DNA of 64,000 nucleotides, taken from assembly GCF_000143985.1 (NCBI RefSeq), contig NC_014364.1, forward strand, positions 744,001 through 808,000, given 5' to 3'. Below the pieces are notes generated by a model. That model saw only the letters and a program-made list of their open reading frames with translations. It was not told where the DNA came from and made no database searches. Shown in pieces: positions 1 through 64,000 of this stretch. Both the position numbers and the translations under genes were made by a program. The stretch comes from Sediminispirochaeta smaragdinae DSM 11293 (GTDB taxonomy: Bacteria; Spirochaetota; Spirochaetia; DSM-16054; Sediminispirochaetaceae). The first letter of the stretch is position 1. Each line of letters begins with the position of its first letter.

Positions 1-777
1 AACTCCGTCATGGTTGCCGGTGACTTTACTCCCGCGGATGACGCGGTCTCCCTGCTTGATGCGAATACACAGCTTGATGATCTCTTTGCTTCGCAGTTTA
101 TCGATGAACCGGAAGCGGCAGGTGGGGATCTTGGGGAGCTCTCCATCGATGAGCTGCGGAAGCAACTATCTTCCCCCAGAGCGAAGCGGCAGGGGGAGGG
201 AAGCTGGAATTTTATGCTTCTTCGTACCGCTGCCGGCACCTCGTCCAAGGCCATTGCCAGGCAACTTCGCCCCCAGCTGTCGGCTCTCGGGGCCGAGCCG
301 GTGCTCTGGCATCAGGCGGCCGGCCCTGCCGCCATGTTGGTCCTGCTGCTCCAGGCTCTTTTTAACGGAGGCTACTTTCTGGTGATGATAGCCGGGATTA
401 TCGGCATTGCCAACATGTTTCTCGTGGCCGTGTTCAGGCGTACTTCGGATATCGGAACCCTGAGGGCCGTCGGTGCCGAGGATCGTGATATCCGCCTGCT
501 TGTCTACGGCGAGAATGTCGCGGTGGCTCTGGCCTCCGGAACAATCGGGGTGTTTCTTGCCTCTCTGCTTTTTGGGATAGTCAACAGTCGGGCCCTATCT
601 ATTGAGAATTCTCTTGTTGTGGCGTTGCTCGGTCGTTCGACCTTTCACTTCGAACCACATCTTGATACCGCCCTGGTAAGCATCCTCCTCTCCGTAGCGT
701 CCGGCCTTGTAGCCTCTCTCTTTCCCGTTCGTAAAGCCCTGCAAATCGAGCCCGTTGTGGCCATGAGGAGGGGCTAA
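1..777 (+). CDS. FtsX-family ABC transporter permease, C-terminal part
   Basis: The reading frame is already open at base 1, so the start lies upstream of the window; about 258 codons are visible. The C-terminal half has the FtsX/MacB permease layout: a hydrophobic segment (MLVLLLQALF..), a short cytoplasmic turn with FRRTSDIGTLRAVGA, two more membrane segments, and the terminal PVRKAL..EPVVAMRRG tail typical of these permeases. Such proteins pair with an ATPase to move lipoproteins or extract substrates from the inner membrane. It is followed one base later by a second FtsX permease and a LolA-like protein, so a LolCDE-like or MacB-like envelope export system is the best reading. The ATPase is not in the window. 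Confidence 0.85.
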   Translation, partial: NSVMVAGDFTPADDAVSLLDANTQLDDLFASQFIDEPEAAGGDLGELSIDELRKQLSSPRAKRQGEGSWNFMLLRTAAGTSSKAIARQLRPQLSALGAEPVLWHQAAGPAAMLVLLLQALFNGGYFLVMIAGIIGIANMFLVAVFRRTSDIGTLRAVGAEDRDIRLLVYGENVAVALASGTIGVFLASLLFGIVNSRALSIENSLVVALLGRSTFHFEPHLDTALVSILLSVASGLVASLFPVRKALQIEPVVAMRRG

Positions 778-778
778 G

Positions 779-2086
779 GTGAGATTCTTTCATGCCATCG
801 CTCTTTCGGCCCGCTACCTTTTCGGCCATTTTCGTAAGTACCTCTTTCTCTTCATTGCCCTAAGCTTCGGTTTTGCCTTTATCACCGTCATTACCTCCCT
901 CTCCGCAGGCATGCGCGATGCCGTTTTCCAGGCCGCTCAGCTGCACTACGGCGGCGATCTCTTTGTCCTTGGCTTCGATCGCTCCCCCGAAATAATGATC
1001 CACGTGAAAGATGGTAAGGCGGTGGATGAGGCAATTGCTATATCTCAGCTAAATCCCCAAGCCGTTCTTTACCGCACCAACTGCTTTGAGACAGCCGCCC
1101 TTTATTTCAATGGGAAAGCGGTTAGGCAGAAAAATGTCTTTGGTGTCGACTGGGATGCCGAAGCATCGCTTTTCGATGCGGTGGATATGAGCCGCGGTGA
1201 GGATGAGGAGGTCAATCTTGATGGTGGTGATACCATCATCATTTCCGCACCCGTTGCCAAGCTGCTTGGGGCAAAGATCGGTGATACGGTGCTGCTTCAG
1301 GTCGATACGTTGACCGGACAAAAAAACAGCGCCGATCTTCGAATCGCGGGCATTATCAGCGATGCCTCGCTTTTCGGCTATTACCGAAGCTTCATGGACC
1401 GGCGGGCCCTTAACGCGCTTTTGGGAATGGATTCTGACGAATACTCCTCCGCCGGTCTCCTTTTTTCCGATTTGAAGGGGATTGATGAGAAGGCCGCACG
1501 GCTGCATAACTCCATCTCAAGCCTGTTGCAGTCGGCCCCCTACATGGCGGACCGGGATGATTTTTCCTATCAGCTGAGCCGGAGCTGGGATGGGGTTCGC
1601 TATTTTGTCCTATCCCTGCCGGTCTATGTCTCCCAGGTGACAGAGCTGCTGTTTGCTCTGCAGGGCGGCTCGTACATCCTCTTTGCCATGATGCTCCTGA
1701 TCGTGTTTACCAGCAGCGTGCTTACCTATCGCCTTATCTTACATGAACGGCGAATGGAGTTTGCAACCATGCAGGCGATGGGCTTAGGGGAGGGGAGTCT
1801 CTTTGCCGTTCTTTTCTTCGAAGGGGCCATTCTTACCCTATTAAGTACCCTCTGCGGCTTCCTCTTTTCTCATGTCATACTGTTCATTCTTTCCCGTTTT
1901 TCCTATGATGCCATACCCGGCTTTGAGATCTTTTTGCGAAACGGCAGGCTCAGCGCCGAATTCTCTCCTGCCACCATTGCTGCCAATGTCGGGATTGTGC
2001 TTTCCGCCGTGGTGCTTGCCCTGTTGGGACCGGCGCTGAAGAGTCTTCGGGCCGATCTTGCCCAAGTCCTTGCCGGAGGTGAATGA
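779..2086 (+). CDS. FtsX-family ABC transporter permease
   Basis: A 435-residue protein starting at GTG 779, preceded by GAGGAGGGG a few bases upstream. It has one N-terminal membrane segment (YLFLFIALSFGFAF), a long extracytoplasmic domain of about 240 residues, and a C-terminal FtsX domain with three membrane helices. The cytoplasmic turn HERRMEFATMQAMG is the characteristic FtsX link after the first helix of that domain. It is translationally coupled to the preceding permease (one-base gap) and overlaps the next gene by four bases. The two permeases probably form a heterodimer, as LolC and LolE do; the substrate is not known from sequence. Confidence 0.88.
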   Translation: MRFFHAIALSARYLFGHFRKYLFLFIALSFGFAFITVITSLSAGMRDAVFQAAQLHYGGDLFVLGFDRSPEIMIHVKDGKAVDEAIAISQLNPQAVLYRTNCFETAALYFNGKAVRQKNVFGVDWDAEASLFDAVDMSRGEDEEVNLDGGDTIIISAPVAKLLGAKIGDTVLLQVDTLTGQKNSADLRIAGIISDASLFGYYRSFMDRRALNALLGMDSDEYSSAGLLFSDLKGIDEKAARLHNSISSLLQSAPYMADRDDFSYQLSRSWDGVRYFVLSLPVYVSQVTELLFALQGGSYILFAMMLLIVFTSSVLTYRLILHERRMEFATMQAMGLGEGSLFAVLFFEGAILTLLSTLCGFLFSHVILFILSRFSYDAIPGFEIFLRNGRLSAEFSPATIAANVGIVLSAVVLALLGPALKSLRADLAQVLAGGE

Positions 2087-2862
2087 TGCGCAGATATATG
2101 TTTCTTTTGATTTTTACTATGGCGGCCGTCTCCGCTGCCTTCCCCCTCTTTGCCGTCGATTATCAAGCCTTGCTGAAAAAGGCCGATTCCCTCGTATCCT
2201 TTCCCGAGAGTGATTTTTCGGCCCGATATACCATCGTTCGTGATGTTCCTGGTGAGGGGCGCGATACCACCGAATGCGTTATCTTCAGGCGTGACGCGGA
2301 GGAGAAATATGTGATCCTGATCTCCGAGCCTGAGATCAACCGGGGCCAGGGCTATCTGAAACAGGGGGATACCCTCTGGTTCTATGATCCCGACAGCCGC
2401 AAATTCAACTCGACCAGTTCGAAAAGCCGCTTTCAAAACAGCAATGCCCGGAATTCCGATTTTACCCGTTCGACCCTTGCCGAAGATTACCGTGCCCTTC
2501 GCGGAGAGCGGACCAAGCTTGGGCGCTTCGATTGCTGGCTCTTGCGCCTGGAGGCTACCAACGATCAGGTAACCTATCCCATCATGAACATATGGATCAG
2601 CGACGACGGGCTTGTGCGCAAAACCGAGGATTACAGCCTATCGGGTACGCTGCTTCGAACTACCGCCATTCCCTCCTACCAAAGCCTCGGAACAAAACAC
2701 ATCCCCGGCTACATGCTTATCGTCGAGAATCTCGAGGGGGCGATGGTAAACGGCTCCTTTGTCAATGAGAAAACACAGATTACTATTACCCAGCCGACAC
2801 TCAAAGAGCAGCCCAATTCCATTTATTCGAAGAATTTTCTCGAGCGCATGTCGCGTGAATGA
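2083..2862 (+). CDS. LolA-like outer membrane lipoprotein-sorting family protein
   Basis: A 259-residue secreted protein with an N-terminal signal peptide (hydrophobic run FLLIFTMAAVSAAFPLFA, cut near FA-VD). The mature part matches the COG2834 / LolA-like fold: a beta-rich lipid-carrier shape with WFYDPDSRKF and a central DYRALRGERTKLGRFDCW segment. Its ATG overlaps the stop of the upstream permease, so three genes form one unit. In other bacteria such proteins accompany FtsX permeases and handle lipids or lipoproteins in the periplasm. A U-tract terminator lies about 70 bases downstream. The exact cargo cannot be inferred. Confidence 0.8.
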   Translation: MMRRYMFLLIFTMAAVSAAFPLFAVDYQALLKKADSLVSFPESDFSARYTIVRDVPGEGRDTTECVIFRRDAEEKYVILISEPEINRGQGYLKQGDTLWFYDPDSRKFNSTSSKSRFQNSNARNSDFTRSTLAEDYRALRGERTKLGRFDCWLLRLEATNDQVTYPIMNIWISDDGLVRKTEDYSLSGTLLRTTAIPSYQSLGTKHIPGYMLIVENLEGAMVNGSFVNEKTQITITQPTLKEQPNSIYSKNFLERMSRE

Positions 2863-2930
2863 TGGGTGCTGATCAGGAGGACATTCTGAACTTCGTGTGC
2901 CTTTGACGATTTACCTTGCGGAATTTCAGG

Positions 2931-2954
2931 CCCCGGGGTGGACGGGGTTTTTTT
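2931..2954 (+). terminator. Rho-independent terminator of the FtsX/LolA-like operon
   Basis: CCCCG (2931-2935) pairs with CGGGG (2943-2947) across a 7-base loop and is followed by seven T residues (2948-2954). It lies about 70 bases after the stop of the LolA-like gene and ends that transcription unit. Confidence 0.8.
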
Positions 2955-2998
2955 GTGATGATTTTATATCACTATGATATATTCATGGGTCCTTTTAG

Positions 2999-3125
2999 TA
3001 GTGTCCCGAATATTGGTGGTAATGTGTCGTTTCCCCTGGAAAAAATCTTGCTTTTCCCCTCCTGCCTGTAATAAACGCTGAGAAAAAGAGTTAAGCTCCT
3101 TATACCACCAATATTCCTAACACTA
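2999..3125. mobile_element. MITE-like element with 23-bp imperfect terminal inverted repeats
   Basis: The 23 bases at 2999-3021 (TAGTGTCCCGAATATTGGTG...) are the inverse of 3103-3125 (...CACCAATATTCCTAACACTA) at 20 of 23 positions. They enclose 81 bases with no coding capacity. This is the build of a miniature inverted-repeat element or IS remnant. No clear target duplication is visible. A related end (18 of 20 bases) occurs at 55812-55831. No transposase is seen, so the assignment rests on structure only; a long regulatory hairpin is the alternative. Confidence 0.4.
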
Positions 3126-3258
3126 TATGCGCTTTCCAGCTAACAGGAAAAACATAGATGGTTAATTTTTGTCTAACAATTTTACTATAATATTGTTTAT
3201 ATGGTATATTAATTGTGTTCTTGGTGTAATATGAATTAATAATTTTACCGAGGTGGCG

Positions 3259-4146
3259 ATGGGTACCGATTGGTTGGAACGACTGCAGGCCGGGGAAAGC
3301 GAGCTTTCCCGAACAGAACGGGATCTTGTTTCGTACATCAATAATCATCCCGAATTTGCTGTCTCACTTACCCAGTTGAAGCTTGCCGAGGCTGCCGGAG
3401 TAAGCAAGCCGGTAGTTATCAGCTGTTTTCGTAAGCTCGGCTTCGTTGATTATCGAAGCTTTCAGAATTCGATCGAACAATTCTTTTCTACGCAGATAGA
3501 CGCCCTTCGTGCCTCTGAGCGTATGCAGGATCGGGTTCATTCCGTGGAAGAGCTTATCCATGAGGCCGCAGCGGTGGACATCCGCTCCCTTCAGCGGCTT
3601 GAGCGTTCGATCTCAGCGCAAACCCTCAACGACCTTGCCTCCCGTTGTTTTTCCGCCAGGACCCTCTATCTTTTCGGCGAGGGTACGGGCTACTATCCGG
3701 CTCACTACCTTGCTCAGCGCCTTCGGCGCTACGGGCGACAGGCCCTCATGGTGACCCAGGATCCGAGCCACCGCCCTGATCTCCTTCATCCGATGGGAAG
3801 TGACGACGTCCTTTTCCTTTTTCACTATAGCGACAACGATGCATGGCTGTGGCCGCTCCTCGATCTGGCACGTAAGCGATCGGTCTGGACCCTTCTGGTT
3901 TCGGCGACGATTCATCCCGACTATGTGGCCGGTGCTTCCTGCTTTCTTCACGTGCCCCGGGGTGAGTTCCAGTTCAAAAACAGCATTGCGGTACCCATGC
4001 ATTTTGCCAACTTAGTCTTACTTGCCTGTGAACTGATCTATCGGAACGAGGTAAAGGAGCAACTTACGGCATTGGAATCGACCCGAGGAGCCTGGAATCG
4101 GGCATCGGGAAAAAACATTCGTAAACAAGGAGGAAAAGATGCCTAA
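3259..4146 (+). CDS. MurR/RpiR family transcriptional regulator (HTH_6 + SIS)
   Basis: A 295-residue regulator: an N-terminal HTH_6 domain (about residues 5-80, with LAEAAGVSKPVVISCFRKLGF as the recognition part) and a C-terminal SIS sugar-phosphate-binding domain (about 125-260). I chose ATG 3259 because GAGGTG sits just upstream; an in-frame GTG at 3253 would place that motif inside the gene. It overlaps the solute-binding protein gene that follows by eight bases, so it heads the operon and probably senses a phosphorylated product of the imported sugar. The AT-rich upstream region has an inverted AACAAT/ATTGTT pair near 3176-3198 that could be its operator. Confidence 0.88.
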   Translation: MGTDWLERLQAGESELSRTERDLVSYINNHPEFAVSLTQLKLAEAAGVSKPVVISCFRKLGFVDYRSFQNSIEQFFSTQIDALRASERMQDRVHSVEELIHEAAAVDIRSLQRLERSISAQTLNDLASRCFSARTLYLFGEGTGYYPAHYLAQRLRRYGRQALMVTQDPSHRPDLLHPMGSDDVLFLFHYSDNDAWLWPLLDLARKRSVWTLLVSATIHPDYVAGASCFLHVPRGEFQFKNSIAVPMHFANLVLLACELIYRNEVKEQLTALESTRGAWNRASGKNIRKQGGKDA

Positions 4147-5440
4147 AAAGGTATTATTGCTCTCGCTAATCGCTGTTTTGGTAACGGTGAATGGATTTGC
4201 CGGAGGGCAGAAGGAGACTTCACAGGGGCCTGTGACGATCCAGATAGCCTACCCTGTGGCGGTGGATGCCCCGGTAACGGAGATCCTCGACGGCTATGCC
4301 AGGGATTTTATGGCGAGCCACCCCGGGGTAACGATCGAGCCCGTCTACGCAGGTGGATACACCGACATAAAGACCTCTATCCAAACCGCCATCGATGGCG
4401 GAGGTCAGGCTCCTGCCTTGGCGGTCATGCTTGCCACCGACCTTTTTGACTTGGTTAACGCCCAGTATGTGGAACCCTTGAGCGACTACGTGGATGAGAT
4501 GAAGGATGGTAAGACCTACCTGAACGATTTCCTCCCGGTTTTTCTTGATAACTCCTATTATCAGGGTAAGCTCTGGAGCCTTCCCTTTCAGCGGAGCGCT
4601 GTGGTGATGTACTACAACGCCGATCTGCTCGAAAAAGAGGGGATCACCCCACCTGACAGCTGGGATGCCCTTGCTTCGACCGCAGAGGCCCTGACTCTGA
4701 AGGATGGGGATGCTGTAAAACGCTGGGGCATCGAATGGCCTTCGGGATGGCCCTATTGGGTTTTTCAGCCCCTGGCGATTGGGGCCGGACAGAATATTAT
4801 CGGCGAGAGCGATACCGAGGTCTACTTCGATAATCCTTCGGTAATCGATGCGGTGAAGTACTACAACAGTCTCTCTGCCACGTATCACGCAATGCCCGCT
4901 GGGGTGCAGTCCTCATGGGGAAATGTGGTGCCCAATTTTGTTTCGGGCAATACGGCGATGATCGTCCATAGTTCCGGCAGCCTTTCTAAGATCCTTTCCC
5001 AGGCCGATTTTACGGTTGGTGTCTGCGGTGTTCCGGGGAAAGAAAAAGGTACCTTTGCCAGCGTTCCCGGAGGCGGCAACATCTACATGGTCTCCGGCTT
5101 AAGCGATGCGCAGAAAAAGGCCGCCTTTGAGTTTGCCGTCTTTATGACCGACCCTTCCCGTGCCGCTCAGTTTTCCATTCAGACCGGCTATATCGCCACG
5201 CGAAAGCGTGCCTATGATCAGGACGTCATGAAGGAGTACATCAAAGAGCATCCCCAGGCATTGGAGACCCGAAAGGCCCTGGATAATGCAGGCAAAGAGC
5301 TTTCGCTGCAAAACCTGAACCAGGTCCGTACGATCTTCCACACCTATATCCAGGCCGCCTTTAACGGTGACATGACGGCTGAGGCTGCAATGGCTCAGGC
5401 CCAAAAGGAAGCCGATGAGGCTCTCAAGGATTTTAGATAA
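4139..5440 (+). CDS. Sugar ABC transporter solute-binding protein (family 1)
   Basis: A 433-residue extracytoplasmic binding protein of the UgpB/MalE class. The signal peptide ends ..VNGFA, followed by GGQKE, with no lipobox cysteine. The mature domain contains the usual family motifs, including YYNADLLEKEGI (ligand-cleft strand) and a C-terminal helical lobe. It is preceded by AAGGAGG with ideal spacing and overlaps the RpiR regulator gene. Two permease genes follow after a strong hairpin. The substrate is unknown; glycerol-phosphate-like or oligosaccharide ligands are possible. The ATPase is not in this operon, so a shared MsmK/UgpC-like ATPase elsewhere is likely. Confidence 0.9.
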   Translation: MPKKVLLLSLIAVLVTVNGFAGGQKETSQGPVTIQIAYPVAVDAPVTEILDGYARDFMASHPGVTIEPVYAGGYTDIKTSIQTAIDGGGQAPALAVMLATDLFDLVNAQYVEPLSDYVDEMKDGKTYLNDFLPVFLDNSYYQGKLWSLPFQRSAVVMYYNADLLEKEGITPPDSWDALASTAEALTLKDGDAVKRWGIEWPSGWPYWVFQPLAIGAGQNIIGESDTEVYFDNPSVIDAVKYYNSLSATYHAMPAGVQSSWGNVVPNFVSGNTAMIVHSSGSLSKILSQADFTVGVCGVPGKEKGTFASVPGGGNIYMVSGLSDAQKKAAFEFAVFMTDPSRAAQFSIQTGYIATRKRAYDQDVMKEYIKEHPQALETRKALDNAGKELSLQNLNQVRTIFHTYIQAAFNGDMTAEAAMAQAQKEADEALKDFR

Positions 5441-5459
5441 CAATAACAGCCAACACCAT

Positions 5460-5502
5460 TCCCGCTTACCGGCACCCGATCCCTTCGGTGCTGGTGGCGG
5501 GA
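5460..5502 (+). promoter_or_regulatory. Strong hairpin between binding-protein and permease genes
   Basis: TCCCGC...ACC.GCACC pairs with GGTGC.GGT..GCGGGA around a 10-base loop. No U-tract follows. It probably protects or attenuates the mRNA so that more binding protein than permease is made. Four other transporter operons in the window have the same arrangement. Confidence 0.65.
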
Positions 5503-5518
5503 GCGGTTCGGAGTGCCC

Positions 5519-6400
5519 ATGATTCGAAAATCACACCCTCTCCTTCCCTATCTTTTGATTCTGCCTACGCTGGTTTTTGTTCTTATCTTCACCGTTTATC
5601 CCAGCATCTCAAGTATCGTCGGCAGCTTGTATCAGCATCGTCTCAACATTCCAAAGTATCGGGACCCTCAGTTCTTCGGCTTGGGGAATTACCGGGATCT
5701 CTTTGAAAGCCAGCAGTTTCGGCTCATTATGTCCAATACGGTGCGTTACGTGGTGGTTCTTGTTCCCGCCATGGTTGTGGCCTCGCTTTTTCTCGCCCTC
5801 TGGTTACGAAAAAAGCGTTTTGCCAGGCTCAGGGTTGCGATTTTTCATCCCACCATCCTTCCCATGGTATCTGCCGCAACGATCTGGCTTTTCTTTTTTA
5901 CCCCCGACTATGGTCTCTTTAACTCGTTTCTTCGCCTTTTCGGCTATTCGGGACCGGAAAACTGGATTGGAAACCCCGACATGGCCCTGTGGGCGATGGT
6001 TATCGTTGCGTTCTGGAAGGATACGGGATTTTATATGATCTTTTATCTTGCCGGGGTGCAAAATCTACCGAAGGATGTTTATGAAGCCCTGGAAATTGAA
6101 GGGGCAGGGCCTGTGACCACCTTTTTCCGCTTTACCCTGCCGCTGCTGCGAAGGACCACCCTTTTTGTCACCACCGTGGCCGTTATCGGTGCCTTTCGAA
6201 CCGTGGACCATGTCTTCGTGATGACCCAGGGAGGCCCCAGCGAGCGGAGTTCCCTTTTGCTCTACCACCTTTGGCAGGTGCGCTTTGAGAGCCTGAATGT
6301 GGGGCAGGCTTCGGCCATTACGGTCATTCTGATTCTCGTTCTTTTGCTGTTCACCATTGCGAATTTCATCTTCAGCGAAGGGAGGTCGAAGGATGTCTGA
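5519..6400 (+). CDS. Carbohydrate ABC transporter permease (MalF/UgpA type)
   Basis: A 293-residue inner-membrane permease with six predicted helices. The EAA loop that contacts the ATPase is visible (DVYEALEIEGAG...FTLPLL, near residues 185-212). ATG 5519 is chosen over GTG 5513 because GGAG sits five bases before it. It follows the binding protein after an intergenic hairpin and overlaps the next permease by eight bases. It should form the heterodimeric channel with that partner. Confidence 0.9.
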   Translation: MIRKSHPLLPYLLILPTLVFVLIFTVYPSISSIVGSLYQHRLNIPKYRDPQFFGLGNYRDLFESQQFRLIMSNTVRYVVVLVPAMVVASLFLALWLRKKRFARLRVAIFHPTILPMVSAATIWLFFFTPDYGLFNSFLRLFGYSGPENWIGNPDMALWAMVIVAFWKDTGFYMIFYLAGVQNLPKDVYEALEIEGAGPVTTFFRFTLPLLRRTTLFVTTVAVIGAFRTVDHVFVMTQGGPSERSSLLLYHLWQVRFESLNVGQASAITVILILVLLLFTIANFIFSEGRSKDV

Positions 6401-7265
6401 TATCCATGCTGTTAGTTCCGGCTCGAAAAAACAGCCCCGGGTTAGCGCACGTGTACTGCGCTGGATTGCGGCCGCCCTTGGCCTCTGCCTTGCCCTTCTG
6501 TGGTCCATGCCCCTTATCTGGGCGCTGATCGCAAGCCTTCGGCCTGCTGCCGAGCCCTTTGCCCGTGGACAGATCTGGTTTGGTTCGGCTTTGAGCCTTG
6601 GAAACTACCTGCGGGCCTTTTCTCTGGCTCCCTTTGCCCTCTATTTCCGTAATACCCTGATCCTGGTTGTCATGGTCCTTGCTGTCCAGTTGGTAACCAG
6701 CAGCCTGGCTGCCTTTGCCTTCTCCTTTTATCGCTTTCGTGGAGAGCGTATCTTGTTTACCCTTATCCTGACGCAGATGATGATTCCCACCGTTGCGCTG
6801 CTGGTACCGAATTTCCAGACCATCCGGGTCCTTGGCCTGTATGACCACATCGCGGCAATGGCTGTTCCCTTTTGGGGAAGCGCCTTTGGTGTCTTTCTCC
6901 TGCGTCAAAGCTTTCTCGGTATCCCCAGAGACTATGGCGACGCCGCGCTGGTCGACGGTTGCAGCTGGTCCCGTATCCTTTGGCATATCTATCTGCCCAT
7001 GGCCTCTCCTTCGGTGATAGCCTTTTCGATTTCTTCGATAAACTGGCACTGGAACAGTCTGCTTTGGCCCCTTATCATCACCCGCAGTGATGCCTCACGG
7101 CCGCTGACGGTGGGGCTTGCCCGTTTTACGCAGCTTGGAGAGATCGGAGCTCAGTGGGGATTGATGTCTGCGGCGACACTGATTGTGGCTTTGCCCCTTG
7201 TGGTTCTTTTCCTTATCTTCCAAAAGCGGTTTATGGAAGGCTATATGAGTTCGGGGTTGAAATGA
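6393..7265 (+). CDS. Carbohydrate ABC transporter permease (MalG/UgpE type)
   Basis: A 290-residue permease beginning at ATG 6393, preceded by GGGAGG. Six membrane segments are visible, with the conserved EAA-type loop DYGDAALVDGCS...IYLPM near residues 190-215. It overlaps the previous permease, and its stop overlaps the ATG of the following unknown gene, so translation is coupled through the whole unit. The substrate is presumably that of the family 1 binding protein at the head of the operon. Confidence 0.9.
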   Translation: MSDIHAVSSGSKKQPRVSARVLRWIAAALGLCLALLWSMPLIWALIASLRPAAEPFARGQIWFGSALSLGNYLRAFSLAPFALYFRNTLILVVMVLAVQLVTSSLAAFAFSFYRFRGERILFTLILTQMMIPTVALLVPNFQTIRVLGLYDHIAAMAVPFWGSAFGVFLLRQSFLGIPRDYGDAALVDGCSWSRILWHIYLPMASPSVIAFSISSINWHWNSLLWPLIITRSDASRPLTVGLARFTQLGEIGAQWGLMSAATLIVALPLVVLFLIFQKRFMEGYMSSGLK

Positions 7266-7768
7266 AAAAAGCTACGGAAACCGTGTGCTGGCAATGGGCC
7301 GACCCCAAGCACTTTGAGGCACATCAAGATGATTTTATTCGACCGGTAGGGGAGATATTGGAGGAGCTGCATGGCTTTCTGCCTCCCTTTCAGGCTGCAT
7401 CGAAGAGCGACAAGCCCATTGTTTTGGAGTGTGAATTGGAAGAGCCTGTCGGGCGAAGCGGCCTGAAAGTAGTTCGCCCCGAAGCGGACAAGAAGGACGA
7501 ATCCTTTTGGGCCTTTCGACGGGGGAGGGCTATCCCCTCTCATCTCATCTTTGCCGAAAAGGAGCTTACACGCTGGGTGTGTCTGTGGGGCTGGAGAAAA
7601 AAAGATGGCTTCGTTATTCATACGATCTATCCGGGACGCAGTGCTCCACGGGAGATCCATGATCCCGCCATCACCCTCGATCAGTTATCATCTGCCATAG
7701 AATTTTGGCGTTGCCATGCAATAGTAGTAACAGACAAGGGGGAGTTCAGCCTTGAGCCGGAAGCCTGA
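7262..7768 (+). CDS. Hypothetical protein, 168 aa, in sugar ABC operon
   Basis: I do not recognise this family. The ATG overlaps the permease stop (ATGA), which fixes the start and implies co-translation. The protein is soluble, with no signal peptide or membrane helix. It is rich in Trp and charged residues, and its C-terminal half has a compact FWAFRRGR...HLIF...CLWGW...FVIHTIYPGR...FWRCHAIV pattern, suggesting a single beta-rich domain. Its stop lies inside the next gene, a HAD phosphatase, so the two are probably functionally linked, for example in handling the imported sugar or its phosphate. Confidence 0.7.
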   Translation: MKKATETVCWQWADPKHFEAHQDDFIRPVGEILEELHGFLPPFQAASKSDKPIVLECELEEPVGRSGLKVVRPEADKKDESFWAFRRGRAIPSHLIFAEKELTRWVCLWGWRKKDGFVIHTIYPGRSAPREIHDPAITLDQLSSAIEFWRCHAIVVTDKGEFSLEPEA

Positions 7769-8477
7769 ACCCACAGCAGACAATCATATTCCGGCAATAA
7801 GCCTTCAATGGATTGAGACGTATCTGGGCCTGCATCTGCAGGAAGGTGTTGCCCTCTTTGATATCGATGGTACGGTGATGGATACCATCCCCCGCAATTA
7901 CCAAATTCTTAAGGAGGCAGTCTCGATTATTCCCCGCTTACGGCCGATAGTTGATACAATCGGGCCGGAGGCGTGCGGCTGGAATGTCTTTACCCCCCTT
8001 TCCGGTCGCATCCAGCTTACCGATGCGGAATCCCGGGAGCTTCGCCGATTCTGGCGGCAGCGTTTTTTCACCGATTCCTACCTTTCCTATGATAGGCCTT
8101 ATGCCGGTGTAAGGGAATTTTTGCAGGCGATTAGGAAACGGGGCCTGCCAATTGTCTATCTTACCGGCAGGGACAAGAAGAATATGAGTGCCGGAACCAT
8201 CGCTTCGTTTCAGACCCACAATATCCCCGTCGATGAACATACCCGCTTCCTTTTTAAGCCGGATGCAGCCATACCCGATCTCTCTTTCAAACAGGATGCC
8301 TGTCGCCGCCTTGCCGAAAACGAGCACGTAGTTTTTGCTGTTGAAAACGAACCGGCCAATGCCAATATGATGGTGGAATACTTCCCCAGTGCGTTGGTGA
8401 TGTTGGTCGAGACCATTACCAGCCCAAATCCGGCAGAGCCCGATCCCTCTATTATCCGGTTTTCCTCTTACCAGTGA
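7752..8477 (+). CDS. HAD-superfamily hydrolase
   Basis: A 241-residue HAD phosphatase starting at TTG 7752, preceded by GGGGGAG. Motif I is FDIDGTVMD (nucleophile and acid Asp), motif II is VYLTGRD, a lysine follows in RFLFKPD, and the motif IV region reads VENEPANAN, where Glu replaces the more common Asp pair. It overlaps the unknown 168-residue gene by 17 bases and ends the RpiR-regulated sugar operon. Its likely role is dephosphorylating a sugar phosphate that accumulates during uptake, or clearing a toxic intermediate; the substrate is not deducible. Confidence 0.8.
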   Translation: MSRKPEPTADNHIPAISLQWIETYLGLHLQEGVALFDIDGTVMDTIPRNYQILKEAVSIIPRLRPIVDTIGPEACGWNVFTPLSGRIQLTDAESRELRRFWRQRFFTDSYLSYDRPYAGVREFLQAIRKRGLPIVYLTGRDKKNMSAGTIASFQTHNIPVDEHTRFLFKPDAAIPDLSFKQDACRRLAENEHVVFAVENEPANANMMVEYFPSALVMLVETITSPNPAEPDPSIIRFSSYQ

Positions 8478-8572
8478 TCGTATTCGTGCCAACTATTATC
8501 CTATGTTAATGATTTTATGGTTAGGTTTCTGTACGTTCTATCTAAACAATGTCTACAAGGGGCACATTGAAT

Positions 8573-9718
8573 ATGATCGAACAGAAACAGATCCTAAGAA
8601 AAGGTACGCAAAGAGAATATTTCCTGGATTGGATCAAAGTGAGTGTCGTTTTGTTATTGGTGCCATACCATACCGCGGTAAGCTTTTCCCACATCGGGCA
8701 TGCCTATATCTATATCGAACCTAAGATAGACTCGTGGTTCTATATTCTGATGTCCGATTTCCTCAACCTTTGGTTTATGAGAATACTTTTCTTCATTTCC
8801 GGAATCTCGGTATATCTGGGGCTAAGAAAGAGAACTCCGAAGGAGTTTATTGTCGAACGGTTCAAGCGGCTGATTTTACCGATTATTTTTCTGGTTTTGA
8901 CCATTGGCCCTCTTTCCGGGTATGTCCTTGCCACCACCAGGTACGGGTTTACCGGTTCTTTCTTTGCGTTTTATCCCCAATTCTTTCTGAAATTGCACCA
9001 GTATCTCTTTTGGGCACAACTCTGGTATTGCGGCTACCTTTTTGTATTCTCTCTTATCGGCCTCCCGCTCTGTGTCTTTCTGAAGGAAAGGATAGGCATA
9101 GTTGAAAAGATCAACGGATTTCTTGCAAAAAAATATAATATTCTGCTTCCGGGAGTCGTGATTGTCATATTCGAGATGAGCCTGCGACCCTTTTTCCCCG
9201 GTTATCAATCGCTTATTGGTGATTGGGCCAACGAGGCAGTGTATGTTTCTCTTTTTATCTTTGGCTACATCATGGGACAGTCGAAGGATATTTTTCACGT
9301 TATGGCCCGGCATAGCAAACTGTACGGAACCATAGGAGCGATATCAAGCCTTGTATATCTCTACGTAAAGCGATTTTGTTCTTTTATTCCCGAGGGCTAC
9401 GGCAAAGAGGTGCTTGTTGCTATGCTCTGGGGGATAGCCGCTTATGCATTAATTCTTTTTATTCTGGGATTCGCAAAAACCCATTTCTACAAGAATAGCC
9501 CCCTTTTAGCATACCTTTCCAACAGTTCTTTCGCCTTGTATGTGTTTCACTATGCTATTATTACGTTTATCAACTTCTTTCTGTTAAAGAGCAACATGAA
9601 TCACTACCTTGTGTGGGGCCTGACAACCATCAGTACCTATCTTGTGTTTACGCTTCTTTTTGAGTGTGTTCTTAAACGAAGTAGCTTTTTTTGTTATATT
9701 TGTTCCATACGGAAATAG
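8573..9718 (+). CDS. Acyltransferase 3 family membrane protein
   Basis: A 381-residue polytopic membrane protein of the OafA/MdoC-like acyltransferase 3 family. The N-terminal helix contains the expected catalytic-type His (VPYHTAVSF), followed by about ten hydrophobic segments and an Arg-rich turn (LRKRTPKEFIVERFKRLILP). ATG 8573 has AAGGGG about ten bases upstream; an in-frame ATG at 8549 has no good ribosome site. Members acylate cell-surface glycans or lipids. It precedes a Crp-like regulator by 25 bases and the two may be co-transcribed. Confidence 0.82.
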   Translation: MIEQKQILRKGTQREYFLDWIKVSVVLLLVPYHTAVSFSHIGHAYIYIEPKIDSWFYILMSDFLNLWFMRILFFISGISVYLGLRKRTPKEFIVERFKRLILPIIFLVLTIGPLSGYVLATTRYGFTGSFFAFYPQFFLKLHQYLFWAQLWYCGYLFVFSLIGLPLCVFLKERIGIVEKINGFLAKKYNILLPGVVIVIFEMSLRPFFPGYQSLIGDWANEAVYVSLFIFGYIMGQSKDIFHVMARHSKLYGTIGAISSLVYLYVKRFCSFIPEGYGKEVLVAMLWGIAAYALILFILGFAKTHFYKNSPLLAYLSNSSFALYVFHYAIITFINFFLLKSNMNHYLVWGLTTISTYLVFTLLFECVLKRSSFFCYICSIRK

Positions 9719-9743
9719 GAACATCGATATCGAGGGTACTTAA

Positions 9744-10352
9744 ATGACTGCAGATATAAAGGCCTTTCTTCTTGAAAAATTGGGGAAATATGCAGATATC
9801 CCTGATGAAGAGATGGATATGATTATAGCGAAGCTGCGGTCGAAGTATATTGCTAAACATGATTTTTTCCTGCAGGCGGGGGACAGTACAAGTAGCCTTG
9901 CATTCATCTACTCAGGTTTTTTCAGAGTCTACTGTATCGATAGTTCGGGAAATGAAAAAACCTTATCGTTTCGAAGAAACGGGCAGTTCCTTTCCGGATA
10001 TTCCCCATTTCTTGAAAAGAAAGAAATTTGGTATTCCATTCAGGCCTTGGAAGATGCCGAGATCGGTTATATCAATTTTGCTGATTATAAGAAGTTGGAA
10101 GGCGGGCATCCCTGCTGGAATGAATTGATAAAGAATTATGTTACGAAATTGTTTATAGAAAAAGAGCAGAGGGAACGATCTTTGCTGCTCGATGATGCGA
10201 CAACACGGTACCTCCGTTTTCTGCAAGATTATCCCGGTTATGAAGAAAGGATTCCCCAATACCATATCGCCTCATATTTGGGGATAACTGCGGTTTCACT
10301 GAGCAGGATACGGGCGGCAATAAAGAAATCTGGGCCCCCCGCACTTGAGTGA
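9744..10352 (+). CDS. Crp/Fnr family transcriptional regulator
   Basis: A 202-residue protein with an N-terminal cyclic-nucleotide-binding-like beta-barrel (about residues 20-125) and a C-terminal helix-turn-helix (HIASYLGITAVSLSRIRA, about 170-190). There is no cysteine cluster for an Fe-S centre, so it is not a canonical Fnr. The barrel also lacks an obvious complete cAMP-binding phosphate cassette, so the effector is uncertain. It lies just after the acyltransferase gene and may control it or distant genes. Confidence 0.82.
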   Translation: MTADIKAFLLEKLGKYADIPDEEMDMIIAKLRSKYIAKHDFFLQAGDSTSSLAFIYSGFFRVYCIDSSGNEKTLSFRRNGQFLSGYSPFLEKKEIWYSIQALEDAEIGYINFADYKKLEGGHPCWNELIKNYVTKLFIEKEQRERSLLLDDATTRYLRFLQDYPGYEERIPQYHIASYLGITAVSLSRIRAAIKKSGPPALE

Positions 10353-10471
10353 CGGATTATCTGCCCGGAGTCGAGCCGATAAGCAGCCGAATTCATCATT
10401 AGGTACATTTTAGATTGTAATATATAGTAAAATATGTTACAGTAATATATATTACTATATAAGAGTTTGGA

Positions 10472-11806
10472 ATGAAATTCTATGCACGAGAACGCGAATT
10501 AGAAATACTCGAAACACAATATAAACAAGTTCGAAATACATCGATAATGACAGTGATAACGGGGAGAAGAAGAATAGGGAAAACATCGCTGTCAAAACTT
10601 TATTCAAAAGGAAAAAAAACTCTATATTTGTTTGTTTCAAAAAAAGATGAGGTACTTCTGTGTGAGGAGTTTACTCAGGCAATAAAAGAAAAGTTCGATA
10701 TCCCTATATACGGAAACGTTCGTAGGTTTAAAGATGTATTCAAGATAATAATGGATATCGGTCAGAACGAGAAAATTATTGTAATATTAGATGAATTTCA
10801 GGAGTTTTTCCAAATAAACCGATCAGTATATTCAGACGTACAGAACGTATGGGATCAATATAAGAATACATCAAATATACACCTCATCTGTATAGGATCA
10901 GTTTATTCATTAATGACTAAAATATTTAAGGACAGTAAAGAACCTCTATTTGGAAGGGCAGATAGAGTAATGTATCTAAAACCATTCCCTCCACATGTAA
11001 TAAAAGAAATATTGGAAGATGAGAATAGATATAGTAATGAGAATTTATTCATAAACTACCTACTTACAGGCGGGGTTCCTCGCTATCAGGAAATATTATT
11101 AGCAAATAAGAAATTTAGTGAAGAAGAAATATTGAGATTTTATTTTAAAGTAGATTCACCATTCATAGAGGAAGGGCGAACGATTCTAATAGAAGAATTT
11201 GGGAAAGAATATGGAACCTATTTTTCTATTTTAGAGCTTCTATCAGAAGGACGAACTTCACGAAGTGAAATTGGATCAATATTAGAAAAGGACATTGGAG
11301 GGTATTTAGAGAAATTAGTAACTGATTATAATATCGTTGGAAAGATAAAGCCTATAGGAGCAAAACCAACGGGAAGAATCCAGAAGTATTGTATAAGTGA
11401 TAATTTTTTGAAATTCTGGTTTCGATATGTATATAAATATAGAACGGCCATTGAGAATAATAATTATGAATATATAAGAAATAAATTGAAAGAAACTCTG
11501 AAAAGTTATAGTGGCCCTATACTTGAAAAACTTTATCAGGAAATCTATCGAAACTCTGGGAAATATATGGAGATAGGAAATTACTGGGAAAAAGGGAATC
11601 AGAATGAAATCGATATAGTCTGTATTGATGAATTGAATAAAAGAATAAAGATAGCAGAAGTAAAGCTGAATAAAGATAAGATTAACATAACCGAGTTAAA
11701 GGAAAAGTCACAGAATTTGATTAAGAACTATAAAGAATATGAAAAAGAATATATTGGACTGGGCTTGCAGGATATAGATCATGTAGTGAAAAATGAAGGT
11801 TTATAA
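10472..11806 (+). CDS. AAA-type ATP-binding protein with C-terminal DUF234-like domain
   Basis: A 444-residue protein of the archaeal/bacterial P-loop ATPase family. Walker A is GRRRIGKT near residue 34 and Walker B is IIVILDEFQEF near residue 102. The C-terminal part (DUF234-like) ends with NEIDIVCID...KIAEVKL, an ID...ExK pattern like PD-(D/E)xK nucleases. The DNA is visibly more AT-rich than both flanks, with AT-biased codons, and the gene stands alone in AT-rich intergenic DNA. This suggests horizontal acquisition. Its function is unknown; roles in mobile-element biology or defence have been proposed for relatives. Confidence 0.82.
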   Translation: MKFYARERELEILETQYKQVRNTSIMTVITGRRRIGKTSLSKLYSKGKKTLYLFVSKKDEVLLCEEFTQAIKEKFDIPIYGNVRRFKDVFKIIMDIGQNEKIIVILDEFQEFFQINRSVYSDVQNVWDQYKNTSNIHLICIGSVYSLMTKIFKDSKEPLFGRADRVMYLKPFPPHVIKEILEDENRYSNENLFINYLLTGGVPRYQEILLANKKFSEEEILRFYFKVDSPFIEEGRTILIEEFGKEYGTYFSILELLSEGRTSRSEIGSILEKDIGGYLEKLVTDYNIVGKIKPIGAKPTGRIQKYCISDNFLKFWFRYVYKYRTAIENNNYEYIRNKLKETLKSYSGPILEKLYQEIYRNSGKYMEIGNYWEKGNQNEIDIVCIDELNKRIKIAEVKLNKDKINITELKEKSQNLIKNYKEYEKEYIGLGLQDIDHVVKNEGL

Positions 11807-11826
11807 CCGGTATAGCATCGTGACCG

Positions 11827-11868
11827 AACCCGAGACCGGCGTTAGTACCTTAGTACCGGCCTCGGGTT
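11827..11868. terminator. Hairpin between convergent genes
   Basis: AACCCGAGACCGG (11827-11839) pairs with CCGGCCTCGGGTT (11856-11868) with one mismatch and a 16-base loop. It sits between the AAA ATPase gene (plus) and the zinc-binding-protein gene (minus). There is no T-tract on either side, so it is a bidirectional 3'-end hairpin rather than a textbook intrinsic terminator. Confidence 0.55.
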
Positions 11869-11882
11869 ATGATCGGCTGCAA

Positions 11883-12614
11883 CTACTTTTTTGTCACCAC
11901 CGTAAGATTGTATGAAATCACATCGTTGATGGTTTTTGTTCCCTTGGTTCCAGGAAAATTGATGAGGGTGAAGCATGTCGCTTTGGGAAGGATCTCCTGC
12001 AGCGGCTTTGCAATGGGGTTATGAATGTTGTCCAGAATAATGGTGGCATCGGAATCCTTGAACTGATTGATCTGGCCGAGGGTCAGGGGTTGGGGGCCGA
12101 AGCTGCCGACGACCTCAAGCCCAAGGGTTTGGGCAAAGGGCACCTGGTAGCGATGGACAAGGGCCTTCTGCCCGGCAAGACCGCTTTCCTTTGCTTTTTG
12201 TGCCGCCTGTTCGTACAAGGCTTGTAATGCTTCAAGGTTTTCCTTTGCTTTCTCTATGGTTCCCATGCGTCTGGCAATGGTCATGACCGACTGTTCCATG
12301 GTCTCCCAATCGTACTGGGTGACGATTTGGATTCCCTTTGAGCTGTCGCCCGAAAGGGTTTTGTTGATTTCGTCCATCATTACCTCATATCCTGCATACA
12401 CAAAATAGTCGGCCTTGGCCACTTTCGGAATATCGGAAGGCATGAGCTCGTATTCTGCAGGGTGGGTCATCTCCGCTGGAGCGAGGAAGGTGACTGAGTC
12501 GGCGCCGGCTGCCATGGCAAAGGCGGCGGTCCAGCTGGTGGAGGCAACGACATTTTGTGCCGCAAGTGAGAAGGGCATCAGGACGACAAAACAGATCAAT
12601 AAAAACTTACGCAT
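11883..12614 (-). CDS. Metal ABC transporter solute-binding protein (ZnuA/TroA family)
   Basis: A 243-residue cluster A-I binding protein with signal peptide MRKFLLICFVVLMPFSLAAQ. Candidate metal ligands are His in THPAEYELMPSD, His in VHRYQVPFA and Asp/His in LDNIHNP, consistent with a compact Zn or Mn site. The long His-rich loop of true ZnuA proteins is absent. It overlaps the permease gene by eight bases and is the last gene of a permease-ATPase-peptidase operon. Zinc uptake is the most likely role. Confidence 0.85.
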   Translation of the reverse strand: MRKFLLICFVVLMPFSLAAQNVVASTSWTAAFAMAAGADSVTFLAPAEMTHPAEYELMPSDIPKVAKADYFVYAGYEVMMDEINKTLSGDSSKGIQIVTQYDWETMEQSVMTIARRMGTIEKAKENLEALQALYEQAAQKAKESGLAGQKALVHRYQVPFAQTLGLEVVGSFGPQPLTLGQINQFKDSDATIILDNIHNPIAKPLQEILPKATCFTLINFPGTKGTKTINDVISYNLTVVTKK

Positions 12615-13410
12615 AACATCTCCTTTTTATTAGATTAATCCCCATAACGATGGAGGCTAAAACGGCAATGGTTCCACTCACCGGCCAGTTCAGAAGCAAT
12701 GCGACGAAGAAACCGGTAAGGCTGAGGCCAGCTCCCAGAAAGGAGGCCCGGAGAAAGACCGATTTCATGCTGGAGGCCTGGGAGGATGCAATGATGGCCG
12801 GAAGCAGAATAAGTGCGTCCATGAGAAAGGCGCCCATAAGCTTCATGGCGGCCGCAACCGCAAGGGCCGTCAGCCCGACAATGAAATAGGTGTGCGCACT
12901 TTCATTGACCCCGGAGGTAAAGGCGATGTCCGGGTCGAAGAAGACCGCCCGGATCTGGCGGACATAGCGGGCCTGATAAACGATCACGACCAGGCCCAAA
13001 AGCCCGACCGAGATAAAATCATCCCAGCCGACGGTAAAGGGGCTACCCCAGAGCAGGTTCATGGTATCCTTCGCCGGGACATGGAAGGCGTACATAAGGA
13101 TACTGGCAAGGCCGATACTCAGGATCATGAGAAAGAGGTTGACCCTGCCCATCTCCATGCCGCCGCTTCGGGAGAGCCATACGAGCAGAAATACCAGCAG
13201 GACGTTTACCGCCGTTGTTACGCCGACGGGTGAAAGGTCTGCGGCCAGGGCGATGGCGCCTCCGAGCATAAGTGAATGCATCATCATGAAACGGATCGAG
13301 AGCAGGTTCATGCGGACGATGTAGACGCCTGTGACGGGAAAGAGGAAGCCGCCAGCCACCAATAGCAAAAGCCCCTTCCAGACAGGGGGAAGTTGCAGGA
13401 GTTCTAACAT
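12607..13410 (-). CDS. Metal ABC transporter permease (ZnuB/TroC family)
   Basis: A 267-residue membrane protein of the ABC-3 family with about eight hydrophobic segments. It includes the family-typical GAFLMDALILLPAIIA segment near residues 200-215. It overlaps the ATPase gene by seven bases and the binding-protein gene by eight, so the three are translated as a unit. It forms the inner-membrane channel for divalent metal import, most likely zinc. Confidence 0.88.
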   Translation of the reverse strand: MLELLQLPPVWKGLLLLVAGGFLFPVTGVYIVRMNLLSIRFMMMHSLMLGGAIALAADLSPVGVTTAVNVLLVFLLVWLSRSGGMEMGRVNLFLMILSIGLASILMYAFHVPAKDTMNLLWGSPFTVGWDDFISVGLLGLVVIVYQARYVRQIRAVFFDPDIAFTSGVNESAHTYFIVGLTALAVAAAMKLMGAFLMDALILLPAIIASSQASSMKSVFLRASFLGAGLSLTGFFVALLLNWPVSGTIAVLASIVMGINLIKRRCYA

Positions 13411-14423
13411 AGTTGTCCCCCCTCCAGAGACCTCTCGGGCCAGCCAAGGGCAGTGGTCCAGTCGGCATCATGGGAGACGAGGAGAATGGTGGGAATAACG
13501 GTTCTGCTCATCTCTTCGAGAAGCTCCTTCAGGACCGCTCTTCCCTCCTTGTCCAGGTAGGATGATGGTTCGTCCAGGAGGATGAGCCTGGCATCCTGAC
13601 AGAGGCAGCGGGCCAGGTTGACCCGTTGCTTTTCTCCGCCGGAGAGCTCGTGGAAGGGGCGATCGAGGAGGGGAAAGGCGCCGGTCCTTCGGGCCGCAAT
13701 CTCGATCTTCGCTGCGGCCTCCTCTTTTTTTGCCGCCTTGCCTGAGAGGCCTATCTCGATAACCTCCCTGGCCGAGATCGGGAAGTCGTTCGTGACCTGT
13801 CCCTGGTGCACATAACCGCACATCCAGCGGTGCTTGTTCCAGTCGGGGCTTTGGATTGATTCGCCGTTAAGACGAATGCTTCCGGTAGCGATCGGCTGCA
13901 GCCCCAAAAGGCTTCGTAAAAGGGTGGTCTTCCCCGATCCGTTGCTGCCGCGGATGATGAGGGTTTCTCCTGCATCCATGTGGAGCGATAGCCCATTCAG
14001 CACCTTATGGCGTCCATAGCCGACATGGAGTTCTTCGATATCCACGGGGATGCCCCCGGTAAGGCCCGCCCGCTTTTTCAAAAAGATGTAGATCTCCTCC
14101 GGAGTCATCGTGCCCGATAGCATCTCTTCGGTCTTACAGCTGATTTTGTCGACAAGCTGGTCCCAGCCCGGGGTGATTCCATGCTGCCTGAAATAATCGA
14201 GGCCCAGCCGGCTCAGGATGTGGATATGGACATCCCTCACGCCGAGATGCAGCATCATGCCCGCAGCGGCTATGCCCCCGATGGAATCCTCGACACACAG
14301 ATCCGAGGGGGAGATATTGCTATGCAGGCATGCCTCTTCCAATTCAAACAGGGGATAGAGCCAGCGACCGTTGCTGGTAAAGAAGAGCGTTCCGTTTCTT
14401 TTCGCAACCAGGGATGGGTTCAT
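13404..14423 (-). CDS. DUF1893-like domain fused to metal ABC transporter ATPase (ZnuC type)
   Basis: A 339-residue two-domain protein. Residues about 125-339 are an ABC ATPase: Walker A GSNGSGKT at 159-166, signature LSGGEKQRVNLARCL, Walker B LILLDEPSS and switch His in LLVSHD. Residues 1 to about 115 are not part of normal ZnuC. They read SLVAKRNGTLFFTSNGRW...DLCVEDSIGGIAAAGMML, matching what I know of DUF1893 (TM1506-like, deaminase-fold, no known activity). The start overlaps the M15 peptidase stop by four bases. No stop or frame change lies between the domains, so the fusion is genuine in this sequence. The extra domain may regulate transport or sense a ligand. Confidence 0.82.
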   Translation of the reverse strand: MNPSLVAKRNGTLFFTSNGRWLYPLFELEEACLHSNISPSDLCVEDSIGGIAAAGMMLHLGVRDVHIHILSRLGLDYFRQHGITPGWDQLVDKISCKTEEMLSGTMTPEEIYIFLKKRAGLTGGIPVDIEELHVGYGRHKVLNGLSLHMDAGETLIIRGSNGSGKTTLLRSLLGLQPIATGSIRLNGESIQSPDWNKHRWMCGYVHQGQVTNDFPISAREVIEIGLSGKAAKKEEAAAKIEIAARRTGAFPLLDRPFHELSGGEKQRVNLARCLCQDARLILLDEPSSYLDKEGRAVLKELLEEMSRTVIPTILLVSHDADWTTALGWPERSLEGGQLC

Positions 14424-15355
14424 TCGCTTTTCCTTTCGTTTTCTCTGGCAGAGATGATCAGTTCGGGTCGATATTCAAAATGCATATTATCCCAAACAGG
14501 CCACTTTCCTCCCCAGATAAAGCCTTCTTCTTCGAAGGCCGAAAGAACCGAATCGGGAGGCATCCACCGTTTATCCAGCGGCACAAGCATCCATGTCTCG
14601 TTCCCGCTGTTTTTTTCCCAAAGCCAGTATATGACTTTGCCCTCCCCATGAGAAGGCAGCATGTCCAGTGCCAGCCCCATGCTGTGAAAGGAGCGCCCTG
14701 CGGTATCGCGGACCTCTCGCCACGCGTAACCGTGCATGCTCGCAATGCTCTCCGTGAACTCCTTTACCGCGCTGTCGTTTCGGGCAAGCTGCAAGATTTT
14801 GGTCTCGACCCGCTTGAGCGGACCGGTGATCTTCTCATGCACATTAATCTGTTTTCCCAGAAAGGTGAACTTTACGATATGGCTTTCGACCGAGCTGCGC
14901 GTTGCGCTATCGTAGATGGCATCGAAGAAGGCGGTGTTTGATACCGGCGCCCTGCTGCGCCGTTTCGTTGAACCGAAGGATTCGATGGCGGCTATCTGTT
15001 CGGGCGAAAGGGTTGCGGGATCCATGAGCTCTATACGGTACGGATAGATGAGAAGGCGGTAGCGTTCTTTCTCATCATACTGATCGGACCGTACATAGCG
15101 GCCGTCCGCCCAATAGAGTGAGGTGCTCTTCTCATTGGCCTCTATGGTGATCTTCCAGTCCTCCACCATAGTGTCGTAGGAGATGGAAAATACTATATCG
15201 GGATAGGCCCGCTTGAGGATCCTGAGTTCCGAGAAGACGGAACGCGGATCCACTTGTGTTCCTGTTTGTGCACGTGCCGCAATCACCCGGAAGAAAAAGA
15301 TGATGCAGATAAGGAACACCGCTCTGTATGTTGTTGTAAATCTACTGCTTTTCAT
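14420..15355 (-). CDS. M15-family zinc peptidase (D-Ala-D-Ala carboxypeptidase-like), exported
   Basis: A 311-residue protein with an N-terminal hydrophobic export signal (AVFLICIIFFFRVIAARA). The C-terminal M15 domain shows SFHSMGLALD (zinc His and Asp) and DNMHFEYRPE (second His plus catalytic Glu), with GFIWGGKWPVW between them. The central region of about 150 residues is not a recognised domain. A longer start at 15385 is possible, but ATG 15355 begins at a normal signal peptide. Its stop overlaps the start of the DUF1893-ABC ATPase gene, so a zinc peptidase is co-translated with a zinc-type importer. It probably trims peptidoglycan. Confidence 0.82.
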   Translation of the reverse strand: MKSSRFTTTYRAVFLICIIFFFRVIAARAQTGTQVDPRSVFSELRILKRAYPDIVFSISYDTMVEDWKITIEANEKSTSLYWADGRYVRSDQYDEKERYRLLIYPYRIELMDPATLSPEQIAAIESFGSTKRRSRAPVSNTAFFDAIYDSATRSSVESHIVKFTFLGKQINVHEKITGPLKRVETKILQLARNDSAVKEFTESIASMHGYAWREVRDTAGRSFHSMGLALDMLPSHGEGKVIYWLWEKNSGNETWMLVPLDKRWMPPDSVLSAFEEEGFIWGGKWPVWDNMHFEYRPELIISARENERKSE

Positions 15356-15450
15356 TGTCGAATGTACCGTATGATAGTGACACATTCTTCACTTTTCCCC
15401 AAGTCCCGTTTGGGGAAACATGGGGAAAGGCAGGCAAAACTCTATAGGCG

Positions 15451-16659
15451 CTATAGGCCGAGAAGCGGACGCAGATCCAGGCAGAGTTTCAGGCTTCGGG
15501 GAATATGAAAGGGGCCTTTCCAAAGGTTGCCCTTTGCACCCGAGGCGGGGACGCCGTCTCGGCTTAGGTAGCCGAACCACTCGGGATATTCCGGGTCGGG
15601 AAAGCTGCCGAAGAGATAATCGGCGACTTGCAGAAAGTAATCCGCGTAGTTCTCCTTCCCTGAGAGCGCGTAGGCAAGCAGCGATGCGTAAAGGGCCTCG
15701 GTATGGGGCCACCAGTATTTCATGGCAGCTTCGATGTGCGGGGAATCATGATCATAGAGGTCAAGAAAAGAAAAGAAACCGCCGTAGCGTGTATCCCAAC
15801 CCCGTGCAAATGCCCAGTCGACTATCTGCATGGCCCGCTCGAGGTAGAAATGGTTCTTGGTGTAGCGGTACTCCTCCATGAGGAACCAGGCCGTTTCAAG
15901 GCTGTGACCTGGATTGATCTCCCGCCCCGCAGGTGTATCCACAATCTCCCCCTCGGGGTCGCTGAATTCGAGTACCACCTCTTCCGAAGGGTGGAAAAAG
16001 TAACGAAGGAATTCGTCGATTTGCTTTTCGATCCGTTTGGTTAATCCGATTTTCACTTCGGCGTTCGAACTTTGCGAACGCATCTGCTGGAAGAGGTTGA
16101 TCATGATCATGGTCATGGAATGCGAACGCAGGGATACGACCCCCGGAAGGTATTTACTTTCGAGAAGCTCGGGATGCGCGAGATAATGATTAATCACTTC
16201 GATGAGCCGTTTGGCTTGTTCCACACTCTCTTTATCCCCTGCGGCACTTCCGTATGCATGAAGGCCGAGTGCTGTGAATACCTCACTGAACAGGTATCGC
16301 CGCTGCCTGAGCGGCTCTCCCGATCGACCGAGCAGATAGTAGCAGCGCCCGTTTGGGGCTATTGCGTGGTCGAGGATAAATCGGGCCCCTGTTTCCGCCA
16401 GGCCAAGATAATGACTACGCTCTTTTTCCGAACCGGCGCTGTTACTTAACCATGACAGAAGCCAGGTAAAGCGGCCCTGGACCCAAATCCCTTTTTCTTG
16501 GGAATTCAGGCTTCCGTTTCGATCAAATTGATGAAAAAATCCGCCGTGTTTCGTATCGGGGGCGTTTTGGAGCCAAAAAGGCAAAATATTATCATAGAGC
16601 TGTGTCGTGCAAGTTTCCAGGTAATTCCGTATGGCTTCTTTTGTATGTATCGTATTCAT
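15451..16659 (-). CDS. AGE-family epimerase/isomerase
   Basis: A 402-residue protein of the N-acylglucosamine 2-epimerase family, an (alpha/alpha)6-barrel. Conserved pieces are visible in order: GGFFHQFDRNGS, KGIWVQGRF, NPGHSLETAWFL and WWPHTEAL. The His in GHSLE and in PHTEA match the family's catalytic histidines. The family covers GlcNAc 2-epimerase, cellobiose 2-epimerase and mannose isomerase, and the sequence does not decide between them. It faces a divergent sugar ABC operon across about 140 bases of promoter DNA, so it may act on that imported sugar. Confidence 0.88.
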   Translation of the reverse strand: MNTIHTKEAIRNYLETCTTQLYDNILPFWLQNAPDTKHGGFFHQFDRNGSLNSQEKGIWVQGRFTWLLSWLSNSAGSEKERSHYLGLAETGARFILDHAIAPNGRCYYLLGRSGEPLRQRRYLFSEVFTALGLHAYGSAAGDKESVEQAKRLIEVINHYLAHPELLESKYLPGVVSLRSHSMTMIMINLFQQMRSQSSNAEVKIGLTKRIEKQIDEFLRYFFHPSEEVVLEFSDPEGEIVDTPAGREINPGHSLETAWFLMEEYRYTKNHFYLERAMQIVDWAFARGWDTRYGGFFSFLDLYDHDSPHIEAAMKYWWPHTEALYASLLAYALSGKENYADYFLQVADYLFGSFPDPEYPEWFGYLSRDGVPASGAKGNLWKGPFHIPRSLKLCLDLRPLLGL

Positions 16660-16742
16660 GAGTCATACCATACCATGAAATATATATTTTAACAATTGAT
16701 AATATAAAATCACGTTATAAATATAATTTTTACATTTAATAA

Positions 16743-16770
16743 TTGACTGAATTCTTATGAGGTGTATAAT
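16743..16770 (+). promoter_or_regulatory. Promoter of the ROK-associated sugar ABC operon
   Basis: TTGACT (16743-16748), a 16-base spacer, then TATAAT (16765-16770). It is 29 bases before the start of the binding-protein gene. Two related sequences, TTTAACAATTGATAAT near 16688 and TTTAATAATTGACTGA near 16734, flank it and could be operator half-sites for the ROK regulator. Confidence 0.6.
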
Positions 16771-16799
16771 ATCCATATAATAGCAAGGAGGTAGTGTCT

Positions 16800-18152
16800 A
16801 TGAAAAAGAGTATGGGGCTTTTTGTAGCTCTTTTATTGGTAGCGGGACTGCTCTGGGCCGGTGGGCAATCGGAAGCTGGAGCGGAAGCAGGAAGAGAAAA
16901 GGTGACCTTCCTTTTCTGGCCGGGGCCGGAGAGCGAGGCAATGCAGAAGGTGCTCGATGCCTACAATGCAGATCAGGGAATAAAGGATAATGTGGAAGTC
17001 GAGATGCTCCTTTTTAGCAGGCAAGGATTTTATGATAAACTCCTTGCGGATATGGCCGCGGGTAGCACGGAGTTTGATCTGAACCTGGTGACCACCTATA
17101 GCCTTGGCCGCTATGCTCCCTATCTGGAACCGCTGGATTCCTATATTACCAGCGATCCCGGCAAGACGTTTATTCCCGCCACCCTTAATTCCCTGGCGTT
17201 GGATGGTAAGCAGTACGGTGTGCCGACCGATGTCAGCCTGCATTTCAATATCTATCGCAAGGATTTGATAGACAAACTGCTCACCGATGCTTCCTGGAAA
17301 AGTAGCTATACTGCCATAGCGCAGAAATATCTGGGAAAGAAACTTTCTCCGAAAGACCCGGCGCAGTGGGATTGGGACGATTATCTTGCCACCACTCTGT
17401 TTTTTACCAAGTCGATTAATCCCGAATCGCCAACGACCTTCGGTACGGTGTTGCAGCTGAAAAACTTGATTTTCAATATCATGATCTGGCAGAGCACCAT
17501 GGTTTCAAATGGCGGCAACTGGATGGATGAGGCAGGGAACATCACCATTAATACTCCCGAGGCAAAACGTGGACTTGAGATGTATCAGATGATTATCGAT
17601 AACAAAGCGACACCTCCAGGGAGCCTCAATTATGAGTTTCCCGAATCGAATGAGGCATTCAAGGCGGGCCAGGTTGCTTCCATGTTTCAGTGGAACGCCG
17701 CATATTCCACCCTTACAAATCCCGATGACTCTCCTTCGGTCTACGATAAAATCGGAATTGCTCCGCTTCCTGCCGGAAGCCTCGGCCATCGAACCCATGT
17801 TCACAGCCTGGGAATCGGCATGAATGCCGCAAGCCTTCACAAAGAGGCCGCTGGAAAATTCGTCGATTACCTCTTCAGCGATAAAGCGATGGAGATCTAC
17901 GGCAGAGCAGGCGGCAGTCCTCCCGCTTCGATGGTTCTTGCAAGCCTTGCTGATATCAGGCCCGAATTCCCGACGGTCGCAGAATATCTGGAGAGATATG
18001 CCTATGTTGTGAACGGCGGGACAGCCGATTATGCCGTGCCCGTCTATGAGGTTATGGCAGAAGAGTTTTCCTCCGTCTGGTCCGGGGACCAGTCGATCGA
18101 CACGGCCCTGGCGCATACCGAACAGCGAATGAAGGAATTGATACATAAATAA
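16800..18152 (+). CDS. Sugar ABC transporter solute-binding protein (family 1)
   Basis: A 450-residue exported binding protein. The signal peptide ends LLWA, followed by GGQSE, with no lipobox Cys. Family 1 features include FLFWPGPESEAM at the mature N-terminus and a C-terminal lobe ending near EVMAEEFSSVWSG. ATG 16800 has AAGGAGG eight bases upstream; the in-frame GTG 16794 is too close to it. A terminator-like hairpin with six Ts separates it from the permeases. The sugar is unknown, but the divergent AGE epimerase and downstream ROK regulator suggest an amino sugar, mannose or disaccharide. Confidence 0.9.
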   Translation: MKKSMGLFVALLLVAGLLWAGGQSEAGAEAGREKVTFLFWPGPESEAMQKVLDAYNADQGIKDNVEVEMLLFSRQGFYDKLLADMAAGSTEFDLNLVTTYSLGRYAPYLEPLDSYITSDPGKTFIPATLNSLALDGKQYGVPTDVSLHFNIYRKDLIDKLLTDASWKSSYTAIAQKYLGKKLSPKDPAQWDWDDYLATTLFFTKSINPESPTTFGTVLQLKNLIFNIMIWQSTMVSNGGNWMDEAGNITINTPEAKRGLEMYQMIIDNKATPPGSLNYEFPESNEAFKAGQVASMFQWNAAYSTLTNPDDSPSVYDKIGIAPLPAGSLGHRTHVHSLGIGMNAASLHKEAAGKFVDYLFSDKAMEIYGRAGGSPPASMVLASLADIRPEFPTVAEYLERYAYVVNGGTADYAVPVYEVMAEEFSSVWSGDQSIDTALAHTEQRMKELIHK

Positions 18153-18160
18153 TGTTGGAA

Positions 18161-18192
18161 AACGGGTGACGACAAAACGTCGCCCGTTTTTT
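18161..18192 (+). terminator. Attenuator-like terminator between binding protein and permease
   Basis: AACGGGTGACG (18161-18171) pairs with CGTCGCCCGTT (18178-18188), one G-U pair, six-base loop, followed by a run of six T (18187-18192). It lies inside the operon, so partial termination would give more binding protein than permease. Confidence 0.8.
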
Positions 18193-18220
18193 ATAATCTC
18201 GGAGTAGAAAGAGGGGGAGC

Positions 18221-19081
18221 ATGACCAGTAGCATGACCCGGTACAGAAAATACCTTTTCATTGCGCCCCTGGCGCTGTTTTTGCTTATTACGCTTGGATA
18301 TCCGCTTGTTACAAATATCATATACAGTTTCAGCGATGTCACCTTTCGGACCATACGATCGCCAAGGCTTATCGGCGTTCAACATTATAAAGAGGTGCTG
18401 ACTTCTGCTGCTTTTTGGGGCAGTTTTTGGTTCAGTGCCAGATTTGCAATTGTAGCAACATTCTTTGAAGTCCTCCTCGGGCTGGGGCTTGCCATAGCAC
18501 TTGCACCGTTGCTCGAGCGCTATAAGATTCTTCTGACCTTCATTATGCTGCCTTTGATGATAGCCCCGGTCCTGATGGGGATCATGTACCGGCTTCTTTT
18601 AAACGAATTTGTGGGGCCGATTTCACAAATCATGCAGATGTTCGGAATCTATGTCAGCTTGCTGAACCCTCCCTGGATCGTTGGAACCCTCGTGACGATC
18701 GAGATTCTTCAATGGACGCCTTTTGCCTTCCTGATTATTTTTTCGGGATTACAGTCCATCTCCGGGGATGTTATCGAGGCCGCCAGGATAGATGGTGCTT
18801 CCGAGTGGGGAGTCTTTTGGTATATCACAATCCCTGCTTTATTGCCGAATATCTCCATTGCGGCCTTTGTCAGGTTTGTCGATTCCTTCAGGGTCTTCGA
18901 TCATATCTATGTGCTCACCGGAGGGGGACCAGGGCGGATGACTACCAGCCTGAGTATTTTTATCTATAAGTCGTTTTTTCAGCAGGAGCAGATAGGAACG
19001 GCCGTTGCTGCGGCCATGGTTCTTCTTATCGTATTTCTGATACCACTGATTTTCTCCATGAGACAGATTACAAGGAAATAG
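18221..19081 (+). CDS. Carbohydrate ABC transporter permease (MalF type)
   Basis: A 286-residue permease with six predicted membrane helices, preceded by GAGGGGGAG. The EAA loop reads VIEAARIDGAS...YITIPALLP (near residues 183-207). It follows the attenuator hairpin after the binding-protein gene and is two bases upstream of the MalG-type partner. It lacks the long periplasmic P2 loop of E. coli MalF, as most members of this family do. Confidence 0.9.
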   Translation: MTSSMTRYRKYLFIAPLALFLLITLGYPLVTNIIYSFSDVTFRTIRSPRLIGVQHYKEVLTSAAFWGSFWFSARFAIVATFFEVLLGLGLAIALAPLLERYKILLTFIMLPLMIAPVLMGIMYRLLLNEFVGPISQIMQMFGIYVSLLNPPWIVGTLVTIEILQWTPFAFLIIFSGLQSISGDVIEAARIDGASEWGVFWYITIPALLPNISIAAFVRFVDSFRVFDHIYVLTGGGPGRMTTSLSIFIYKSFFQQEQIGTAVAAAMVLLIVFLIPLIFSMRQITRK

Positions 19082-19083
19082 CG

Positions 19084-19896
19084 ATGAAAAAAACATTACG
19101 CATTATCTGTTATGTTCTGGTGGTTTTTATCTGTAATCTGCCGCTCTTGGCGACGATCGCAACCTCTCTAAAAACGCCTGCCCAAATATCCGCTTCCCCT
19201 CCGCTCCTTTTTTTTAAGCCGACTCTTGCCAATTATGCCGAGGTCCTCACCTCGCCGTCACTTCATTTTGGGACATACCTGAGAAATAGTTTCGGTCTCG
19301 CACTTCTTGGTACACTGTTTTCAATCCTCCTGGCCCTTCCGGCGGCCTACGGGATGGTCCGCCATGGTGTCGGAAAGAAATTCCTTCTGCCCTTTGTAAC
19401 CAACCTTCGGACCTTCCCCTTGATTATCTTTGCCATCCCCTTTTATTTTATGTTCCAGTCGGTCGGCCTTTTGGATACGGTTCTCGGTCTGGCGATTTTA
19501 TCCTGTCTCATTAATCTCCCCCTTGCCCTGGTGGTGCTGCTGAGCTTTTTCCAGGATTTGCCCATCGAACTTGAAGAGGCTGCCTTCGTGGACGGCGCTA
19601 GCACATTTCAGACCATGCGGATGATCATCCTTCCGCTTGCGACAACCGTCCTTGCGTCGGTCTCGGTACTTAGCTTTATCTATGCCTGGAATGAGTTTTT
19701 ATTTGGGCTTATACTCACAACAAAGGTAGCGACTCCCGTTACGGTTGGGGCGACGTTTTTTATTACTTCTTTTGGTATCCGCTGGGGACAGACCGCTGCG
19801 GCCATTACCTTGAGTATACTGCCTCCAATGTTTATCGGTGTTTTAAGTTTCCGCTATCTGACGAAAGCCCTCCTGTCGGGAGCCATTAAGGGATGA
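19084..19896 (+). CDS. Carbohydrate ABC transporter permease (MalG type)
   Basis: A 270-residue six-helix permease. The EAA motif is ELEEAAFVDGAS...ILPLATT near residues 160-185. It starts two bases after the previous permease stop, and its own stop overlaps the ROK regulator start (ATGA). The transporter therefore comprises one binding protein and two permeases, with no ATPase gene nearby. Confidence 0.9.
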   Translation: MKKTLRIICYVLVVFICNLPLLATIATSLKTPAQISASPPLLFFKPTLANYAEVLTSPSLHFGTYLRNSFGLALLGTLFSILLALPAAYGMVRHGVGKKFLLPFVTNLRTFPLIIFAIPFYFMFQSVGLLDTVLGLAILSCLINLPLALVVLLSFFQDLPIELEEAAFVDGASTFQTMRMIILPLATTVLASVSVLSFIYAWNEFLFGLILTTKVATPVTVGATFFITSFGIRWGQTAAAITLSILPPMFIGVLSFRYLTKALLSGAIKG

Positions 19897-21143
19897 GAAA
19901 AGAGAGTTCGATGAAAAAAATGAACGACCTGTCGCTGCTGCGAAGGCAGCGGTCGTCGGAAATTCTGCGATTCATTCTTGCAAACGGCGCCATGACCCGA
20001 TCCGAGATCGTGGCATGCACCGGCTACACCATGGCCTCGGTCATTAAATACACCCAGTTTCTTGTTGAATCGGGGGTTCTTATGCAGGAACCCGGTGGCA
20101 GCGGCCGAACTCTCTCCTTCCGCATTGCCACCGGCCTGGGAAATGTCGTCGCCATCGTCGTCGGCAGGACGATTCAGGCTATTTTGGTAAATCCCCATGG
20201 GGTGGAATTGTGCTCTTCCGACAAGATTCCTTTTGAATCGGATATCTCTCCCGAGGCCTTTCTGGCCGTTATCGATCAGGTGATCGGTCAGGTTAAACAG
20301 CGGCATGCGTCGTCGAAAGGGGGAGATATGCGGGCCATTGCCATCGGCTTGGCAATCGGCGGCTATATCAATCCCCGTAAGGGAATTTCCCACAGCTTCT
20401 ATGCCTCGAAAACATGGCAGGAGTTTAAGATAACCGATGCCATCGGCTCTGCATACGGTATCCATACCTTTATGATGAACGACGCAAATGCAGCGGTATT
20501 GGGAGAGAAGTATTACGGCGACGGAAAGGCCTTTGAAAACATGCTGCTCCTGTGGCTTGGCGAAGGAACCGGTTTGGGCTTGCTCTTGCAGGGGGAGCTT
20601 TATACCGGGGCGTCGTTTTACGCCGGGGAAATAGGCCACACCAAGACGGAGCTCTCCGATGAGCTTTGCTATTGCGGAAAAAACGGCTGCCTTGAGACCG
20701 TAACCTCGGAATCAAACCTTATTCGCTCGTTCCGGAATATGATCGGCAGCGTGGTCAACTCGGGTGGCATCATCCATCATCAAGATGGCGCGGAAGATGT
20801 CACCATCCAAACCCTCATCAATCTTGCAAATCAGGGCGATCGCTTTGCGCAAAAGGTCTTTACCTACGCGGCAAAGGCCCTTGCCGCAAAGCTTGCCGAT
20901 ATCTGTAATGTTCTCAACCCCGAGGCTCTGCTTTTTCGCGGTCCCATCATCGACGGTAATCGATTTCTGTTCGATGCCGTCGAACATGAGTTGCGTCCGC
21001 TTCTGCTTTCTCCCATCGATTCCGCTCTCACCCTGAGCTATAATACCGGAAGTGCTTCTCCCATCGGCAAGGGGCTTTCCGCCGCAGCCCTGCTTCAGAT
21101 ACTCGGAGATACGACTCCCGAGTCGGAGGGAAGCGGCTTGTAA
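19893..21143 (+). CDS. ROK-family transcriptional regulator (NagC/XylR type)
   Basis: A 416-residue regulator. Residues about 20-75 form a winged helix-turn-helix (ILRFILANGAMTRSEIVACT...). The remainder is the ROK sugar-kinase-like domain with LWLGEGTGLGLLL, EIGHTK and the zinc motif CYCGKNGCLE. The start overlaps the permease stop; an internal ATG at 19911 with GAGAG upstream is an alternative. Being last in the ABC operon, it likely senses the transported sugar or its phosphate and autoregulates this unit. Weak helices in the DNA-binding domain do not suggest decay. Confidence 0.88.
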   Translation: MRKESSMKKMNDLSLLRRQRSSEILRFILANGAMTRSEIVACTGYTMASVIKYTQFLVESGVLMQEPGGSGRTLSFRIATGLGNVVAIVVGRTIQAILVNPHGVELCSSDKIPFESDISPEAFLAVIDQVIGQVKQRHASSKGGDMRAIAIGLAIGGYINPRKGISHSFYASKTWQEFKITDAIGSAYGIHTFMMNDANAAVLGEKYYGDGKAFENMLLLWLGEGTGLGLLLQGELYTGASFYAGEIGHTKTELSDELCYCGKNGCLETVTSESNLIRSFRNMIGSVVNSGGIIHHQDGAEDVTIQTLINLANQGDRFAQKVFTYAAKALAAKLADICNVLNPEALLFRGPIIDGNRFLFDAVEHELRPLLLSPIDSALTLSYNTGSASPIGKGLSAAALLQILGDTTPESEGSGL

Positions 21144-21250
21144 GCCGATTCCTACAGGAGCGGATAAAGGAATCCGACATAAACCTACATGGCCGTCTGA
21201 TATGAAAATCTCATAGATGCTTTACCATCGATGACGTTGGTGAGGTATGC

Positions 21251-22720
21251 ATGAGAAATATTATCTGTGTTGATATCGGAAGTTCGCACATAAGTACCGG
21301 AGTCCTGCTTGAAGAGGGGGAGCTCGTGGCTGCCGCGGACATGGAGATACCGCTCATACGCGGCAGCAGCGGTGTTGTCGAATATGATCCCAATCAAATC
21401 TGGGGGCTCACCCTTTCCTGTATACGGGATTCTCTTCGTAAACTTGAATCAAAACACAAAAGCGATATCGCGGCGATCTCCGTGTCGAGCATGGGAGAGG
21501 TCGGCTTCCCCGTTGCACAGGATGGCACCCCTTTGTCCACCGCAATCAGCTGGATGGACCGCAGGGCCAGGGAACAGGCGAAGAGGCTTGCCGGTGATAT
21601 CGGTAGTGAAGAGCTTTTTCGGATTACGGGTATGCCCCTTGATTCGATGTTTTCGATCCATAAAATCCTGTGGCTCAGGGAACATCAGAAAGAAATTTTC
21701 ACATCCATGCACAAATGGGTATGTATCGCGGATTATATAAACTATAAGCTCGTCGGCGCCTTCTTTACCGATTACACCATAGCCTCCAGAACCATGCTTT
21801 TCGATATCACCGATTACCAGTGGTCGGCGCCGCTCCTCTCCTATACCGAGCTGAGGACCGATCAGCTTTCCGAACCCTGTATGCCCGGGACGGTAATCGG
21901 AAATATGAAAAGCGAGATCAAAGAAGCTTTGCATCTGGACGGTACGGTGGCCGTTGTCCTGGGAGGGCACGATCGGAGCTGTATTGCCGCAGCCATGGGG
22001 ATCGACAACAAGAATCAGATTATCGATTCGACGGGAATCGGTGAGGGGCTTATCAGCGTTACGGATGAGCGGTTCATACCGCCGAACATCAAGGAGAGCA
22101 ACCGCTTCTCCTGCTATCCGGGCTTTTTGGATCACAAGTATATCACCCTCGGCCATTTCGGGAGCGTCGGGCGATTGGTGAACTGGATCACCGATCAGTA
22201 CAGCATCAAGGACTTTATTGCGCACCGAAACCTGGAATCACCGATATATATCCCGAACACCTTCGTAAATAACAACTACCTGGAAAAGAGAATCTGGTTC
22301 GACTTAACCCCCCGCTCCACTCCCGAAGAGATCACCTACAGCATCTACGAGGGAATATCCTTCAATTTCAGGCAGATACTGGAACTCTACTGTAAAGAAT
22401 ATTCGGTACAGCACTATTCAATCTTCATGACAGGAGGAATGACCAGAAACGATGTTTTTACCCAGCTAAAGGCGGACACGCTGAATCACGCCATACTCAT
22501 TGATGTGGAGAATGTGGCCACCCTCATCGGGGTGGGAAAGATTGCCTTTCTCGGTACGGGAATATACCGGGACTGGGAAGAGATAAAAGCGACCATCCAG
22601 CCCAGCTTTGTCAAGGTTCATCCCCAGAAAGAGTATGAAGAATACTATCGCCAGCGATATCAGAAATATTACAAACAGGCTGAAAAGCTGAACAAGAGGA
22701 GAAAGGATGCCATACACTAA
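21251..22720 (+). CDS. FGGY-family carbohydrate kinase
   Basis: A 489-residue kinase of the xylulokinase/fuculokinase group. The N-terminal phosphate loop VDIGSSHISTGVLLE, the substrate-region SWMDRRAREQ, and GGHDRSCIAAAMG before the ATP-binding half are visible. ATG 21251 has TGAGG upstream. It begins a seven-gene unit and overlaps the aldolase gene by 14 bases. Together with a PfkB kinase and a class II aldolase in the same unit, it suggests two sequential phosphorylations of a ketose or polyol before cleavage. The exact sugar is not deducible. Confidence 0.88.
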   Translation: MRNIICVDIGSSHISTGVLLEEGELVAAADMEIPLIRGSSGVVEYDPNQIWGLTLSCIRDSLRKLESKHKSDIAAISVSSMGEVGFPVAQDGTPLSTAISWMDRRAREQAKRLAGDIGSEELFRITGMPLDSMFSIHKILWLREHQKEIFTSMHKWVCIADYINYKLVGAFFTDYTIASRTMLFDITDYQWSAPLLSYTELRTDQLSEPCMPGTVIGNMKSEIKEALHLDGTVAVVLGGHDRSCIAAAMGIDNKNQIIDSTGIGEGLISVTDERFIPPNIKESNRFSCYPGFLDHKYITLGHFGSVGRLVNWITDQYSIKDFIAHRNLESPIYIPNTFVNNNYLEKRIWFDLTPRSTPEEITYSIYEGISFNFRQILELYCKEYSVQHYSIFMTGGMTRNDVFTQLKADTLNHAILIDVENVATLIGVGKIAFLGTGIYRDWEEIKATIQPSFVKVHPQKEYEEYYRQRYQKYYKQAEKLNKRRKDAIH

Positions 22721-23549
22721 CTTGAACGAGGTTCTTCGCCACGGCAAGGAACACGGCTATGCAGCCGGAGCCTTCAATGTCGTCAACATGGAGATGATCC
22801 AGGCGGTCATCGATTGTGCGGAAAAAAACGGAGTCGGCGCCGTGGTGCAGATTTACTGGGAGAACGACCTCGACCATCTTACGAAGCACTATGCGGTTGC
22901 CATGACGAAGGCCGGTGCGGAGAACGCATCGGTTCCTATTGCCCTGCAGCTTGATCACGGCTGTGAAACCGAACTGTTGAAAGGCTGTATCGATGCCGGA
23001 TTTTCATCGGTCATGGCCGATTTCTCGGCTCATCCCTACGAGAAAAATATCGAACTGACACGAGAGATTGTCGAATATGCGCATGCGAAAGGCGCTACCG
23101 TTGAGGCCGAGCTGGGGCAGATCGTTTTGGGAACCGAGGGCAAAGATGAGATTTCGTCGCATATGACGGACCCTGCCATGGTTTCCGACTTTCTCGAAAA
23201 GACAGGCGTTGATGCCCTGGCCGTTGCGATCGGCACAGCCCACGGGGTCTATTCCGAGACGCCGGTGATCGATTTCGAGCGGCTGGAGAAGATTTTGTCC
23301 CTGGCTTCGAAACCAATTGTTGTCCATGGCGGATCGAAGGTTCCCGATGAAGATGTAAAGCGAATGGCTCGCCTTGGCATCAGTAAACTCAATATCGGCT
23401 TTGATCTCATGAATGCATTTCAGCAGTCAATAAAGGAAACGACGAAAACAAAAGACTTTGTTGCTCCTGTCGAAATCTTTTCCGCGGGAAAAGAGGCAGT
23501 GGCCAAGGTCCTTGATCATAAAATCAGTCTGCTCTCTTGGCAAAGATAG
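22707..23549 (+). CDS. Class II (zinc) ketose-bisphosphate aldolase family protein
   Basis: A 280-residue TIM-barrel aldolase of the fructose/tagatose-bisphosphate class. Active-site pieces are in order: LQLDHG (acid/base Asp and zinc His, near residue 80), VEAELG (Glu), IGTAHG (zinc His), VVHGGS (zinc His) and LNIGFDLMNAF near the C-terminus. It overlaps the FGGY kinase gene, so translation is coupled. It probably cleaves the bisphosphate made by the FGGY and PfkB kinases to dihydroxyacetone phosphate and an aldehyde. Confidence 0.88.
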   Translation: MPYTNLNEVLRHGKEHGYAAGAFNVVNMEMIQAVIDCAEKNGVGAVVQIYWENDLDHLTKHYAVAMTKAGAENASVPIALQLDHGCETELLKGCIDAGFSSVMADFSAHPYEKNIELTREIVEYAHAKGATVEAELGQIVLGTEGKDEISSHMTDPAMVSDFLEKTGVDALAVAIGTAHGVYSETPVIDFERLEKILSLASKPIVVHGGSKVPDEDVKRMARLGISKLNIGFDLMNAFQQSIKETTKTKDFVAPVEIFSAGKEAVAKVLDHKISLLSWQR

Positions 23550-23573
23550 CAGATAAAAAGAAGGAGTAAGGGT

Positions 23574-24863
23574 ATGAAAAGACTTTGTCTGATGGCGATG
23601 TTTGCCCTCCTGTGCATCTCTTTTGTGATTGCAGGTGGGAAGCAGGAACGTGATGGTGTCGTCGAGCTCGAATTCTGGATGCGAGATACTCGTCCGTCGA
23701 ATGTCGAGGCAATGGATCTGATCGTCGAGTCGTTCGAACAGCAGCATCCGGGAATCAAGGTGAATGTCGTTCTGACTCCATGGGACAGTGTGGAACAGAA
23801 GACCATGACGGCCATAGCGGCCGGAACACTTCCCGATCTTTCGCAGCTCAATCAGACCGGAGCCGCGGACTACGGAGAGAAGGGGATTCTCCTGAACCTT
23901 GACGACGAACTGAAAAGTTGGGACAGGCTCAACGACATATGCGGAGTCAGCGTTTCCCAGGCCAAGTACAATGGCGAATTCTATGCAATTCCTTGGTTCG
24001 CCGGTTCCAATGTCATGTTCTACAACAAGGATCTTTTCATCGAAGCCGGAATCGTTGATGCCGACGGCAATGCCGCGCCTCCGAAAAACTGGGAAGAGTT
24101 TCTTGCCGATGCGAAAAAACTGACGAAGGATACCGACGGCGACGGTGTCGTCGACCAATGGGGATTCGTGACACGGGGTGATGTCTCCCTTACCATTCCC
24201 ATCAGGGAGTTTATGCTTGCCGCAGGGGACGGGGAATGGGTCGATTCCAACCGGAACGTTATCGTAGACAGCAAGAAGAATCTTGAAGGGCTCAACTTTT
24301 ATCTTGATCTCTTTCAAAGATACAAGGTTGTTCCACCCGATACCCCTTCGGTAGACTATGTGGGCGAAGAGCAGTACTTCCTTTCCGGGAAGGTGGCCAT
24401 GATGTTTAACGGCCCCTGGAACCTTGGGAACATGTATGATTCTTCGGTCAATTGGGGTGTTGCTCTCGAACCGAAACGGGAGAAGAACGCCTGTCACATC
24501 GGCGGCTGTCCCGTTGGAATTTTCAATACCACGGAGCATCCGAACGAGGCATTGCTTTTTGCAAAGTATCTGGTCTCGGATGAGGCCCAGAAGATCTGGG
24601 CGGTCGATATGGGCAATGGCCTTCCCGTTACCCAAAAGGCACAAGAGCTTGCGAAACAGGATCCCGTTATCAAGGTGTTTGTAGAGAGCCTCCAGGCCGC
24701 GGACGCAGACAATGTCACTCCTCCGCCGCAAATACCGGAATGGGTTTCTATAGAACGCTCGGTTGCTCCGCCGATTTTTCAGAGTGCACTTCTTGGAGAG
24801 ATTACAGCGGAGGCATGCCTTGCGCAGCTTCAGAGTGCAATGACCGCAGCCCTGAACGAATAG
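23574..24863 (+). CDS. Sugar ABC transporter solute-binding protein (family 1)
   Basis: A 429-residue exported binding protein preceded by AAGGAG. The signal peptide ends SFVIA and the mature protein begins GGKQE, with no lipobox Cys. Family features include VNVVLTPWDSVEQKTMTAIAAG and MFYNKDLFIEAGI. It precedes a hairpin, a damaged permease gene and an intact permease gene. If the first permease is truly broken, this protein may deliver its sugar to another transporter or be non-functional. Confidence 0.9.
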   Translation: MKRLCLMAMFALLCISFVIAGGKQERDGVVELEFWMRDTRPSNVEAMDLIVESFEQQHPGIKVNVVLTPWDSVEQKTMTAIAAGTLPDLSQLNQTGAADYGEKGILLNLDDELKSWDRLNDICGVSVSQAKYNGEFYAIPWFAGSNVMFYNKDLFIEAGIVDADGNAAPPKNWEEFLADAKKLTKDTDGDGVVDQWGFVTRGDVSLTIPIREFMLAAGDGEWVDSNRNVIVDSKKNLEGLNFYLDLFQRYKVVPPDTPSVDYVGEEQYFLSGKVAMMFNGPWNLGNMYDSSVNWGVALEPKREKNACHIGGCPVGIFNTTEHPNEALLFAKYLVSDEAQKIWAVDMGNGLPVTQKAQELAKQDPVIKVFVESLQAADADNVTPPPQIPEWVSIERSVAPPIFQSALLGEITAEACLAQLQSAMTAALNE

Positions 24864-24883
24864 CAGGAGAGGCTATGATGTAT

Positions 24884-24921
24884 GCCGACTCTCCCGTCGT
24901 TTCTTTCGGCGGGAGAGCGGC
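24884..24921 (+). promoter_or_regulatory. Hairpin between binding-protein and permease genes
   Basis: GCCG-A-CTCTCCCG (24884-24896) pairs with CGGGAGAG-CGGC (24910-24921), with one bulged A and a 13-base loop. No T-run follows. It matches the hairpins after the other binding-protein genes in this window. Confidence 0.6.
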
Positions 24922-24930
24922 TTTACCGAA

Positions 24931-25610
24931 ATGATTATGAATGGCAAACACAATTACTACGAAACGAATTACAGGCTCTTTTTGCTGCCTATAGTTCTGA
25001 TAATGCTGACAAGCATTCTTATTCCGATCGTCAACACCGTACGCTACTCGTTCCCTGGATGCTTCCGGGGGCCCTTGCGGCCATCATGTGGAAATGGTTG
25101 TATCACGGCTCGGTCGGGCTGATAAATCAAATGCTTTTACGTATGCATATTATTAGCGCCCCCATCCCCTGGCTGGCAAGCACGCAGTTTGTGCTCATCT
25201 CCGTTGTGTTGGTGAATGTCTGGCGGGGGGCTCCCTTTTTCATGGTGATGCTCTTCGGCGGCCTGCAGACCATTCCGAACGAACTCTACGAGGCGGCAAT
25301 GATAGACGGTGCAGGGAGCTTTACCTCGTTTCGCAATATCACCATACCGTTGCTCAAGCCCTTGATCCTGACCCTCAGTCTCTACGGCTTTATCGGAGCC
25401 TTCAATTTCATCGATATCATTCTTGTCCTGACAAAGGGAGGGCCTGCCCATCATACCCTGACCCTTCCCCTTTATGTGTGGCAGCTTGCTTTTGTCGACA
25501 TGAAGATAAGCTATGCGACAGCCGTTTGTGTTCTTATGTGCCTCTTCCTTGTTGTACTTCTTGGTATCATGATGTTGTTTCTCAAAAAAAGGGGAGGAGC
25601 TGATGAGTAG
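24931..25610 (+). pseudogene. Carbohydrate ABC permease gene with internal deletion and frame change
   Basis: The N-terminus of a MalF/UgpA permease begins at ATG 24931 or 24937 and runs through its first helix (FLLPIVLIMLTSILIPIVNTVRYS). After about 40 residues the frame becomes nonsense. The rest of the permease continues in another frame from about 25038 (RTLLVPWMLPGALAAIMWKW...) to the stop at 25610, including the EAA loop ELYEAAMIDGAG. About 75 residues normally present (first periplasmic loop and second helix) are missing. The shared bases at 25038-25053 encode NTVRYSF in one frame and RTLLVPW in the other, as if a deletion joined two short direct repeats. An N-terminally truncated product is the alternative. 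Confidence 0.78.
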
Positions 25611-26445
25611 TACCAAAATGAAACGCTTCTTCTCTTCAGTGGGTGTGAACCTGTTGGTGGTCCTGGCCCTGCTCTTTATCCTTACCCCTGTGATCTGGCT
25701 TTTTTTAACCTCGATCAAGACCCGGTCCGAGATGTTCCAGACCCCGATTACCCTGTTTCCAAAGACTTTCGATTTCGGAAACTACGTGAAGATATGGGAA
25801 AAGATACAATTCGGCACCTTTATAAAAAACAGTCTGATCATGTCGCTCTATAATACCGTCGTCACCCTTGCGATAGCTTCCATGGCAGCCTACTCTCTTT
25901 CCCGTTATACCTTCAAGGGAAAGGATTTTTTTCTCCGCTATTTGCTGGTCTCCCAGATGTTTCCCGCGGTGTTGGTCCTTATCCCCCTTTTCCTGATGGT
26001 AAAACGGATCGGGCTTTTAGGAACCTTTACCGGGCTGGAGATATGCTACCTGACAATAACAATCCCGTTCTGTACCTGGGCGTTGAAAAACTATTTCGAT
26101 AAAATCACTCCAACGATAGAAGAATCCGCGATGATCGACGGTTGTTCCTTTATCACCTCATACATAAAAATCTTTCTTCCCGTTGCCTTGCCCGGACTGG
26201 TATCGGTAGGAACCTACTGTTTTCTTTCATCGTGGAATGAATATCTGTTTACGGTGGTCTTCATGCAGACTCAGGATACCTGGACGCTGCCTGTCGGCCT
26301 GGCGGCTCTTAGTGGCCAGTTCGCATTGGACATGGGTCTGTTGACGGCAGGCGGTATCATCAGTCTTGTTCCGGCTGTGATCATCATGCTGTTCTTACAG
26401 AAATATTTACTTGAAGGAATGTTGGCAGGATCTGTAAAGGAATAA
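25603..26445 (+). CDS. Carbohydrate ABC transporter permease (MalG type)
   Basis: A 280-residue intact permease with six helices. The EAA loop is TIEESAMIDGCS...IFLPVALP near residues 168-195. Its start overlaps the end of the damaged permease gene by eight bases. It is followed two bases later by a PfkB kinase gene. Without an intact partner it may not form a working transporter. Confidence 0.88.
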   Translation: MSSTKMKRFFSSVGVNLLVVLALLFILTPVIWLFLTSIKTRSEMFQTPITLFPKTFDFGNYVKIWEKIQFGTFIKNSLIMSLYNTVVTLAIASMAAYSLSRYTFKGKDFFLRYLLVSQMFPAVLVLIPLFLMVKRIGLLGTFTGLEICYLTITIPFCTWALKNYFDKITPTIEESAMIDGCSFITSYIKIFLPVALPGLVSVGTYCFLSSWNEYLFTVVFMQTQDTWTLPVGLAALSGQFALDMGLLTAGGIISLVPAVIIMLFLQKYLLEGMLAGSVKE

Positions 26446-26447
26446 GC

Positions 26448-27401
26448 ATGAGTGAAGTAGTAAGCATCGGGCAGATCATTACGGATATACTTGTCCGTCC
26501 CGTGGAAGCGGTCGATTTTCGGGTCGATACGCAGGAGGTTGAAACAATTCAGTTGAATACCGGGGGAGACAGCTTCAATGTCGCGGTTGCCCTTTCGAAA
26601 TTGGATGTCGACGTGGCTTTCAACGGAAAAATCGGTACCGATATCTTCGGCGAACTGCTCATAGGCAGGATCAAATCCTGCGGCATCGATAGCTCGGGGC
26701 TGGTTGTTGCAGAAGGCGATTCAACCAGCTCTTCCGTGGCGTTGATCAGGAAGAACGGCGAACGCTGCTTTCTCTTCTATCCGGGGGCCAATAATCACCT
26801 TGGAATCGAGGATATTAAGTGGGATGCCATTGATAATGCGAAAATTGTCCATGTCGGGGGGCTCTATACCCTGCCGCTTTTGGATGGTGAGAATGTGGCG
26901 AAGATACTCCGGTATGCGAAAGGGAAGGGGAAGCTCACCACCGTGGACGTTTCCTGGGATAGAAGCAACAGATGGTTCAGCGGAATTCGGGAGAGTCTTC
27001 CCTATATCGACTATTTTTTGCCCAGCTATGGTGAGGCGAAAGAGATCGCCCAAAAGGATAGTCCCGAGGAAATTGCCCGGTTTTTGCAGTCAGCCGGTGC
27101 AAAACATGTCATAATAAAGCTAGGAAACGATGGCAGTTATGTGAAGCCTGCGGGCTCCGATGGTTATGTTGTTGCTCCTGTGGATTTTGGAGAGGTCGTC
27201 GATACCACCGGAGCCGGTGATTCCTATGTCGCCGGATTTATTCGCGGCTTACTGAATGGATGGGACCTTGCGGCGTGCGCCCTCTTTGCGACGGTGGTTG
27301 CCGGAGAGAACATCAGAAAGATAGGTGCAACGGCAGGAATCCCTGCCTATCATGATGCCCTTAAACGATACAAGGAAGAGTTGGGAAAACGAACGCCGTG
27401 A
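26448..27401 (+). CDS. PfkB-family carbohydrate kinase
   Basis: A 317-residue ribokinase-fold kinase. The N-terminal GGDSFNVAVALSKL motif (residues about 37-52) and the C-terminal anion hole and catalytic base DTTGAGDSYVAGF (about 247-259) are both intact. It starts two bases after the MalG-type permease, and its stop overlaps the GTG of the response-regulator gene (GTGA). In this unit it probably adds the second phosphate to a sugar phosphate before aldolase cleavage, like 1-phosphofructokinase or tagatose-6-phosphate kinase. Confidence 0.88.
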   Translation: MSEVVSIGQIITDILVRPVEAVDFRVDTQEVETIQLNTGGDSFNVAVALSKLDVDVAFNGKIGTDIFGELLIGRIKSCGIDSSGLVVAEGDSTSSSVALIRKNGERCFLFYPGANNHLGIEDIKWDAIDNAKIVHVGGLYTLPLLDGENVAKILRYAKGKGKLTTVDVSWDRSNRWFSGIRESLPYIDYFLPSYGEAKEIAQKDSPEEIARFLQSAGAKHVIIKLGNDGSYVKPAGSDGYVVAPVDFGEVVDTTGAGDSYVAGFIRGLLNGWDLAACALFATVVAGENIRKIGATAGIPAYHDALKRYKEELGKRTP

Positions 27402-28018
27402 AAATAGCACTGGTAGATCACTCGCCGTTTATCAACTATGCTCTCACAAATCTGCTGACTGAGAGCTTCTCTTCCGTCGCCTTTATCGATTGTCATACCG
27501 GTGAAGGCGACGTTTTCGATGAGCTGCGGGAGTGTGATCTTATCATTATGGAGTTGATCTTTCGTTCCTGCAGCGGGCTTGAATTCATCAAATCCCTCAG
27601 GGACCATGAGATTGATATTCCGATTCTTGTATTCACCATGCAGAACGAGGAACACTTTGCCGAGCGTTCCCTCAAAGCTGGTGCCACCGGTTATCTTATG
27701 ATGAGTTCCGCTATCGAAGAGATTGGCTATGCCCTGAAAACGGTCCTGAATCGGCGATGCTATGTAAGCAGAAATATTGCGGAAAAGATGGCCGACCGCC
27801 TCCATGGCACCGGCGGCAATATGCCTATCGAGAGGCTTTCCGATCGGGAATTGCAGGTGCTCTTGCTGCTGGCATCGGGAATCAGCAACAGTGACATAGC
27901 GCAAAATCTCTGCCTTAGCCCCAAAACCGTGAGTACCTACAAATCCCGAATCATGGAAAAGATGGATTTCCACAACGACAAGGAAATCCTGCTCTATTTT
28001 CTGAACCAGAAAGTCTGA
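27398..28018 (+). CDS. NarL/LuxR-family response regulator with non-canonical receiver
   Basis: A 206-residue protein starting at GTG 27398, overlapping the PfkB stop. Residues 1 to about 115 form a receiver domain, and about 147-195 a LuxR-type HTH (LSDRELQVLLLL...NSDIAQNLCLSPKTVSTYKSR). The receiver is atypical. The phosphoacceptor position is Glu52 (DLIIMEL) instead of Asp, only one N-terminal acid remains (VDHS), and the conserved Lys is Met102 (GYLMMSS). The switch Thr80 is kept. No histidine kinase gene is nearby. It may work without phosphorylation and bind another signal, perhaps controlling the sugar operon it ends. Confidence 0.85.
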   Translation: MKIALVDHSPFINYALTNLLTESFSSVAFIDCHTGEGDVFDELRECDLIIMELIFRSCSGLEFIKSLRDHEIDIPILVFTMQNEEHFAERSLKAGATGYLMMSSAIEEIGYALKTVLNRRCYVSRNIAEKMADRLHGTGGNMPIERLSDRELQVLLLLASGISNSDIAQNLCLSPKTVSTYKSRIMEKMDFHNDKEILLYFLNQKV

Positions 28019-28038
28019 AATCCTTCCCCTGCTTCTCC

Positions 28039-28785
28039 TCACGCTCTAAAAATAAGTGCCTTTATAAAAATGCTGAAGCCTCCTGCCATAAAGATCGCAA
28101 TGATGACACGGCGTATCGCCTGTTCGCTGAGCTTCTTATCAATCACCGATCCTAAGGTGAATCCGGAAGCCATGCCGGGCAGTGCCGCAAGGACCAGCAT
28201 CATTACGCTTTTTGTCAGAAGTCCGCTCACGATATACGTGACAATTCTGAAGATATTTTCAATCAGGAAGACAAAACAAATATTCCCGCGAAAGGCTTGA
28301 CGGTTTTTGCTTGTCCGTTCGATGTAGGCTACAAAGAAGAGATTGATACCATAGAGACCAGCGGTGATACCAGAACAAAATGAAACGATTCCCAGGATCA
28401 CTTTATTCGGGTGCATCGTTTTCGTCCGGTCTCTCGTTATCATCTCTATACCGATACCGATGACAAGTATGCCCAGGAAGGCCTTAAGAAGCCAGGAGCT
28501 TGCATACTTTAGCAGCATTGTACCGGGGATAATCCCGCAGAGAATGCACAGGATGATGAACAGGGAGGTACGGATCGAAAAGGCCTTACGATTTTGCCAG
28601 GACATATATGCATTGACCGGAGTAGCGAGACAGAGATTGAGCGGTGAGATAACCGAATTGTCCATTGTCATCGATAGAAGCGGGGTCGAAATAAGGGGAT
28701 CCCCGAAACCGGCAAGGCCTTTGATAAAATAGCAGACAAATTCTATAAGGAAAACAAAAATATATAATTCAACTGTAGAGTTCAT
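28039..28785 (-). CDS. TauE/SafE-family membrane transporter
   Basis: A 248-residue membrane protein with about eight hydrophobic segments in two repeats. The N-terminal FLIEFVCYFIKGLAGFGDPLI and the second-half SFCSGITAGLYGINLFFVAY segments match the TauE/SafE (DUF81) pattern. Members export sulfite, sulfoacetate or other small organic anions. It lies 30 bases downstream of the XRE-cupin regulator on the same strand and the two probably form one unit. The substrate is unknown. Confidence 0.85.
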   Translation of the reverse strand: MNSTVELYIFVFLIEFVCYFIKGLAGFGDPLISTPLLSMTMDNSVISPLNLCLATPVNAYMSWQNRKAFSIRTSLFIILCILCGIIPGTMLLKYASSWLLKAFLGILVIGIGIEMITRDRTKTMHPNKVILGIVSFCSGITAGLYGINLFFVAYIERTSKNRQAFRGNICFVFLIENIFRIVTYIVSGLLTKSVMMLVLAALPGMASGFTLGSVIDKKLSEQAIRRVIIAIFMAGGFSIFIKALIFRA

Positions 28786-28815
28786 GTTCTTGAGCTTCGC
28801 TTCTCTGTCGGGGGC

Positions 28816-29484
28816 TTAAAACCAGGGGGGCGTGTTTGCCCAAATACAGGTACACATGGTATCCGATTCGTTTCGCTTCATGTGAGGCTCGCTAGAGTTG
28901 AAGGTTATGCTGTCCCCCTCTGTCAATCTGTAGCTTTCCCCCCTTATCTCCACGACCAGTTCACCCGAGAGAATCAAGCCGCATTCGCTACCGGGGTGCG
29001 CATAGGGCAGGGGACCGGTGCTTGTTCCCGGATCATATTCGTTATAGATCAACTCAATGGGACCGGCAAGATTCGGATTTAGCAGATAGAAACGTATACC
29101 CGGTCCCGGCGAAAGGAACTTTCGATTTTCTTTGTGGACCACCGGGGAGAGCCCCATCAAGTTTACCGATGTAAACATTTTAAGGTGGGAGGGTATATCA
29201 GCCTGTGTCGTATCCTGCGTTACCACATTCTCTTCGGACTGACTGTCGTTCTCTTCCACGCCATCAAAAAGAAAGCTGATGGGGATATTCATAGCATCGC
29301 AGATCTTCTTTAAGGTTGCGATCGACGGTGAGATTAAGGCCCGCTCAACTTGGCTAATGGTACTTGATGTAAGGCCTGTCAGCTCGGCAAGCTCGGATAT
29401 TTTCATGTTATGTTTATTTCTCTGAGCTCGAATTCGTGATCCGAGGGTCAGATTCACTTTAGCAACATCGACATCATCACCCAT
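28816..29484 (-). CDS. XRE-family regulator with C-terminal cupin domain
   Basis: A 222-residue regulator. Residues about 12-68 form an XRE helix-turn-helix (ISELAELTGLTSSTISQVERALISP) and about 140-220 a cupin (PYAHPGSECGLILSGELVVEI...GDSITFNSSEPHMKRN). ATG 29484 is preferred over an upstream ATG at 29499. Its own promoter region contains a TACACGTGTA palindrome. It is transcribed away from the inositol-type catabolic operon at 29883 and is the nearest regulator to that operon's palindromic operator, so it is a candidate controller of both directions. Confidence 0.86.
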   Translation of the reverse strand: MGDDVDVAKVNLTLGSRIRAQRNKHNMKISELAELTGLTSSTISQVERALISPSIATLKKICDAMNIPISFLFDGVEENDSQSEENVVTQDTTQADIPSHLKMFTSVNLMGLSPVVHKENRKFLSPGPGIRFYLLNPNLAGPIELIYNEYDPGTSTGPLPYAHPGSECGLILSGELVVEIRGESYRLTEGDSITFNSSEPHMKRNESDTMCTCIWANTPPWF

Positions 29485-29511
29485 AATAACCCCTTGCATG
29501 CAAATTTAGTT

Positions 29512-29540
29512 TCAATAAAGTACACGTGTAACTATGCCAA
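29512..29540 (-). promoter_or_regulatory. Promoter of the XRE-cupin gene with a palindrome in the spacer
   Basis: On the minus strand TTGGCA (29535-29540), 17 bases, then TATTGA (29512-29517). The spacer holds the perfect palindrome TACACGTGTA (29521-29530), a plausible autoregulatory site. From here to 29786 the DNA is AT-rich with no gene that I can support. Confidence 0.5.
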
Positions 29541-29786
29541 GAAATAGATTCAGTGTCCATAATGATATTCATCATTACTTTATTATATATCCTATAGGTT
29601 GATATTTTTATTGTAGATAAACGGCATTAGCACTTGAATCTCCTCTACATAGCTTATTTCATAAGAAATCGTATTGCAAATTATCTTGGATATTTATTTT
29701 TCTTATTCTGTAATGCCTTTCTCTGTAACAAGTTACACAGCAACCATGGACAGAATAGGAAGTGGAATTATGTATGTAAAAATTTG

Positions 29787-29820
29787 TTGACAGGTAAATT
29801 ATTGTGACTTACAATAATTT
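29787..29820 (+). promoter_or_regulatory. Strong promoter and 25-bp palindromic operator of the iol-type operon
   Basis: TTGACA (29787-29792), 17-base spacer, TACAAT (29810-29815). Overlapping the -10 box is a perfect inverted repeat: AAATTATTGT (29796-29805), five bases, ACAATAATTT (29811-29820). A repressor bound here would block polymerase. The site is 63 bases before the iolO-like start. Confidence 0.7.
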
Positions 29821-29882
29821 CAGTATTAATAAATAAATTAAATGTATGGTTAATATATTACATTCTGTTTGAGGTTGCTGCG

Positions 29883-30707
29883 ATGTGTGACTGGAGTTAT
29901 TCACTGTCAAGTGCCGATTCTGCACCCGATTCCGCTCCGATTTTGTTACGAGGGGGAATCTGTTCGAATCTTGAGGTTGCTTCGATGCTGGGATATCAGG
30001 CGATCGAAATACATACACGGGAAGATGCACTTCTTGATTATACGAGGATCGCCGAAACCGCCTCCCGGTACAATGTTACCATTTCCGCGGTTGTCACGGG
30101 GCGCCTGAATACCCAGGGAGATGTAAGTCTTATTGACGACAGGCCCTATGTTACCCAAAGCGCTTTGGCCGGTATGCGCTCCTACATAGAGATGGCCGCT
30201 CATCTTAAAACCAATCTGATTATAGGCTGGCTCAAAGGGCGTATCCCCGATGGGGCCGACAGAACCTTGTATTTGGATCGTCTGGCCCGGAATCTCCGTC
30301 TTATCTGTAAAGAGGCGGAGGAGAAGGGGGTCAAGGTTTTTATCGAGGTCATTAATCGGTACGAGGTGAATATTTTCACTACGGCTAAAGAAACCGTGGA
30401 GTTTCTTGATGCCTGGGATATTCCCAACTGTTATGTCCACCTGGATACATTCCATATGAACATCGAGGAAGAGGACCCCATTGATGCAATTCACGTTTCA
30501 GGAGCCCGCCTCGGCTATTTCCACGTGGCGGACAACACCCGTTTCTATCCTGGAAGCGGCACCCTCGATTTTACTTCGTATTTGTCTGCACTAAAAGATA
30601 TTAACTATGCCGGCTTTATATCTGTCGAGTGTCTGCCCGTTCCCGACGGAAAAACCGCGGCAAAGAAGGCATTGGCATATCTGAAGAACATAGAAAAGGA
30701 AATATGA
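29883..30707 (+). CDS. iolO: TIM-barrel epimerase, IolO-like (5-keto-L-gluconate epimerase family)
   Basis: A 274-residue xylose-isomerase-like TIM barrel. The sequence pattern agrees closely with what I know of Thermotoga IolO: DWSYSLSSADSA at the start, LRGG after it, MLGYQAIEIHTRED, FIEVINRYEVN, LDTFHMNIEEEDP, GYFHVADNTRFYPGSGTLDF and SVECLPVP near the end. Metal-ligand candidates are Glu in IEVINRYE, Asp/His in LDTFHM, His in FHVADN and Glu in SVECLP. In the Thermotoga myo-inositol route IolO converts 5-keto-L-gluconate to D-tagaturonate. It is the first gene of the operon, directly behind the operator. Confidence 0.78.
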   Translation: MCDWSYSLSSADSAPDSAPILLRGGICSNLEVASMLGYQAIEIHTREDALLDYTRIAETASRYNVTISAVVTGRLNTQGDVSLIDDRPYVTQSALAGMRSYIEMAAHLKTNLIIGWLKGRIPDGADRTLYLDRLARNLRLICKEAEEKGVKVFIEVINRYEVNIFTTAKETVEFLDAWDIPNCYVHLDTFHMNIEEEDPIDAIHVSGARLGYFHVADNTRFYPGSGTLDFTSYLSALKDINYAGFISVECLPVPDGKTAAKKALAYLKNIEKEI

Positions 30708-30719
30708 GGAGGAGCATTC

Positions 30720-31916
30720 ATGCGCGCATTTTATGTTGAGGCGGAGTTCGAACCTAAGCCGGGATACAAGCTTTCTGAAAGAGAGTTGAGTACAAGGCGT
30801 GCGGCAAGGGGAAATTCTGTTTGGAAGAATATACGAGGTTCGGTCACCGATCGCCCCGATCCCCATCCTAAAGACGATGAGGTTTTAATCAAGGTGGGGG
30901 CTGCCGGCATTTGTGGGACGGACGCACATCTGCTGCTTAAAGATGAAGAGGGGTACACCAAGTATGATGGGCATAGCAAGTACCCGATCATTACCGGGCA
31001 TGAATTTTCCGGCGAAGTCGTTGAGCTGGGTTCGGCTGTTCACAGCCTGAAGCTTGGTGATTTGGTCAGTGTCGAATCCATGAATTGGTGCGGCGAATGT
31101 GATGCTTGCCGAATGGGTATGTTTAATCAATGCAAAAACCTTGAAGAGCCCGGCCTAACCTTTGATGGCGGTTTTGCAGAGTATGCAGTGGTCAGGGCCA
31201 AATACTGCTACCTCCTGAACGACATAGTGGAATTCTATGGAGATAACATGACGGCCTTTGAATTGGGGGCCATGATTGAGCCTACCGGGGTTGCTTACAA
31301 CGGTTTATTTGTGAGAGGTGGTGGCATTCGTCCCGGAGGGCATGTGGTTGTTTTTGGTGCCGGACCGATAGGCCTTGCCGCAATTTCCCTCATGAAAACC
31401 AGTGGTGCTGCTAAGCTTATCTGTTTTGAAACCACGGAAGAGAGGCGGAAGCTGGCGCAAGAGTGTGGGGCCGACTATGTCTATGACCCTATCGCATTGG
31501 GAAAAGAGGGAGTGAATCCGTCGGAAGTGCTGATGGATCTTACTAAAGGTAGAGGCATTGCCTTATTTGCCGAATGTTCCGGGGCGACGAATGCCACCTA
31601 TCCGGTAATGGCTGGGGCACTTGCCATTGGCGGGAAAACGGTTCAAATCGGTCATTCTCTTGGAAAAACAAGTATCGATTTATATCCCTACATGTTTAAC
31701 GCCGGTGGCATCAGTGGTTCCAACGGGCAGTCCGGGCAGGGAATCTATAGCGATGTGATTGCTTTGATGGCAAGCGGCAGGATCGATATGCGTAAAATGG
31801 TAACCGGCAGGGTGCACCTTGAAGATATTCAGACTGGACTTGATCAGGCTGCTGACCGCATTTCCGGAAAAATATTAGTCAGCATGAATTATAAGAATTA
31901 CGGAGGTAACAGGTAA
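30720..31916 (+). CDS. Zinc-dependent medium-chain dehydrogenase, candidate scyllo-inosose dehydrogenase (IolM-like)
   Basis: A 398-residue MDR dehydrogenase, longer than usual because of an N-terminal extension (residues 1-45). Catalytic zinc ligands are in GICGTDAH and GHEFSGEV. The structural zinc loop is CGECDACRMGMFNQC. The NAD(P)-binding glycine motif is VVFGAGPIGLAAI. It lies between the IolO-like and creatininase-fold genes and overlaps the latter by one base, the order expected for IolM of the Thermotoga inositol pathway. The length also fits better than that of the second dehydrogenase at 32957. The assignment to IolM rests on context. Confidence 0.75.
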   Translation: MRAFYVEAEFEPKPGYKLSERELSTRRAARGNSVWKNIRGSVTDRPDPHPKDDEVLIKVGAAGICGTDAHLLLKDEEGYTKYDGHSKYPIITGHEFSGEVVELGSAVHSLKLGDLVSVESMNWCGECDACRMGMFNQCKNLEEPGLTFDGGFAEYAVVRAKYCYLLNDIVEFYGDNMTAFELGAMIEPTGVAYNGLFVRGGGIRPGGHVVVFGAGPIGLAAISLMKTSGAAKLICFETTEERRKLAQECGADYVYDPIALGKEGVNPSEVLMDLTKGRGIALFAECSGATNATYPVMAGALAIGGKTVQIGHSLGKTSIDLYPYMFNAGGISGSNGQSGQGIYSDVIALMASGRIDMRKMVTGRVHLEDIQTGLDQAADRISGKILVSMNYKNYGGNR

Positions 31917-32893
31917 TGTCAAAATGGCAAATCCCGGCAAAGGGTGGACATATGGAAAAGAATACCGGTGTCTACTATCAGAACATGACGAACAAAGATG
32001 TGGAAGAACGTCTTGAAAAGAATGACGTAATCCTGATTCCGGTAGGTTCTACGGAAAATCATGGAGCAAATGCTCCTTATGGTGAAGATACCTACCTCGA
32101 TACCAGGCTCTGCGAGCAGGTTGCTCTTGCTACCGGTTGTACCGTTGCACAGCCCATTTGGTATGGTTCTCATCCCTACCACCATCTGGGCATGCCCGGG
32201 ACGATCATGATCCCCGAGGAAACACTGGCCGACTATCTTTGCTACGTGTTTGCAGGATTCTGGAATACCGGTTTCCGGAAAATGATTGTAGTGAATGGCC
32301 ACGGTCAGGATTATGTTATTCCCCTTGCCATTCATAAATTCGGCAAGAAATTTCAGGTACCGGGTATTGTCCTTTACGTGCACTTTTGGAATGCCGCCAG
32401 AAATCCCGAAACGGGATTGACCGATCTTGCGACCAAGGATCAGGGCGGTGTGTATAATACTCCTTTTGTCCACGCCGACGAGGTTGAACAGTCTTTTGCC
32501 CTTGCCTTGTTTCCCGAGCTCTGCAAACAGGAGAATGCAGTTGTCACCAAGCCCTCTCCCATGCTGCCTCCGGGGCATATCAATAATTCTGCAGAAAACG
32601 GGGTCGGCCCGATTAAATGGTATAATGCTTTCGGCAGTGTCGGTATGGAGTGTATCTGTACTCCGGAAGGGGTCATTGGGGATCCGACCATGGCGGATGC
32701 TGAGAAGGCCCGTGCCGGGGTCGAGCACACGCTTAACTACCTTGAAAAACTGGTAAACGACATCATTACAAAATATCCGGCCGGAAAGTTGCCGCCTATC
32801 GATAAGGTCACGCAGCGCAATCGTGAAGATATCGAAGCCGTAATCAAGGGGCCGACAAAGGGAGGGCGGCATATCTATACGCTTACCTATTAA
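31916..32893 (+). CDS. iolN: Creatininase-fold hydrolase, candidate IolN (diketo-inositol hydrolase)
   Basis: A 325-residue creatininase-family protein. Metal-site motifs are GSTENHGANAP...EDTYLD near the N-terminus, VVNGHGQD in the middle and HADEVEQS after it, with the ligands Glu, His, Asp, His and Glu retained. It starts at ATG 31916 (TAATG junction) with GGAGG upstream. In Thermotoga inositol catabolism a creatininase-fold enzyme (IolN) hydrolyses the ring of 3-dehydro-scyllo-inosose to 5-keto-L-gluconate. Its placement between IolM- and IolO/IolI-like genes supports that role. A creatinine or amide hydrolase is the alternative, less likely here. Confidence 0.72.
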   Translation: MSKWQIPAKGGHMEKNTGVYYQNMTNKDVEERLEKNDVILIPVGSTENHGANAPYGEDTYLDTRLCEQVALATGCTVAQPIWYGSHPYHHLGMPGTIMIPEETLADYLCYVFAGFWNTGFRKMIVVNGHGQDYVIPLAIHKFGKKFQVPGIVLYVHFWNAARNPETGLTDLATKDQGGVYNTPFVHADEVEQSFALALFPELCKQENAVVTKPSPMLPPGHINNSAENGVGPIKWYNAFGSVGMECICTPEGVIGDPTMADAEKARAGVEHTLNYLEKLVNDIITKYPAGKLPPIDKVTQRNREDIEAVIKGPTKGGRHIYTLTY

Positions 32894-32956
32894 GGCCTAT
32901 TAAGGGCTTAGTGAAAAATCTAAAGACAAATAAGAATCTTTTCAGGAGGGTTGTTA

Positions 32957-34015
32957 ATGAAAGCCAACATAGCTTTTCTGCATGGGCCTGAGGATCTTAG
33001 GATCGAAGAGGTGGAACTGCCGCCTCTCAAACCAAACGAGATCCTCATCAAGCTTAAGGCCTGTGGTATCTGTGGATCCGATGTTGAGTGCTACGAGGGG
33101 AAATCTGCAGAGGGCCGCTACGATATAGCTCCCTACACCCCCGGTCATGAATGGGCGGGGCAGGCTGCCGAGGTAGGAAGCGCTGTCACCAGTGTAAAGG
33201 TCGGCAACAAGGTTGTCGGGGATTGTGTGCTTCCCTGCTTCAACTGTGCGAATTGTAAAGATGGCAAAATGCCTTCTGCCTGCCTGAATATGCGCGAGGT
33301 GGGATTTCGGCCCGATTCTCCCGGGGGAATGGGCGAGTACATGATCCTTGAAGAGTGCTATACCCACGTGATTCCAGACGATTGGGCATATGAGCTTGGT
33401 GCATGGGTCGAGACCTTCAATGTAGGCTACTGGGGCGTGTGGGGAAATGGATGTGATCCCGATGCTTCGGATGACTGCGTTATTATTGGTGCCGGACCTA
33501 TCGGTCTGTGTGCTTCAATGGTGTGTAAGACTTCCGGCGCACAAGTCATTGTAGTCGATCCCCTTGCTTCTCGACGGGAGACGATTCTCAAGTACGGAGC
33601 GGATCACACGGTGGATCCGTCCAAGCCTGGATATCTTGACGAGATCCTCCGTTTGACCAATGGCCGTGGGCCGTCTGTGGTTATTGAAGCATCGGGCAAC
33701 GATAACGGCATAGCGTCGCTCTTCGATATTGCGGGACACAGTGCACGGGTTGGATTAATAGGCCACTCCATCGGCCGCAAGGTTCCTGTCGAAATTGGTA
33801 AAACTATCTGGAAAACGCTGAAGATCGCAGGTTCCGGCGGGACGGACAAATGGTTTCCCCGAACCATTCGTTTCCTTTCACGCATTAAAGACAATTATGA
33901 TTTTGCTGCTTTGAATACACATCATTTCAATTTTAAGGATATCCATAAAGCCTTTGATGTCGCATGTCATGATAAGGCAAACGCCCGCAAAGTTATGCTG
34001 ACGTTCGACGAATAA
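32957..34015 (+). CDS. Zinc-dependent sorbitol/threonine-dehydrogenase-like oxidoreductase
   Basis: A 352-residue MDR dehydrogenase. Motifs are KACGICGSDVEC and GHEWAGQ for catalytic zinc, CFNCANCKDGKMPSAC for structural zinc, and VIIGAGPIGLCASM for the cofactor. ATG 32957 is chosen because CAGGAGGG lies six bases upstream; TTG 32951 is too close. It could act on a second inositol isomer or on a later intermediate. It is the second dehydrogenase of this operon, so two oxidations beyond IolG are possible. Confidence 0.85.
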   Translation: MKANIAFLHGPEDLRIEEVELPPLKPNEILIKLKACGICGSDVECYEGKSAEGRYDIAPYTPGHEWAGQAAEVGSAVTSVKVGNKVVGDCVLPCFNCANCKDGKMPSACLNMREVGFRPDSPGGMGEYMILEECYTHVIPDDWAYELGAWVETFNVGYWGVWGNGCDPDASDDCVIIGAGPIGLCASMVCKTSGAQVIVVDPLASRRETILKYGADHTVDPSKPGYLDEILRLTNGRGPSVVIEASGNDNGIASLFDIAGHSARVGLIGHSIGRKVPVEIGKTIWKTLKIAGSGGTDKWFPRTIRFLSRIKDNYDFAALNTHHFNFKDIHKAFDVACHDKANARKVMLTFDE

Positions 34016-34029
34016 AGTTTTTTGTGGTG

Positions 34030-34066
34030 GGGCACTTCCTCATCGATCTACCAAGCGGAAGTGCCC
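34030..34066 (+). promoter_or_regulatory. Intergenic hairpin before iolI-like gene
   Basis: GGGCACTTCC (34030-34039) pairs perfectly with GGAAGTGCCC (34057-34066). No T-run follows. It lies between the second dehydrogenase and the iolI-like gene, at the boundary where the DNA becomes more AT-rich, and supports a start for iolI at 34096 rather than 34024. Confidence 0.6.
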
Positions 34067-34095
34067 ATAATATTCACGTATTAGGGAAAAAGCTA

Positions 34096-34923
34096 ATGAA
34101 ACTGGGTTATAATGAAGCCACTTGCATGAAGCGGTCGACGGTTGAAAACGACTTGGTGCTTTGTGAGAGGTATGGATATGAGTATATCGAACTTCGACTA
34201 GACATGCTTAAAAAATATCTAGAAAAAAATACTCTTGCCGACTTGCAATCTTTTTTTCGTTCCAGCCGTCTTAAACCGTATGCATTCAATTCGATAGAAA
34301 ATATCAATTTTTGTTCTGCCGACCAATGGGATACATTGATTTCGCTTTTTACCTTTGGATGCGAAATTGCACAAGCAATAGGTAATCCTTATCTTATCGT
34401 TGTCCCTACAATGGGAGACGATATGCATAAAAAAAGTAAAGACGATGTATATAGCGACAGCGTTGAGGTCCTAAATAAGCTTGCGGATATTGCTAAGCCT
34501 TACAAGGTAAAGCTTGCTTTTGAGCCTATTGGTGATAAGCGATGGTGTGTACGTAGCCTTGAACAGGCCTTGGAAATTGTTCATGCAGTGGATCGCCCCG
34601 ACGTCGGCGTTGCTTTGGATTCAATAAATCTTTTTCTCTATAACCGACTATCCAATATTGATTCAATTGATGACGTTCCGTTGGATAAACTTTTCGTTTA
34701 TCACGTTAACGATTGTGAAGATCTTCCTTTGGGTGTGTTGGATCACTGCCATCGTCTGTACCCCGGTGACGGAATTATTCCATTAGCGAAAATCAGCGAT
34801 AAACTGCATAAAAAAGGTTACGAAGAGATATGCTCGGTAGAGTTGTTCCGTCCAGAGTATTGGGAACTTGATCCGGAAAAAGTTATTCGAACAGCATCTC
34901 AAAAAGCACAACGATTTTTGTAG
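34096..34923 (+). CDS. iolI: Inosose isomerase-like TIM-barrel protein (IolI)
   Basis: A 275-residue TIM barrel. The start MKLGYNEAT and the line LVLCERYGYEYIELR, plus VYHVNDCEDLPLG and SVELFRPEYW near the C-terminus, match what I know of Bacillus IolI (2-keto-myo-inositol isomerase) closely. This fixes the start at ATG 34096 and not the upstream GTG. IolI interconverts 2-keto-myo-inositol and 1-keto-D-chiro-inositol. The gene is clearly more AT-rich than the dehydrogenase genes before it. It leads directly into the ABC transporter genes. Confidence 0.82.
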   Translation: MKLGYNEATCMKRSTVENDLVLCERYGYEYIELRLDMLKKYLEKNTLADLQSFFRSSRLKPYAFNSIENINFCSADQWDTLISLFTFGCEIAQAIGNPYLIVVPTMGDDMHKKSKDDVYSDSVEVLNKLADIAKPYKVKLAFEPIGDKRWCVRSLEQALEIVHAVDRPDVGVALDSINLFLYNRLSNIDSIDDVPLDKLFVYHVNDCEDLPLGVLDHCHRLYPGDGIIPLAKISDKLHKKGYEEICSVELFRPEYWELDPEKVIRTASQKAQRFL

Positions 34924-34976
34924 TAAAAGGGAATGGCTTATGCTGTTTCCCAAAAAACGGTTGGAGGGTTTTGTAT

Positions 34977-36080
34977 ATGCAAAAGAGAGGAAACGGGAAA
35001 AACTTATTAATGTTTTGTTCATTTGTATTAACAGTATTTTTGTTGTTTGGCTGTACGGAAAAAGAAAGCAATGCTGCTTCTTCCGGACCAAAGGATATTA
35101 AAAACATCAAAGTTGGTGTCTCTGTTGGGCATACACAGGAAGAGCGATGGCAACGTGAAATAGATATGTTTAGAGCGTATGCAAAAGAACATGGCTTCGA
35201 ATTATTAGTTCAATCTGCCGAGAATAATGCACAAAAACAAGTTTCCCAATGCGAAAATCTTATAAATCAAGGGATTGATGTTCTTATCTTACAATCTCTG
35301 GATGCATCTGCCGTTGCTCCTATCATAACTTCTGCTCACGATGCTGGTATTAAAGTTATTTCATATGATAGGTTTGCATTAAATTGCGACTTAGATTATT
35401 ACGTGACGTTTGACTCCTTTAAGGTTGGTGTTACACAGGCCAATTTTGTTATCAACAAAGTCGATAAAGGAAATTTTATTTGGCTCAAGGGTGCAGCGGA
35501 AGATAACAATGCACATCTTGTAGCGGCCGGTCAGAAAAGTGTGTTACAGCCCTATATCGACCGGGGGGATATTAACATCGTTCTCGAACAATGGTGTCGA
35601 GGCTGGGACCCGAACGAGGCCCTAAAGAATGTTGAGAATGGTCTTACGCTGACGAATAACGACATACAGGCTGTTATTGCTTCCAATGACGGAACAGCAG
35701 GAGGAGCCATACAGGCTTTGGCTGCTCAGGGTTTGAATGTTCCAATTTCAGGCCAGGATGCAGATCTTGCTGCTTGCCAGCGTATTGTTGAAGGAACGCA
35801 AACAGGAACTGTGTATAAACCTCTTGCAAAATTGAATCGTGCTGCCATGGAGCTTGCTGTTGCGATTGCGACAGGGAAGGATCCGCAATCCTCAATCGAT
35901 AGTTCGCTTGGAGTATGGACAACTTTGGATAATAACTATAAGCAGGTCGACAGCTTTTCTGTAGATGTTATTGCAATTGATAAGGATAACCTTTACGACA
36001 TTCTAATTGCGCGGGATAAATTTCACACTCTGGAAGAAGTTTATAAGAATCTACCAAAAAGTGAGTGGCCTGAAAAATAG
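34977..36080 (+). CDS. Sugar ABC transporter binding lipoprotein (XylF/RbsB type), probable cyclitol binding
   Basis: A 367-residue periplasmic-binding-protein-like I family member. It is a lipoprotein: the signal ends FLLFGC with Cys26, unlike the other binding proteins here. The mature domain has the two-lobed pattern KVGVSVGHTQEERW, LINQGIDVLILQS and AVIASNDGTAGGAIQAL. ATG 34977 has GGAGGG eight bases upstream. Given the surrounding iolO, iolN, iolI and iolG-like genes, inositol rather than xylose is the likely ligand. A hairpin at 36111 separates it from the ATPase. Confidence 0.85.
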   Translation: MQKRGNGKNLLMFCSFVLTVFLLFGCTEKESNAASSGPKDIKNIKVGVSVGHTQEERWQREIDMFRAYAKEHGFELLVQSAENNAQKQVSQCENLINQGIDVLILQSLDASAVAPIITSAHDAGIKVISYDRFALNCDLDYYVTFDSFKVGVTQANFVINKVDKGNFIWLKGAAEDNNAHLVAAGQKSVLQPYIDRGDINIVLEQWCRGWDPNEALKNVENGLTLTNNDIQAVIASNDGTAGGAIQALAAQGLNVPISGQDADLAACQRIVEGTQTGTVYKPLAKLNRAAMELAVAIATGKDPQSSIDSSLGVWTTLDNNYKQVDSFSVDVIAIDKDNLYDILIARDKFHTLEEVYKNLPKSEWPEK

Positions 36081-36110
36081 CAAATACTTTTAGAATAAAG
36101 GATTATAGGT

Positions 36111-36137
36111 GTGCCTTCCTTGTTTTGAGGGAGGCAC
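36111..36137 (+). promoter_or_regulatory. Hairpin between binding-protein and ATPase genes
   Basis: GTGCCTTCC (36111-36119) pairs with GGGAGGCAC (36129-36137) with one G-U pair and a nine-base loop. It lies in the gap between stop 36080 and GTG 36178 and matches the pattern seen after the other binding-protein genes. Confidence 0.6.
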
Positions 36138-36177
36138 GTATGTTTTTCGACGATACAGAATGAAGGGGAAAGGGTCT

Positions 36178-37716
36178 GTGCAAGAGAAAAATATACTGGA
36201 AATGAGAAAGATCACCAAATTATTTCCAGGCGTAAAAGCTTTGGATAAGGTTGATTTCAAAGTGACAGAGGGAACCGTTCATGCACTGGTTGGAGAGAAT
36301 GGTGCGGGGAAATCAACTTTAATTAAGATTATCAGCGGAGTGTACCCATATAATACCTATAGCGGAAAAATGCTTATACATGACAATGAAGCAAAGTTTT
36401 TTAGCATCAAGGAAGTAGAAAGGGCCGGTATTGCCTGTATTCATCAGGAATTAAATTTAGTTCCGGAAATGAGTGTTGCCGAGAATATTTTTCTCAATGA
36501 GAAGCCTACTCGGTATGGCTTTATTGACTTTGATGCAATGTATGCAGAAACCTTATCTTTGCTTAAACAGATTGGCATGAACACTACAGATACTATTCTT
36601 ATACGTCCCGATGAAAAGGTTAAGAATCTTGGTATTGGTCAAAAGCAAATGGTGGAAATCGCAAAGGCTTTGGCGAAGGACGTTAGCCTTCTTATTCTGG
36701 ATGAACCAACCTCTGCCCTTACAGAATCAGAAGTCGATGTATTACTCGGGATTATTGACGGGCTGCGATCAAAAGGTGTGACGTGTATTTATATATCTCA
36801 TCGTTTAGATGAAGTAATGCGCATTGCCGATGAGATAACCATCTTGCGTGATGGAAAGACCATCGATTCAAGAAAGCGATCGAATATTGATAAAGAGACT
36901 ATGATTAAATTAATGGTCGGTCGTGAACTGACGAATATGTTTCCGAGAGTTCCTCATAAAAGAGGCGATCTGGTTTTTGAAATTAAGAATTATTCTGTTG
37001 AGAATCCCGATGTCCCAGGGCGAAAATTGATCGATAATGTAAACTTGAAGGCTTATCGGGGAGAAATACTTGGTATAAGTGGCCTTATGGGTGCAGGACG
37101 TACTGAACTATTTACATCCGTGTTCGGTGCTTTTCGTGAAAAAGGTGAAGGTGAAGTCTGGATCGACAATAAAGACGTAATAATTAAAAGTCCATTAGAT
37201 GCATTGAAGCATGGATTGGCAATCATTAGTGAAGATCGCAAAAAATTAGGGCTTAATCTCTTAATGGATATAAAAGAAAATGTTACCCTTGCTGCTTTGA
37301 AAAAAGTATCAAGAGCCGGTATTTTAGATGCAGATAAAGAAGTCGCTTATACAAAAGATTATGTGGACACCATCAGAATCGTTGCTCCCAATATTAGTGT
37401 AAAAGTTTCTACGCTTAGTGGTGGTAATCAGCAAAAAGTTGTCATCGCGAAAGCTTTATTTTGTGATCCAAAAGTAATTATCCTCGATGAACCTACCAGG
37501 GGAATCGATGTCGGAGCAAAATATGAAATCTATAAAATCATGAATGACCTGGTAGAGAAAGGCGTAGTAGTTATCATGATTTCTTCCGAAATGGAAGAAA
37601 TACTTGGAATGAGCGACAGAATATTAACTATGGCCGGTGGAAAGATCACTGGGGAATTTGATGTTGCCGAAGCGACACAAGAAAAACTGCTGCAGGCGTC
37701 GGTTGCAGGGAGGTAA
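36178..37716 (+). CDS. Sugar ABC transporter ATPase, two ABC domains (XylG/MglA type)
   Basis: A 512-residue duplicated ATPase. Domain 1 has GENGAGKST near residue 40 and LGIGQKQMVEIAKAL; domain 2 has GLMGAGRTE near residue 302 and LSGGNQQKVVIAKAL. The degenerate second P-loop (GAGRTE) is normal for this family. GTG 36178 is preferred because the family's N-terminus (..ILEMRKITKLFPGVKALD) follows directly and AAAGGG lies just upstream; ATG 36160 is possible. It energises the binding-protein/permease pair on either side. Confidence 0.88.
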   Translation: MQEKNILEMRKITKLFPGVKALDKVDFKVTEGTVHALVGENGAGKSTLIKIISGVYPYNTYSGKMLIHDNEAKFFSIKEVERAGIACIHQELNLVPEMSVAENIFLNEKPTRYGFIDFDAMYAETLSLLKQIGMNTTDTILIRPDEKVKNLGIGQKQMVEIAKALAKDVSLLILDEPTSALTESEVDVLLGIIDGLRSKGVTCIYISHRLDEVMRIADEITILRDGKTIDSRKRSNIDKETMIKLMVGRELTNMFPRVPHKRGDLVFEIKNYSVENPDVPGRKLIDNVNLKAYRGEILGISGLMGAGRTELFTSVFGAFREKGEGEVWIDNKDVIIKSPLDALKHGLAIISEDRKKLGLNLLMDIKENVTLAALKKVSRAGILDADKEVAYTKDYVDTIRIVAPNISVKVSTLSGGNQQKVVIAKALFCDPKVIILDEPTRGIDVGAKYEIYKIMNDLVEKGVVVIMISSEMEEILGMSDRILTMAGGKITGEFDVAEATQEKLLQASVAGR

Positions 37717-37721
37717 AAGAT

Positions 37722-38900
37722 ATGAACGATTCAGTGAAACACTATTTTTCTAAAAAAAAGATCGACATGCGTACTTTTACCATGGTCGCCATTTTGGTGA
37801 TACTATGGGTTGTCTTTTCTTATCTAACCAGTAATGGTTTTAGAACACTTGGTACATCATTTCTCTCGAGTCGAAATCTGTCCAATTTGATGAGACAAAT
37901 GACTATTGTGGCCATCATGGGAAGCAGCATGGTCCTGGTAATGGTTACCGGCGGAATTGATCTTTCTGCAGGTGCTGTAGTTGGCTTTATTGGTTGTACG
38001 GCGGCAGGTTTACAGGTTTTTTATAATGTGGGTACGCTGCCCACTATTATTATTTCTCTTTTGCTGGGCATGCTGGTATTTGTTCTACAGGGTTCTCTTA
38101 TTGCCTATGCCGGGCTGGCGCCCTTTATTGTGACGCTCGGTGGTCAGTTGGTATTTAAAGGTTTGGTTTTGGCAATATCCAAAGGTGCAACTATTGCTCC
38201 TTTGGAGGATTCTTTACGCTATTTCGGACAAGCATACATAAGTAAGACCTTAACTACTGTTATCGGCATTGCTATAATTCTTTTTTTGTTAATGAATGAA
38301 ATTCAACGGCGCTCTGGTCAGCGAAAACATGGAACCCTGTTTGAGCCTTTACAGGCTATGCTTATTCGCTGGGGAATAACAGCTGTTGGTATCTTGGTAG
38401 CCGTTTATATCATGAATAGTTATCGAGGAATGCCTGTCCCGGTCTTGATTATGTTTATCATTTCGTTTCTTTTGACTATTGTAGCGGAAAAAACAGTCTT
38501 TGGCCGCAGTATCTATGCGATTGGAGGGAATCTGGATGCCGCAAAATATTCTGGAATCAACGTAAGTAAAAATTTACTTATCGTATATACCATCCATGGG
38601 ATGATGGTTGCAATAGCCGGTTTAATTCTCGCCGCTCGTCTTAATGCTGGAACAATAACTGTTACCAATATGAATCTTGAGCTTGATGCAATAGCCGCTG
38701 CTGTCATTGGAGGAACAAGCATGACCGGTGGCGTTGGTAAGGTGGCAGGCGCTATTTTCGGTGCCCTGGTGATGGCTTCTATTGATAATGGTATGAGCAT
38801 GATGAATATGGATGCATTTTGGCAATACATCGTAAAAGGCAGTATTTTAGTAGCTGCTGTTTGGTTTGACATGCAGACAAGAAAAAAGGGAAATGCATAA
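37722..38900 (+). CDS. Sugar ABC transporter permease (XylH/RbsC type)
   Basis: A 392-residue membrane protein with about ten hydrophobic segments. The family motif VMVTGGIDLSAGAVVGF (near residues 72-88), the later AIGGNLDAAKYSGI and GGTSMTGGVGKVAGAIFGAL are all present. It starts six bases after the ATPase stop, with GGGAGG inside that stop region. With XylF- and XylG-type partners it makes a complete importer, the only ABC carbohydrate system in this window with its own ATPase. Confidence 0.88.
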   Translation: MNDSVKHYFSKKKIDMRTFTMVAILVILWVVFSYLTSNGFRTLGTSFLSSRNLSNLMRQMTIVAIMGSSMVLVMVTGGIDLSAGAVVGFIGCTAAGLQVFYNVGTLPTIIISLLLGMLVFVLQGSLIAYAGLAPFIVTLGGQLVFKGLVLAISKGATIAPLEDSLRYFGQAYISKTLTTVIGIAIILFLLMNEIQRRSGQRKHGTLFEPLQAMLIRWGITAVGILVAVYIMNSYRGMPVPVLIMFIISFLLTIVAEKTVFGRSIYAIGGNLDAAKYSGINVSKNLLIVYTIHGMMVAIAGLILAARLNAGTITVTNMNLELDAIAAAVIGGTSMTGGVGKVAGAIFGALVMASIDNGMSMMNMDAFWQYIVKGSILVAAVWFDMQTRKKGNA

Positions 38901-38914
38901 AGGAGTGGCGTTAT

Positions 38915-39937
38915 ATGGCAAAAACAGTGCGAATAGGACTGATCGGCTTGGGTCGTATAGGAAGATTACACGGTAATAATCTCGTTGCATCGGTAAGGGG
39001 TGCTGAAGTGACAGCAGCTGCAGACATTGTGATGAATGACGAGATCCGCGATTGGGTGTCCTGCCTTGGAATAAAGAAAATTTATGATGACCCTGTAAAG
39101 CTTATACAGGACTCTGATGTTGATGCTGTTTTTATCTGTTCTTCGACAGCTTCTCATGCCGAACTGATTCTTGAAGCCTCAAAGGCAGGTAAGCATATTT
39201 TCTGCGAAAAGCCGATTCATACCGATGCTGGTGTAATAAAACATGCTTTGTCGTCGGTTAAGGCCTCTGGGGTAAAACTACAAGTAGGGTTTGTTCGCCG
39301 ATTCGATCATAATCATAAAAAAGTTCATGATACCGTAGCATCTGGTGCGATGGGTCATCCTCATATTGTAAAGGTTACTTCCAGAGATCCCGAACCGCAA
39401 CCAATAGAGTATGTAGCAACATCTGGTGGCATTTTCATGGATATGACGATTCATGATTTTGATATGGCTCGTTATTTATCGGGGAGCGAAGTCTCTGAGG
39501 TTGCAGCTTACGGTACTATTATGATCGATCCAGGTCTTAAAAAGTATGATGATGTAGATACGGCTATCATAATGCTTAAGTTTGAAAATGGGGCAATAGG
39601 TGTTATAGAAAATAGTAGAGCGGCTAGATATGGTTATGATCAACGCGTCGAAGTTCATTGTGACAAAGGCTGTGTTCAGGATTTTAATGATCGGATAAAT
39701 ACATCCATGATAAGTACTGCCGATGGAGTGTTCTGCGAGAAGCCTACGTGGTTTTTTCTCGAGCGTTATAATGATGCTTTTATTGCAGAGGCTCAAAGCT
39801 TTGTTGATGCAATTATTAACGACAGGGATCCGGAAGTCTCCGGCCTCGATGGTTTAATGCCTGTGTATATTGCCATTGCAGCAAAAAAATCCCTTCAGGA
39901 AAATCGTCCTGTTAAAATAAGCGAAGTAGTGGTATAA
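38915..39937 (+). CDS. iolG: Inositol 2-dehydrogenase (IolG-like Gfo/Idh/MocA)
   Basis: A 340-residue NAD-dependent dehydrogenase. The Rossmann motif is GLGRIGRLHG. EKP marks the catalytic-loop Lys (residues about 96-98), and SGGIFMDMTIHDFDMAR contains the catalytic Asp/His pair. The signature NSRAARYGYDQRVEV near residue 230 is what I associate with myo-inositol 2-dehydrogenase rather than other Gfo/Idh enzymes. It oxidises myo-inositol to 2-keto-myo-inositol, the first step feeding the IolM/IolN/IolO-like enzymes. It starts 14 bases after the XylH-type permease. AT-rich like its transporter genes. Confidence 0.85.
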   Translation: MAKTVRIGLIGLGRIGRLHGNNLVASVRGAEVTAAADIVMNDEIRDWVSCLGIKKIYDDPVKLIQDSDVDAVFICSSTASHAELILEASKAGKHIFCEKPIHTDAGVIKHALSSVKASGVKLQVGFVRRFDHNHKKVHDTVASGAMGHPHIVKVTSRDPEPQPIEYVATSGGIFMDMTIHDFDMARYLSGSEVSEVAAYGTIMIDPGLKKYDDVDTAIIMLKFENGAIGVIENSRAARYGYDQRVEVHCDKGCVQDFNDRINTSMISTADGVFCEKPTWFFLERYNDAFIAEAQSFVDAIINDRDPEVSGLDGLMPVYIAIAAKKSLQENRPVKISEVVV

Positions 39938-39956
39938 ACTAATCGTATATAAGAAT

Positions 39957-39989
39957 TGCTGGCTGAATCCGGTATTGGTTTAGCCAGCA
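39957..39989 (+). terminator. Hairpin terminator after iolG-like gene
   Basis: TGCTGGCT (39957-39964) pairs with AGCCAGCA (39982-39989), extended by G-U and two A-U pairs. TATTTAATTT follows, a weak U-tract. It lies 19 bases after the iolG stop and probably ends the cyclitol operon. Confidence 0.6.
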
Positions 39990-40112
39990 TATTTAATTTG
40001 CTATATTTGCTATAACAGATAAAATTTGCAGCCTCTAAAAAGCCATACATGATATCAAAAGCCTTTCGTCTGATTCCCGTGGGAGCTTTTCATGTTCCTG
40101 TCACACACACTA

Positions 40113-40141
40113 TTGCCGGTGGTGTAACCCTGATATAAGAT
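40113..40141 (+). promoter_or_regulatory. Promoter of the TIM-barrel epimerase gene
   Basis: TTGCCG (40113-40118), 17-base spacer, TAAGAT (40136-40141), 22 bases before ATG 40163. It indicates that this gene is transcribed separately from the operon before it. Confidence 0.5.
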
Positions 40142-40162
40142 AATATCACGGGGGAGAAATAG

Positions 40163-41116
40163 ATGAAGATAGGATTTAATACGGATGGACTTGGTTTTCA
40201 GCCCTTTGAGCAGATGCTGAAGACCATTACCTCCCTTGGGGTGAAAAAGCTTGAACTTCCCATGGGCAACTGGTCCTCTGCTCCTCATGTTGATCTCGAT
40301 GCCCTTGTCTCGAGTAAGGATAAGCGTGATGAGTACATGGGAAAGGTCCATGCGGCAGGTGCGCATATCATTGCCCTGAATTGTTCGGGCAATCAGCTTG
40401 CGCCGGGAGCGATGGGTGAGCAGCATGAAGATGTGGTGCGGAAGACCTATAAGCTTGCAGAAGCGTGGGGCATAAAAAAGGTCATCATGATGTCGGGCCT
40501 GCCCGGAGGACCCGGCGACAGCAATCCGAATTGGATTACCACTTCCTGGCCTCCGATTACCACGGAGATTCTGAACTGGCAGTGGAACGAGGTTGCCATT
40601 CCCTATTGGAGGGAGAATATCAAACGTGCTGCCGATCATGGTATTGAATGTATTGCCCTTGAAAACCATGGCTGCCAGCTTGTGTATAACGTAGAGAGTT
40701 TTTTCAGGCTGCACGATGCTGTCGGTGATATGGTCGGCATGAATCTTGATCCTAGCCATCTTTTCTGGATGGGTGGGGATCCGATCGAAGCCGCAAGGGT
40801 ATTAGGTACATCGATCTATCATGTGCATGCAAAGGATGTACGGATCGAACGGCGTATGGCCACTGTACATGGCGTTTTGGATACCAAAACCATCGACAAA
40901 TTTTCCGATCGCAGCTGGAACTATGTAGCCCTTGGCTACGGTCATGATTCCTTATGGTGGAAAGAGTTTCTCGTGGTGGTACGGATGTCCGGCTACGACG
41001 GAGTCGTCTGCATCGAGCAGGAAGATCTCACCATGCCTGCAATGGCGGGAGTGGTAAAGGCCGTCGATTTCCTGAAATCCGTGATGCCGGAATGTGAAGA
41101 GGATCTGTTCGAGTAG
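40163..41116 (+). CDS. Sugar phosphate isomerase/epimerase family TIM-barrel protein
   Basis: A 317-residue xylose-isomerase-like TIM barrel, preceded by GGGGGAG. Candidate metal ligands are Glu in IALENHG, Asp in NLDPSHLFWMGG (with His), His in HVHAKDVRIE and Glu in VCIEQED. It is longer than IolI or IolO, with an extra loop around residues 110-145 that carries SNPNWITTSWPP. It has its own promoter but follows the cyclitol operon, so it may act on a related polyol or keto-sugar. Its specific reaction is unknown. Confidence 0.82.
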   Translation: MKIGFNTDGLGFQPFEQMLKTITSLGVKKLELPMGNWSSAPHVDLDALVSSKDKRDEYMGKVHAAGAHIIALNCSGNQLAPGAMGEQHEDVVRKTYKLAEAWGIKKVIMMSGLPGGPGDSNPNWITTSWPPITTEILNWQWNEVAIPYWRENIKRAADHGIECIALENHGCQLVYNVESFFRLHDAVGDMVGMNLDPSHLFWMGGDPIEAARVLGTSIYHVHAKDVRIERRMATVHGVLDTKTIDKFSDRSWNYVALGYGHDSLWWKEFLVVVRMSGYDGVVCIEQEDLTMPAMAGVVKAVDFLKSVMPECEEDLFE

Positions 41117-41141
41117 GGCAGAAATCGAAAGTGAAGGATGC

Positions 41142-41173
41142 ACCCCTTTCTTTTGCAGAAAGGGGTTTTTCTT
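41142..41173 (+). terminator. Rho-independent terminator
   Basis: CCCCTTTC (41142-41149) pairs with GAAAGGGG (41157-41164), seven-base loop, then TTTTTCTTT. It ends the epimerase transcript 26 bases after its stop. Confidence 0.9.
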
Positions 41174-41278
41174 TATCCAGACCCTATGTGTGTTACGACA
41201 ATATGATAGTGTTAATCTATAGTGGTTTATGACAATATTATTGACAAATAAACATATATATAACAGTTATATTATTAT

Positions 41279-41298
41279 AACATATAAATTTATATGTT
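41279..41298. repeat. 20-bp perfect palindrome upstream of fic-type gene
   Basis: AACATATAAATTTATATGTT is fully self-complementary. It lies in 230 bases of very AT-rich DNA that also holds three TTGACA sequences (41241, 41307, 41343). A regulatory site or a chance AT-rich palindrome are both possible. Confidence 0.5.
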
Positions 41299-41342
41299 GA
41301 TTTATATTGACAAAAATATATGATAGCTTCGACATTTTTTCC

Positions 41343-41370
41343 TTGACATGTGGAAAATAATAGATAATCC
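41343..41370 (+). promoter_or_regulatory. Possible promoter of fic-type gene
   Basis: TTGACA (41343-41348) with TAATCC or GATAAT 14-16 bases later, 30 bases before ATG 41400. The -35 box is perfect, the -10 weak. Confidence 0.4.
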
Positions 41371-41399
41371 TTAAGACAATACACAAGGAGTTTTTTGCC

Positions 41400-42590
41400 A
41401 TGCTCCAATACCATACTAATTATGAACATCTCTGCTTTCAGGAGAGATGGACCATCACGAAGGACATTGCCCTTTTATTAGGTGAAAGTATCGGTATAAT
41501 ACATTCGATAACAAACACCCCTATCTTACCTGAATATCGAAGGAAACTATTGGCCGTTGCTTTGATTAAGGGGGCACAGGCTACTACTGCCATAGAAGGA
41601 AACACCCTTACATACGAAGAAATTGAGAACATCCAATCAGGAGGGGAAGTCCCGCCATCCAAAGAATATCAGAAACAAGAAGTCCGCAATGTTATTACAG
41701 CTCTGAATACAGTTTTACGGCAATTGGTGTTTGATAAGCACATTGAATACATCACGCCAAATCTTTTAAAGCGTTTCCATGAAATGATAGGTAGAAATAT
41801 AGGAATGGCTTTTGATGCCACTCCCGGCTCCTTCAGAAAGCGGAATGTAATTGTCGGCAACTATCGGCCGCCATCTTCGGAGAGCGTTCCAAAGCTTATT
41901 GATAAGCTTTGTGTGTGGATAAAAAAAGAATTTCAATTTGGTGAAAGCCAGAAAATCGAAGATGCAATCATTCAGGCCATAGTTACGCACCTGTATATTG
42001 CTTGGATACACCCCTTTTCTGATGGAAATGGAAGGACGGCCAGGCTTGTAGAATTCTTTATTCTCATGAGGGCGGGGATTCCTGATATTGCATCGCACAT
42101 ACTATCAAATCATTATAATGAAACGAGAACCATGTATTATCGTCAGATAGAACATGCTACGCAGACTCAGGATCTAACAAAATTTATCTTTTATGCACTT
42201 CAGGGATTCCGCGATGGCCTGGTTGCTGTGTTGGAACAAATACAGGAGTCACAGCTGGTAGTTTCATGGAAAAGTCATATATTCGATGTATTTAAGAATC
42301 TGAAAAAGAATAAGCAGGATTTATCCTCGATGAATAAGAGGAGGAGAGAATTGATTTTATCCTTACCCATGGATACATACTTTGATCCCTCTGTATCGAC
42401 CTTCCCGAACAAAGAAATAGAAAACCTGTATAGAAAAGTGTCTGGTAGGACATTTTTACGTGATATCGAATTTCTTAGAAAGTTAAAATTGCTATCTTTT
42501 GAAAAAGGAAAGGGATATCGGCCCTACTTTGAAACATTGAAGAGCCATATGGCGCTTAGCATAGAACATGATGAACAATTGAATGGCTGA
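41400..42590 (+). CDS. Fic-family protein (AMPylation domain)
   Basis: A 396-residue Fic protein. The catalytic motif HPFSDGNGRTAR is complete (His near residue 204). An N-terminal TTAIEGN motif (near residues 61-67) fits the inhibitory (S/T)xxxE(G/N) helix of class II Fic proteins, so activity is probably self-restrained. A C-terminal winged-helix-like region follows (LYRKVSGRTFLRDIEFLRKLKLL). Preceded by AAGGAG. It overlaps the AraC-type gene by eight bases. Such proteins AMPylate protein targets; the target is unknown. Confidence 0.88.
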   Translation: MLQYHTNYEHLCFQERWTITKDIALLLGESIGIIHSITNTPILPEYRRKLLAVALIKGAQATTAIEGNTLTYEEIENIQSGGEVPPSKEYQKQEVRNVITALNTVLRQLVFDKHIEYITPNLLKRFHEMIGRNIGMAFDATPGSFRKRNVIVGNYRPPSSESVPKLIDKLCVWIKKEFQFGESQKIEDAIIQAIVTHLYIAWIHPFSDGNGRTARLVEFFILMRAGIPDIASHILSNHYNETRTMYYRQIEHATQTQDLTKFIFYALQGFRDGLVAVLEQIQESQLVVSWKSHIFDVFKNLKKNKQDLSSMNKRRRELILSLPMDTYFDPSVSTFPNKEIENLYRKVSGRTFLRDIEFLRKLKLLSFEKGKGYRPYFETLKSHMALSIEHDEQLNG

Positions 42591-43473
42591 CCCTTTTATC
42601 ATTCACCAGGCTGTCGATTTCATCTATACCCATCTCGATGAACAGCTCTCTGTGGGAAGGGTTGCAGATGCCTGTTGCTTTTCACCCTATTACTTCAATC
42701 GCATGTTCAGGCAGGTAACGGGTGAAAGCCTCTATGCCTGCATCAAAAGATTACGACTCGAACGGGGGGCATTCCGCTTACTGAAAGAACCATCGGCAAC
42801 GGTAACGGATATTGCCCTGGAAGCGGGGTTTAGCCCCTCGAATTTTGCCACGGCCTTCCGCGATCACTTCGGTCTTTCTCCTATGCGTTATCGGAATGAG
42901 CGGCCCTTCAGGGCTTCCGTTCCCTATGCCGAGCAGCTCCATGAAATACGTAAAAGACAGGAATCCCCCGACGATGCCCTGCTTTCTTTCCTGGACTCCC
43001 GGATATCTCTTCGTGTGCTGCCGTCCACCCGCATTGTCACCAGGAAATTTATCGGCCCCTATTCCCGCCTTGGTGAGGTCTGGTGTCGCTTTTGCGAGAG
43101 CATGGGATCCTATCTTCGCCGGCTTTCCTCTCCATCGTTTATCGGGATTTCCTTCGACGATCCCCTCATCACCGATTCCCGTTCCTGTGTCTATAACCCC
43201 GCTTTTGAACTGCCTGATGCCTATGGGCCGGGTACCCTCGCGATGCCCGGGGGCCTGCATGCCTGTTACCGCTATCGCGGGGGACATGAACAGCTTTTGA
43301 TTGCTTTCAACGATCTTGTCGGAGTCTGGATGCCCTATCACGGATATGTAGTAGGACAAGGTTTTGTTTTTGAGCGTTACTATTCGGCAGGCACCGACGA
43401 GGCGGGGTACTTTGATGTTGATCTCTGTGTTCCTGTACGGCCTGCGCACAAATTCAGAAGTAATAAAACGTAA
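42583..43473 (+). CDS. AraC-family regulator with GyrI-like effector domain
   Basis: A 296-residue regulator. The N-terminal AraC DNA-binding domain (about residues 8-105) has FSPYYFNRMFRQVTGESLYACIKRLRLERG and EAGFSPSNFATAFRDHFGLSP as its two helix-turn-helix parts in sequence. The C-terminal half (about 140-292) is a GyrI/Rob-like small-molecule-binding domain. The start overlaps the Fic gene. A MATE exporter gene follows, so it likely senses a drug or metabolite and controls that pump. Confidence 0.87.
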   Translation: MADPFIIHQAVDFIYTHLDEQLSVGRVADACCFSPYYFNRMFRQVTGESLYACIKRLRLERGAFRLLKEPSATVTDIALEAGFSPSNFATAFRDHFGLSPMRYRNERPFRASVPYAEQLHEIRKRQESPDDALLSFLDSRISLRVLPSTRIVTRKFIGPYSRLGEVWCRFCESMGSYLRRLSSPSFIGISFDDPLITDSRSCVYNPAFELPDAYGPGTLAMPGGLHACYRYRGGHEQLLIAFNDLVGVWMPYHGYVVGQGFVFERYYSAGTDEAGYFDVDLCVPVRPAHKFRSNKT

Positions 43474-43516
43474 GAGCTCCTATCCTCTTTTTCAGGAAAC
43501 GAAAAAGGAGGATTCC

Positions 43517-44857
43517 ATGGATCAGTTACTCTTGTCTGGGAAACATCCGGTGAGACAGTTTCTTGCCTATGCCCTGCCTGCTGTACTGGGAATGTTTCTC
43601 TCATCCTTTATCATCGTGGTCGACGGACTATTCATTGGACGATTCGTAGGAAGCCGGGGACTTGCCACCACTAATCTCGTTGTTCCCTTTCTCTATCTGC
43701 TTTTGGGAATTTCCATCATGGTCTATGTGGGAGGGATGGTTCCCGCAACCCATAATCTTGGAAAAGGTGATTTCGAGGAGGCCAGCCGAATTTTCTCGAT
43801 AACCTTTGCACTGGGAACGGTATCGATATTTCTTGTCGTTTTGACAGCCGGGCTCTTCTTTGAAGAGCTGCTCTCTTTTCTCCATCTTGATGGTGTCCTG
43901 CGTTCTTATGGTCGCGATTATCTGGGAATTCTGCTTTACTTTTACATCTTTATGACCATCAACATCGGGTTTTCCATCTTTTTGCGTGCGGAGGGGAAAC
44001 CGGTCCTCTCCCTCTTCTTTTCTCTGGCAGGCAACTGTCTCAATTTTCTGCTCGACTACCTGTTTATTGCGGTATACGGCTGGGGAATGCGGGGGGCCGC
44101 CCTTGCCACCGGGATTGCCCTTCTTCTTCCCTTTTTGTTCGGGCTCTTTTACTTCCTTTCCGGACGATCACTGTTTCGTCTTGTGGTCCCCCGTTGCCGG
44201 ATGCGGGAGATCGTTATGTTGCTGTACAACGGTTCTTCGGAAATGATCGGGCAGTTTTCCGTCTCCATAACCACCTTCATTTTCAATGCGGTGCTCCTTC
44301 GGCGCATAGGTGTCGACGGTGTTGCCGCGTATACGGTGGCCGGCTATATCATTATGCTTCAGGGGATGGTCCTAACCGGGATCATCCAGGGCCTTGCCCC
44401 GCTGGTCGGACGTGCCTATGGTGCGGAAGATACCCATTCTGTTAAGCGTTTTTTCCGAATTGCCGTGTCTGCCGCCTGCATGGTGGGTGGAATCTCATTT
44501 GTTGCCTGCGCAGCCGCTTCCTCCCTCTTGCCTCGTCTGTACAATGTCGATACCCCGCGCTTCCTCAGTGTCGCAAGCACCGGCTTGCTGGTTGTCTCGT
44601 TTTCCTTCTTGCTCAACGGCTTCAATATCATTACCACGGCCTTCTTTACCGCCCTTGGAAAAGCAGGACATTCGGCTCTTATTGCCATTCTCCGGGGCGT
44701 TGTGGTTATCAATATTCTGGTGCTGATTTTTCCCCGGTTCCTGGGGGATCTTGGTATATGGCTGGCCATTCCCGTCAACGAGCTTCTTGTCGCTTTCGCT
44801 GCGCTCTATTTCCTGCATCTTGACAATCGCACACTGGTGGTGAAACGTAGCACATGA
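43517..44857 (+). CDS. MATE-family efflux transporter
   Basis: A 446-residue membrane protein with twelve predicted helices in two halves. It contains the family-type segments VDGLFIGRFVGSRGLATTNL near the N-terminus and GIIQGLAPLVGRAYGAED in the second half. ATG 43517 is chosen because AAGGAGG lies seven bases upstream. MATE pumps export cationic drugs using Na+ or H+. It follows the AraC-GyrI regulator by 43 bases and is convergent with the thiamin operon, 11 bases away. Confidence 0.88.
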   Translation: MDQLLLSGKHPVRQFLAYALPAVLGMFLSSFIIVVDGLFIGRFVGSRGLATTNLVVPFLYLLLGISIMVYVGGMVPATHNLGKGDFEEASRIFSITFALGTVSIFLVVLTAGLFFEELLSFLHLDGVLRSYGRDYLGILLYFYIFMTINIGFSIFLRAEGKPVLSLFFSLAGNCLNFLLDYLFIAVYGWGMRGAALATGIALLLPFLFGLFYFLSGRSLFRLVVPRCRMREIVMLLYNGSSEMIGQFSVSITTFIFNAVLLRRIGVDGVAAYTVAGYIIMLQGMVLTGIIQGLAPLVGRAYGAEDTHSVKRFFRIAVSAACMVGGISFVACAAASSLLPRLYNVDTPRFLSVASTGLLVVSFSFLLNGFNIITTAFFTALGKAGHSALIAILRGVVVINILVLIFPRFLGDLGIWLAIPVNELLVAFAALYFLHLDNRTLVVKRST

Positions 44858-44868
44858 TGCAGCCACCT

Positions 44869-45603
44869 TCAGGCTAACAGTGAGAGTATCTCATCCGGAT
44901 GACCTGCAACGATACAGCGATCTGAAAAATCCTGCCTGGCCCCGGCACCTCCAAGCAGGGCGCAAAACTGTGCCCCTGCTGCCGTTGCCATCTCCTCGTC
45001 GGTAGGAGCATCTCCGATGACGAGGATCTGCGAGGGGTGAATGGCAATCTCTCTGGAGAACTGCTCAACGCACCACGGATCCGGTTTTGCTCTGGGAACC
45101 TCATCGCCGAAGGCGAAAAACGTGAAGAAGGTCTCGATTCCATGGGCAGAAAGTTCCTTGAGGCAGGACATCCTGCTGTCAGAGCTTGCGAGCCCCTGGA
45201 TAAGCCCCCTCTTCGCAGCTTTGGTCAGGAGGGCGTGGATGCCCCGGCGCAAAGGGGCCGGGGTTTTGTCCGATGCAAGAATATCTCCTATAAAGCGCCC
45301 CACTAGGGATGCGAAGGCCTCGGGGGAGGGAAGGGGTCCGAAGGCGTCGAGGGCTCCTGCCATGGCTGCGGCAATGGAGGCCTCGGTTCCCCTGGCGATC
45401 TCTCCCCTTGGGTCGATTCCCTCTTCCCTCACACCGATAGCAGCGAGGCCTGCCGCCACGGCAGCGGCATGATCGGCCTCGGGGATTTCCAATTCCCTGC
45501 AAAGCATTCGGAGCAGACGACGGTCGCGGGCTACCCATTGTTCAAGGCTGTCGACCAGGGTTCCGTCCTTGTCCCAGAGCAGTGCTTTGACCGGCTCCGT
45601 CAT
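44869..45603 (-). CDS. HAD-superfamily phosphatase in thiamin operon
   Basis: A 244-residue HAD hydrolase. Motif I LLWDKDGTLVD, motif II LASSDSR, motif III Lys in RAKPDPW and motif IV VIGDAPTDEEMA are intact, with a helical cap domain between motifs I and II. ATG 45603 overlaps the thiE stop (ATGA). As the last gene of a riboswitch-controlled thiamin salvage operon, it may dephosphorylate a thiamin or pyrimidine phosphate. The role is inferred from context. Confidence 0.82.
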   Translation of the reverse strand: MTEPVKALLWDKDGTLVDSLEQWVARDRRLLRMLCRELEIPEADHAAAVAAGLAAIGVREEGIDPRGEIARGTEASIAAAMAGALDAFGPLPSPEAFASLVGRFIGDILASDKTPAPLRRGIHALLTKAAKRGLIQGLASSDSRMSCLKELSAHGIETFFTFFAFGDEVPRAKPDPWCVEQFSREIAIHPSQILVIGDAPTDEEMATAAGAQFCALLGGAGARQDFSDRCIVAGHPDEILSLLA

Positions 45604-46253
45604 ACGCGATCTCCTTTCGCTTTCCGTACCGTTTCCAGGATGTGCCGCGTTGCCACGGCAGGATCCGGTGCCTTCCAGATCGCCGAAATCACCGCCACAC
45701 CGACACAGCCCCACCCGATAGGGATCGAGGCATTTTCGGCCTGTATTCCGCCGATGGCCATCATTGGAAGGCTGCTTTCTTTTACCATCGATGATAACAG
45801 CTTTGCCTCCACATTGGAATAATCCTTCTTTGTCGTTGTGGGAAAGGCTCCAACTCCGAGATAGTCTGCCCCCTGTTCCTGGGCCAGACGCATTTCCCTG
45901 AGGTCTGCAACCGAAACGCCGAAGATCCCTCCTTCCGGCCAGATTTGCTTTGCAACCGGCAGGGGAAGGTCGTTCTGGCCGATGTGAAGTCCGTCGGCAC
46001 CGATCGCCATAGCGATGTCGAGTCGATCGTCCACGACCAGCGGAACACCGAATCTGTGACAGAGTGTCACTAGTTCAATACCACGATCGTAGATCTCTTT
46101 GTCGCAATAGCGTCCGCTTTTTTCCCGGTACTGGACCATGGTCGCGCCGTTTTTCAGAGCCGTTTCCACGGTGGAAAGGAATTCGTCTGCGGGGCGGAAT
46201 CCCGCATCGGTTACGAGGCAAAGGCTCATGGCTGCATTGATGGATTTATACAT
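45600..46253 (-). CDS. thiE: Thiamine-phosphate synthase
   Basis: A 217-residue TIM barrel. Family motifs are MVQYREK near residue 42, VDDRLDIAMAIGADGLHIGQNDLP, ADYLGVGAFPTTTKKD and AIGGIQAENA. It joins the thiazole phosphate and pyrimidine diphosphate moieties to give thiamin phosphate. The ATG at 46253 lies inside the end of thiM (eight-base overlap). Confidence 0.92.
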   Translation of the reverse strand: MYKSINAAMSLCLVTDAGFRPADEFLSTVETALKNGATMVQYREKSGRYCDKEIYDRGIELVTLCHRFGVPLVVDDRLDIAMAIGADGLHIGQNDLPLPVAKQIWPEGGIFGVSVADLREMRLAQEQGADYLGVGAFPTTTKKDYSNVEAKLLSSMVKESSLPMMAIGGIQAENASIPIGWGCVGVAVISAIWKAPDPAVATRHILETVRKAKGDRV

Positions 46254-47052
46254 GGTTGATCCGCTCCGGGTGGAAAAAGGTACTGTCGTCCATACGGCTT
46301 GCGGCATCGATGAGCCGTATACGGAAGCTGCCGCTGCCTTCTTCTGCGGCCAATGCCCGGGCTGCCGTCTCTCCGGCCAGGTTCATGGCAAGGATGGCAC
46401 CTGCCGCCGCCTCAAGCTTCGAAGGAAGGACCGAGACAAAGCATCCGAGGGCCGATGCACTCATGCAGCCCGTGCCGGTTATCCTTCCCATCATGGCCGA
46501 GCCGCCGCGAATCTGAAGCGTGTTGCTGCCGTCGGATATGATATCTTCGCGTCCTGTCGCGATCACGGTTATGCCGAAGGCCGAGGCCAGGCTCGATACA
46601 CTTTCCCGTACCCCCTCTTCGAGGGTTGAATCGACCCCCTTCTGCCTCACCTTCCTGCCTGCAAGGAAGGCGATCTCCGCGGCGTTTCCCTTGACGATGT
46701 CCGGGCGCAGGCCTTCAAGAATCTGCCTCGCAGCTTTGCGGCGCGGGGCCGTTGCTCCTGCCCCGACCGGATCGAAAACGATGGGGATGCCAAGTTCCCT
46801 TGCCCTGCCGCCTGCGGCCAGCATGGCTTCGATACTATCGGGATTGAGGGTCCCCATGTTCAGGACCAGGGCCCCTGCATGTTCCACCATATCGAGGGCG
46901 TCTTCCTTCCAGTCGGTCATAACCGGAGCACCGCCGAAGGCGAGGGTGATATTGGCGCAGTCATTGATCGTCACCATGTTGGTGATGTGGTGAATCAGGG
47001 GGGATGCGTTGCGTATGTCGTGAAAAGCTGTGTTTAAGCCTTTGAATTCCAT
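46246..47052 (-). CDS. thiM: Hydroxyethylthiazole kinase
   Basis: A 268-residue ribokinase-fold kinase. Visible motifs: SPLIHHITNMVTINDCANITLAFGG near the N-terminus, VFDPVGAGAT in the middle and GRITGTGCMSASALG for the ATP site. It phosphorylates the salvaged thiazole alcohol. It overlaps cytX by 19 bases and thiE by eight. There are no thiazole-forming genes (thiG, thiH, thiS) in the operon. Confidence 0.92.
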   Translation of the reverse strand: MEFKGLNTAFHDIRNASPLIHHITNMVTINDCANITLAFGGAPVMTDWKEDALDMVEHAGALVLNMGTLNPDSIEAMLAAGGRARELGIPIVFDPVGAGATAPRRKAARQILEGLRPDIVKGNAAEIAFLAGRKVRQKGVDSTLEEGVRESVSSLASAFGITVIATGREDIISDGSNTLQIRGGSAMMGRITGTGCMSASALGCFVSVLPSKLEAAAGAILAMNLAGETAARALAAEEGSGSFRIRLIDAASRMDDSTFFHPERINHV

Positions 47053-48260
47053 ATATGAGCTCCTTTCATGAAGAGAAAATAGGCAATCATCGAGATGAGC
47101 ATTGCCGGCAGGGAGACACCCAGAGGGGTTCCCTTGGGCAAGAGGATATAGTAGGCTCCGACCCCTGCCGCCCAGGCCGCAAAGCCGAGGATAATCAGGA
47201 GTAACGATAGCGGAGCCTTTGCAAAGAAGAGGCGACGGCAGAATATCACCCCGAAGAAGGGGGCAAAGAGGGAGCCCAAAAGATAGAGAAAGCTTTCGTA
47301 CCAGCCGCCGGGAAGCAGCATGGCAAGCATGAGACCTGCGAAACCGACAAGTAAGGGGGCCACGTGCTTTCCTATTGCGGGAAAGGCAAGGCGAAGGGAG
47401 ACTCCTGCAGAATGGACGTCGAGAAAACCGGTGGTAACCGTGGATAGCAGGACGACAAAGGCGGCGCCCACTCCCATTCCCACGGCAAGCATACTTTCTA
47501 CCGCTCCTGCACCGGGGAGTTTAGTGACGGAAAGCAGTCCCAGCAGATACATCCCGCAACTTCCAAGAAAGTAGCCGACGGTTGCGGCCGATACCCCTTT
47601 GCGGCCATGTTTTGCGCTGCGGGTGTAATCCCCAACCAGGGGAAGCCAGGAAAGGGGCATGAGAACCGCAAGTTCCAGCATGTTCCCAAAGGCCATGGAA
47701 TCCGGCTCCTGGGCTTTTGAAATGGCCGAAATTTCCCCTGCTGGAAGGGTGATCAGCTTGATTGCCCACAACAGTGAAAGGATCAGGAGCAGGGCCACCG
47801 CAATCATATTAATGCCCCGTATCCCCCTTCGTCCCGCTGCGGTCCAGATAAGCAGGAGCGCTCCTATCAGCAGCCGGGAGACCGGAGGTGATATCGTCAT
47901 TCCGGCTGCGCTGCTCGCGGCAACAAGTCCCTCGGCTCCGGCGATGATCATCACCGCTGTCCATCCGACCAGTTGAAGGGCGTTTACCAGGGCAAAGCTT
48001 GTTACTCCCGGCCTCCCCAGGGTGCTGTCCGCAATGGCGATGGCATCCTTATGCTCTTTCCAGGAGATCCAGCCGACGGCGAAAAATGCTATTCCACCCA
48101 AAAGATGGCCGCCGATGATTGCCGCAAGCGCCCCTCCTGTTCCCATGCCGCGGTAGAGGGCCCCGGTGAGAATCTCGGCCAGTGAGATTGCCGCGCCGAA
48201 CCAGAGGAGGGCGAGCTGGGGAGAGCCGATTGTTGTATTCTCTCTGGTACTTGTATTCAT
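47034..48260 (-). CDS. cytX: Putative hydroxymethylpyrimidine transporter (NCS1 family)
   Basis: A 408-residue membrane protein with about twelve helices, of the cytosine/purine permease family. ATG 48260 is chosen over a longer reading frame because it overlaps the thiD stop by four bases (ATGA) and the membrane region starts soon after. Its place in a TPP-riboswitch operon with thiD, thiM and thiE is the known context of CytX, which imports the pyrimidine precursor. Confidence 0.87.
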   Translation of the reverse strand: MNTSTRENTTIGSPQLALLWFGAAISLAEILTGALYRGMGTGGALAAIIGGHLLGGIAFFAVGWISWKEHKDAIAIADSTLGRPGVTSFALVNALQLVGWTAVMIIAGAEGLVAASSAAGMTISPPVSRLLIGALLLIWTAAGRRGIRGINMIAVALLLILSLLWAIKLITLPAGEISAISKAQEPDSMAFGNMLELAVLMPLSWLPLVGDYTRSAKHGRKGVSAATVGYFLGSCGMYLLGLLSVTKLPGAGAVESMLAVGMGVGAAFVVLLSTVTTGFLDVHSAGVSLRLAFPAIGKHVAPLLVGFAGLMLAMLLPGGWYESFLYLLGSLFAPFFGVIFCRRLFFAKAPLSLLLIILGFAAWAAGVGAYYILLPKGTPLGVSLPAMLISMIAYFLFMKGAHIWNSKA

Positions 48261-49105
48261 GGCTGTAGCTCCTCTCCGCCGTAGAGGGCGTAAAAGTGGT
48301 GGATGGGGCCGCAGCCCCCGCCGATCGCCAGGCCGTGGGCTATGCCTTCGGTCACATATGCCTTTGCCCTTTCTACTGCCGCTTCGAGGCTGAATCCCCG
48401 GGCGAGAAAGGCCGCAAGGGCGCTGGAGAGGGAACATCCCGTACCGTGTGTGTGGCGTGCATCAAGGCGCCTGGCCTCAAAACGGCGAAAGCCCTTACCA
48501 TCTGCCAAAAGATCGACAGAACGGTCGGGATCGGCCGAGTGTCCTCCCTTGATCAGGACAGCCTTTGCTCCCCTCTTCAAAATCTCCAGGGCAAGCCTTT
48601 CGCGTTCCTGTTCCGACAGATTTTCGTTTCGTTCGGCCCCCCCGGTCTGTGCCGTCTCCTGCCCTGCGTAGGCAAGTTTCAGGGCTTCGGGGATATTGGG
48701 AGTAATGAGGTCTGCAAGAGGAAGCAGCTTTTCAATCAGGAGCCTTTCGGCCTCCTCTGTCAGAAGGCGGTGCCCCGATTTCGCCACCATGACCGGGTCA
48801 AGAACCGTAATCGGCGGTTTCCATCTGCGCAGCGCCGCGGCAACCGCTTCGATGATAGGGCCTTCGGCAAGCATGCCGATCTTTACCCCGTCGACACGGA
48901 TATCAGAAAAAACCGCATCGATCTGGGCCGCGACAATGTCGGGATCCATGGCCCTGACTGCCCTGACTCCCCGGGTGTTTTGGGCCGTTATGGCGGTAAT
49001 GACCGTCATGCCGTAGACGCCGTTAGCGCTGAAGGCCTTCAAATCGGCCTGAATGCCCGCGCCCCCCGAGCAGTCGCTTCCTGCAATGGAGAGAAGATGT
49101 TTCAT
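48257..49105 (-). CDS. thiD: Hydroxymethylpyrimidine/phosphomethylpyrimidine kinase
   Basis: A 282-residue ribokinase-fold kinase. SDCSGGAGIQADLKAFSANG at the start and the C-terminal DARHTHGTGCSLSSALAA anion-hole motif are intact. It phosphorylates the salvaged pyrimidine twice. It is the first gene of the operon, and its ribosome-binding site (complement of 49111-49116) lies in a hairpin below the riboswitch. Confidence 0.92.
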   Translation of the reverse strand: MKHLLSIAGSDCSGGAGIQADLKAFSANGVYGMTVITAITAQNTRGVRAVRAMDPDIVAAQIDAVFSDIRVDGVKIGMLAEGPIIEAVAAALRRWKPPITVLDPVMVAKSGHRLLTEEAERLLIEKLLPLADLITPNIPEALKLAYAGQETAQTGGAERNENLSEQERERLALEILKRGAKAVLIKGGHSADPDRSVDLLADGKGFRRFEARRLDARHTHGTGCSLSSALAAFLARGFSLEAAVERAKAYVTEGIAHGLAIGGGCGPIHHFYALYGGEELQP

Positions 49106-49106
49106 A

Positions 49107-49129
49107 GGATCTCCTTATCTACGAGATCC
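49107..49129 (-). promoter_or_regulatory. Hairpin sequestering the thiD ribosome-binding site
   Basis: GGATCTC and GAGATCC are perfectly complementary, nine-base loop. On the transcript the second arm includes the end of AAGGAG, two bases before ATG 49105. This looks like the translational expression platform of the TPP riboswitch. Confidence 0.7.
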
Positions 49130-49169
49130 GGCTGGCTAGGGATTAATGAATGGATGATGGATGAATCAA

Positions 49170-49264
49170 CCTCACGCTTTCCTCCGCCGGCATTATCCGG
49201 ATCAGGTTCATGGGTCGGAAACTTCGCGGGTTTCCATCTCAGCCGGCCAATTCCGGCACCCCAA
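49170..49264 (-). promoter_or_regulatory. TPP riboswitch (THI element)
   Basis: Read on the minus strand the segment contains GGGGTGCC, GGCTGAGA, GAAACCC and ACCTGATCCGGATAATGCC followed by GGCGGAGGAAA, the conserved thi-box order. The P1 flanks and both ligand-binding arms are present. It precedes thiD by 65 bases. Confidence 0.93.
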
Positions 49265-49281
49265 GGTGTTGTATACCTGCA

Positions 49282-49310
49282 ATGATAGATGTGGCTGAAA
49301 GAAAAGTCAA
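49282..49310 (-). promoter_or_regulatory. Promoter of the thiamin salvage operon
   Basis: On the minus strand TTGACT (49305-49310), 17 bases, TATCAT (49282-49287), just upstream of the riboswitch. Confidence 0.65.
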
Positions 49311-49323
49311 TGCAATCGTCAGC

Positions 49324-50038
49324 TCACCTTGAAAAAAGATATTGGTGATTTCTGCACCACTCCAGACTTTTTGCATAGGCTGCTTCCGGGTTTAGATGAT
49401 AAGAATCATGCAGGATTTCCATCGACGAAGTGGACATGCTGAATCGATTTCCCCATGAGTTCGAAATAGTCACGTATCCCCTCATGCAGCCGGGCTGCCA
49501 TATCGACATCAATCATTCCGACCTCTTTCAGCATACGATCGACATCTCGTGCTTTCAGGCATAGGTTGGTCGTTGTTTTCGTTAAATGTTCAAACACGAT
49601 GGTTACTCCCAACTGTTCCGCTTTTCCGCCTAATATGGATAGTGCTTCGACACAACGATTCCATGCATCCTCTTTGCTTTCATCCCGATATCCCTGTCCC
49701 GTGGTGATTAGGGCTTTCGGAGCTTCCATCTGCGATGCGATTTCAAGAGAGCGTGTTAGATACGCTATGCTACGTTTCCTGATAATTGGGTCACTTGATG
49801 CGATATTTATCGGATACATGCATTGCTCGGGAGTATAGCAGATGACACGTAGGCCATAGTCTTTGATTTTTTTATATAACGAATGCATCATTTGTTCTGA
49901 AAAATCGTCTTGAAATAGATGAGGACCAGCCCCCCAGAGTTCTATCTCTTTTTGTTCCAGTCGTTTCATTGATTCAAGGAAATAATTGAAGCTATACAGC
50001 TGATAGGAGTAATTTCCGCAGATGACTTTCGATATGTT
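49324..50038 (-). pseudogene. Broken sugar phosphate isomerase/epimerase gene
   Basis: A TIM-barrel epimerase-like frame runs from ATG 50038 (MNISKVICG) through WGAGPHLF, ITTGQGYRD, VFEHLTK and HVHFVDGNP to a premature stop at 49406. The C-terminal end continues in another frame as MEILHDSYHLNPEAAYAKSLEW to a stop at 49324. The usual segment between them (GH-x-x-x-GDG...GY-x-G, about 25-30 residues) is absent. The joint at 49411-49428 encodes VDGNPA in one frame and MEILHD in the other, again as if short repeats recombined. An alternative would be a natural C-terminal truncation. It stands alone. Confidence 0.75.
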
Positions 50039-50294
50039 CATAACCTGAGTGATTGACAGGTATGTCGTTTGCAACTACGATATAAAAACCAATCAACGAG
50101 GAGTTGCCTGTCCGGCTTTGTCGAGATTTAAACAGCAAAACCGGAGCCGAAAAAAACCACACATCAAACCTACTCTTTATGACAGTGTATGAGGTGGGCG
50201 TTGTATATATGGTTTTTTCGGGACTTCTTCAGTATCAGTTTATCATGTTATATCCATAGACAATGTTTGCCTCTGTTATTCAAAAGGAGGCACT

Positions 50295-51089
50295 ATGCTA
50301 ATCACTGTTGAGCAGAAAAAGTCGTTAGAGTCACTCTTCCATGTAATACGAGTAAAAAATATTCAGCCAGGATCAAAGGGAACCGAGAAAGTTGAGCAGA
50401 TCTTGGCATATCTTGAAGTGATAGACAGCTGTGTCGGAAAGATTTCCAAGAAGAGAGAGCTTGTTTTCATAGACAGTGCGGCAGGAAATTGTTACTTAAG
50501 CTTTCTTGTCTATCATTATTATAAAACGCTATGTGATCGGCAGGTGATGATCCACTGTATCGATTCAAATAATCGCTTGATGAAAAACAGCAGAGACATA
50601 GCAGAACAGCTTGGATTTCTCAACATGACATTTCACTCCGGAGATATTCTTGACCTACCCATGGTGAAACATGTCGATATTGCATATTCGCTACATGCCT
50701 GTGACACGGCCACCGACAAAGCTCTTTGGCTTGGAATAGAGTTGGATGCGCGTTATATATTGTCGGTTGCCTGCTGTCAGCACACTATTCGGAAGAAATT
50801 CAAAAATAACGCGATAAAAGGAGTAACACGTTACAAGGCATTCAAAGAACAACTGCTCTATCTTGTGGCCGACACCATGAGAGCCCATCTCGTCGGCATG
50901 TGCGGATACAAGACTGATATCTTTGAATTCACCTCTACCCGCAATACAGACAAGAACATCATGATCAGGGCAACGAAGATGGGGTGCTGCCAAAACTCGG
51001 ATAGCTTAAAGAGTGAATACGCAAAGCTCCGGCAAGGGTTTGGCTTTGAACCTTTCCTGGCGAAGCTGATACAAAAAGATGACATGTAA
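50295..51089 (+). CDS. SAM-dependent methyltransferase-like protein (Methyltransf_32 type)
   Basis: A 264-residue class I methyltransferase-fold protein, preceded by AAAAGGAGG. Motif I is FIDSAAGNCYLSFLVYHYY (near residues 56-75), an acidic end of strand 2 lies in IHCIDSNNRLM, and SVACCQHTI matches the ACCQH signature of the Methyltransf_32 group. Its substrate is unknown. Between it and the preceding gene lies about 250 bases without a supported gene, with an imperfect A-rich/T-rich inverted repeat at 50137-50221. The next gene, 64 bases on, is a sheath protein. Confidence 0.78.
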   Translation: MLITVEQKKSLESLFHVIRVKNIQPGSKGTEKVEQILAYLEVIDSCVGKISKKRELVFIDSAAGNCYLSFLVYHYYKTLCDRQVMIHCIDSNNRLMKNSRDIAEQLGFLNMTFHSGDILDLPMVKHVDIAYSLHACDTATDKALWLGIELDARYILSVACCQHTIRKKFKNNAIKGVTRYKAFKEQLLYLVADTMRAHLVGMCGYKTDIFEFTSTRNTDKNIMIRATKMGCCQNSDSLKSEYAKLRQGFGFEPFLAKLIQKDDM

Positions 51090-51153
51090 AAAGCATGCAT
51101 GTTTTTCCCTTTTTCATGCTACACTCTAAAAAGAAATTTGTGTGAGTGGTTCA

Positions 51154-52674
51154 ATGAAAACACCAGGTGTATATATCGTAGAAAATAATGACTTTCCGAA
51201 TTCTGTGGTGGAGGTTGCCACAGCCGTACCGGCTTTTATCGGGTATACCGAAAAGGCGGTGAAGGACAATCGTTCTCTATTGAACATGCCGATGAGGATT
51301 TCGTCGCTACAAGATTTTACAGCATATTTTGGCGGCGCTCCCGATTATCAGTTTGAACTGACGGAGACGGCAGCGGAAGGTGATGCCGCCTCCGCCGGTG
51401 TGATAGGAACGGTTTCAGCCGGAAAGAAGAAGTACACCATTACCCAGAAGTCGACGGACTATTGTCTGTTTCGAAGCCTGCTGCTCTTTTTTGCGAATGG
51501 CGGGAATACCTGCTATATCGTTTCCGTGGGCACCTATACAGACGAAATTAATGCAGAGGCGTTACAGAATGGTATTGATGCTCTTATTAAAGAGCAGGAG
51601 CCTAGCATGGTGCTCATCCCTGAAGCAATAACATTACCGTCAAAAGGGGCCTGCTACTCCCTGCAGCAGCAGATTCTTGAGCATTGCGGCGGCAAAATGA
51701 AAAACCGCATTGCCATACTGGATGTTTATGAGGGTTACAAAGACTTTCGGGCCGCGGAAGGCGATTGCGTAAAGAATTTCCGTGAAGGCATTGGCAACAC
51801 CTATCTGGATTTTGCTGCGGCCTATTATCCCTGGCTGAATACCGAACTTATATCCGGTAACGAGCTTAGTTTTAAACAGATTTCCAACCGTGATGTTTTG
51901 GCGGCATGCATTAAGGAAGAAATGGGACTCGCTGATGCTGCAAAAATCGATGAAAAGGGAGAAAAATTTCTGGAGCTTCTGGATGAACTCTCTTCAAAAA
52001 GTTTCACCGCCGACAAAGAAGCATTGATACACAGAACCCTGATTCAGAGCAGTCATGTTTATAACAATATTTTAGAGAACATCAGAGATTATCTGAACAG
52101 AATGGCTCCCTCTGCGGCGATAGCCGGGATATACGCTATGGTCGACTCTTCGCGGGGTGTCTGGAAGGCTCCTGCCAATGTGAGCCTGGCGTCTGTGATT
52201 TCTCCGACGGTGAATATTTCGCATGACGAACAGGAATATCTGAATCTTCCTTCCGACGGCAAAGCGGTAAACGCCATTCGTTCTTTTACCGGAGAAGGCG
52301 TTTTGGTATGGGGAGCCCGTACTCTGGACGGCAACAGTCATGACTGGCGTTATATAAACGTTCGCCGAACGGCAATTATGCTGGAAGAGTCCATCAGCCT
52401 GGCTTCGAAAGCCTATGTTTTTGAAGCCAATACAGTAGATACGTGGAACAAGATAAAACGTATGATTTCTAATTTCCTTGAAGGTATCTGGAAACGGGGA
52501 GGATTAGCCGGAGCTACTGAGGAAGATGCTTTCAGTGTCCATGTCGGATTGGGAGAAACCATGACTGCCAAGGATATATTGGAAAATATCTTACGTATAA
52601 AAATTATGGTGGCGTTAACCCGTCCGAAAGAATTTATTGAAATTACTTTCCAGCAGCACATGCAGAAATCTTAG
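51154..52674 (+). CDS. Contractile-tail sheath protein (phage/eCIS type), orphan
   Basis: A 506-residue phage tail sheath family protein. The N-terminus TPGVYIVENNDFPNSVVEVATAVPAFIGYT is the typical sheath N-terminal arm and start of the first domain. The C-terminal domain includes GVLVWGARTLDGN...WRYINVRRTAIMLEESI, NTVDTWNKIKRMISNFL and ends RPKEFIEITFQQHMQKS, all standard for extracellular contractile injection system or phage sheaths. The gene is complete. No tube, baseplate, spike, lysin or AAA+ assembly gene is adjacent: the upstream gene is a methyltransferase and the downstream gene, on the opposite strand, a diguanylate cyclase. It is therefore a solitary sheath gene here. Confidence 0.88.
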   Translation: MKTPGVYIVENNDFPNSVVEVATAVPAFIGYTEKAVKDNRSLLNMPMRISSLQDFTAYFGGAPDYQFELTETAAEGDAASAGVIGTVSAGKKKYTITQKSTDYCLFRSLLLFFANGGNTCYIVSVGTYTDEINAEALQNGIDALIKEQEPSMVLIPEAITLPSKGACYSLQQQILEHCGGKMKNRIAILDVYEGYKDFRAAEGDCVKNFREGIGNTYLDFAAAYYPWLNTELISGNELSFKQISNRDVLAACIKEEMGLADAAKIDEKGEKFLELLDELSSKSFTADKEALIHRTLIQSSHVYNNILENIRDYLNRMAPSAAIAGIYAMVDSSRGVWKAPANVSLASVISPTVNISHDEQEYLNLPSDGKAVNAIRSFTGEGVLVWGARTLDGNSHDWRYINVRRTAIMLEESISLASKAYVFEANTVDTWNKIKRMISNFLEGIWKRGGLAGATEEDAFSVHVGLGETMTAKDILENILRIKIMVALTRPKEFIEITFQQHMQKS

Positions 52675-52881
52675 CTTCTCGATAGCATGGTGCAACTGTA
52701 TTGACTCTTTATCAATGAAGCCAAGTTTCTTGGCAAGTGAAGCTGTATTCATTCCATCGGTAAATGATTTTGAGATCTGATGTTGCGGAAATGGCAGACT
52801 GTTATCGGAGATGTAGGAGAGATACCTATTGGCTTTGCATGATGAAAAATGTTTCATGGTTTCTCTTTGTGTCCGGTTGTT

Positions 52882-54018
52882 TTAATGTGTCTCATGATAA
52901 CGATTTTTTTCTTCGTACATAAGCGAGTCAAGATAGCTGATGAAGTCTTCTGCATCTCCCTGAAAGGAAGGCGAGTATTCGTCGCCGCCGATGCTTAATG
53001 AAAGTGTATAAGGACAGCCAGACTTCGAACTCGTTTCTATTGCACTGTGGACTCGCGCTATTACTCCATCGAGCTCGGCTCTGTTTGCGTTTGGCAGAAT
53101 CACGACAAACTCATCACCGGCATAACGTGCAATGAAATCATCAATGCGTAGTGCTGTCTGCATTGCCTTCACGACCATAATAAGCGCTTCGTCGCCAACG
53201 ACATGCCCATATTGATCGTTTATATGTTTAAAGTCGTTCACGTCTGCCAGGAACGCACAAAATCCCTTTTTTGATTGCCTGCACTCCTGGATCAGAGCCT
53301 CGAGATACTCATCGAGGCGTCGTCGGTTATATGCTCCTGTAAGATAGTCGTACATGAGCCTCCGTTCTTGAATGGTGGAATTGAGAACAATCATTGATAA
53401 TGTATAAGTAGGCAAAAGAATGACAAATTTAGGGAGCAATATCTGCAGCACACCGCCGACGGCCATGGGAACAGGGACGGACATCAACCCCTGAAACACT
53501 CTTGGATTGATTGTCTTCTTTCGGGAAAGGGCAAGAATTACTGCCCAGGCGAGATACCCATAGAACACAACGGTGGTGATGTGGAGGAATCTTCCTGGAT
53601 ACAAATACCCGTTTTTGTCGATAGCAAATATACAATCTTTTAAGAGCGAAATGAAACACAAACTTAGGTTTACAAGAGCTGGTACCGAGTAAAGGACAAT
53701 GGCCTTTCTTTTTCTTCGGTGCGGCGGTAGTGTGACCAACTCTATATAGCCAGCGTAAAGCATGCTGATGAGGGGGGTGCTTACAAAAAGGAGGAAGGTG
53801 GAATTCCTTAGGATGACCTGTCCAAGCGTAGTTTTTGTGCCTTCTGTCAGTAATATGGCTGAGTCGCTGAAAAGCGTAATGCATACCAGCAGAAGCATAG
53901 ATGTAAAAAAGCGGTAATCTAATTTCTTCCGTTCCCGTTTGTCCTGTATTCCCGCAAACAATAATACGATGATTTGCGAACAAAACAAATCGATGTTGAT
54001 CCTCAGACCGACATCCAT
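52882..54018 (-). CDS. Membrane-bound diguanylate cyclase (GGDEF domain)
   Basis: A 378-residue protein with seven or eight membrane segments in residues 1 to about 215 and a GGDEF domain after it. The active-site motif reads AGDEF (RYAGDEFVVILPNA), a variant still compatible with activity. The preceding FLADVNDFKHINDQYGHVVGDEAL segment is intact. An RxxD inhibitory site is not obvious. ATG 54018 has GAGGAG upstream. It probably synthesises c-di-GMP in response to a membrane signal. Confidence 0.88.
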   Translation of the reverse strand: MDVGLRINIDLFCSQIIVLLFAGIQDKRERKKLDYRFFTSMLLLVCITLFSDSAILLTEGTKTTLGQVILRNSTFLLFVSTPLISMLYAGYIELVTLPPHRRKRKAIVLYSVPALVNLSLCFISLLKDCIFAIDKNGYLYPGRFLHITTVVFYGYLAWAVILALSRKKTINPRVFQGLMSVPVPMAVGGVLQILLPKFVILLPTYTLSMIVLNSTIQERRLMYDYLTGAYNRRRLDEYLEALIQECRQSKKGFCAFLADVNDFKHINDQYGHVVGDEALIMVVKAMQTALRIDDFIARYAGDEFVVILPNANRAELDGVIARVHSAIETSSKSGCPYTLSLSIGGDEYSPSFQGDAEDFISYLDSLMYEEKNRYHETH

Positions 54019-54187
54019 GCCTTTTCTCCTCGCCACATGCTGAACGAATACTGCACTGCTGCAGTAAATATGCACTACTATAAGTTTTAGTAGTTATCGA
54101 AAGAATAACAAGGAATTATCTGAGTTTTTGATATGGCGATTCTTGAATAAGAATTTGTCGCAACCCATAAAATAGGACCGTATCAAG

Positions 54188-54751
54188 TCAGGCCGTCTTT
54201 CTGAAAATCTGGAATGTCTTTCCCTCAAGGATCTCCTTCGAACTTTCCAAAGATAGTCCTGCCGCTTTCATGGCACTGCATATACCCTCCGGTGATGATG
54301 AGTGGCCCCAGTGGCGTCCTCCCTTTGCCGCCTTGTTCCGGTCGATCACCACAAGGCGGCCTTCGGGTTTCATGGCCCGGCTGGCAGATTGAAAATAAAG
54401 CTCCGGTCTGGCGATGTGATGGAAGCTATTGTGCGAAAAGATCAAATCTTGGGAGGCCTCTGGAAGGAGACAGCTATGTTCTTCTCCGAGAACCGCGATG
54501 ATTCGGGATTCCATCCCTTTGTTCCGTGCATAGTCCATCAAAAAACGAAGATTTTTTCCGCTGATGTCGACTGCATAGACCTCGCCGGTGTCGCCGATTT
54601 TTCTGGCGAACTCGACGGCAAAAAAGCCACCGCCCGAACCTATGTCCGCCACAACCGATCCCTGTCGAAGAGGGAGGTATGTGAAAATTTCTGCCGCTTC
54701 TTTTTTTGCCCTCAGGTTTAAACCCTGCAGGAAAAGTTTATTGAGGATCAT
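54188..54751 (-). CDS. Class I SAM-dependent methyltransferase
   Basis: A 187-residue methyltransferase. Motif I is VVADIGSGGGFFAVEFA (near residues 33-49), followed by VYAVDISGKNLRFL, and a later LIFSHNSFHHI post-motif. ATG 54751 is preferred because TTTGAGG lies upstream and the gene then overlaps the preceding membrane-protein gene by only 14 bases; starts up to 54826 are possible. It is the third gene of the sigma factor operon. The substrate is unknown; UbiE-like small-molecule or arsenite-type methylation cannot be excluded. Confidence 0.8.
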   Translation of the reverse strand: MILNKLFLQGLNLRAKKEAAEIFTYLPLRQGSVVADIGSGGGFFAVEFARKIGDTGEVYAVDISGKNLRFLMDYARNKGMESRIIAVLGEEHSCLLPEASQDLIFSHNSFHHIARPELYFQSASRAMKPEGRLVVIDRNKAAKGGRHWGHSSSPEGICSAMKAAGLSLESSKEILEGKTFQIFRKTA

Positions 54752-55055
54752 GTTCCGCATCCTCAAATCGTTGTCTGAACTTTTCTCTCCACTCATTCCG
54801 ATGATGATACGTATCTTTGTCATCATGGCCGGTGTGATGTAATCCCCCTTTGAATAAGATGTGGCTTAGCAATACCAGCCCCCAGGCCTGCCAATAGCCG
54901 ATGACGGAAAGACCGAAAAGCTGGGGCATAAGCCAATTCCAAAGCAGCATGACAACAAGGCCGAGGACAAGGGCAAAGGCCGCTGCGGCAACGATTCCCA
55001 GGATAACCCAGAGCCCTATCCTCAATGGGTGAAATTTTCTGTTATGGTAGAACAT
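54738..55055 (-). CDS. Small membrane protein linked to ECF sigma factor
   Basis: A 105-residue protein with two hydrophobic helices: one around IGLWVILGIVAAAAFALVLG and a second around WQAWGLVLLSHILF. Between them is the WNWLMPQLFGLSVIGYWQA motif, which I recognise as typical of small membrane proteins encoded next to ECF sigma factors; no function is established. The C-terminal tail is charged and His-rich (HHTGHDDKDTYHHRNEW). ATG 55055 has GGAGGG upstream, 25 bases after the sigma factor stop. It might act as an anti-sigma-like partner, but it lacks a zinc anti-sigma motif. Confidence 0.75.
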   Translation of the reverse strand: MFYHNRKFHPLRIGLWVILGIVAAAAFALVLGLVVMLLWNWLMPQLFGLSVIGYWQAWGLVLLSHILFKGGLHHTGHDDKDTYHHRNEWREKFRQRFEDAEHDPQ

Positions 55056-55080
55056 CTTTTTCCCTCCTGTATATTGAGCC

Positions 55081-55626
55081 TCACATTTCCTCATGCAAGA
55101 GCTCCTTGATTTCCTTTAGTCTTTGTCGTAAAAATTTCACGGCATACCGTTTCCGGGCGGTAAGGGTGTTGATCGATTCCCCGGTCAGCTCGGCGATTTC
55201 AGCAAAGGTTCGTCCCTCTATCGCCTGTAATATGAAAACCTCTCGCTGGGACTCGGGCAGTTCATCAAGACTCTCGTAAAGGGTGTCCGCAATAATCCTC
55301 CGTAGGTACGCATGCTCACCCCCTGGCAGTTTAAGATCTGCGAGGAGGTCAAGGCCGTCGGTGCCGTCGTCGACGATAAGCTCTGTCTCCTTCTCCCGGC
55401 GAAGAGCGCGGGCACGATAGTAGTCGATCACACGATTTTTTACGGAACACCATAGCCAAGCTACCAGGTTATCGATGGGATCGAGAACATTCACATGCTC
55501 CGTCGCCCGAACAAATATTTCCTGAAGCATATCTTCTGCCTCTGCCGCATCATCGATACGCCGAATAATGAAATGGAGCATTTTGCCGTACTGATCCCGA
55601 AAAACCTGCTCAAGCCGGTGTCCCAT
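55081..55626 (-). CDS. ECF-family RNA polymerase sigma factor
   Basis: A 181-residue sigma-70 family protein of the extracytoplasmic-function group. Region 2 spans about residues 5-75 (DMLQEIFVRATEHV and WLWCSVKNRVIDYYRARALRRE). Region 4 is about 115-170 (LPESQREVFILQAIEGRTFAEIAELTGESINTLTARKRYAVKFLR). GGGAGG lies seven bases before ATG 55626. No classical anti-sigma gene is adjacent; a small two-helix membrane protein and a methyltransferase follow in the operon. Confidence 0.9.
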   Translation of the reverse strand: MGHRLEQVFRDQYGKMLHFIIRRIDDAAEAEDMLQEIFVRATEHVNVLDPIDNLVAWLWCSVKNRVIDYYRARALRREKETELIVDDGTDGLDLLADLKLPGGEHAYLRRIIADTLYESLDELPESQREVFILQAIEGRTFAEIAELTGESINTLTARKRYAVKFLRQRLKEIKELLHEEM

Positions 55627-55779
55627 TCATCCTCCCTACAATAAGCATAGACGAAGAGGTTAAGGTTTTGGTGTATGATAAACCGTTCTTTTGCGAAATA
55701 TGATGTCAGTGAAGGATTACAGATTTGATGTGGAAATATTGGGCTTGAAAAATGAATGGTCTCTACTGTCAGGAATCCT

Positions 55780-55815
55780 GGTGATCTCTATGCCCGAGAG
55801 GGGATAGAGATCACC
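55780..55815. promoter_or_regulatory. Perfect 12-bp inverted repeat after the DapA-family gene
   Basis: GGTGATCTCTAT (55780-55791) and ATAGAGATCACC (55804-55815) are exact complements, 12-base loop. It lies 13 bases after the stop of the minus-strand aldolase gene, with no T-run. It probably marks that transcript's 3' end. The adjacent bases 55812-55831 resemble an end of the MITE-like element at 2999-3125. Confidence 0.6.
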
Positions 55816-55828
55816 AATATTCGAAACA

Positions 55829-56761
55829 CTACCCAAGGTCAGCGATTTTCTTCCTGTAAGCCTCGGTACCTTCAATGAGTTTATCCAGTATGGCTTCGAC
55901 TCCCCATACCTTTTCATGTACGTCATAGGGAAAGGTTCTGGACCCTGTAGCCTTAAAATTTCCCAAACGCTTGTGGTACATCTTTGCCAGTACGGGGTAG
56001 CCATATGCTTCGGTGCAGGCGGCAAGGACCAGAAAGGTCGCAAGCTCCTGGGCAAGGGCCGGATGATCCTGGCTTGAGCAGTAAAGCCATTTATATAGAT
56101 CGGGATGAAAGTTTGTGCTGACGCCGTTGAATCCTCTGGACCCCGCCTTCATTGCATCCCAGGCGATTGCCGCATTTGCATTGAGGATTGCCATGCCACT
56201 CTTTTTTGTGATGGCCACACGGCGTTGTACGGTTGGCAGATCACAGGAGACATCCTTCATGAAGCTGAACCTCCCACTATCGGCCAGGACCTTGAGTTCT
56301 TCATCGGAGACCAGGCGCCTGTAGGGGGCCGGACACTCATAAATTCCCAGGGGCAAGTCCGAAGGAAGTCGTTCCAGTAGCCATTTCAGGTTGCCGATAA
56401 AGGTATCTGTTCCTTTGCGGCCGGGGTCGAGGTGGTTTGAGACCAGGACGATACCGTCGGCGCCTGAATCAACCGCCACCTTTAATTCTTCGAGTTGCCC
56501 ATAGGGATCGTCGCTTGTGTGTCCCGAGGCGACGACGGGAACGCGCCCTTTTACCGTCCTGACGACGAATTTCGCGAGTTCTGATTTTTCCTGAAGGCTG
56601 AGGTATTGCATTTCACTGGATTGGCAGACGGCGAATAAGGCATCTGCCCCATGGCTGATGTACCATTCGATTAAAGCCTCCAGACTTTCGTAGTCGATGC
56701 TGTCGTTTTCGGTAAAGGGTGTGATCATTACCGGAACAATGCCTTCTATTTTCTTTTTCAT
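55829..56761 (-). CDS. Dihydrodipicolinate synthase/N-acetylneuraminate lyase family aldolase
   Basis: A 310-residue TIM-barrel Schiff-base lyase. The Tyr of GIYECPAPYRR and the Lys of SFMKDVSCD match the family's catalytic Tyr and Lys. The N-terminus GIVPVMITPFTENDSIDYESL is typical. ATG 56761 has AAAGGAG upstream; the earlier in-frame ATG lies in the promoter. It faces a divergent sugar-acid-like operon (SDR, Gfo/Idh, epimerase, Tct transporter), so cleavage or dehydration of a keto-deoxy sugar acid is more likely than lysine synthesis. Confidence 0.85.
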   Translation of the reverse strand: MKKKIEGIVPVMITPFTENDSIDYESLEALIEWYISHGADALFAVCQSSEMQYLSLQEKSELAKFVVRTVKGRVPVVASGHTSDDPYGQLEELKVAVDSGADGIVLVSNHLDPGRKGTDTFIGNLKWLLERLPSDLPLGIYECPAPYRRLVSDEELKVLADSGRFSFMKDVSCDLPTVQRRVAITKKSGMAILNANAAIAWDAMKAGSRGFNGVSTNFHPDLYKWLYCSSQDHPALAQELATFLVLAACTEAYGYPVLAKMYHKRLGNFKATGSRTFPYDVHEKVWGVEAILDKLIEGTEAYRKKIADLG

Positions 56762-56825
56762 TCTTATAGCTCCTTTTCCTGCATGTCTCTGTCTTGAAAA
56801 CGATGAAATATCATGAACAACTAAA

Positions 56826-56854
56826 TTTATCATCCAAAATTAAGTTGATGTCAA
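56826..56854 (-). promoter_or_regulatory. Promoter of the DapA-family gene
   Basis: On the minus strand TTGACA (56849-56854), a 17-base spacer, then GATAAA (56826-56831). Confidence 0.65.
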
Positions 56855-56913
56855 GTGAAAGTGCCCTTTTTTAGCCGTTAATAGCGGGTGAAACAAATTA
56901 ATTTAGTTTTTTG

Positions 56914-56942
56914 TTGACACCTCATAAAAGTCATGTTAATAC
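56914..56942 (+). promoter_or_regulatory. Promoter of the SDR/Gfo/epimerase/Tct operon
   Basis: TTGACA (56914-56919), 17-base spacer, TAATAC (56937-56942), 75 bases before ATG 57017. Confidence 0.7.
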
Positions 56943-56956
56943 TATTTTCATACTTT

Positions 56957-56970
56957 TGATAACGATTACA
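56957..56970 (+). promoter_or_regulatory. LacI-type operator-like site downstream of promoter
   Basis: TGATAACGATTACA resembles the LacI/CcpA consensus TGNAANCGNNNNCA at all but one fixed position. It starts 15 bases after the -10 box, a position suited to repression. A shorter repeat ACGAT-N5-ATCGT (56962-56976) overlaps it. No LacI-family gene is in the window. Confidence 0.4.
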
Positions 56971-57016
56971 TATCGTGAAAAAATAAATCACAAAGATTAA
57001 CGATTAAGGAACTAAG

Positions 57017-57784
57017 ATGAAGGCTTGTGAGAAATTTAGCTTGGAAGGAAAGACTGCGGTAGTGACCGGGGCCACAAGAGGGCTCGGCCAGGGCATTGCA
57101 TTGGGGCTTGCCGAAGCCGGAGCCAATATCGTGTGTGTTGGACGAAGCGATGATTCGGGAACTCGTGAGAAAGTGAAGGCTTTGGGTCGTGAATACCTCA
57201 ATATTCGACTTGATGTAGCACTTCCTGAAAGTCCCGATCTTATCATTGAGAAGGCGGTGTCGGCTTTTGGGAAAATTGATGTGCTGGTAAACGCCGCCGG
57301 AATTACAAGGAGAGCAATGGCGCTGGATGTCAGCCGTAAGGATTGGCAGGATGTCCTGGATGTAAATCTGACTGGTTTGTTTTTCCTTTGCCAGGCTGCT
57401 GCACGGCAGTTCGTCAAACAGGGACATGGAGGGAAGATTATAAACATAGGCTCCATGACCTCGTATCAGGGAGGCATCAAGGTTATTCCCTATACCGCTT
57501 CGAAGGCCGCGGTCAGGATGATTACCATGCACATGTGCAATGAGTGGGCTCCCTACGGTATTCATGTCAACTGCATTGCTCCCGGATATATGGTCACCGA
57601 CATGACTGCTCCCATGCGGGGCGAGGCTTCGCGCATGGCGGAAACAAATACCAGGATTCCTATGGAGCGATGGGGAGTTCCGGAAGACTTGGCAGGGGCT
57701 GCTATCTTCCTCGCCTCAGAGGCTTCGGACTATGTGAATGGATTCACCATCGCCGTGGACGGCGGATTTTTGGCAAAATCCTAA
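57017..57784 (+). CDS. SDR-family oxidoreductase (KduD / gluconate 5-dehydrogenase-like)
   Basis: A 255-residue classical short-chain dehydrogenase. The cofactor motif is TGATRGLGQGIALGL (residues about 19-33), NAAGITR follows, the catalytic Ser is in NIGSMTSYQGG and the Tyr-x-x-x-Lys in PYTASKAAV. The ending SDYVNGFTIAVDGGFLAKS is the standard SDR C-terminus. It heads a catabolic operon with a Gfo/Idh enzyme, an epimerase and a tripartite transporter, so a keto-sugar-acid or polyol reaction is likely. It starts after AAGGAAC. Confidence 0.88.
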   Translation: MKACEKFSLEGKTAVVTGATRGLGQGIALGLAEAGANIVCVGRSDDSGTREKVKALGREYLNIRLDVALPESPDLIIEKAVSAFGKIDVLVNAAGITRRAMALDVSRKDWQDVLDVNLTGLFFLCQAAARQFVKQGHGGKIINIGSMTSYQGGIKVIPYTASKAAVRMITMHMCNEWAPYGIHVNCIAPGYMVTDMTAPMRGEASRMAETNTRIPMERWGVPEDLAGAAIFLASEASDYVNGFTIAVDGGFLAKS

Positions 57785-57802
57785 GGAGACATGGAGAAAC
57801 GC

Positions 57803-58747
57803 ATGAAAAGGAAATTCAGAGTCGGGCTGGTGGGATGCGGCTCGATTGCAGAGAATGCCCATCTGCCGATTCTTTCGGAGATGGATAATGTTGAACTGGT
57901 CGGTGTTATCGCAAAACGTCTTGCCAGTGCCCAAACCGCAAAAGAGCGATACGGCATTTCCCATGCCGTAGAAAATATCGAACAGTTGATTGAACTTGGC
58001 CTCGATTGTGCCTTTGTTCTCTCGCCCAAGGAATGTCACCATGAACATGTGCTTGCGTTACTCAACGCCGGCCTCGATGTGTTCAGCGAAAAACCCATGG
58101 GATGCAGCCTTTCCGAGATGGAGGAAATGGTTGAGGCCTCGGAAAAGAGCGGCAAGGCCCTGATGATCGGTTTTAACCGTCGTTATGCTCCTGTATATCG
58201 GAAAGCAAAGGAAGTGTACGGAACCTTGTCTCCCGATGTCATCATAGCCCAGAAAAATAGACCGGCATCGGAATATCGTGCAACTCTGGAGAATGCCATC
58301 CATATGGTGGATCTCCTGCGCTACTTTTGCGGTGAGTGTGAGGATGTCCAGGCAATTTCTAAATTTACGGACCCCTATTATGAAACCCTTGCGACGGCGC
58401 AAATGACTTTTTCGAATGGTACCGTCGGTATGCTTGTCGCCGATCGCGCAAGCGGGCAATGGGTGGAGACATTCCAGATGCACGGCCATAACAAGAGCGT
58501 CCTTGTCAACTGTCCCGATACCGTAACTGTCGTGGACCATGAGGAGAGCCATACCACCGACATGACGCCCCTTGCCATGGGCTGGGCTCAGGTCGCTGAT
58601 AAGATGGGATTTCGTGCCGAAGACGAGCATTTTTTCTCTTGCCTTGAAACAGGAGAGACGATGCTTACCAATGCGGCGGATTCCTTTAAAACTCATCTCC
58701 TGATGCATAAAATTCTTAAGGCCGCAGGCCTTCCCGACCTGGAGTAG
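57803..58747 (+). CDS. Gfo/Idh/MocA-family oxidoreductase
   Basis: A 314-residue dehydrogenase. The Rossmann motif is GLVGCGSIAENAHLP, EKPMG is the Lys-Pro loop, and the region after it contains GFNRRYAPVYR. It does not carry the YGYDQR signature of the IolG-like protein elsewhere in the window, so a different sugar is expected. ATG 57803 has GGAG six bases upstream; ATG 57791 follows AAGGAG too closely. It lies between an SDR and an epimerase gene. Confidence 0.85.
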   Translation: MKRKFRVGLVGCGSIAENAHLPILSEMDNVELVGVIAKRLASAQTAKERYGISHAVENIEQLIELGLDCAFVLSPKECHHEHVLALLNAGLDVFSEKPMGCSLSEMEEMVEASEKSGKALMIGFNRRYAPVYRKAKEVYGTLSPDVIIAQKNRPASEYRATLENAIHMVDLLRYFCGECEDVQAISKFTDPYYETLATAQMTFSNGTVGMLVADRASGQWVETFQMHGHNKSVLVNCPDTVTVVDHEESHTTDMTPLAMGWAQVADKMGFRAEDEHFFSCLETGETMLTNAADSFKTHLLMHKILKAAGLPDLE

Positions 58748-58751
58748 GTGA

Positions 58752-59642
58752 ATGAAGATTGCCGGTCATACGATGGGAACACCGGAGTATTCACTTGAGG
58801 ATGCTCTTCGGCTTTTCAAGAAGATTGGACTCGACGGAGCCGAGATCATTGTTCAGGATGGTTACCGGTGTGCACTGGAGGAAAAGACATCCACTGATAC
58901 GCTTCGGGAGTTATCCCGTCTTGCAAAAGATCTGTCCCTTGAGATTCCCTGTCTGACTCCCTATTTTTCCCGGTTCAACGATCTTGACGAGGGTATCCGA
59001 GAAAAAGAAATCGAAGGCATGTGCAAGGTTATCACATACGCAGAAATTCTGGGGGCCAAGTATATCCGCCTGTATGGTGGAAACTTCGGTCAGGACGAAA
59101 GGGATGAAGACGGGAAAAAGCGCGGCTGTCTGGTGGAAAGTCTTCGTTTCCTAGGGGAGATTGCCAAGAAACATGGGGTCTCTCTGGTGCTGGAAAATCA
59201 CTTTAATACCATGACCGTATCGGCCCGGGAAAGTGTTGATATTTCCTATGCTATTAACCATCCTTCGGTAGGTATTCTCTACGATCAGGCAAATCTGACA
59301 TTCACCGGAAACGAAGAATACGAAACGGCCATTCCTCTGCAATTCGACAAGAGCTGGTATGTTCATGTTAAGGATTTTGTCTTCAGGGGAAATGACCACA
59401 CCTTCTCATCATCTGATGTATCACACCCTCAGGAGGAGGAGCGGAAGGTCGTGACCCGAATTGTCGGAGAGGGAATTCTTGACTGGCCGGCAATCCTGCA
59501 AATGCTTAAAGATAGAGGTTACAGCGGCTGGTTGTCGCTTGAATATGAGCGGCGATGGCATCCGCAGGATATTCCCGACGCATCGCTTGGAATGAAGCAG
59601 AGTGCCGCATTTCTGCGAAAGATCATTCGAGATCTGAAATAA
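58752..59642 (+). CDS. Sugar phosphate isomerase/epimerase family TIM-barrel protein
   Basis: A 296-residue xylose-isomerase-like barrel. Candidate metal ligands are Glu in LVLENHFN, Asp in ILYDQAN, His in WYVHVKDFVF and Glu in LSLEYERRW. It starts four bases after the Gfo/Idh gene and 40 bases before the TctC gene. It probably epimerises a keto-sugar made by the oxidoreductases of the same operon. Confidence 0.85.
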   Translation: MKIAGHTMGTPEYSLEDALRLFKKIGLDGAEIIVQDGYRCALEEKTSTDTLRELSRLAKDLSLEIPCLTPYFSRFNDLDEGIREKEIEGMCKVITYAEILGAKYIRLYGGNFGQDERDEDGKKRGCLVESLRFLGEIAKKHGVSLVLENHFNTMTVSARESVDISYAINHPSVGILYDQANLTFTGNEEYETAIPLQFDKSWYVHVKDFVFRGNDHTFSSSDVSHPQEEERKVVTRIVGEGILDWPAILQMLKDRGYSGWLSLEYERRWHPQDIPDASLGMKQSAAFLRKIIRDLK

Positions 59643-59682
59643 TCAGCAATTCTTTCCCGAAAGGGATACAAAGGAGCAATAT

Positions 59683-60654
59683 ATGAAGAAAAGAGTTTTC
59701 CTGGCCCTGATCGTAACATTCCTGCTGTTCTCCGGCGAGGTTTTCGCGAATGGAGAAAAGGAATACCCGAATCAGAACATCAACGTTATCGTTCAGTATT
59801 CTGCCGGCGGTGGAACGGACCTGTCCGTTCGTGGCGTTCTTGATGCAGCGAAGGAAACGCTTCCTTCCGGTACCAATTTTGCCGTTTCCAATGTTACCGG
59901 AGGTGCCGGCCTCATCGGACTGAACCAGGTGGTCACCTCTCCCTCCGACGGTTACACCCTCGGCGTGCTTAACACCGACCTCGTCATCAACTACTGCCTG
60001 GGGCGAACCAAGATTTCCGTAGAAGACTTTGAGCCTATTGCCTGCGCCCTGATCGATCCCTTTGTGCTGATTGCGGCTGCCGATGCGCCGTATACAACCT
60101 TCGAAGAGTTCATCGAATATGCAAAGGCTCATCCGAATGAGATTGTTATTGGAGAAACCGGAATGGGTGCGGCTCCCTCGCTTGCGGTCCTTGCCATCGA
60201 GCAGTTTTTCGATGTCAAGTTCAAGACGGTATCCTATGGAGGGAGTGCGGACTGCGTGACCGCGATCGTCGGCGGACATATCAATGCAACCATCGCCCAA
60301 ACCGTCAATGCGGCATCGCAAGTTCAAGCCGGGAACCTCCGTTTCCTTGCCTCGATGTCCGAAGAGCGGCTTTCCACCTATCCTGATGTTCCAACCATGA
60401 AAGAGAGTTATGCAGATATCGATTTCTTCATGCCCGGCTTCTGCATTATTTCTGCCAAGGCCGATGTAGATCCTGCAAAGGTGGAATATCTGCGAAGCGT
60501 TTTACGGCCTGCAATCGATTCTGATGCATTCCAGAAAACGCTGAAAACCATGGGAATGCAGACAATCAATATGGATGGGGCGGAGACTAAGGCCTTCCTT
60601 GCCGATCAGCTGAAACTCTATTCGAAGCTTTGCAAGGATATCTCTGTCAAATAA
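59683..60654 (+). CDS. Tripartite tricarboxylate transporter binding protein (TctC/Bug family)
   Basis: A 323-residue exported binding protein, preceded by AAAGGAG. The signal peptide ends GEVFA and the mature protein starts NGEKEYP. Family landmarks are QNINVIVQYSAGGGTDLSVRG near the N-terminus and VTGGAGLIGLNQVVTSPSDGYTLG. It binds a carboxylate, here probably a sugar acid given the catabolic neighbours, and delivers it to the TctAB membrane unit that follows. A strong hairpin separates it from tctB. Confidence 0.9.
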   Translation: MKKRVFLALIVTFLLFSGEVFANGEKEYPNQNINVIVQYSAGGGTDLSVRGVLDAAKETLPSGTNFAVSNVTGGAGLIGLNQVVTSPSDGYTLGVLNTDLVINYCLGRTKISVEDFEPIACALIDPFVLIAAADAPYTTFEEFIEYAKAHPNEIVIGETGMGAAPSLAVLAIEQFFDVKFKTVSYGGSADCVTAIVGGHINATIAQTVNAASQVQAGNLRFLASMSEERLSTYPDVPTMKESYADIDFFMPGFCIISAKADVDPAKVEYLRSVLRPAIDSDAFQKTLKTMGMQTINMDGAETKAFLADQLKLYSKLCKDISVK

Positions 60655-60661
60655 TCGAAAC

Positions 60662-60698
60662 GAGTGAACGGCAGCCCTTTTTACGCCGCCGTTCACTC
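60662..60698 (+). promoter_or_regulatory. Hairpin between tctC-like and tctB-like genes
   Basis: GAGTGAACGGC (60662-60672) pairs perfectly with GCCGTTCACTC (60688-60698), 15-base loop. It lies eight bases after the tctC stop with no T-run after it. Confidence 0.65.
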
Positions 60699-60716
60699 CT
60701 CATCAAGGTGACGTAC

Positions 60717-61175
60717 GTGAAAAAATATAATATCGGAACCGCGATACTGCTCATCTGTGTCGGGATCTATGTGATTCATTATTCCGGCGGATTTGACCCA
60801 ATTGTAAATGGAACCCCGGGACCAGGCTTCTGGCCGAGAATTCTTGGTGTCTTGCTCATTTTCGTCTCCACGCTGCTTGCTGTAACGACGATATTCACAC
60901 GGAAACAACTTGCCGATCATCTGATTGATTTCAAGGCGAAGGGATTTCGCCAGGTCGTTAAATTGTTTGCCGTGATGATTCTCTTCGGTGTTGGACTTAA
61001 TTTTATCGGCTTTCTACCTTCGTCATTGCTTTTTGTTGTACTGGTTATGTGGATCATGGGCGTGCGAAGTATACCAAAGATCTGCATTGCAAGCTTTGCA
61101 ATCACCATAAGCATTTATGTCATATTCGCAGTGGCTTTGGGCTTGGTTTTGCCCAAAGGAAAGCTTTTCTATTAG
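60717..61175 (+). CDS. Tripartite tricarboxylate transporter small membrane subunit (TctB)
   Basis: A 152-residue protein with four membrane helices and the GTPGPGFWPRILGVLLI segment typical of TctB (near residues 35-50). GTG 60717 is the chosen start, five bases after AAGGTGA; a longer frame has no ribosome site. It lies between the TctC and TctA genes. Confidence 0.85.
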   Translation: MKKYNIGTAILLICVGIYVIHYSGGFDPIVNGTPGPGFWPRILGVLLIFVSTLLAVTTIFTRKQLADHLIDFKAKGFRQVVKLFAVMILFGVGLNFIGFLPSSLLFVVLVMWIMGVRSIPKICIASFAITISIYVIFAVALGLVLPKGKLFY

Positions 61176-61196
61176 CCAATTATATCGAGGAGAACA

Positions 61197-62714
61197 ATGA
61201 GCGCTTTCTTCCAAGCTTTAGCATCGGTTATTAGTCCGGCGAGTCTTTTGTCGTTATTTTCGGGGGCTCTCTGTGGTGTCTGGGTCGGTGTCATGCCCGG
61301 CTTATCTTCTGTTATGGGCATGTCGATTATGCTTCCTCTTACCCTCTCGCTTTCCGGTTCAAACGGCATCATGATGATGCTGGGGATTTTCTGTGGGGCA
61401 ATCTATGGGGGGTCGGTCACCGCAATTCTCTTGAATACTCCAGGAACGGCGAATTCGGCTGCTACCTGTCTTGATGGGAATCCCATGGCAATCAAATACA
61501 AGCAGCCCGGTCGTGCCCTTTCTATTTCCACTACAGGCTCTACCTTCGGGGGAATGTTTTCTTCCGTTATGTTATTGATAACGGCACCCCTGTTGGCAAA
61601 GGTCGCTCTGAAGTTCAGTGCACCGGAATACTTTGCCCTGGCTGTGTTCGGCTTATCGGTGGTTACCAGTGTATCCAGCACGAGTGTGCTGAAGGGAATT
61701 ATCGGAGCCATCCTCGGTTTGTTGCTTGCAACGATCGGCATGGACAGCTTTACCGGAGATTTCCGATTGACCTTTGGGACGATCTATCTTTCGGGAGGCA
61801 TCTCCTTTATTCCGGTTCTCATTGGTTTATTTGCATTTTCTCAGGGGCTTATTACCGTTGAAGAAACCTTCAATAAAAAGAAGGAAGAGGTACAAAAGAC
61901 AAAGATAGAGCGGATCTTTCCATCCAGACAGGATATCAAGACAATTTTTCCGTCTCTTGTTCGTTCCAGCCTTATCGGTACCTTGATAGGTGCGATACCG
62001 GGGACAGGTGGCGATATTGCCGCCTGGGTCGGCTACAACGAGGCAAAGCGCTGGTCCAAGCATCCCGAGAAGTTCGGCGATGGGGCTCCAGACGGCATTG
62101 CCGCTCCGGAAGCCGCAAACAATGCCATAAGCGGCGGTGCCTTGATTCCCCTTCTAACCATGGGAATTCCCGGCGATGCCTGTACCGCAATTATGTTGGG
62201 TGCCTTGATGATGCAGGGCATAAGCCCAGGGCCGTTACTGTTCACCGAACAAACCGAAAAGGTCTATCTCATCATCGTGGGATTGTTCTTTGCCAATGTT
62301 TTCATGGCAATCATAGGCTTCAGCGGTATCAAGTTTTTCTCAAAGATTGTCAATGTTCCCAATCACCTGATGACCCCCATCATTTTCGTTTTCTGCTTTG
62401 TCGGAACCTTCGCGATCAATCATAACATTAACGATGTCTACCTGATGATTATCTGCGGTATCCTTGGCTATTTCATCATCAAGATGGAATTTTCTATTCC
62501 TCCCATCATTCTGGGACTGATCCTGGGCGCGACAATCGAGAACAATTACCGAAGGGCGATGGCCCTGTCCGATGGAAATGCATGGATATTTTTCCAGCGG
62601 CCCATTTCCTGTGTTCTGCTGATCATCGGAATCATTTCTTTATTCTATCCTCTCTTTTTCCCCATCATCAAACGTAAACTGGCGGTGCGAAAGAGCCGCA
62701 GGAGTAATGTGTAA
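61197..62714 (+). CDS. Tripartite tricarboxylate transporter large membrane subunit (TctA)
   Basis: A 505-residue membrane protein with about twelve helices. The family motifs GVWVGVMPGLSSVMG, IYGGSVTAILLNTPGTANSAAT and IPGTGGDIAAWVGY are present, with APEAANNAISGGALIPLL following. It has GAGGAG just upstream. It forms the channel of the tripartite importer with TctB. Its stop overlaps the HIT gene start. Confidence 0.9.
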   Translation: MSAFFQALASVISPASLLSLFSGALCGVWVGVMPGLSSVMGMSIMLPLTLSLSGSNGIMMMLGIFCGAIYGGSVTAILLNTPGTANSAATCLDGNPMAIKYKQPGRALSISTTGSTFGGMFSSVMLLITAPLLAKVALKFSAPEYFALAVFGLSVVTSVSSTSVLKGIIGAILGLLLATIGMDSFTGDFRLTFGTIYLSGGISFIPVLIGLFAFSQGLITVEETFNKKKEEVQKTKIERIFPSRQDIKTIFPSLVRSSLIGTLIGAIPGTGGDIAAWVGYNEAKRWSKHPEKFGDGAPDGIAAPEAANNAISGGALIPLLTMGIPGDACTAIMLGALMMQGISPGPLLFTEQTEKVYLIIVGLFFANVFMAIIGFSGIKFFSKIVNVPNHLMTPIIFVFCFVGTFAINHNINDVYLMIICGILGYFIIKMEFSIPPIILGLILGATIENNYRRAMALSDGNAWIFFQRPISCVLLIIGIISLFYPLFFPIIKRKLAVRKSRRSNV

Positions 62715-63145
62715 TGGATACGAAAGCTGTGGATCAATGCATCTGGTGTGACAGGGACGAGGCTCTGGAGAAAGTTGTCAGGGAGATCGCAAGTTTTCCG
62801 ACGGGAACGCTCTATCTGCATCGTGACCAAACACACCGCGGAAGGTGCATCTTCGCTTACAAGGAACACCTACGGAAAATAACGGAGCTTTCACGTGAAC
62901 AGTACATGGCGTTGATGGGAGATATTCATACTTCCGTTTCTGCCATCACCAAGGCCTTGAGCCCGGATAAAGTGAACATTCTCATTCTTGGGGACAGCTC
63001 CGAACACATGCACATTCACCTTTGCCCGAAATATCGGGATGGGAAGCAATGGGGTGTTCCCTTTGTCGTGGATGAGGCAAAACCGTTGCTGCTTGACGAT
63101 GCAGCTCTACACATACTTGTCGATCGAATGAAGGAGTATATCTAA
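62714..63145 (+). CDS. HIT-family protein
   Basis: A 143-residue HIT-fold protein. The catalytic motif HMHIHLCPK carries the His-x-His-x-His triad. The N-terminal half has LYLHRDQTHRGRCIFAYKEHL. It may cleave or transfer nucleotide phosphates. It starts within TAATG of tctA and precedes the hydroxyacid dehydrogenase by three bases, so it is an unusual but true member of this operon. Confidence 0.86.
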   Translation: MDTKAVDQCIWCDRDEALEKVVREIASFPTGTLYLHRDQTHRGRCIFAYKEHLRKITELSREQYMALMGDIHTSVSAITKALSPDKVNILILGDSSEHMHIHLCPKYRDGKQWGVPFVVDEAKPLLLDDAALHILVDRMKEYI

Positions 63146-63148
63146 ATT

Positions 63149-64000
63149 ATGGGGAAAATACTGATAACGGCATCTCACTATGCGCAATTGTGTGCACCTG
63201 CAAAGGAGATGCTTGAAAAAGCGAGACATACGGTTGTTCTCAATAAGAGTGACATGCCCTATTATTCTTTCGAGCAGCTACGACCTTTGGTGGCGGATAT
63301 TGATGCTGCGATTATCGGAATGGATCGATGGGATGAGGAAATTTTTGCTCTTGCTCCGAGGCTCAAGGCTATAGCCCGCTTTGGTGTCGGAATCGATAAT
63401 ATCGATCTGAGCGCAGCCCGGCAGCGAGGCATCAAGGTAACCAACGCTCTCGGCATGAACGCCAATGCAGTGGCGGAGCTTGCCGTTGGGTACATATTTG
63501 ACATGGTAAGGAATACCATTCGCCTCAATGCTGATCTCAGCAAGGGGGTTTGGAGTCGGGCAGTGGGACACGATCTCAAGGGGAAAACCGTTGGCTTGCT
63601 TGGTTTTGGGGATATTGCCCGCCGTGTCGCAAAAAAATTGTCGGGATTTGAGGTGAGGATTCTTGCGTGCGATCTGTTTCCGAACAGGGAGGCGGCAGCG
63701 GCGCTGGGCGTTACCCTTGTGGATGAAAAGACCCTTCTTGCGGAAAGCGACATTGTCAGTATCCATATTCCCAGTACCAGGGAGACCCGCCATTATATGA
63801 ATAGGGATACGTTTGCCCAGATGCGAAAGGGGGCCTATTTCATCAATACCGCGCGAGGTGCTTTGGTCGATAGCGAAGCATTGTGCGATTCCATTGAGGC
63901 CGGGCACCTCGGTGGGGCTGCTCTTGATGTTTTTGAGACGGAGCCCCTGCCGAAGGAGAGCCGGCTTATTGCCATGGATAAGATTATTTGTACGCCCCAT
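63149..64000 (+). CDS. D-2-hydroxyacid dehydrogenase, 3' end beyond the window
   Basis: The frame opens at ATG 63149 (AAGGAG upstream) and is still open at base 64000, giving 284 codons of a phosphoglycerate-dehydrogenase-like enzyme. The NAD motif is GLLGFGDIARRV, followed by catalytic Arg in NTARGALVD, Glu in VFETEPLP and the catalytic His at the last codon (CTPH). An N-terminal substrate domain precedes it (IARFGVGIDNIDL). It belongs to the same operon as the Tct transporter and likely reduces or oxidises a 2-hydroxy sugar acid. Confidence 0.88.
   Translation, partial: MGKILITASHYAQLCAPAKEMLEKARHTVVLNKSDMPYYSFEQLRPLVADIDAAIIGMDRWDEEIFALAPRLKAIARFGVGIDNIDLSAARQRGIKVTNALGMNANAVAELAVGYIFDMVRNTIRLNADLSKGVWSRAVGHDLKGKTVGLLGFGDIARRVAKKLSGFEVRILACDLFPNREAAAALGVTLVDEKTLLAESDIVSIHIPSTRETRHYMNRDTFAQMRKGAYFINTARGALVDSEALCDSIEAGHLGGAALDVFETEPLPKESRLIAMDKIICTPH

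Follow-up and report, generated by a model that had tools for sequence, protein, structure and literature searches.

Pseudo-receivers, also termed aspartate-less receivers (ALRs), have the receiver fold without its phosphoacceptor aspartate and are commonly joined to a DNA-binding output (PMC12632262, PMC4395418). A 2025 review puts them at several percent of receivers, describes many pseudo-receiver regulators as dimerizing without phosphorylation, with the availability of the protein appearing to be the control in a few cases, and calls the on/off switching of the bacterial members a mystery (PMC12632262). ChxR of Chlamydia trachomatis is reported to work without phosphorylation (PMC4395418, PMC3960148), and the NarL/FixJ-type regulator WhiI of Streptomyces is described as acting as a heterodimer with BldM at BldM Group II promoters (PMC4125116). 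A regulator with the same combination of a receiver fold, a missing phosphoacceptor aspartate and a DNA-binding output is encoded at the end of a sugar operon in Sediminispirochaeta smaragdinae, in a 64-kb window (the whole stretch of DNA analysed, genome positions 744001-808000). Our reading of it, to which we assign a probability of about 0.5, is that it would act independently of a kinase, as a pseudo-receiver regulator whose activity is set mainly by its amount through expression of the operon.

The receiver pocket and the DNA-binding domain

The gene for this NarL/FixJ-type atypical response regulator lies at 27398-28018 on the forward strand, begins with a GTG codon and encodes 206 aa, with the pseudo-receiver at residues 1-~120, a linker, and a LuxR/GerE helix-turn-helix (HTH) domain at residues ~143-206; its GC and GC3 are similar to those of the neighbouring genes. 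The first-pass annotation described the receiver fold and LuxR output as intact, and Pfam recognizes both above its cut-offs (Response_reg, PF00072, residues 3-109, 49.3 bits against 30.2; GerE, residues 146-199, 65.9 bits). An AlphaFold2 model built with ten distant relatives, which replaced a single-sequence model with a mean pLDDT of 59.3, has a mean pLDDT of 87.9 and contains a receiver fold and an HTH; with a pTM of 0.64, the relative placement of receiver and HTH in it is uncertain. Foldseek searches with this model rank full-length NarL-type regulators first (LiaR, VraR, RcsB, EvgA and NarL), with 5hev, 6eo2 and 5f64 among the full-length matches at E < 1e-11; the rmsd is high for most of these because domain placement differs, and the receiver alone matches 3cz5_A with a Z score of 18.8 over 134 residues at 1.9 Å. 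The N-terminal receiver, the C-terminal GerE HTH and the full-length fold matches place the protein in the NarL/FixJ subfamily, with its LuxR-type output. A more specific assignment to the UvrY/SirA/GacA equivalog (NF007018) is rejected: the curated cut-off of that model is 280 bits and the protein scores 106.7.

Alignment with 46 homologues puts His8 at the position of the second acid, Glu52 (codon GAG, 27551-27553, +) at that of the phosphoacceptor aspartate and Met102 (codon ATG, 27701-27703, +) at that of the switch lysine. All three positions are invariant in the comparison (D8, D52 and K102 in 46/46), and the substitutions first noticed in the sequence by itself, Glu for Asp, Met for Lys and the loss of one N-terminal acid, are borne out. 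The homologues are those at loci L003-L041 and L209-L215. Other genera supply 45 of them, and the remaining one, L041, is a paralogue found in the sister species; the window protein, its orthologue L002 and matches without an assigned locus are left out of the count. The codons of H8 and S9 (27419-27424, +) belong to a segment that reads DHSP in the regulator and DDHP in most homologues. Misalignment of the pocket was considered and rejected, as the substituted columns are flanked by the conserved P10 (35/46) and G60 (46/46) and the printed rows have no gap there.

Asp7, G60, Thr80 and Tyr99 are kept, Thr80 standing where 46/46 homologues have Ser. When set against the canonical response regulator pocket (DD, D, T/S, K), the protein retains D7 and T80 and has the other three residues replaced. 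It is recognized by PF00072 and lacks both the phosphoacceptor aspartate and other key residues, which by sequence definition makes it a pseudo-receiver (aspartate-less) member of the NarL/FixJ response regulators. On the grounds of established receiver chemistry, phosphotransfer by the normal route is very unlikely in a receiver without its phosphoacceptor, its switch lysine and the second of its metal-binding acids. The two residues of Y-T coupling that are retained, T80 and Y99, could mean that receiver allostery is still in use.

The two halves of the protein differ in how far they depart from the homologues. Among positions at least 95% conserved in the 46 homologues, the regulator breaks 9/18 in the receiver and 0/11 in the HTH (Fisher p 0.005 to 0.02 by threshold, which assumes independent positions and is indicative only), and when each homologue is left out in turn none breaks more than two receiver positions of this class. 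The other broken positions at the 85% level or above are, by homologue residue, H9, R13, G15, E32, S80, Y87 and G119, all in the receiver; the single one outside it, position 197, is a mild change from L to I. Measured as mean distance in the tree, the receiver lies 2.66 from the homologues, outside their own range of 1.45-2.31, and the HTH 1.87, inside their range of 1.24-2.11. Redox control through cysteine was considered and set aside: Cys is absent from the six commonest homologue residues at positions 32, 46, 58 and 121, but nothing else speaks for the idea.

The sole orthologue found is in a second species of the genus (G001); it is 98% identical, carries the same three residues and has the same neighbours on both sides. 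The search covered 98 relatives and, from the class and the phylum, 394 and 392 genomes respectively, in overlapping sets (handles G000 to G593). In the class and phylum searches no more than 7-8 candidates per genome received full scoring, a number that ought to catch a close orthologue. On whether orthologues share the substitutions, a check proposed by the first-pass annotation, the answer within the genus is that the sister species does and that no orthologue with canonical Asp and Lys was seen; in other genera the search gave no orthologue, the next-best homologues being ~30-40% identical and canonical in 45/45 of those compared. Within the family, the best homologue in G002 (94% complete) is 32% identical, and G003 (68% complete) has none at 1e-15. 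The presence of H8, E52 and M102 in the second species rules out a strain-specific mutation and makes a sequencing error unlikely. With the regulator protein as query, genome_contigs yielded 13 pattern matches, none of them a relative, and a plasmid search gave 1133 records, all below 60% identity, with the ten listed at 33.8-37.2%. Viral-catalogued contigs contain 16 loci (L216-L231) with response-regulator relatives, and the pocket Asp and Lys are present in 10/10 of those aligned.

The genome (4,653,970 bases in one contig) has 102 receiver matches, the regulator included, and by automatic alignment the phosphosite is D in 98, E in two, A in one and M in one, leaving 4/102 without the aspartate. 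The second Glu-phosphosite receiver lies at 3808041-3808373 (+) within a 755-residue open frame and keeps its lysine.

The sugar operon and its surroundings

The regulator is the last gene of a presumed operon, all on the forward strand, in which successive genes overlap or are separated by gaps of 2-24 bases. The first gene encodes an FGGY carbohydrate kinase (21251-22720) and is followed by genes for a class II ketose-bisphosphate aldolase (22707-23549; above the cut-off of TIGR00167 only), an ABC sugar-binding protein (23574-24863), the first ABC permease subunit (24882-25610), a second sugar permease subunit (25603-26445; named by its place and a 30% match to the permease of the upstream cluster) and a PfkB-family sugar kinase (26448-27401). 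The GTG start codon of the regulator lies within the pfkB stop, in a 4-base overlap (GTGA). The two genes had been described as translationally coupled; the overlap is confirmed, and the coupling itself is something that we infer from it. Downstream of the regulator, on the opposite strand, are a TauE-like gene and then an HTH-cupin gene.

The best solved-structure match of the PfkB protein is YdjH (3h49/3in1), and YdjI (6ofu) is on the list of matches of the aldolase, so the pair resembles the ydj cluster of E. coli, whose substrates are higher sugars or sugar acids. All NCBIfam kinase models score below their cut-offs, and no substrate follows from them. At nine loci with PfkB relatives (six in other genera, two in the same genome and one in G001) the aldolase is alongside PfkB in 6/9 and the regulator in 0/9. 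The regulator is also absent from 80 further PfkB-relative loci of genome_contigs (0/80 at E ≤ 1e-6), several of which are short contig ends and most of which hold distant PfkB proteins; the aldolase is present in four of the ten such loci with neighbours listed. Because the regulator is missing from PfkB loci elsewhere and the aldolase is often there, the kinase-aldolase pair would be the older part and the regulator an addition at the level of the genus, judged by its absence from the genomes sampled.

The upstream flank holds a second candidate regulator. A ROK-family gene (19893-21143, +) is the last gene of an upstream ABC cluster and lies immediately upstream of the FGGY operon; the best NCBIfam matches of its product are NagC and Mlc, below their cut-offs, and it is the more usual kind of candidate for sensing the sugar. 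Neither a sigma-70-like promoter nor a terminator was seen between the ROK and FGGY genes (21000-21400), so the upstream cluster and the FGGY operon may share a transcript, whose start may lie farther upstream than the FGGY gap. Around the regulator itself (26300-28200) no sigma-70-like sites were found, against 2.4 (sd 1.5) expected by chance, which is weak evidence and bears on the sigma-70 type only. A search for dyads at 21120-21270 turned up two, of 11 nt (91%) and 7 nt, and no target site, and comparison of the 107-bp gap before 21251 with the sister species is little informative because it differs at two positions only.

No HATPase_c match (E ≤ 0.001) occurs in the window, and there is no receiver besides the regulator. 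Upstream, the nearest HATPase_c match in the genome ends at 682058 (~89 kb away); downstream, the nearest begins at 926778 (~155 kb away), which agrees with the earlier observation that no histidine kinase is near. A partner kinase nearby is usual for a canonical response regulator, although not required, and none was detected within the 64 kb.

The first permease gene is broken in this strain: compared with the sister species, whose copy is open and encodes a 301-aa permease, 226 bp have been deleted near 25046. Two copies of an 8-base repeat flank the missing bases, and the gene is out of frame upstream of the deletion join. Uptake by the operon's ABC system may have been lost in the strain, and with the permease broken the operon may be partly disused. 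Farther downstream, window positions 29883-38900 hold an inositol catabolic set of the Thermotoga type, and then a sugar-type ABC transporter (34971-38900). The set includes an IolO-like epimerase at 29883 (208 bits, below the cut-off of 300), IolM at 30720 (550 bits, cut-off 450) and IolN at 31916 (525 bits, cut-off 245).

How the regulator may act

A switch with a dead pocket and an intact DNA-binding half, placed at the end of a sugar operon, probably works by another route than phosphorylation. From the replacement of the second metal-binding acid, the phosphoacceptor and the switch lysine we infer that the receiver would keep its fold without aspartyl-phosphate chemistry, and that the regulator would act without phosphorylation and without a histidine kinase. 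The observations in favour of this kinase-independent reading are the substitutions, their sharing in the genus, the intact HTH, the absence of a nearby HATPase_c match and the position in the operon. Since no promoter-like site of its own was seen for the gene, which is the last of the FGGY-aldolase-ABC-PfkB series, and since its translation is probably coupled to that of pfkB, its product would accumulate when the operon is on, and its amount would be the main control. The accumulated regulator would bind DNA as it is made; the simplest targets would be the control region of the operon itself or a neighbouring sugar locus, and its role would be one of local feedback or feed-forward.

Alternatively, the protein could be a ligand-gated one-component regulator, in which the former pocket or another surface of the receiver binds a pathway sugar or sugar phosphate and so switches DNA binding. 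We consider this unlikely, though worth keeping in mind. The gene is part of a sugar operon and overlaps a kinase gene, and the 2025 review gives precedents in JadR1 and RedZ, atypical response regulators that bind pathway end products (PMC12632262). However, the PfkB relatives at the 9 and 80 loci described above have no such regulator nearby, and a ROK-family protein is encoded next door; the genomic context argues mildly against direct sugar sensing by the regulator, the idea put forward in the first-pass annotation. A narrower proposal is highly improbable, namely that the dead pocket now serves to bind a sugar phosphate produced by PfkB, the kinase whose gene overlaps that of the regulator; if it were true, the receiver would be a direct one-component metabolite sensor and the pathway kinase would take the place of the histidine kinase.

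It is quite unlikely that the regulator is controlled by a partner, dimerizing with another response regulator of the genome as WhiI does with BldM. That precedent is itself of the NarL/FixJ type and there are 102 receiver matches in the genome to choose from, but no partner is evident at the locus, where the window has no other receiver, and the genome's two other matches to the regulator at E ≤ 1e-15 are 36% identical.

Less probable again is gene decay, with loss of kinase control followed by drift. The greater divergence of the receiver than of the HTH, the broken permease in the same operon of this strain and the confinement of the regulator to one genus are what decay might leave behind. 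Nevertheless, the frame is open in both species, and the codon differences between them (four amino-acid-changing against ten silent) give a dN/dS of 0.11, within the 0.02-0.15 of ten other genes of the neighbourhood (the broken permease left out and the first gene taken in part). The receiver half has four changing and seven silent differences (dN/dS 0.16), and the C-terminal half (86 codons) has no changing and three silent ones. These counts are small, and they fit a working protein with a receiver freed of the constraint of phosphorylation better than a dying gene.

There is little likelihood that Glu52 is a built-in phosphomimetic locking the receiver in its active state, as the first-pass annotation had suggested from the Asp-to-Glu change: in some response regulators a D-to-E replacement is activating, the protein still has T80 and Y99, and Glu is the commonest residue at the phosphosite of aspartate-less receivers (26%; PMC4395418), but the idea is weakened by the loss of the switch lysine to Met102, as the effect is tentatively tied to contacts with T and K (PMC12632262), the change of the ChxR Glu to Asp or Ala is reported not to have abolished DNA binding (PMC4395418), and Glu phosphomimicry has been disproved in some pseudo-receivers (PMC12632262, PMC4395418).

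The protein is small, confidently modelled, kept in two species and tied to a defined sugar operon of an anaerobic spirochaete, and candidate ligands and target promoters are therefore few and testable.

Relation to known response regulators

The regulator has the same domain order as EvgA, LiaR/VraR, NarL and UvrY/SirA/GacA and is similar to them in full-length sequence and in fold. EvgA and LiaR/VraR are phosphorylated, and unlike the regulator their aligned chains have D at the phosphosite.

The regulator adds one more member to the known class of pseudo-receivers, and by published tallies a Glu phosphosite, a non-acidic second acid and loss of the lysine are each common in that class (PMC12632262, PMC4395418). 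Glu, which occupies its phosphosite, is the commonest replacement in ALRs, at the frequency given above (PMC4395418); the second acid is non-acidic in ~80% of pseudo-receivers, and the lysine is kept in ~65-70% of the class and lost, as it is here, in ~30-35% (PMC12632262, PMC4395418). The regulator differs from the class at large in that its gene closes a sugar kinase/ABC operon and in being found in one genus only.

Like the regulator, ChxR has Glu at the phosphoacceptor position, but it belongs to the OmpR/PhoB subfamily (PMC4395418, PMC3960148). WhiI is of the NarL/FixJ subfamily and, as described, is an orphan without the conserved lysine and one of the two acids; those are the losses named for WhiI, whereas the regulator is also without the aspartate (PMC4125116). 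WhiI is furthermore described as the product of a developmental gene with BldM as its partner (PMC4125116), and no partner is evident at the regulator's locus. Proteins such as this are uncommon yet of a known kind, with Glu as the commonest substitution and WhiI as a NarL/FixJ precedent.
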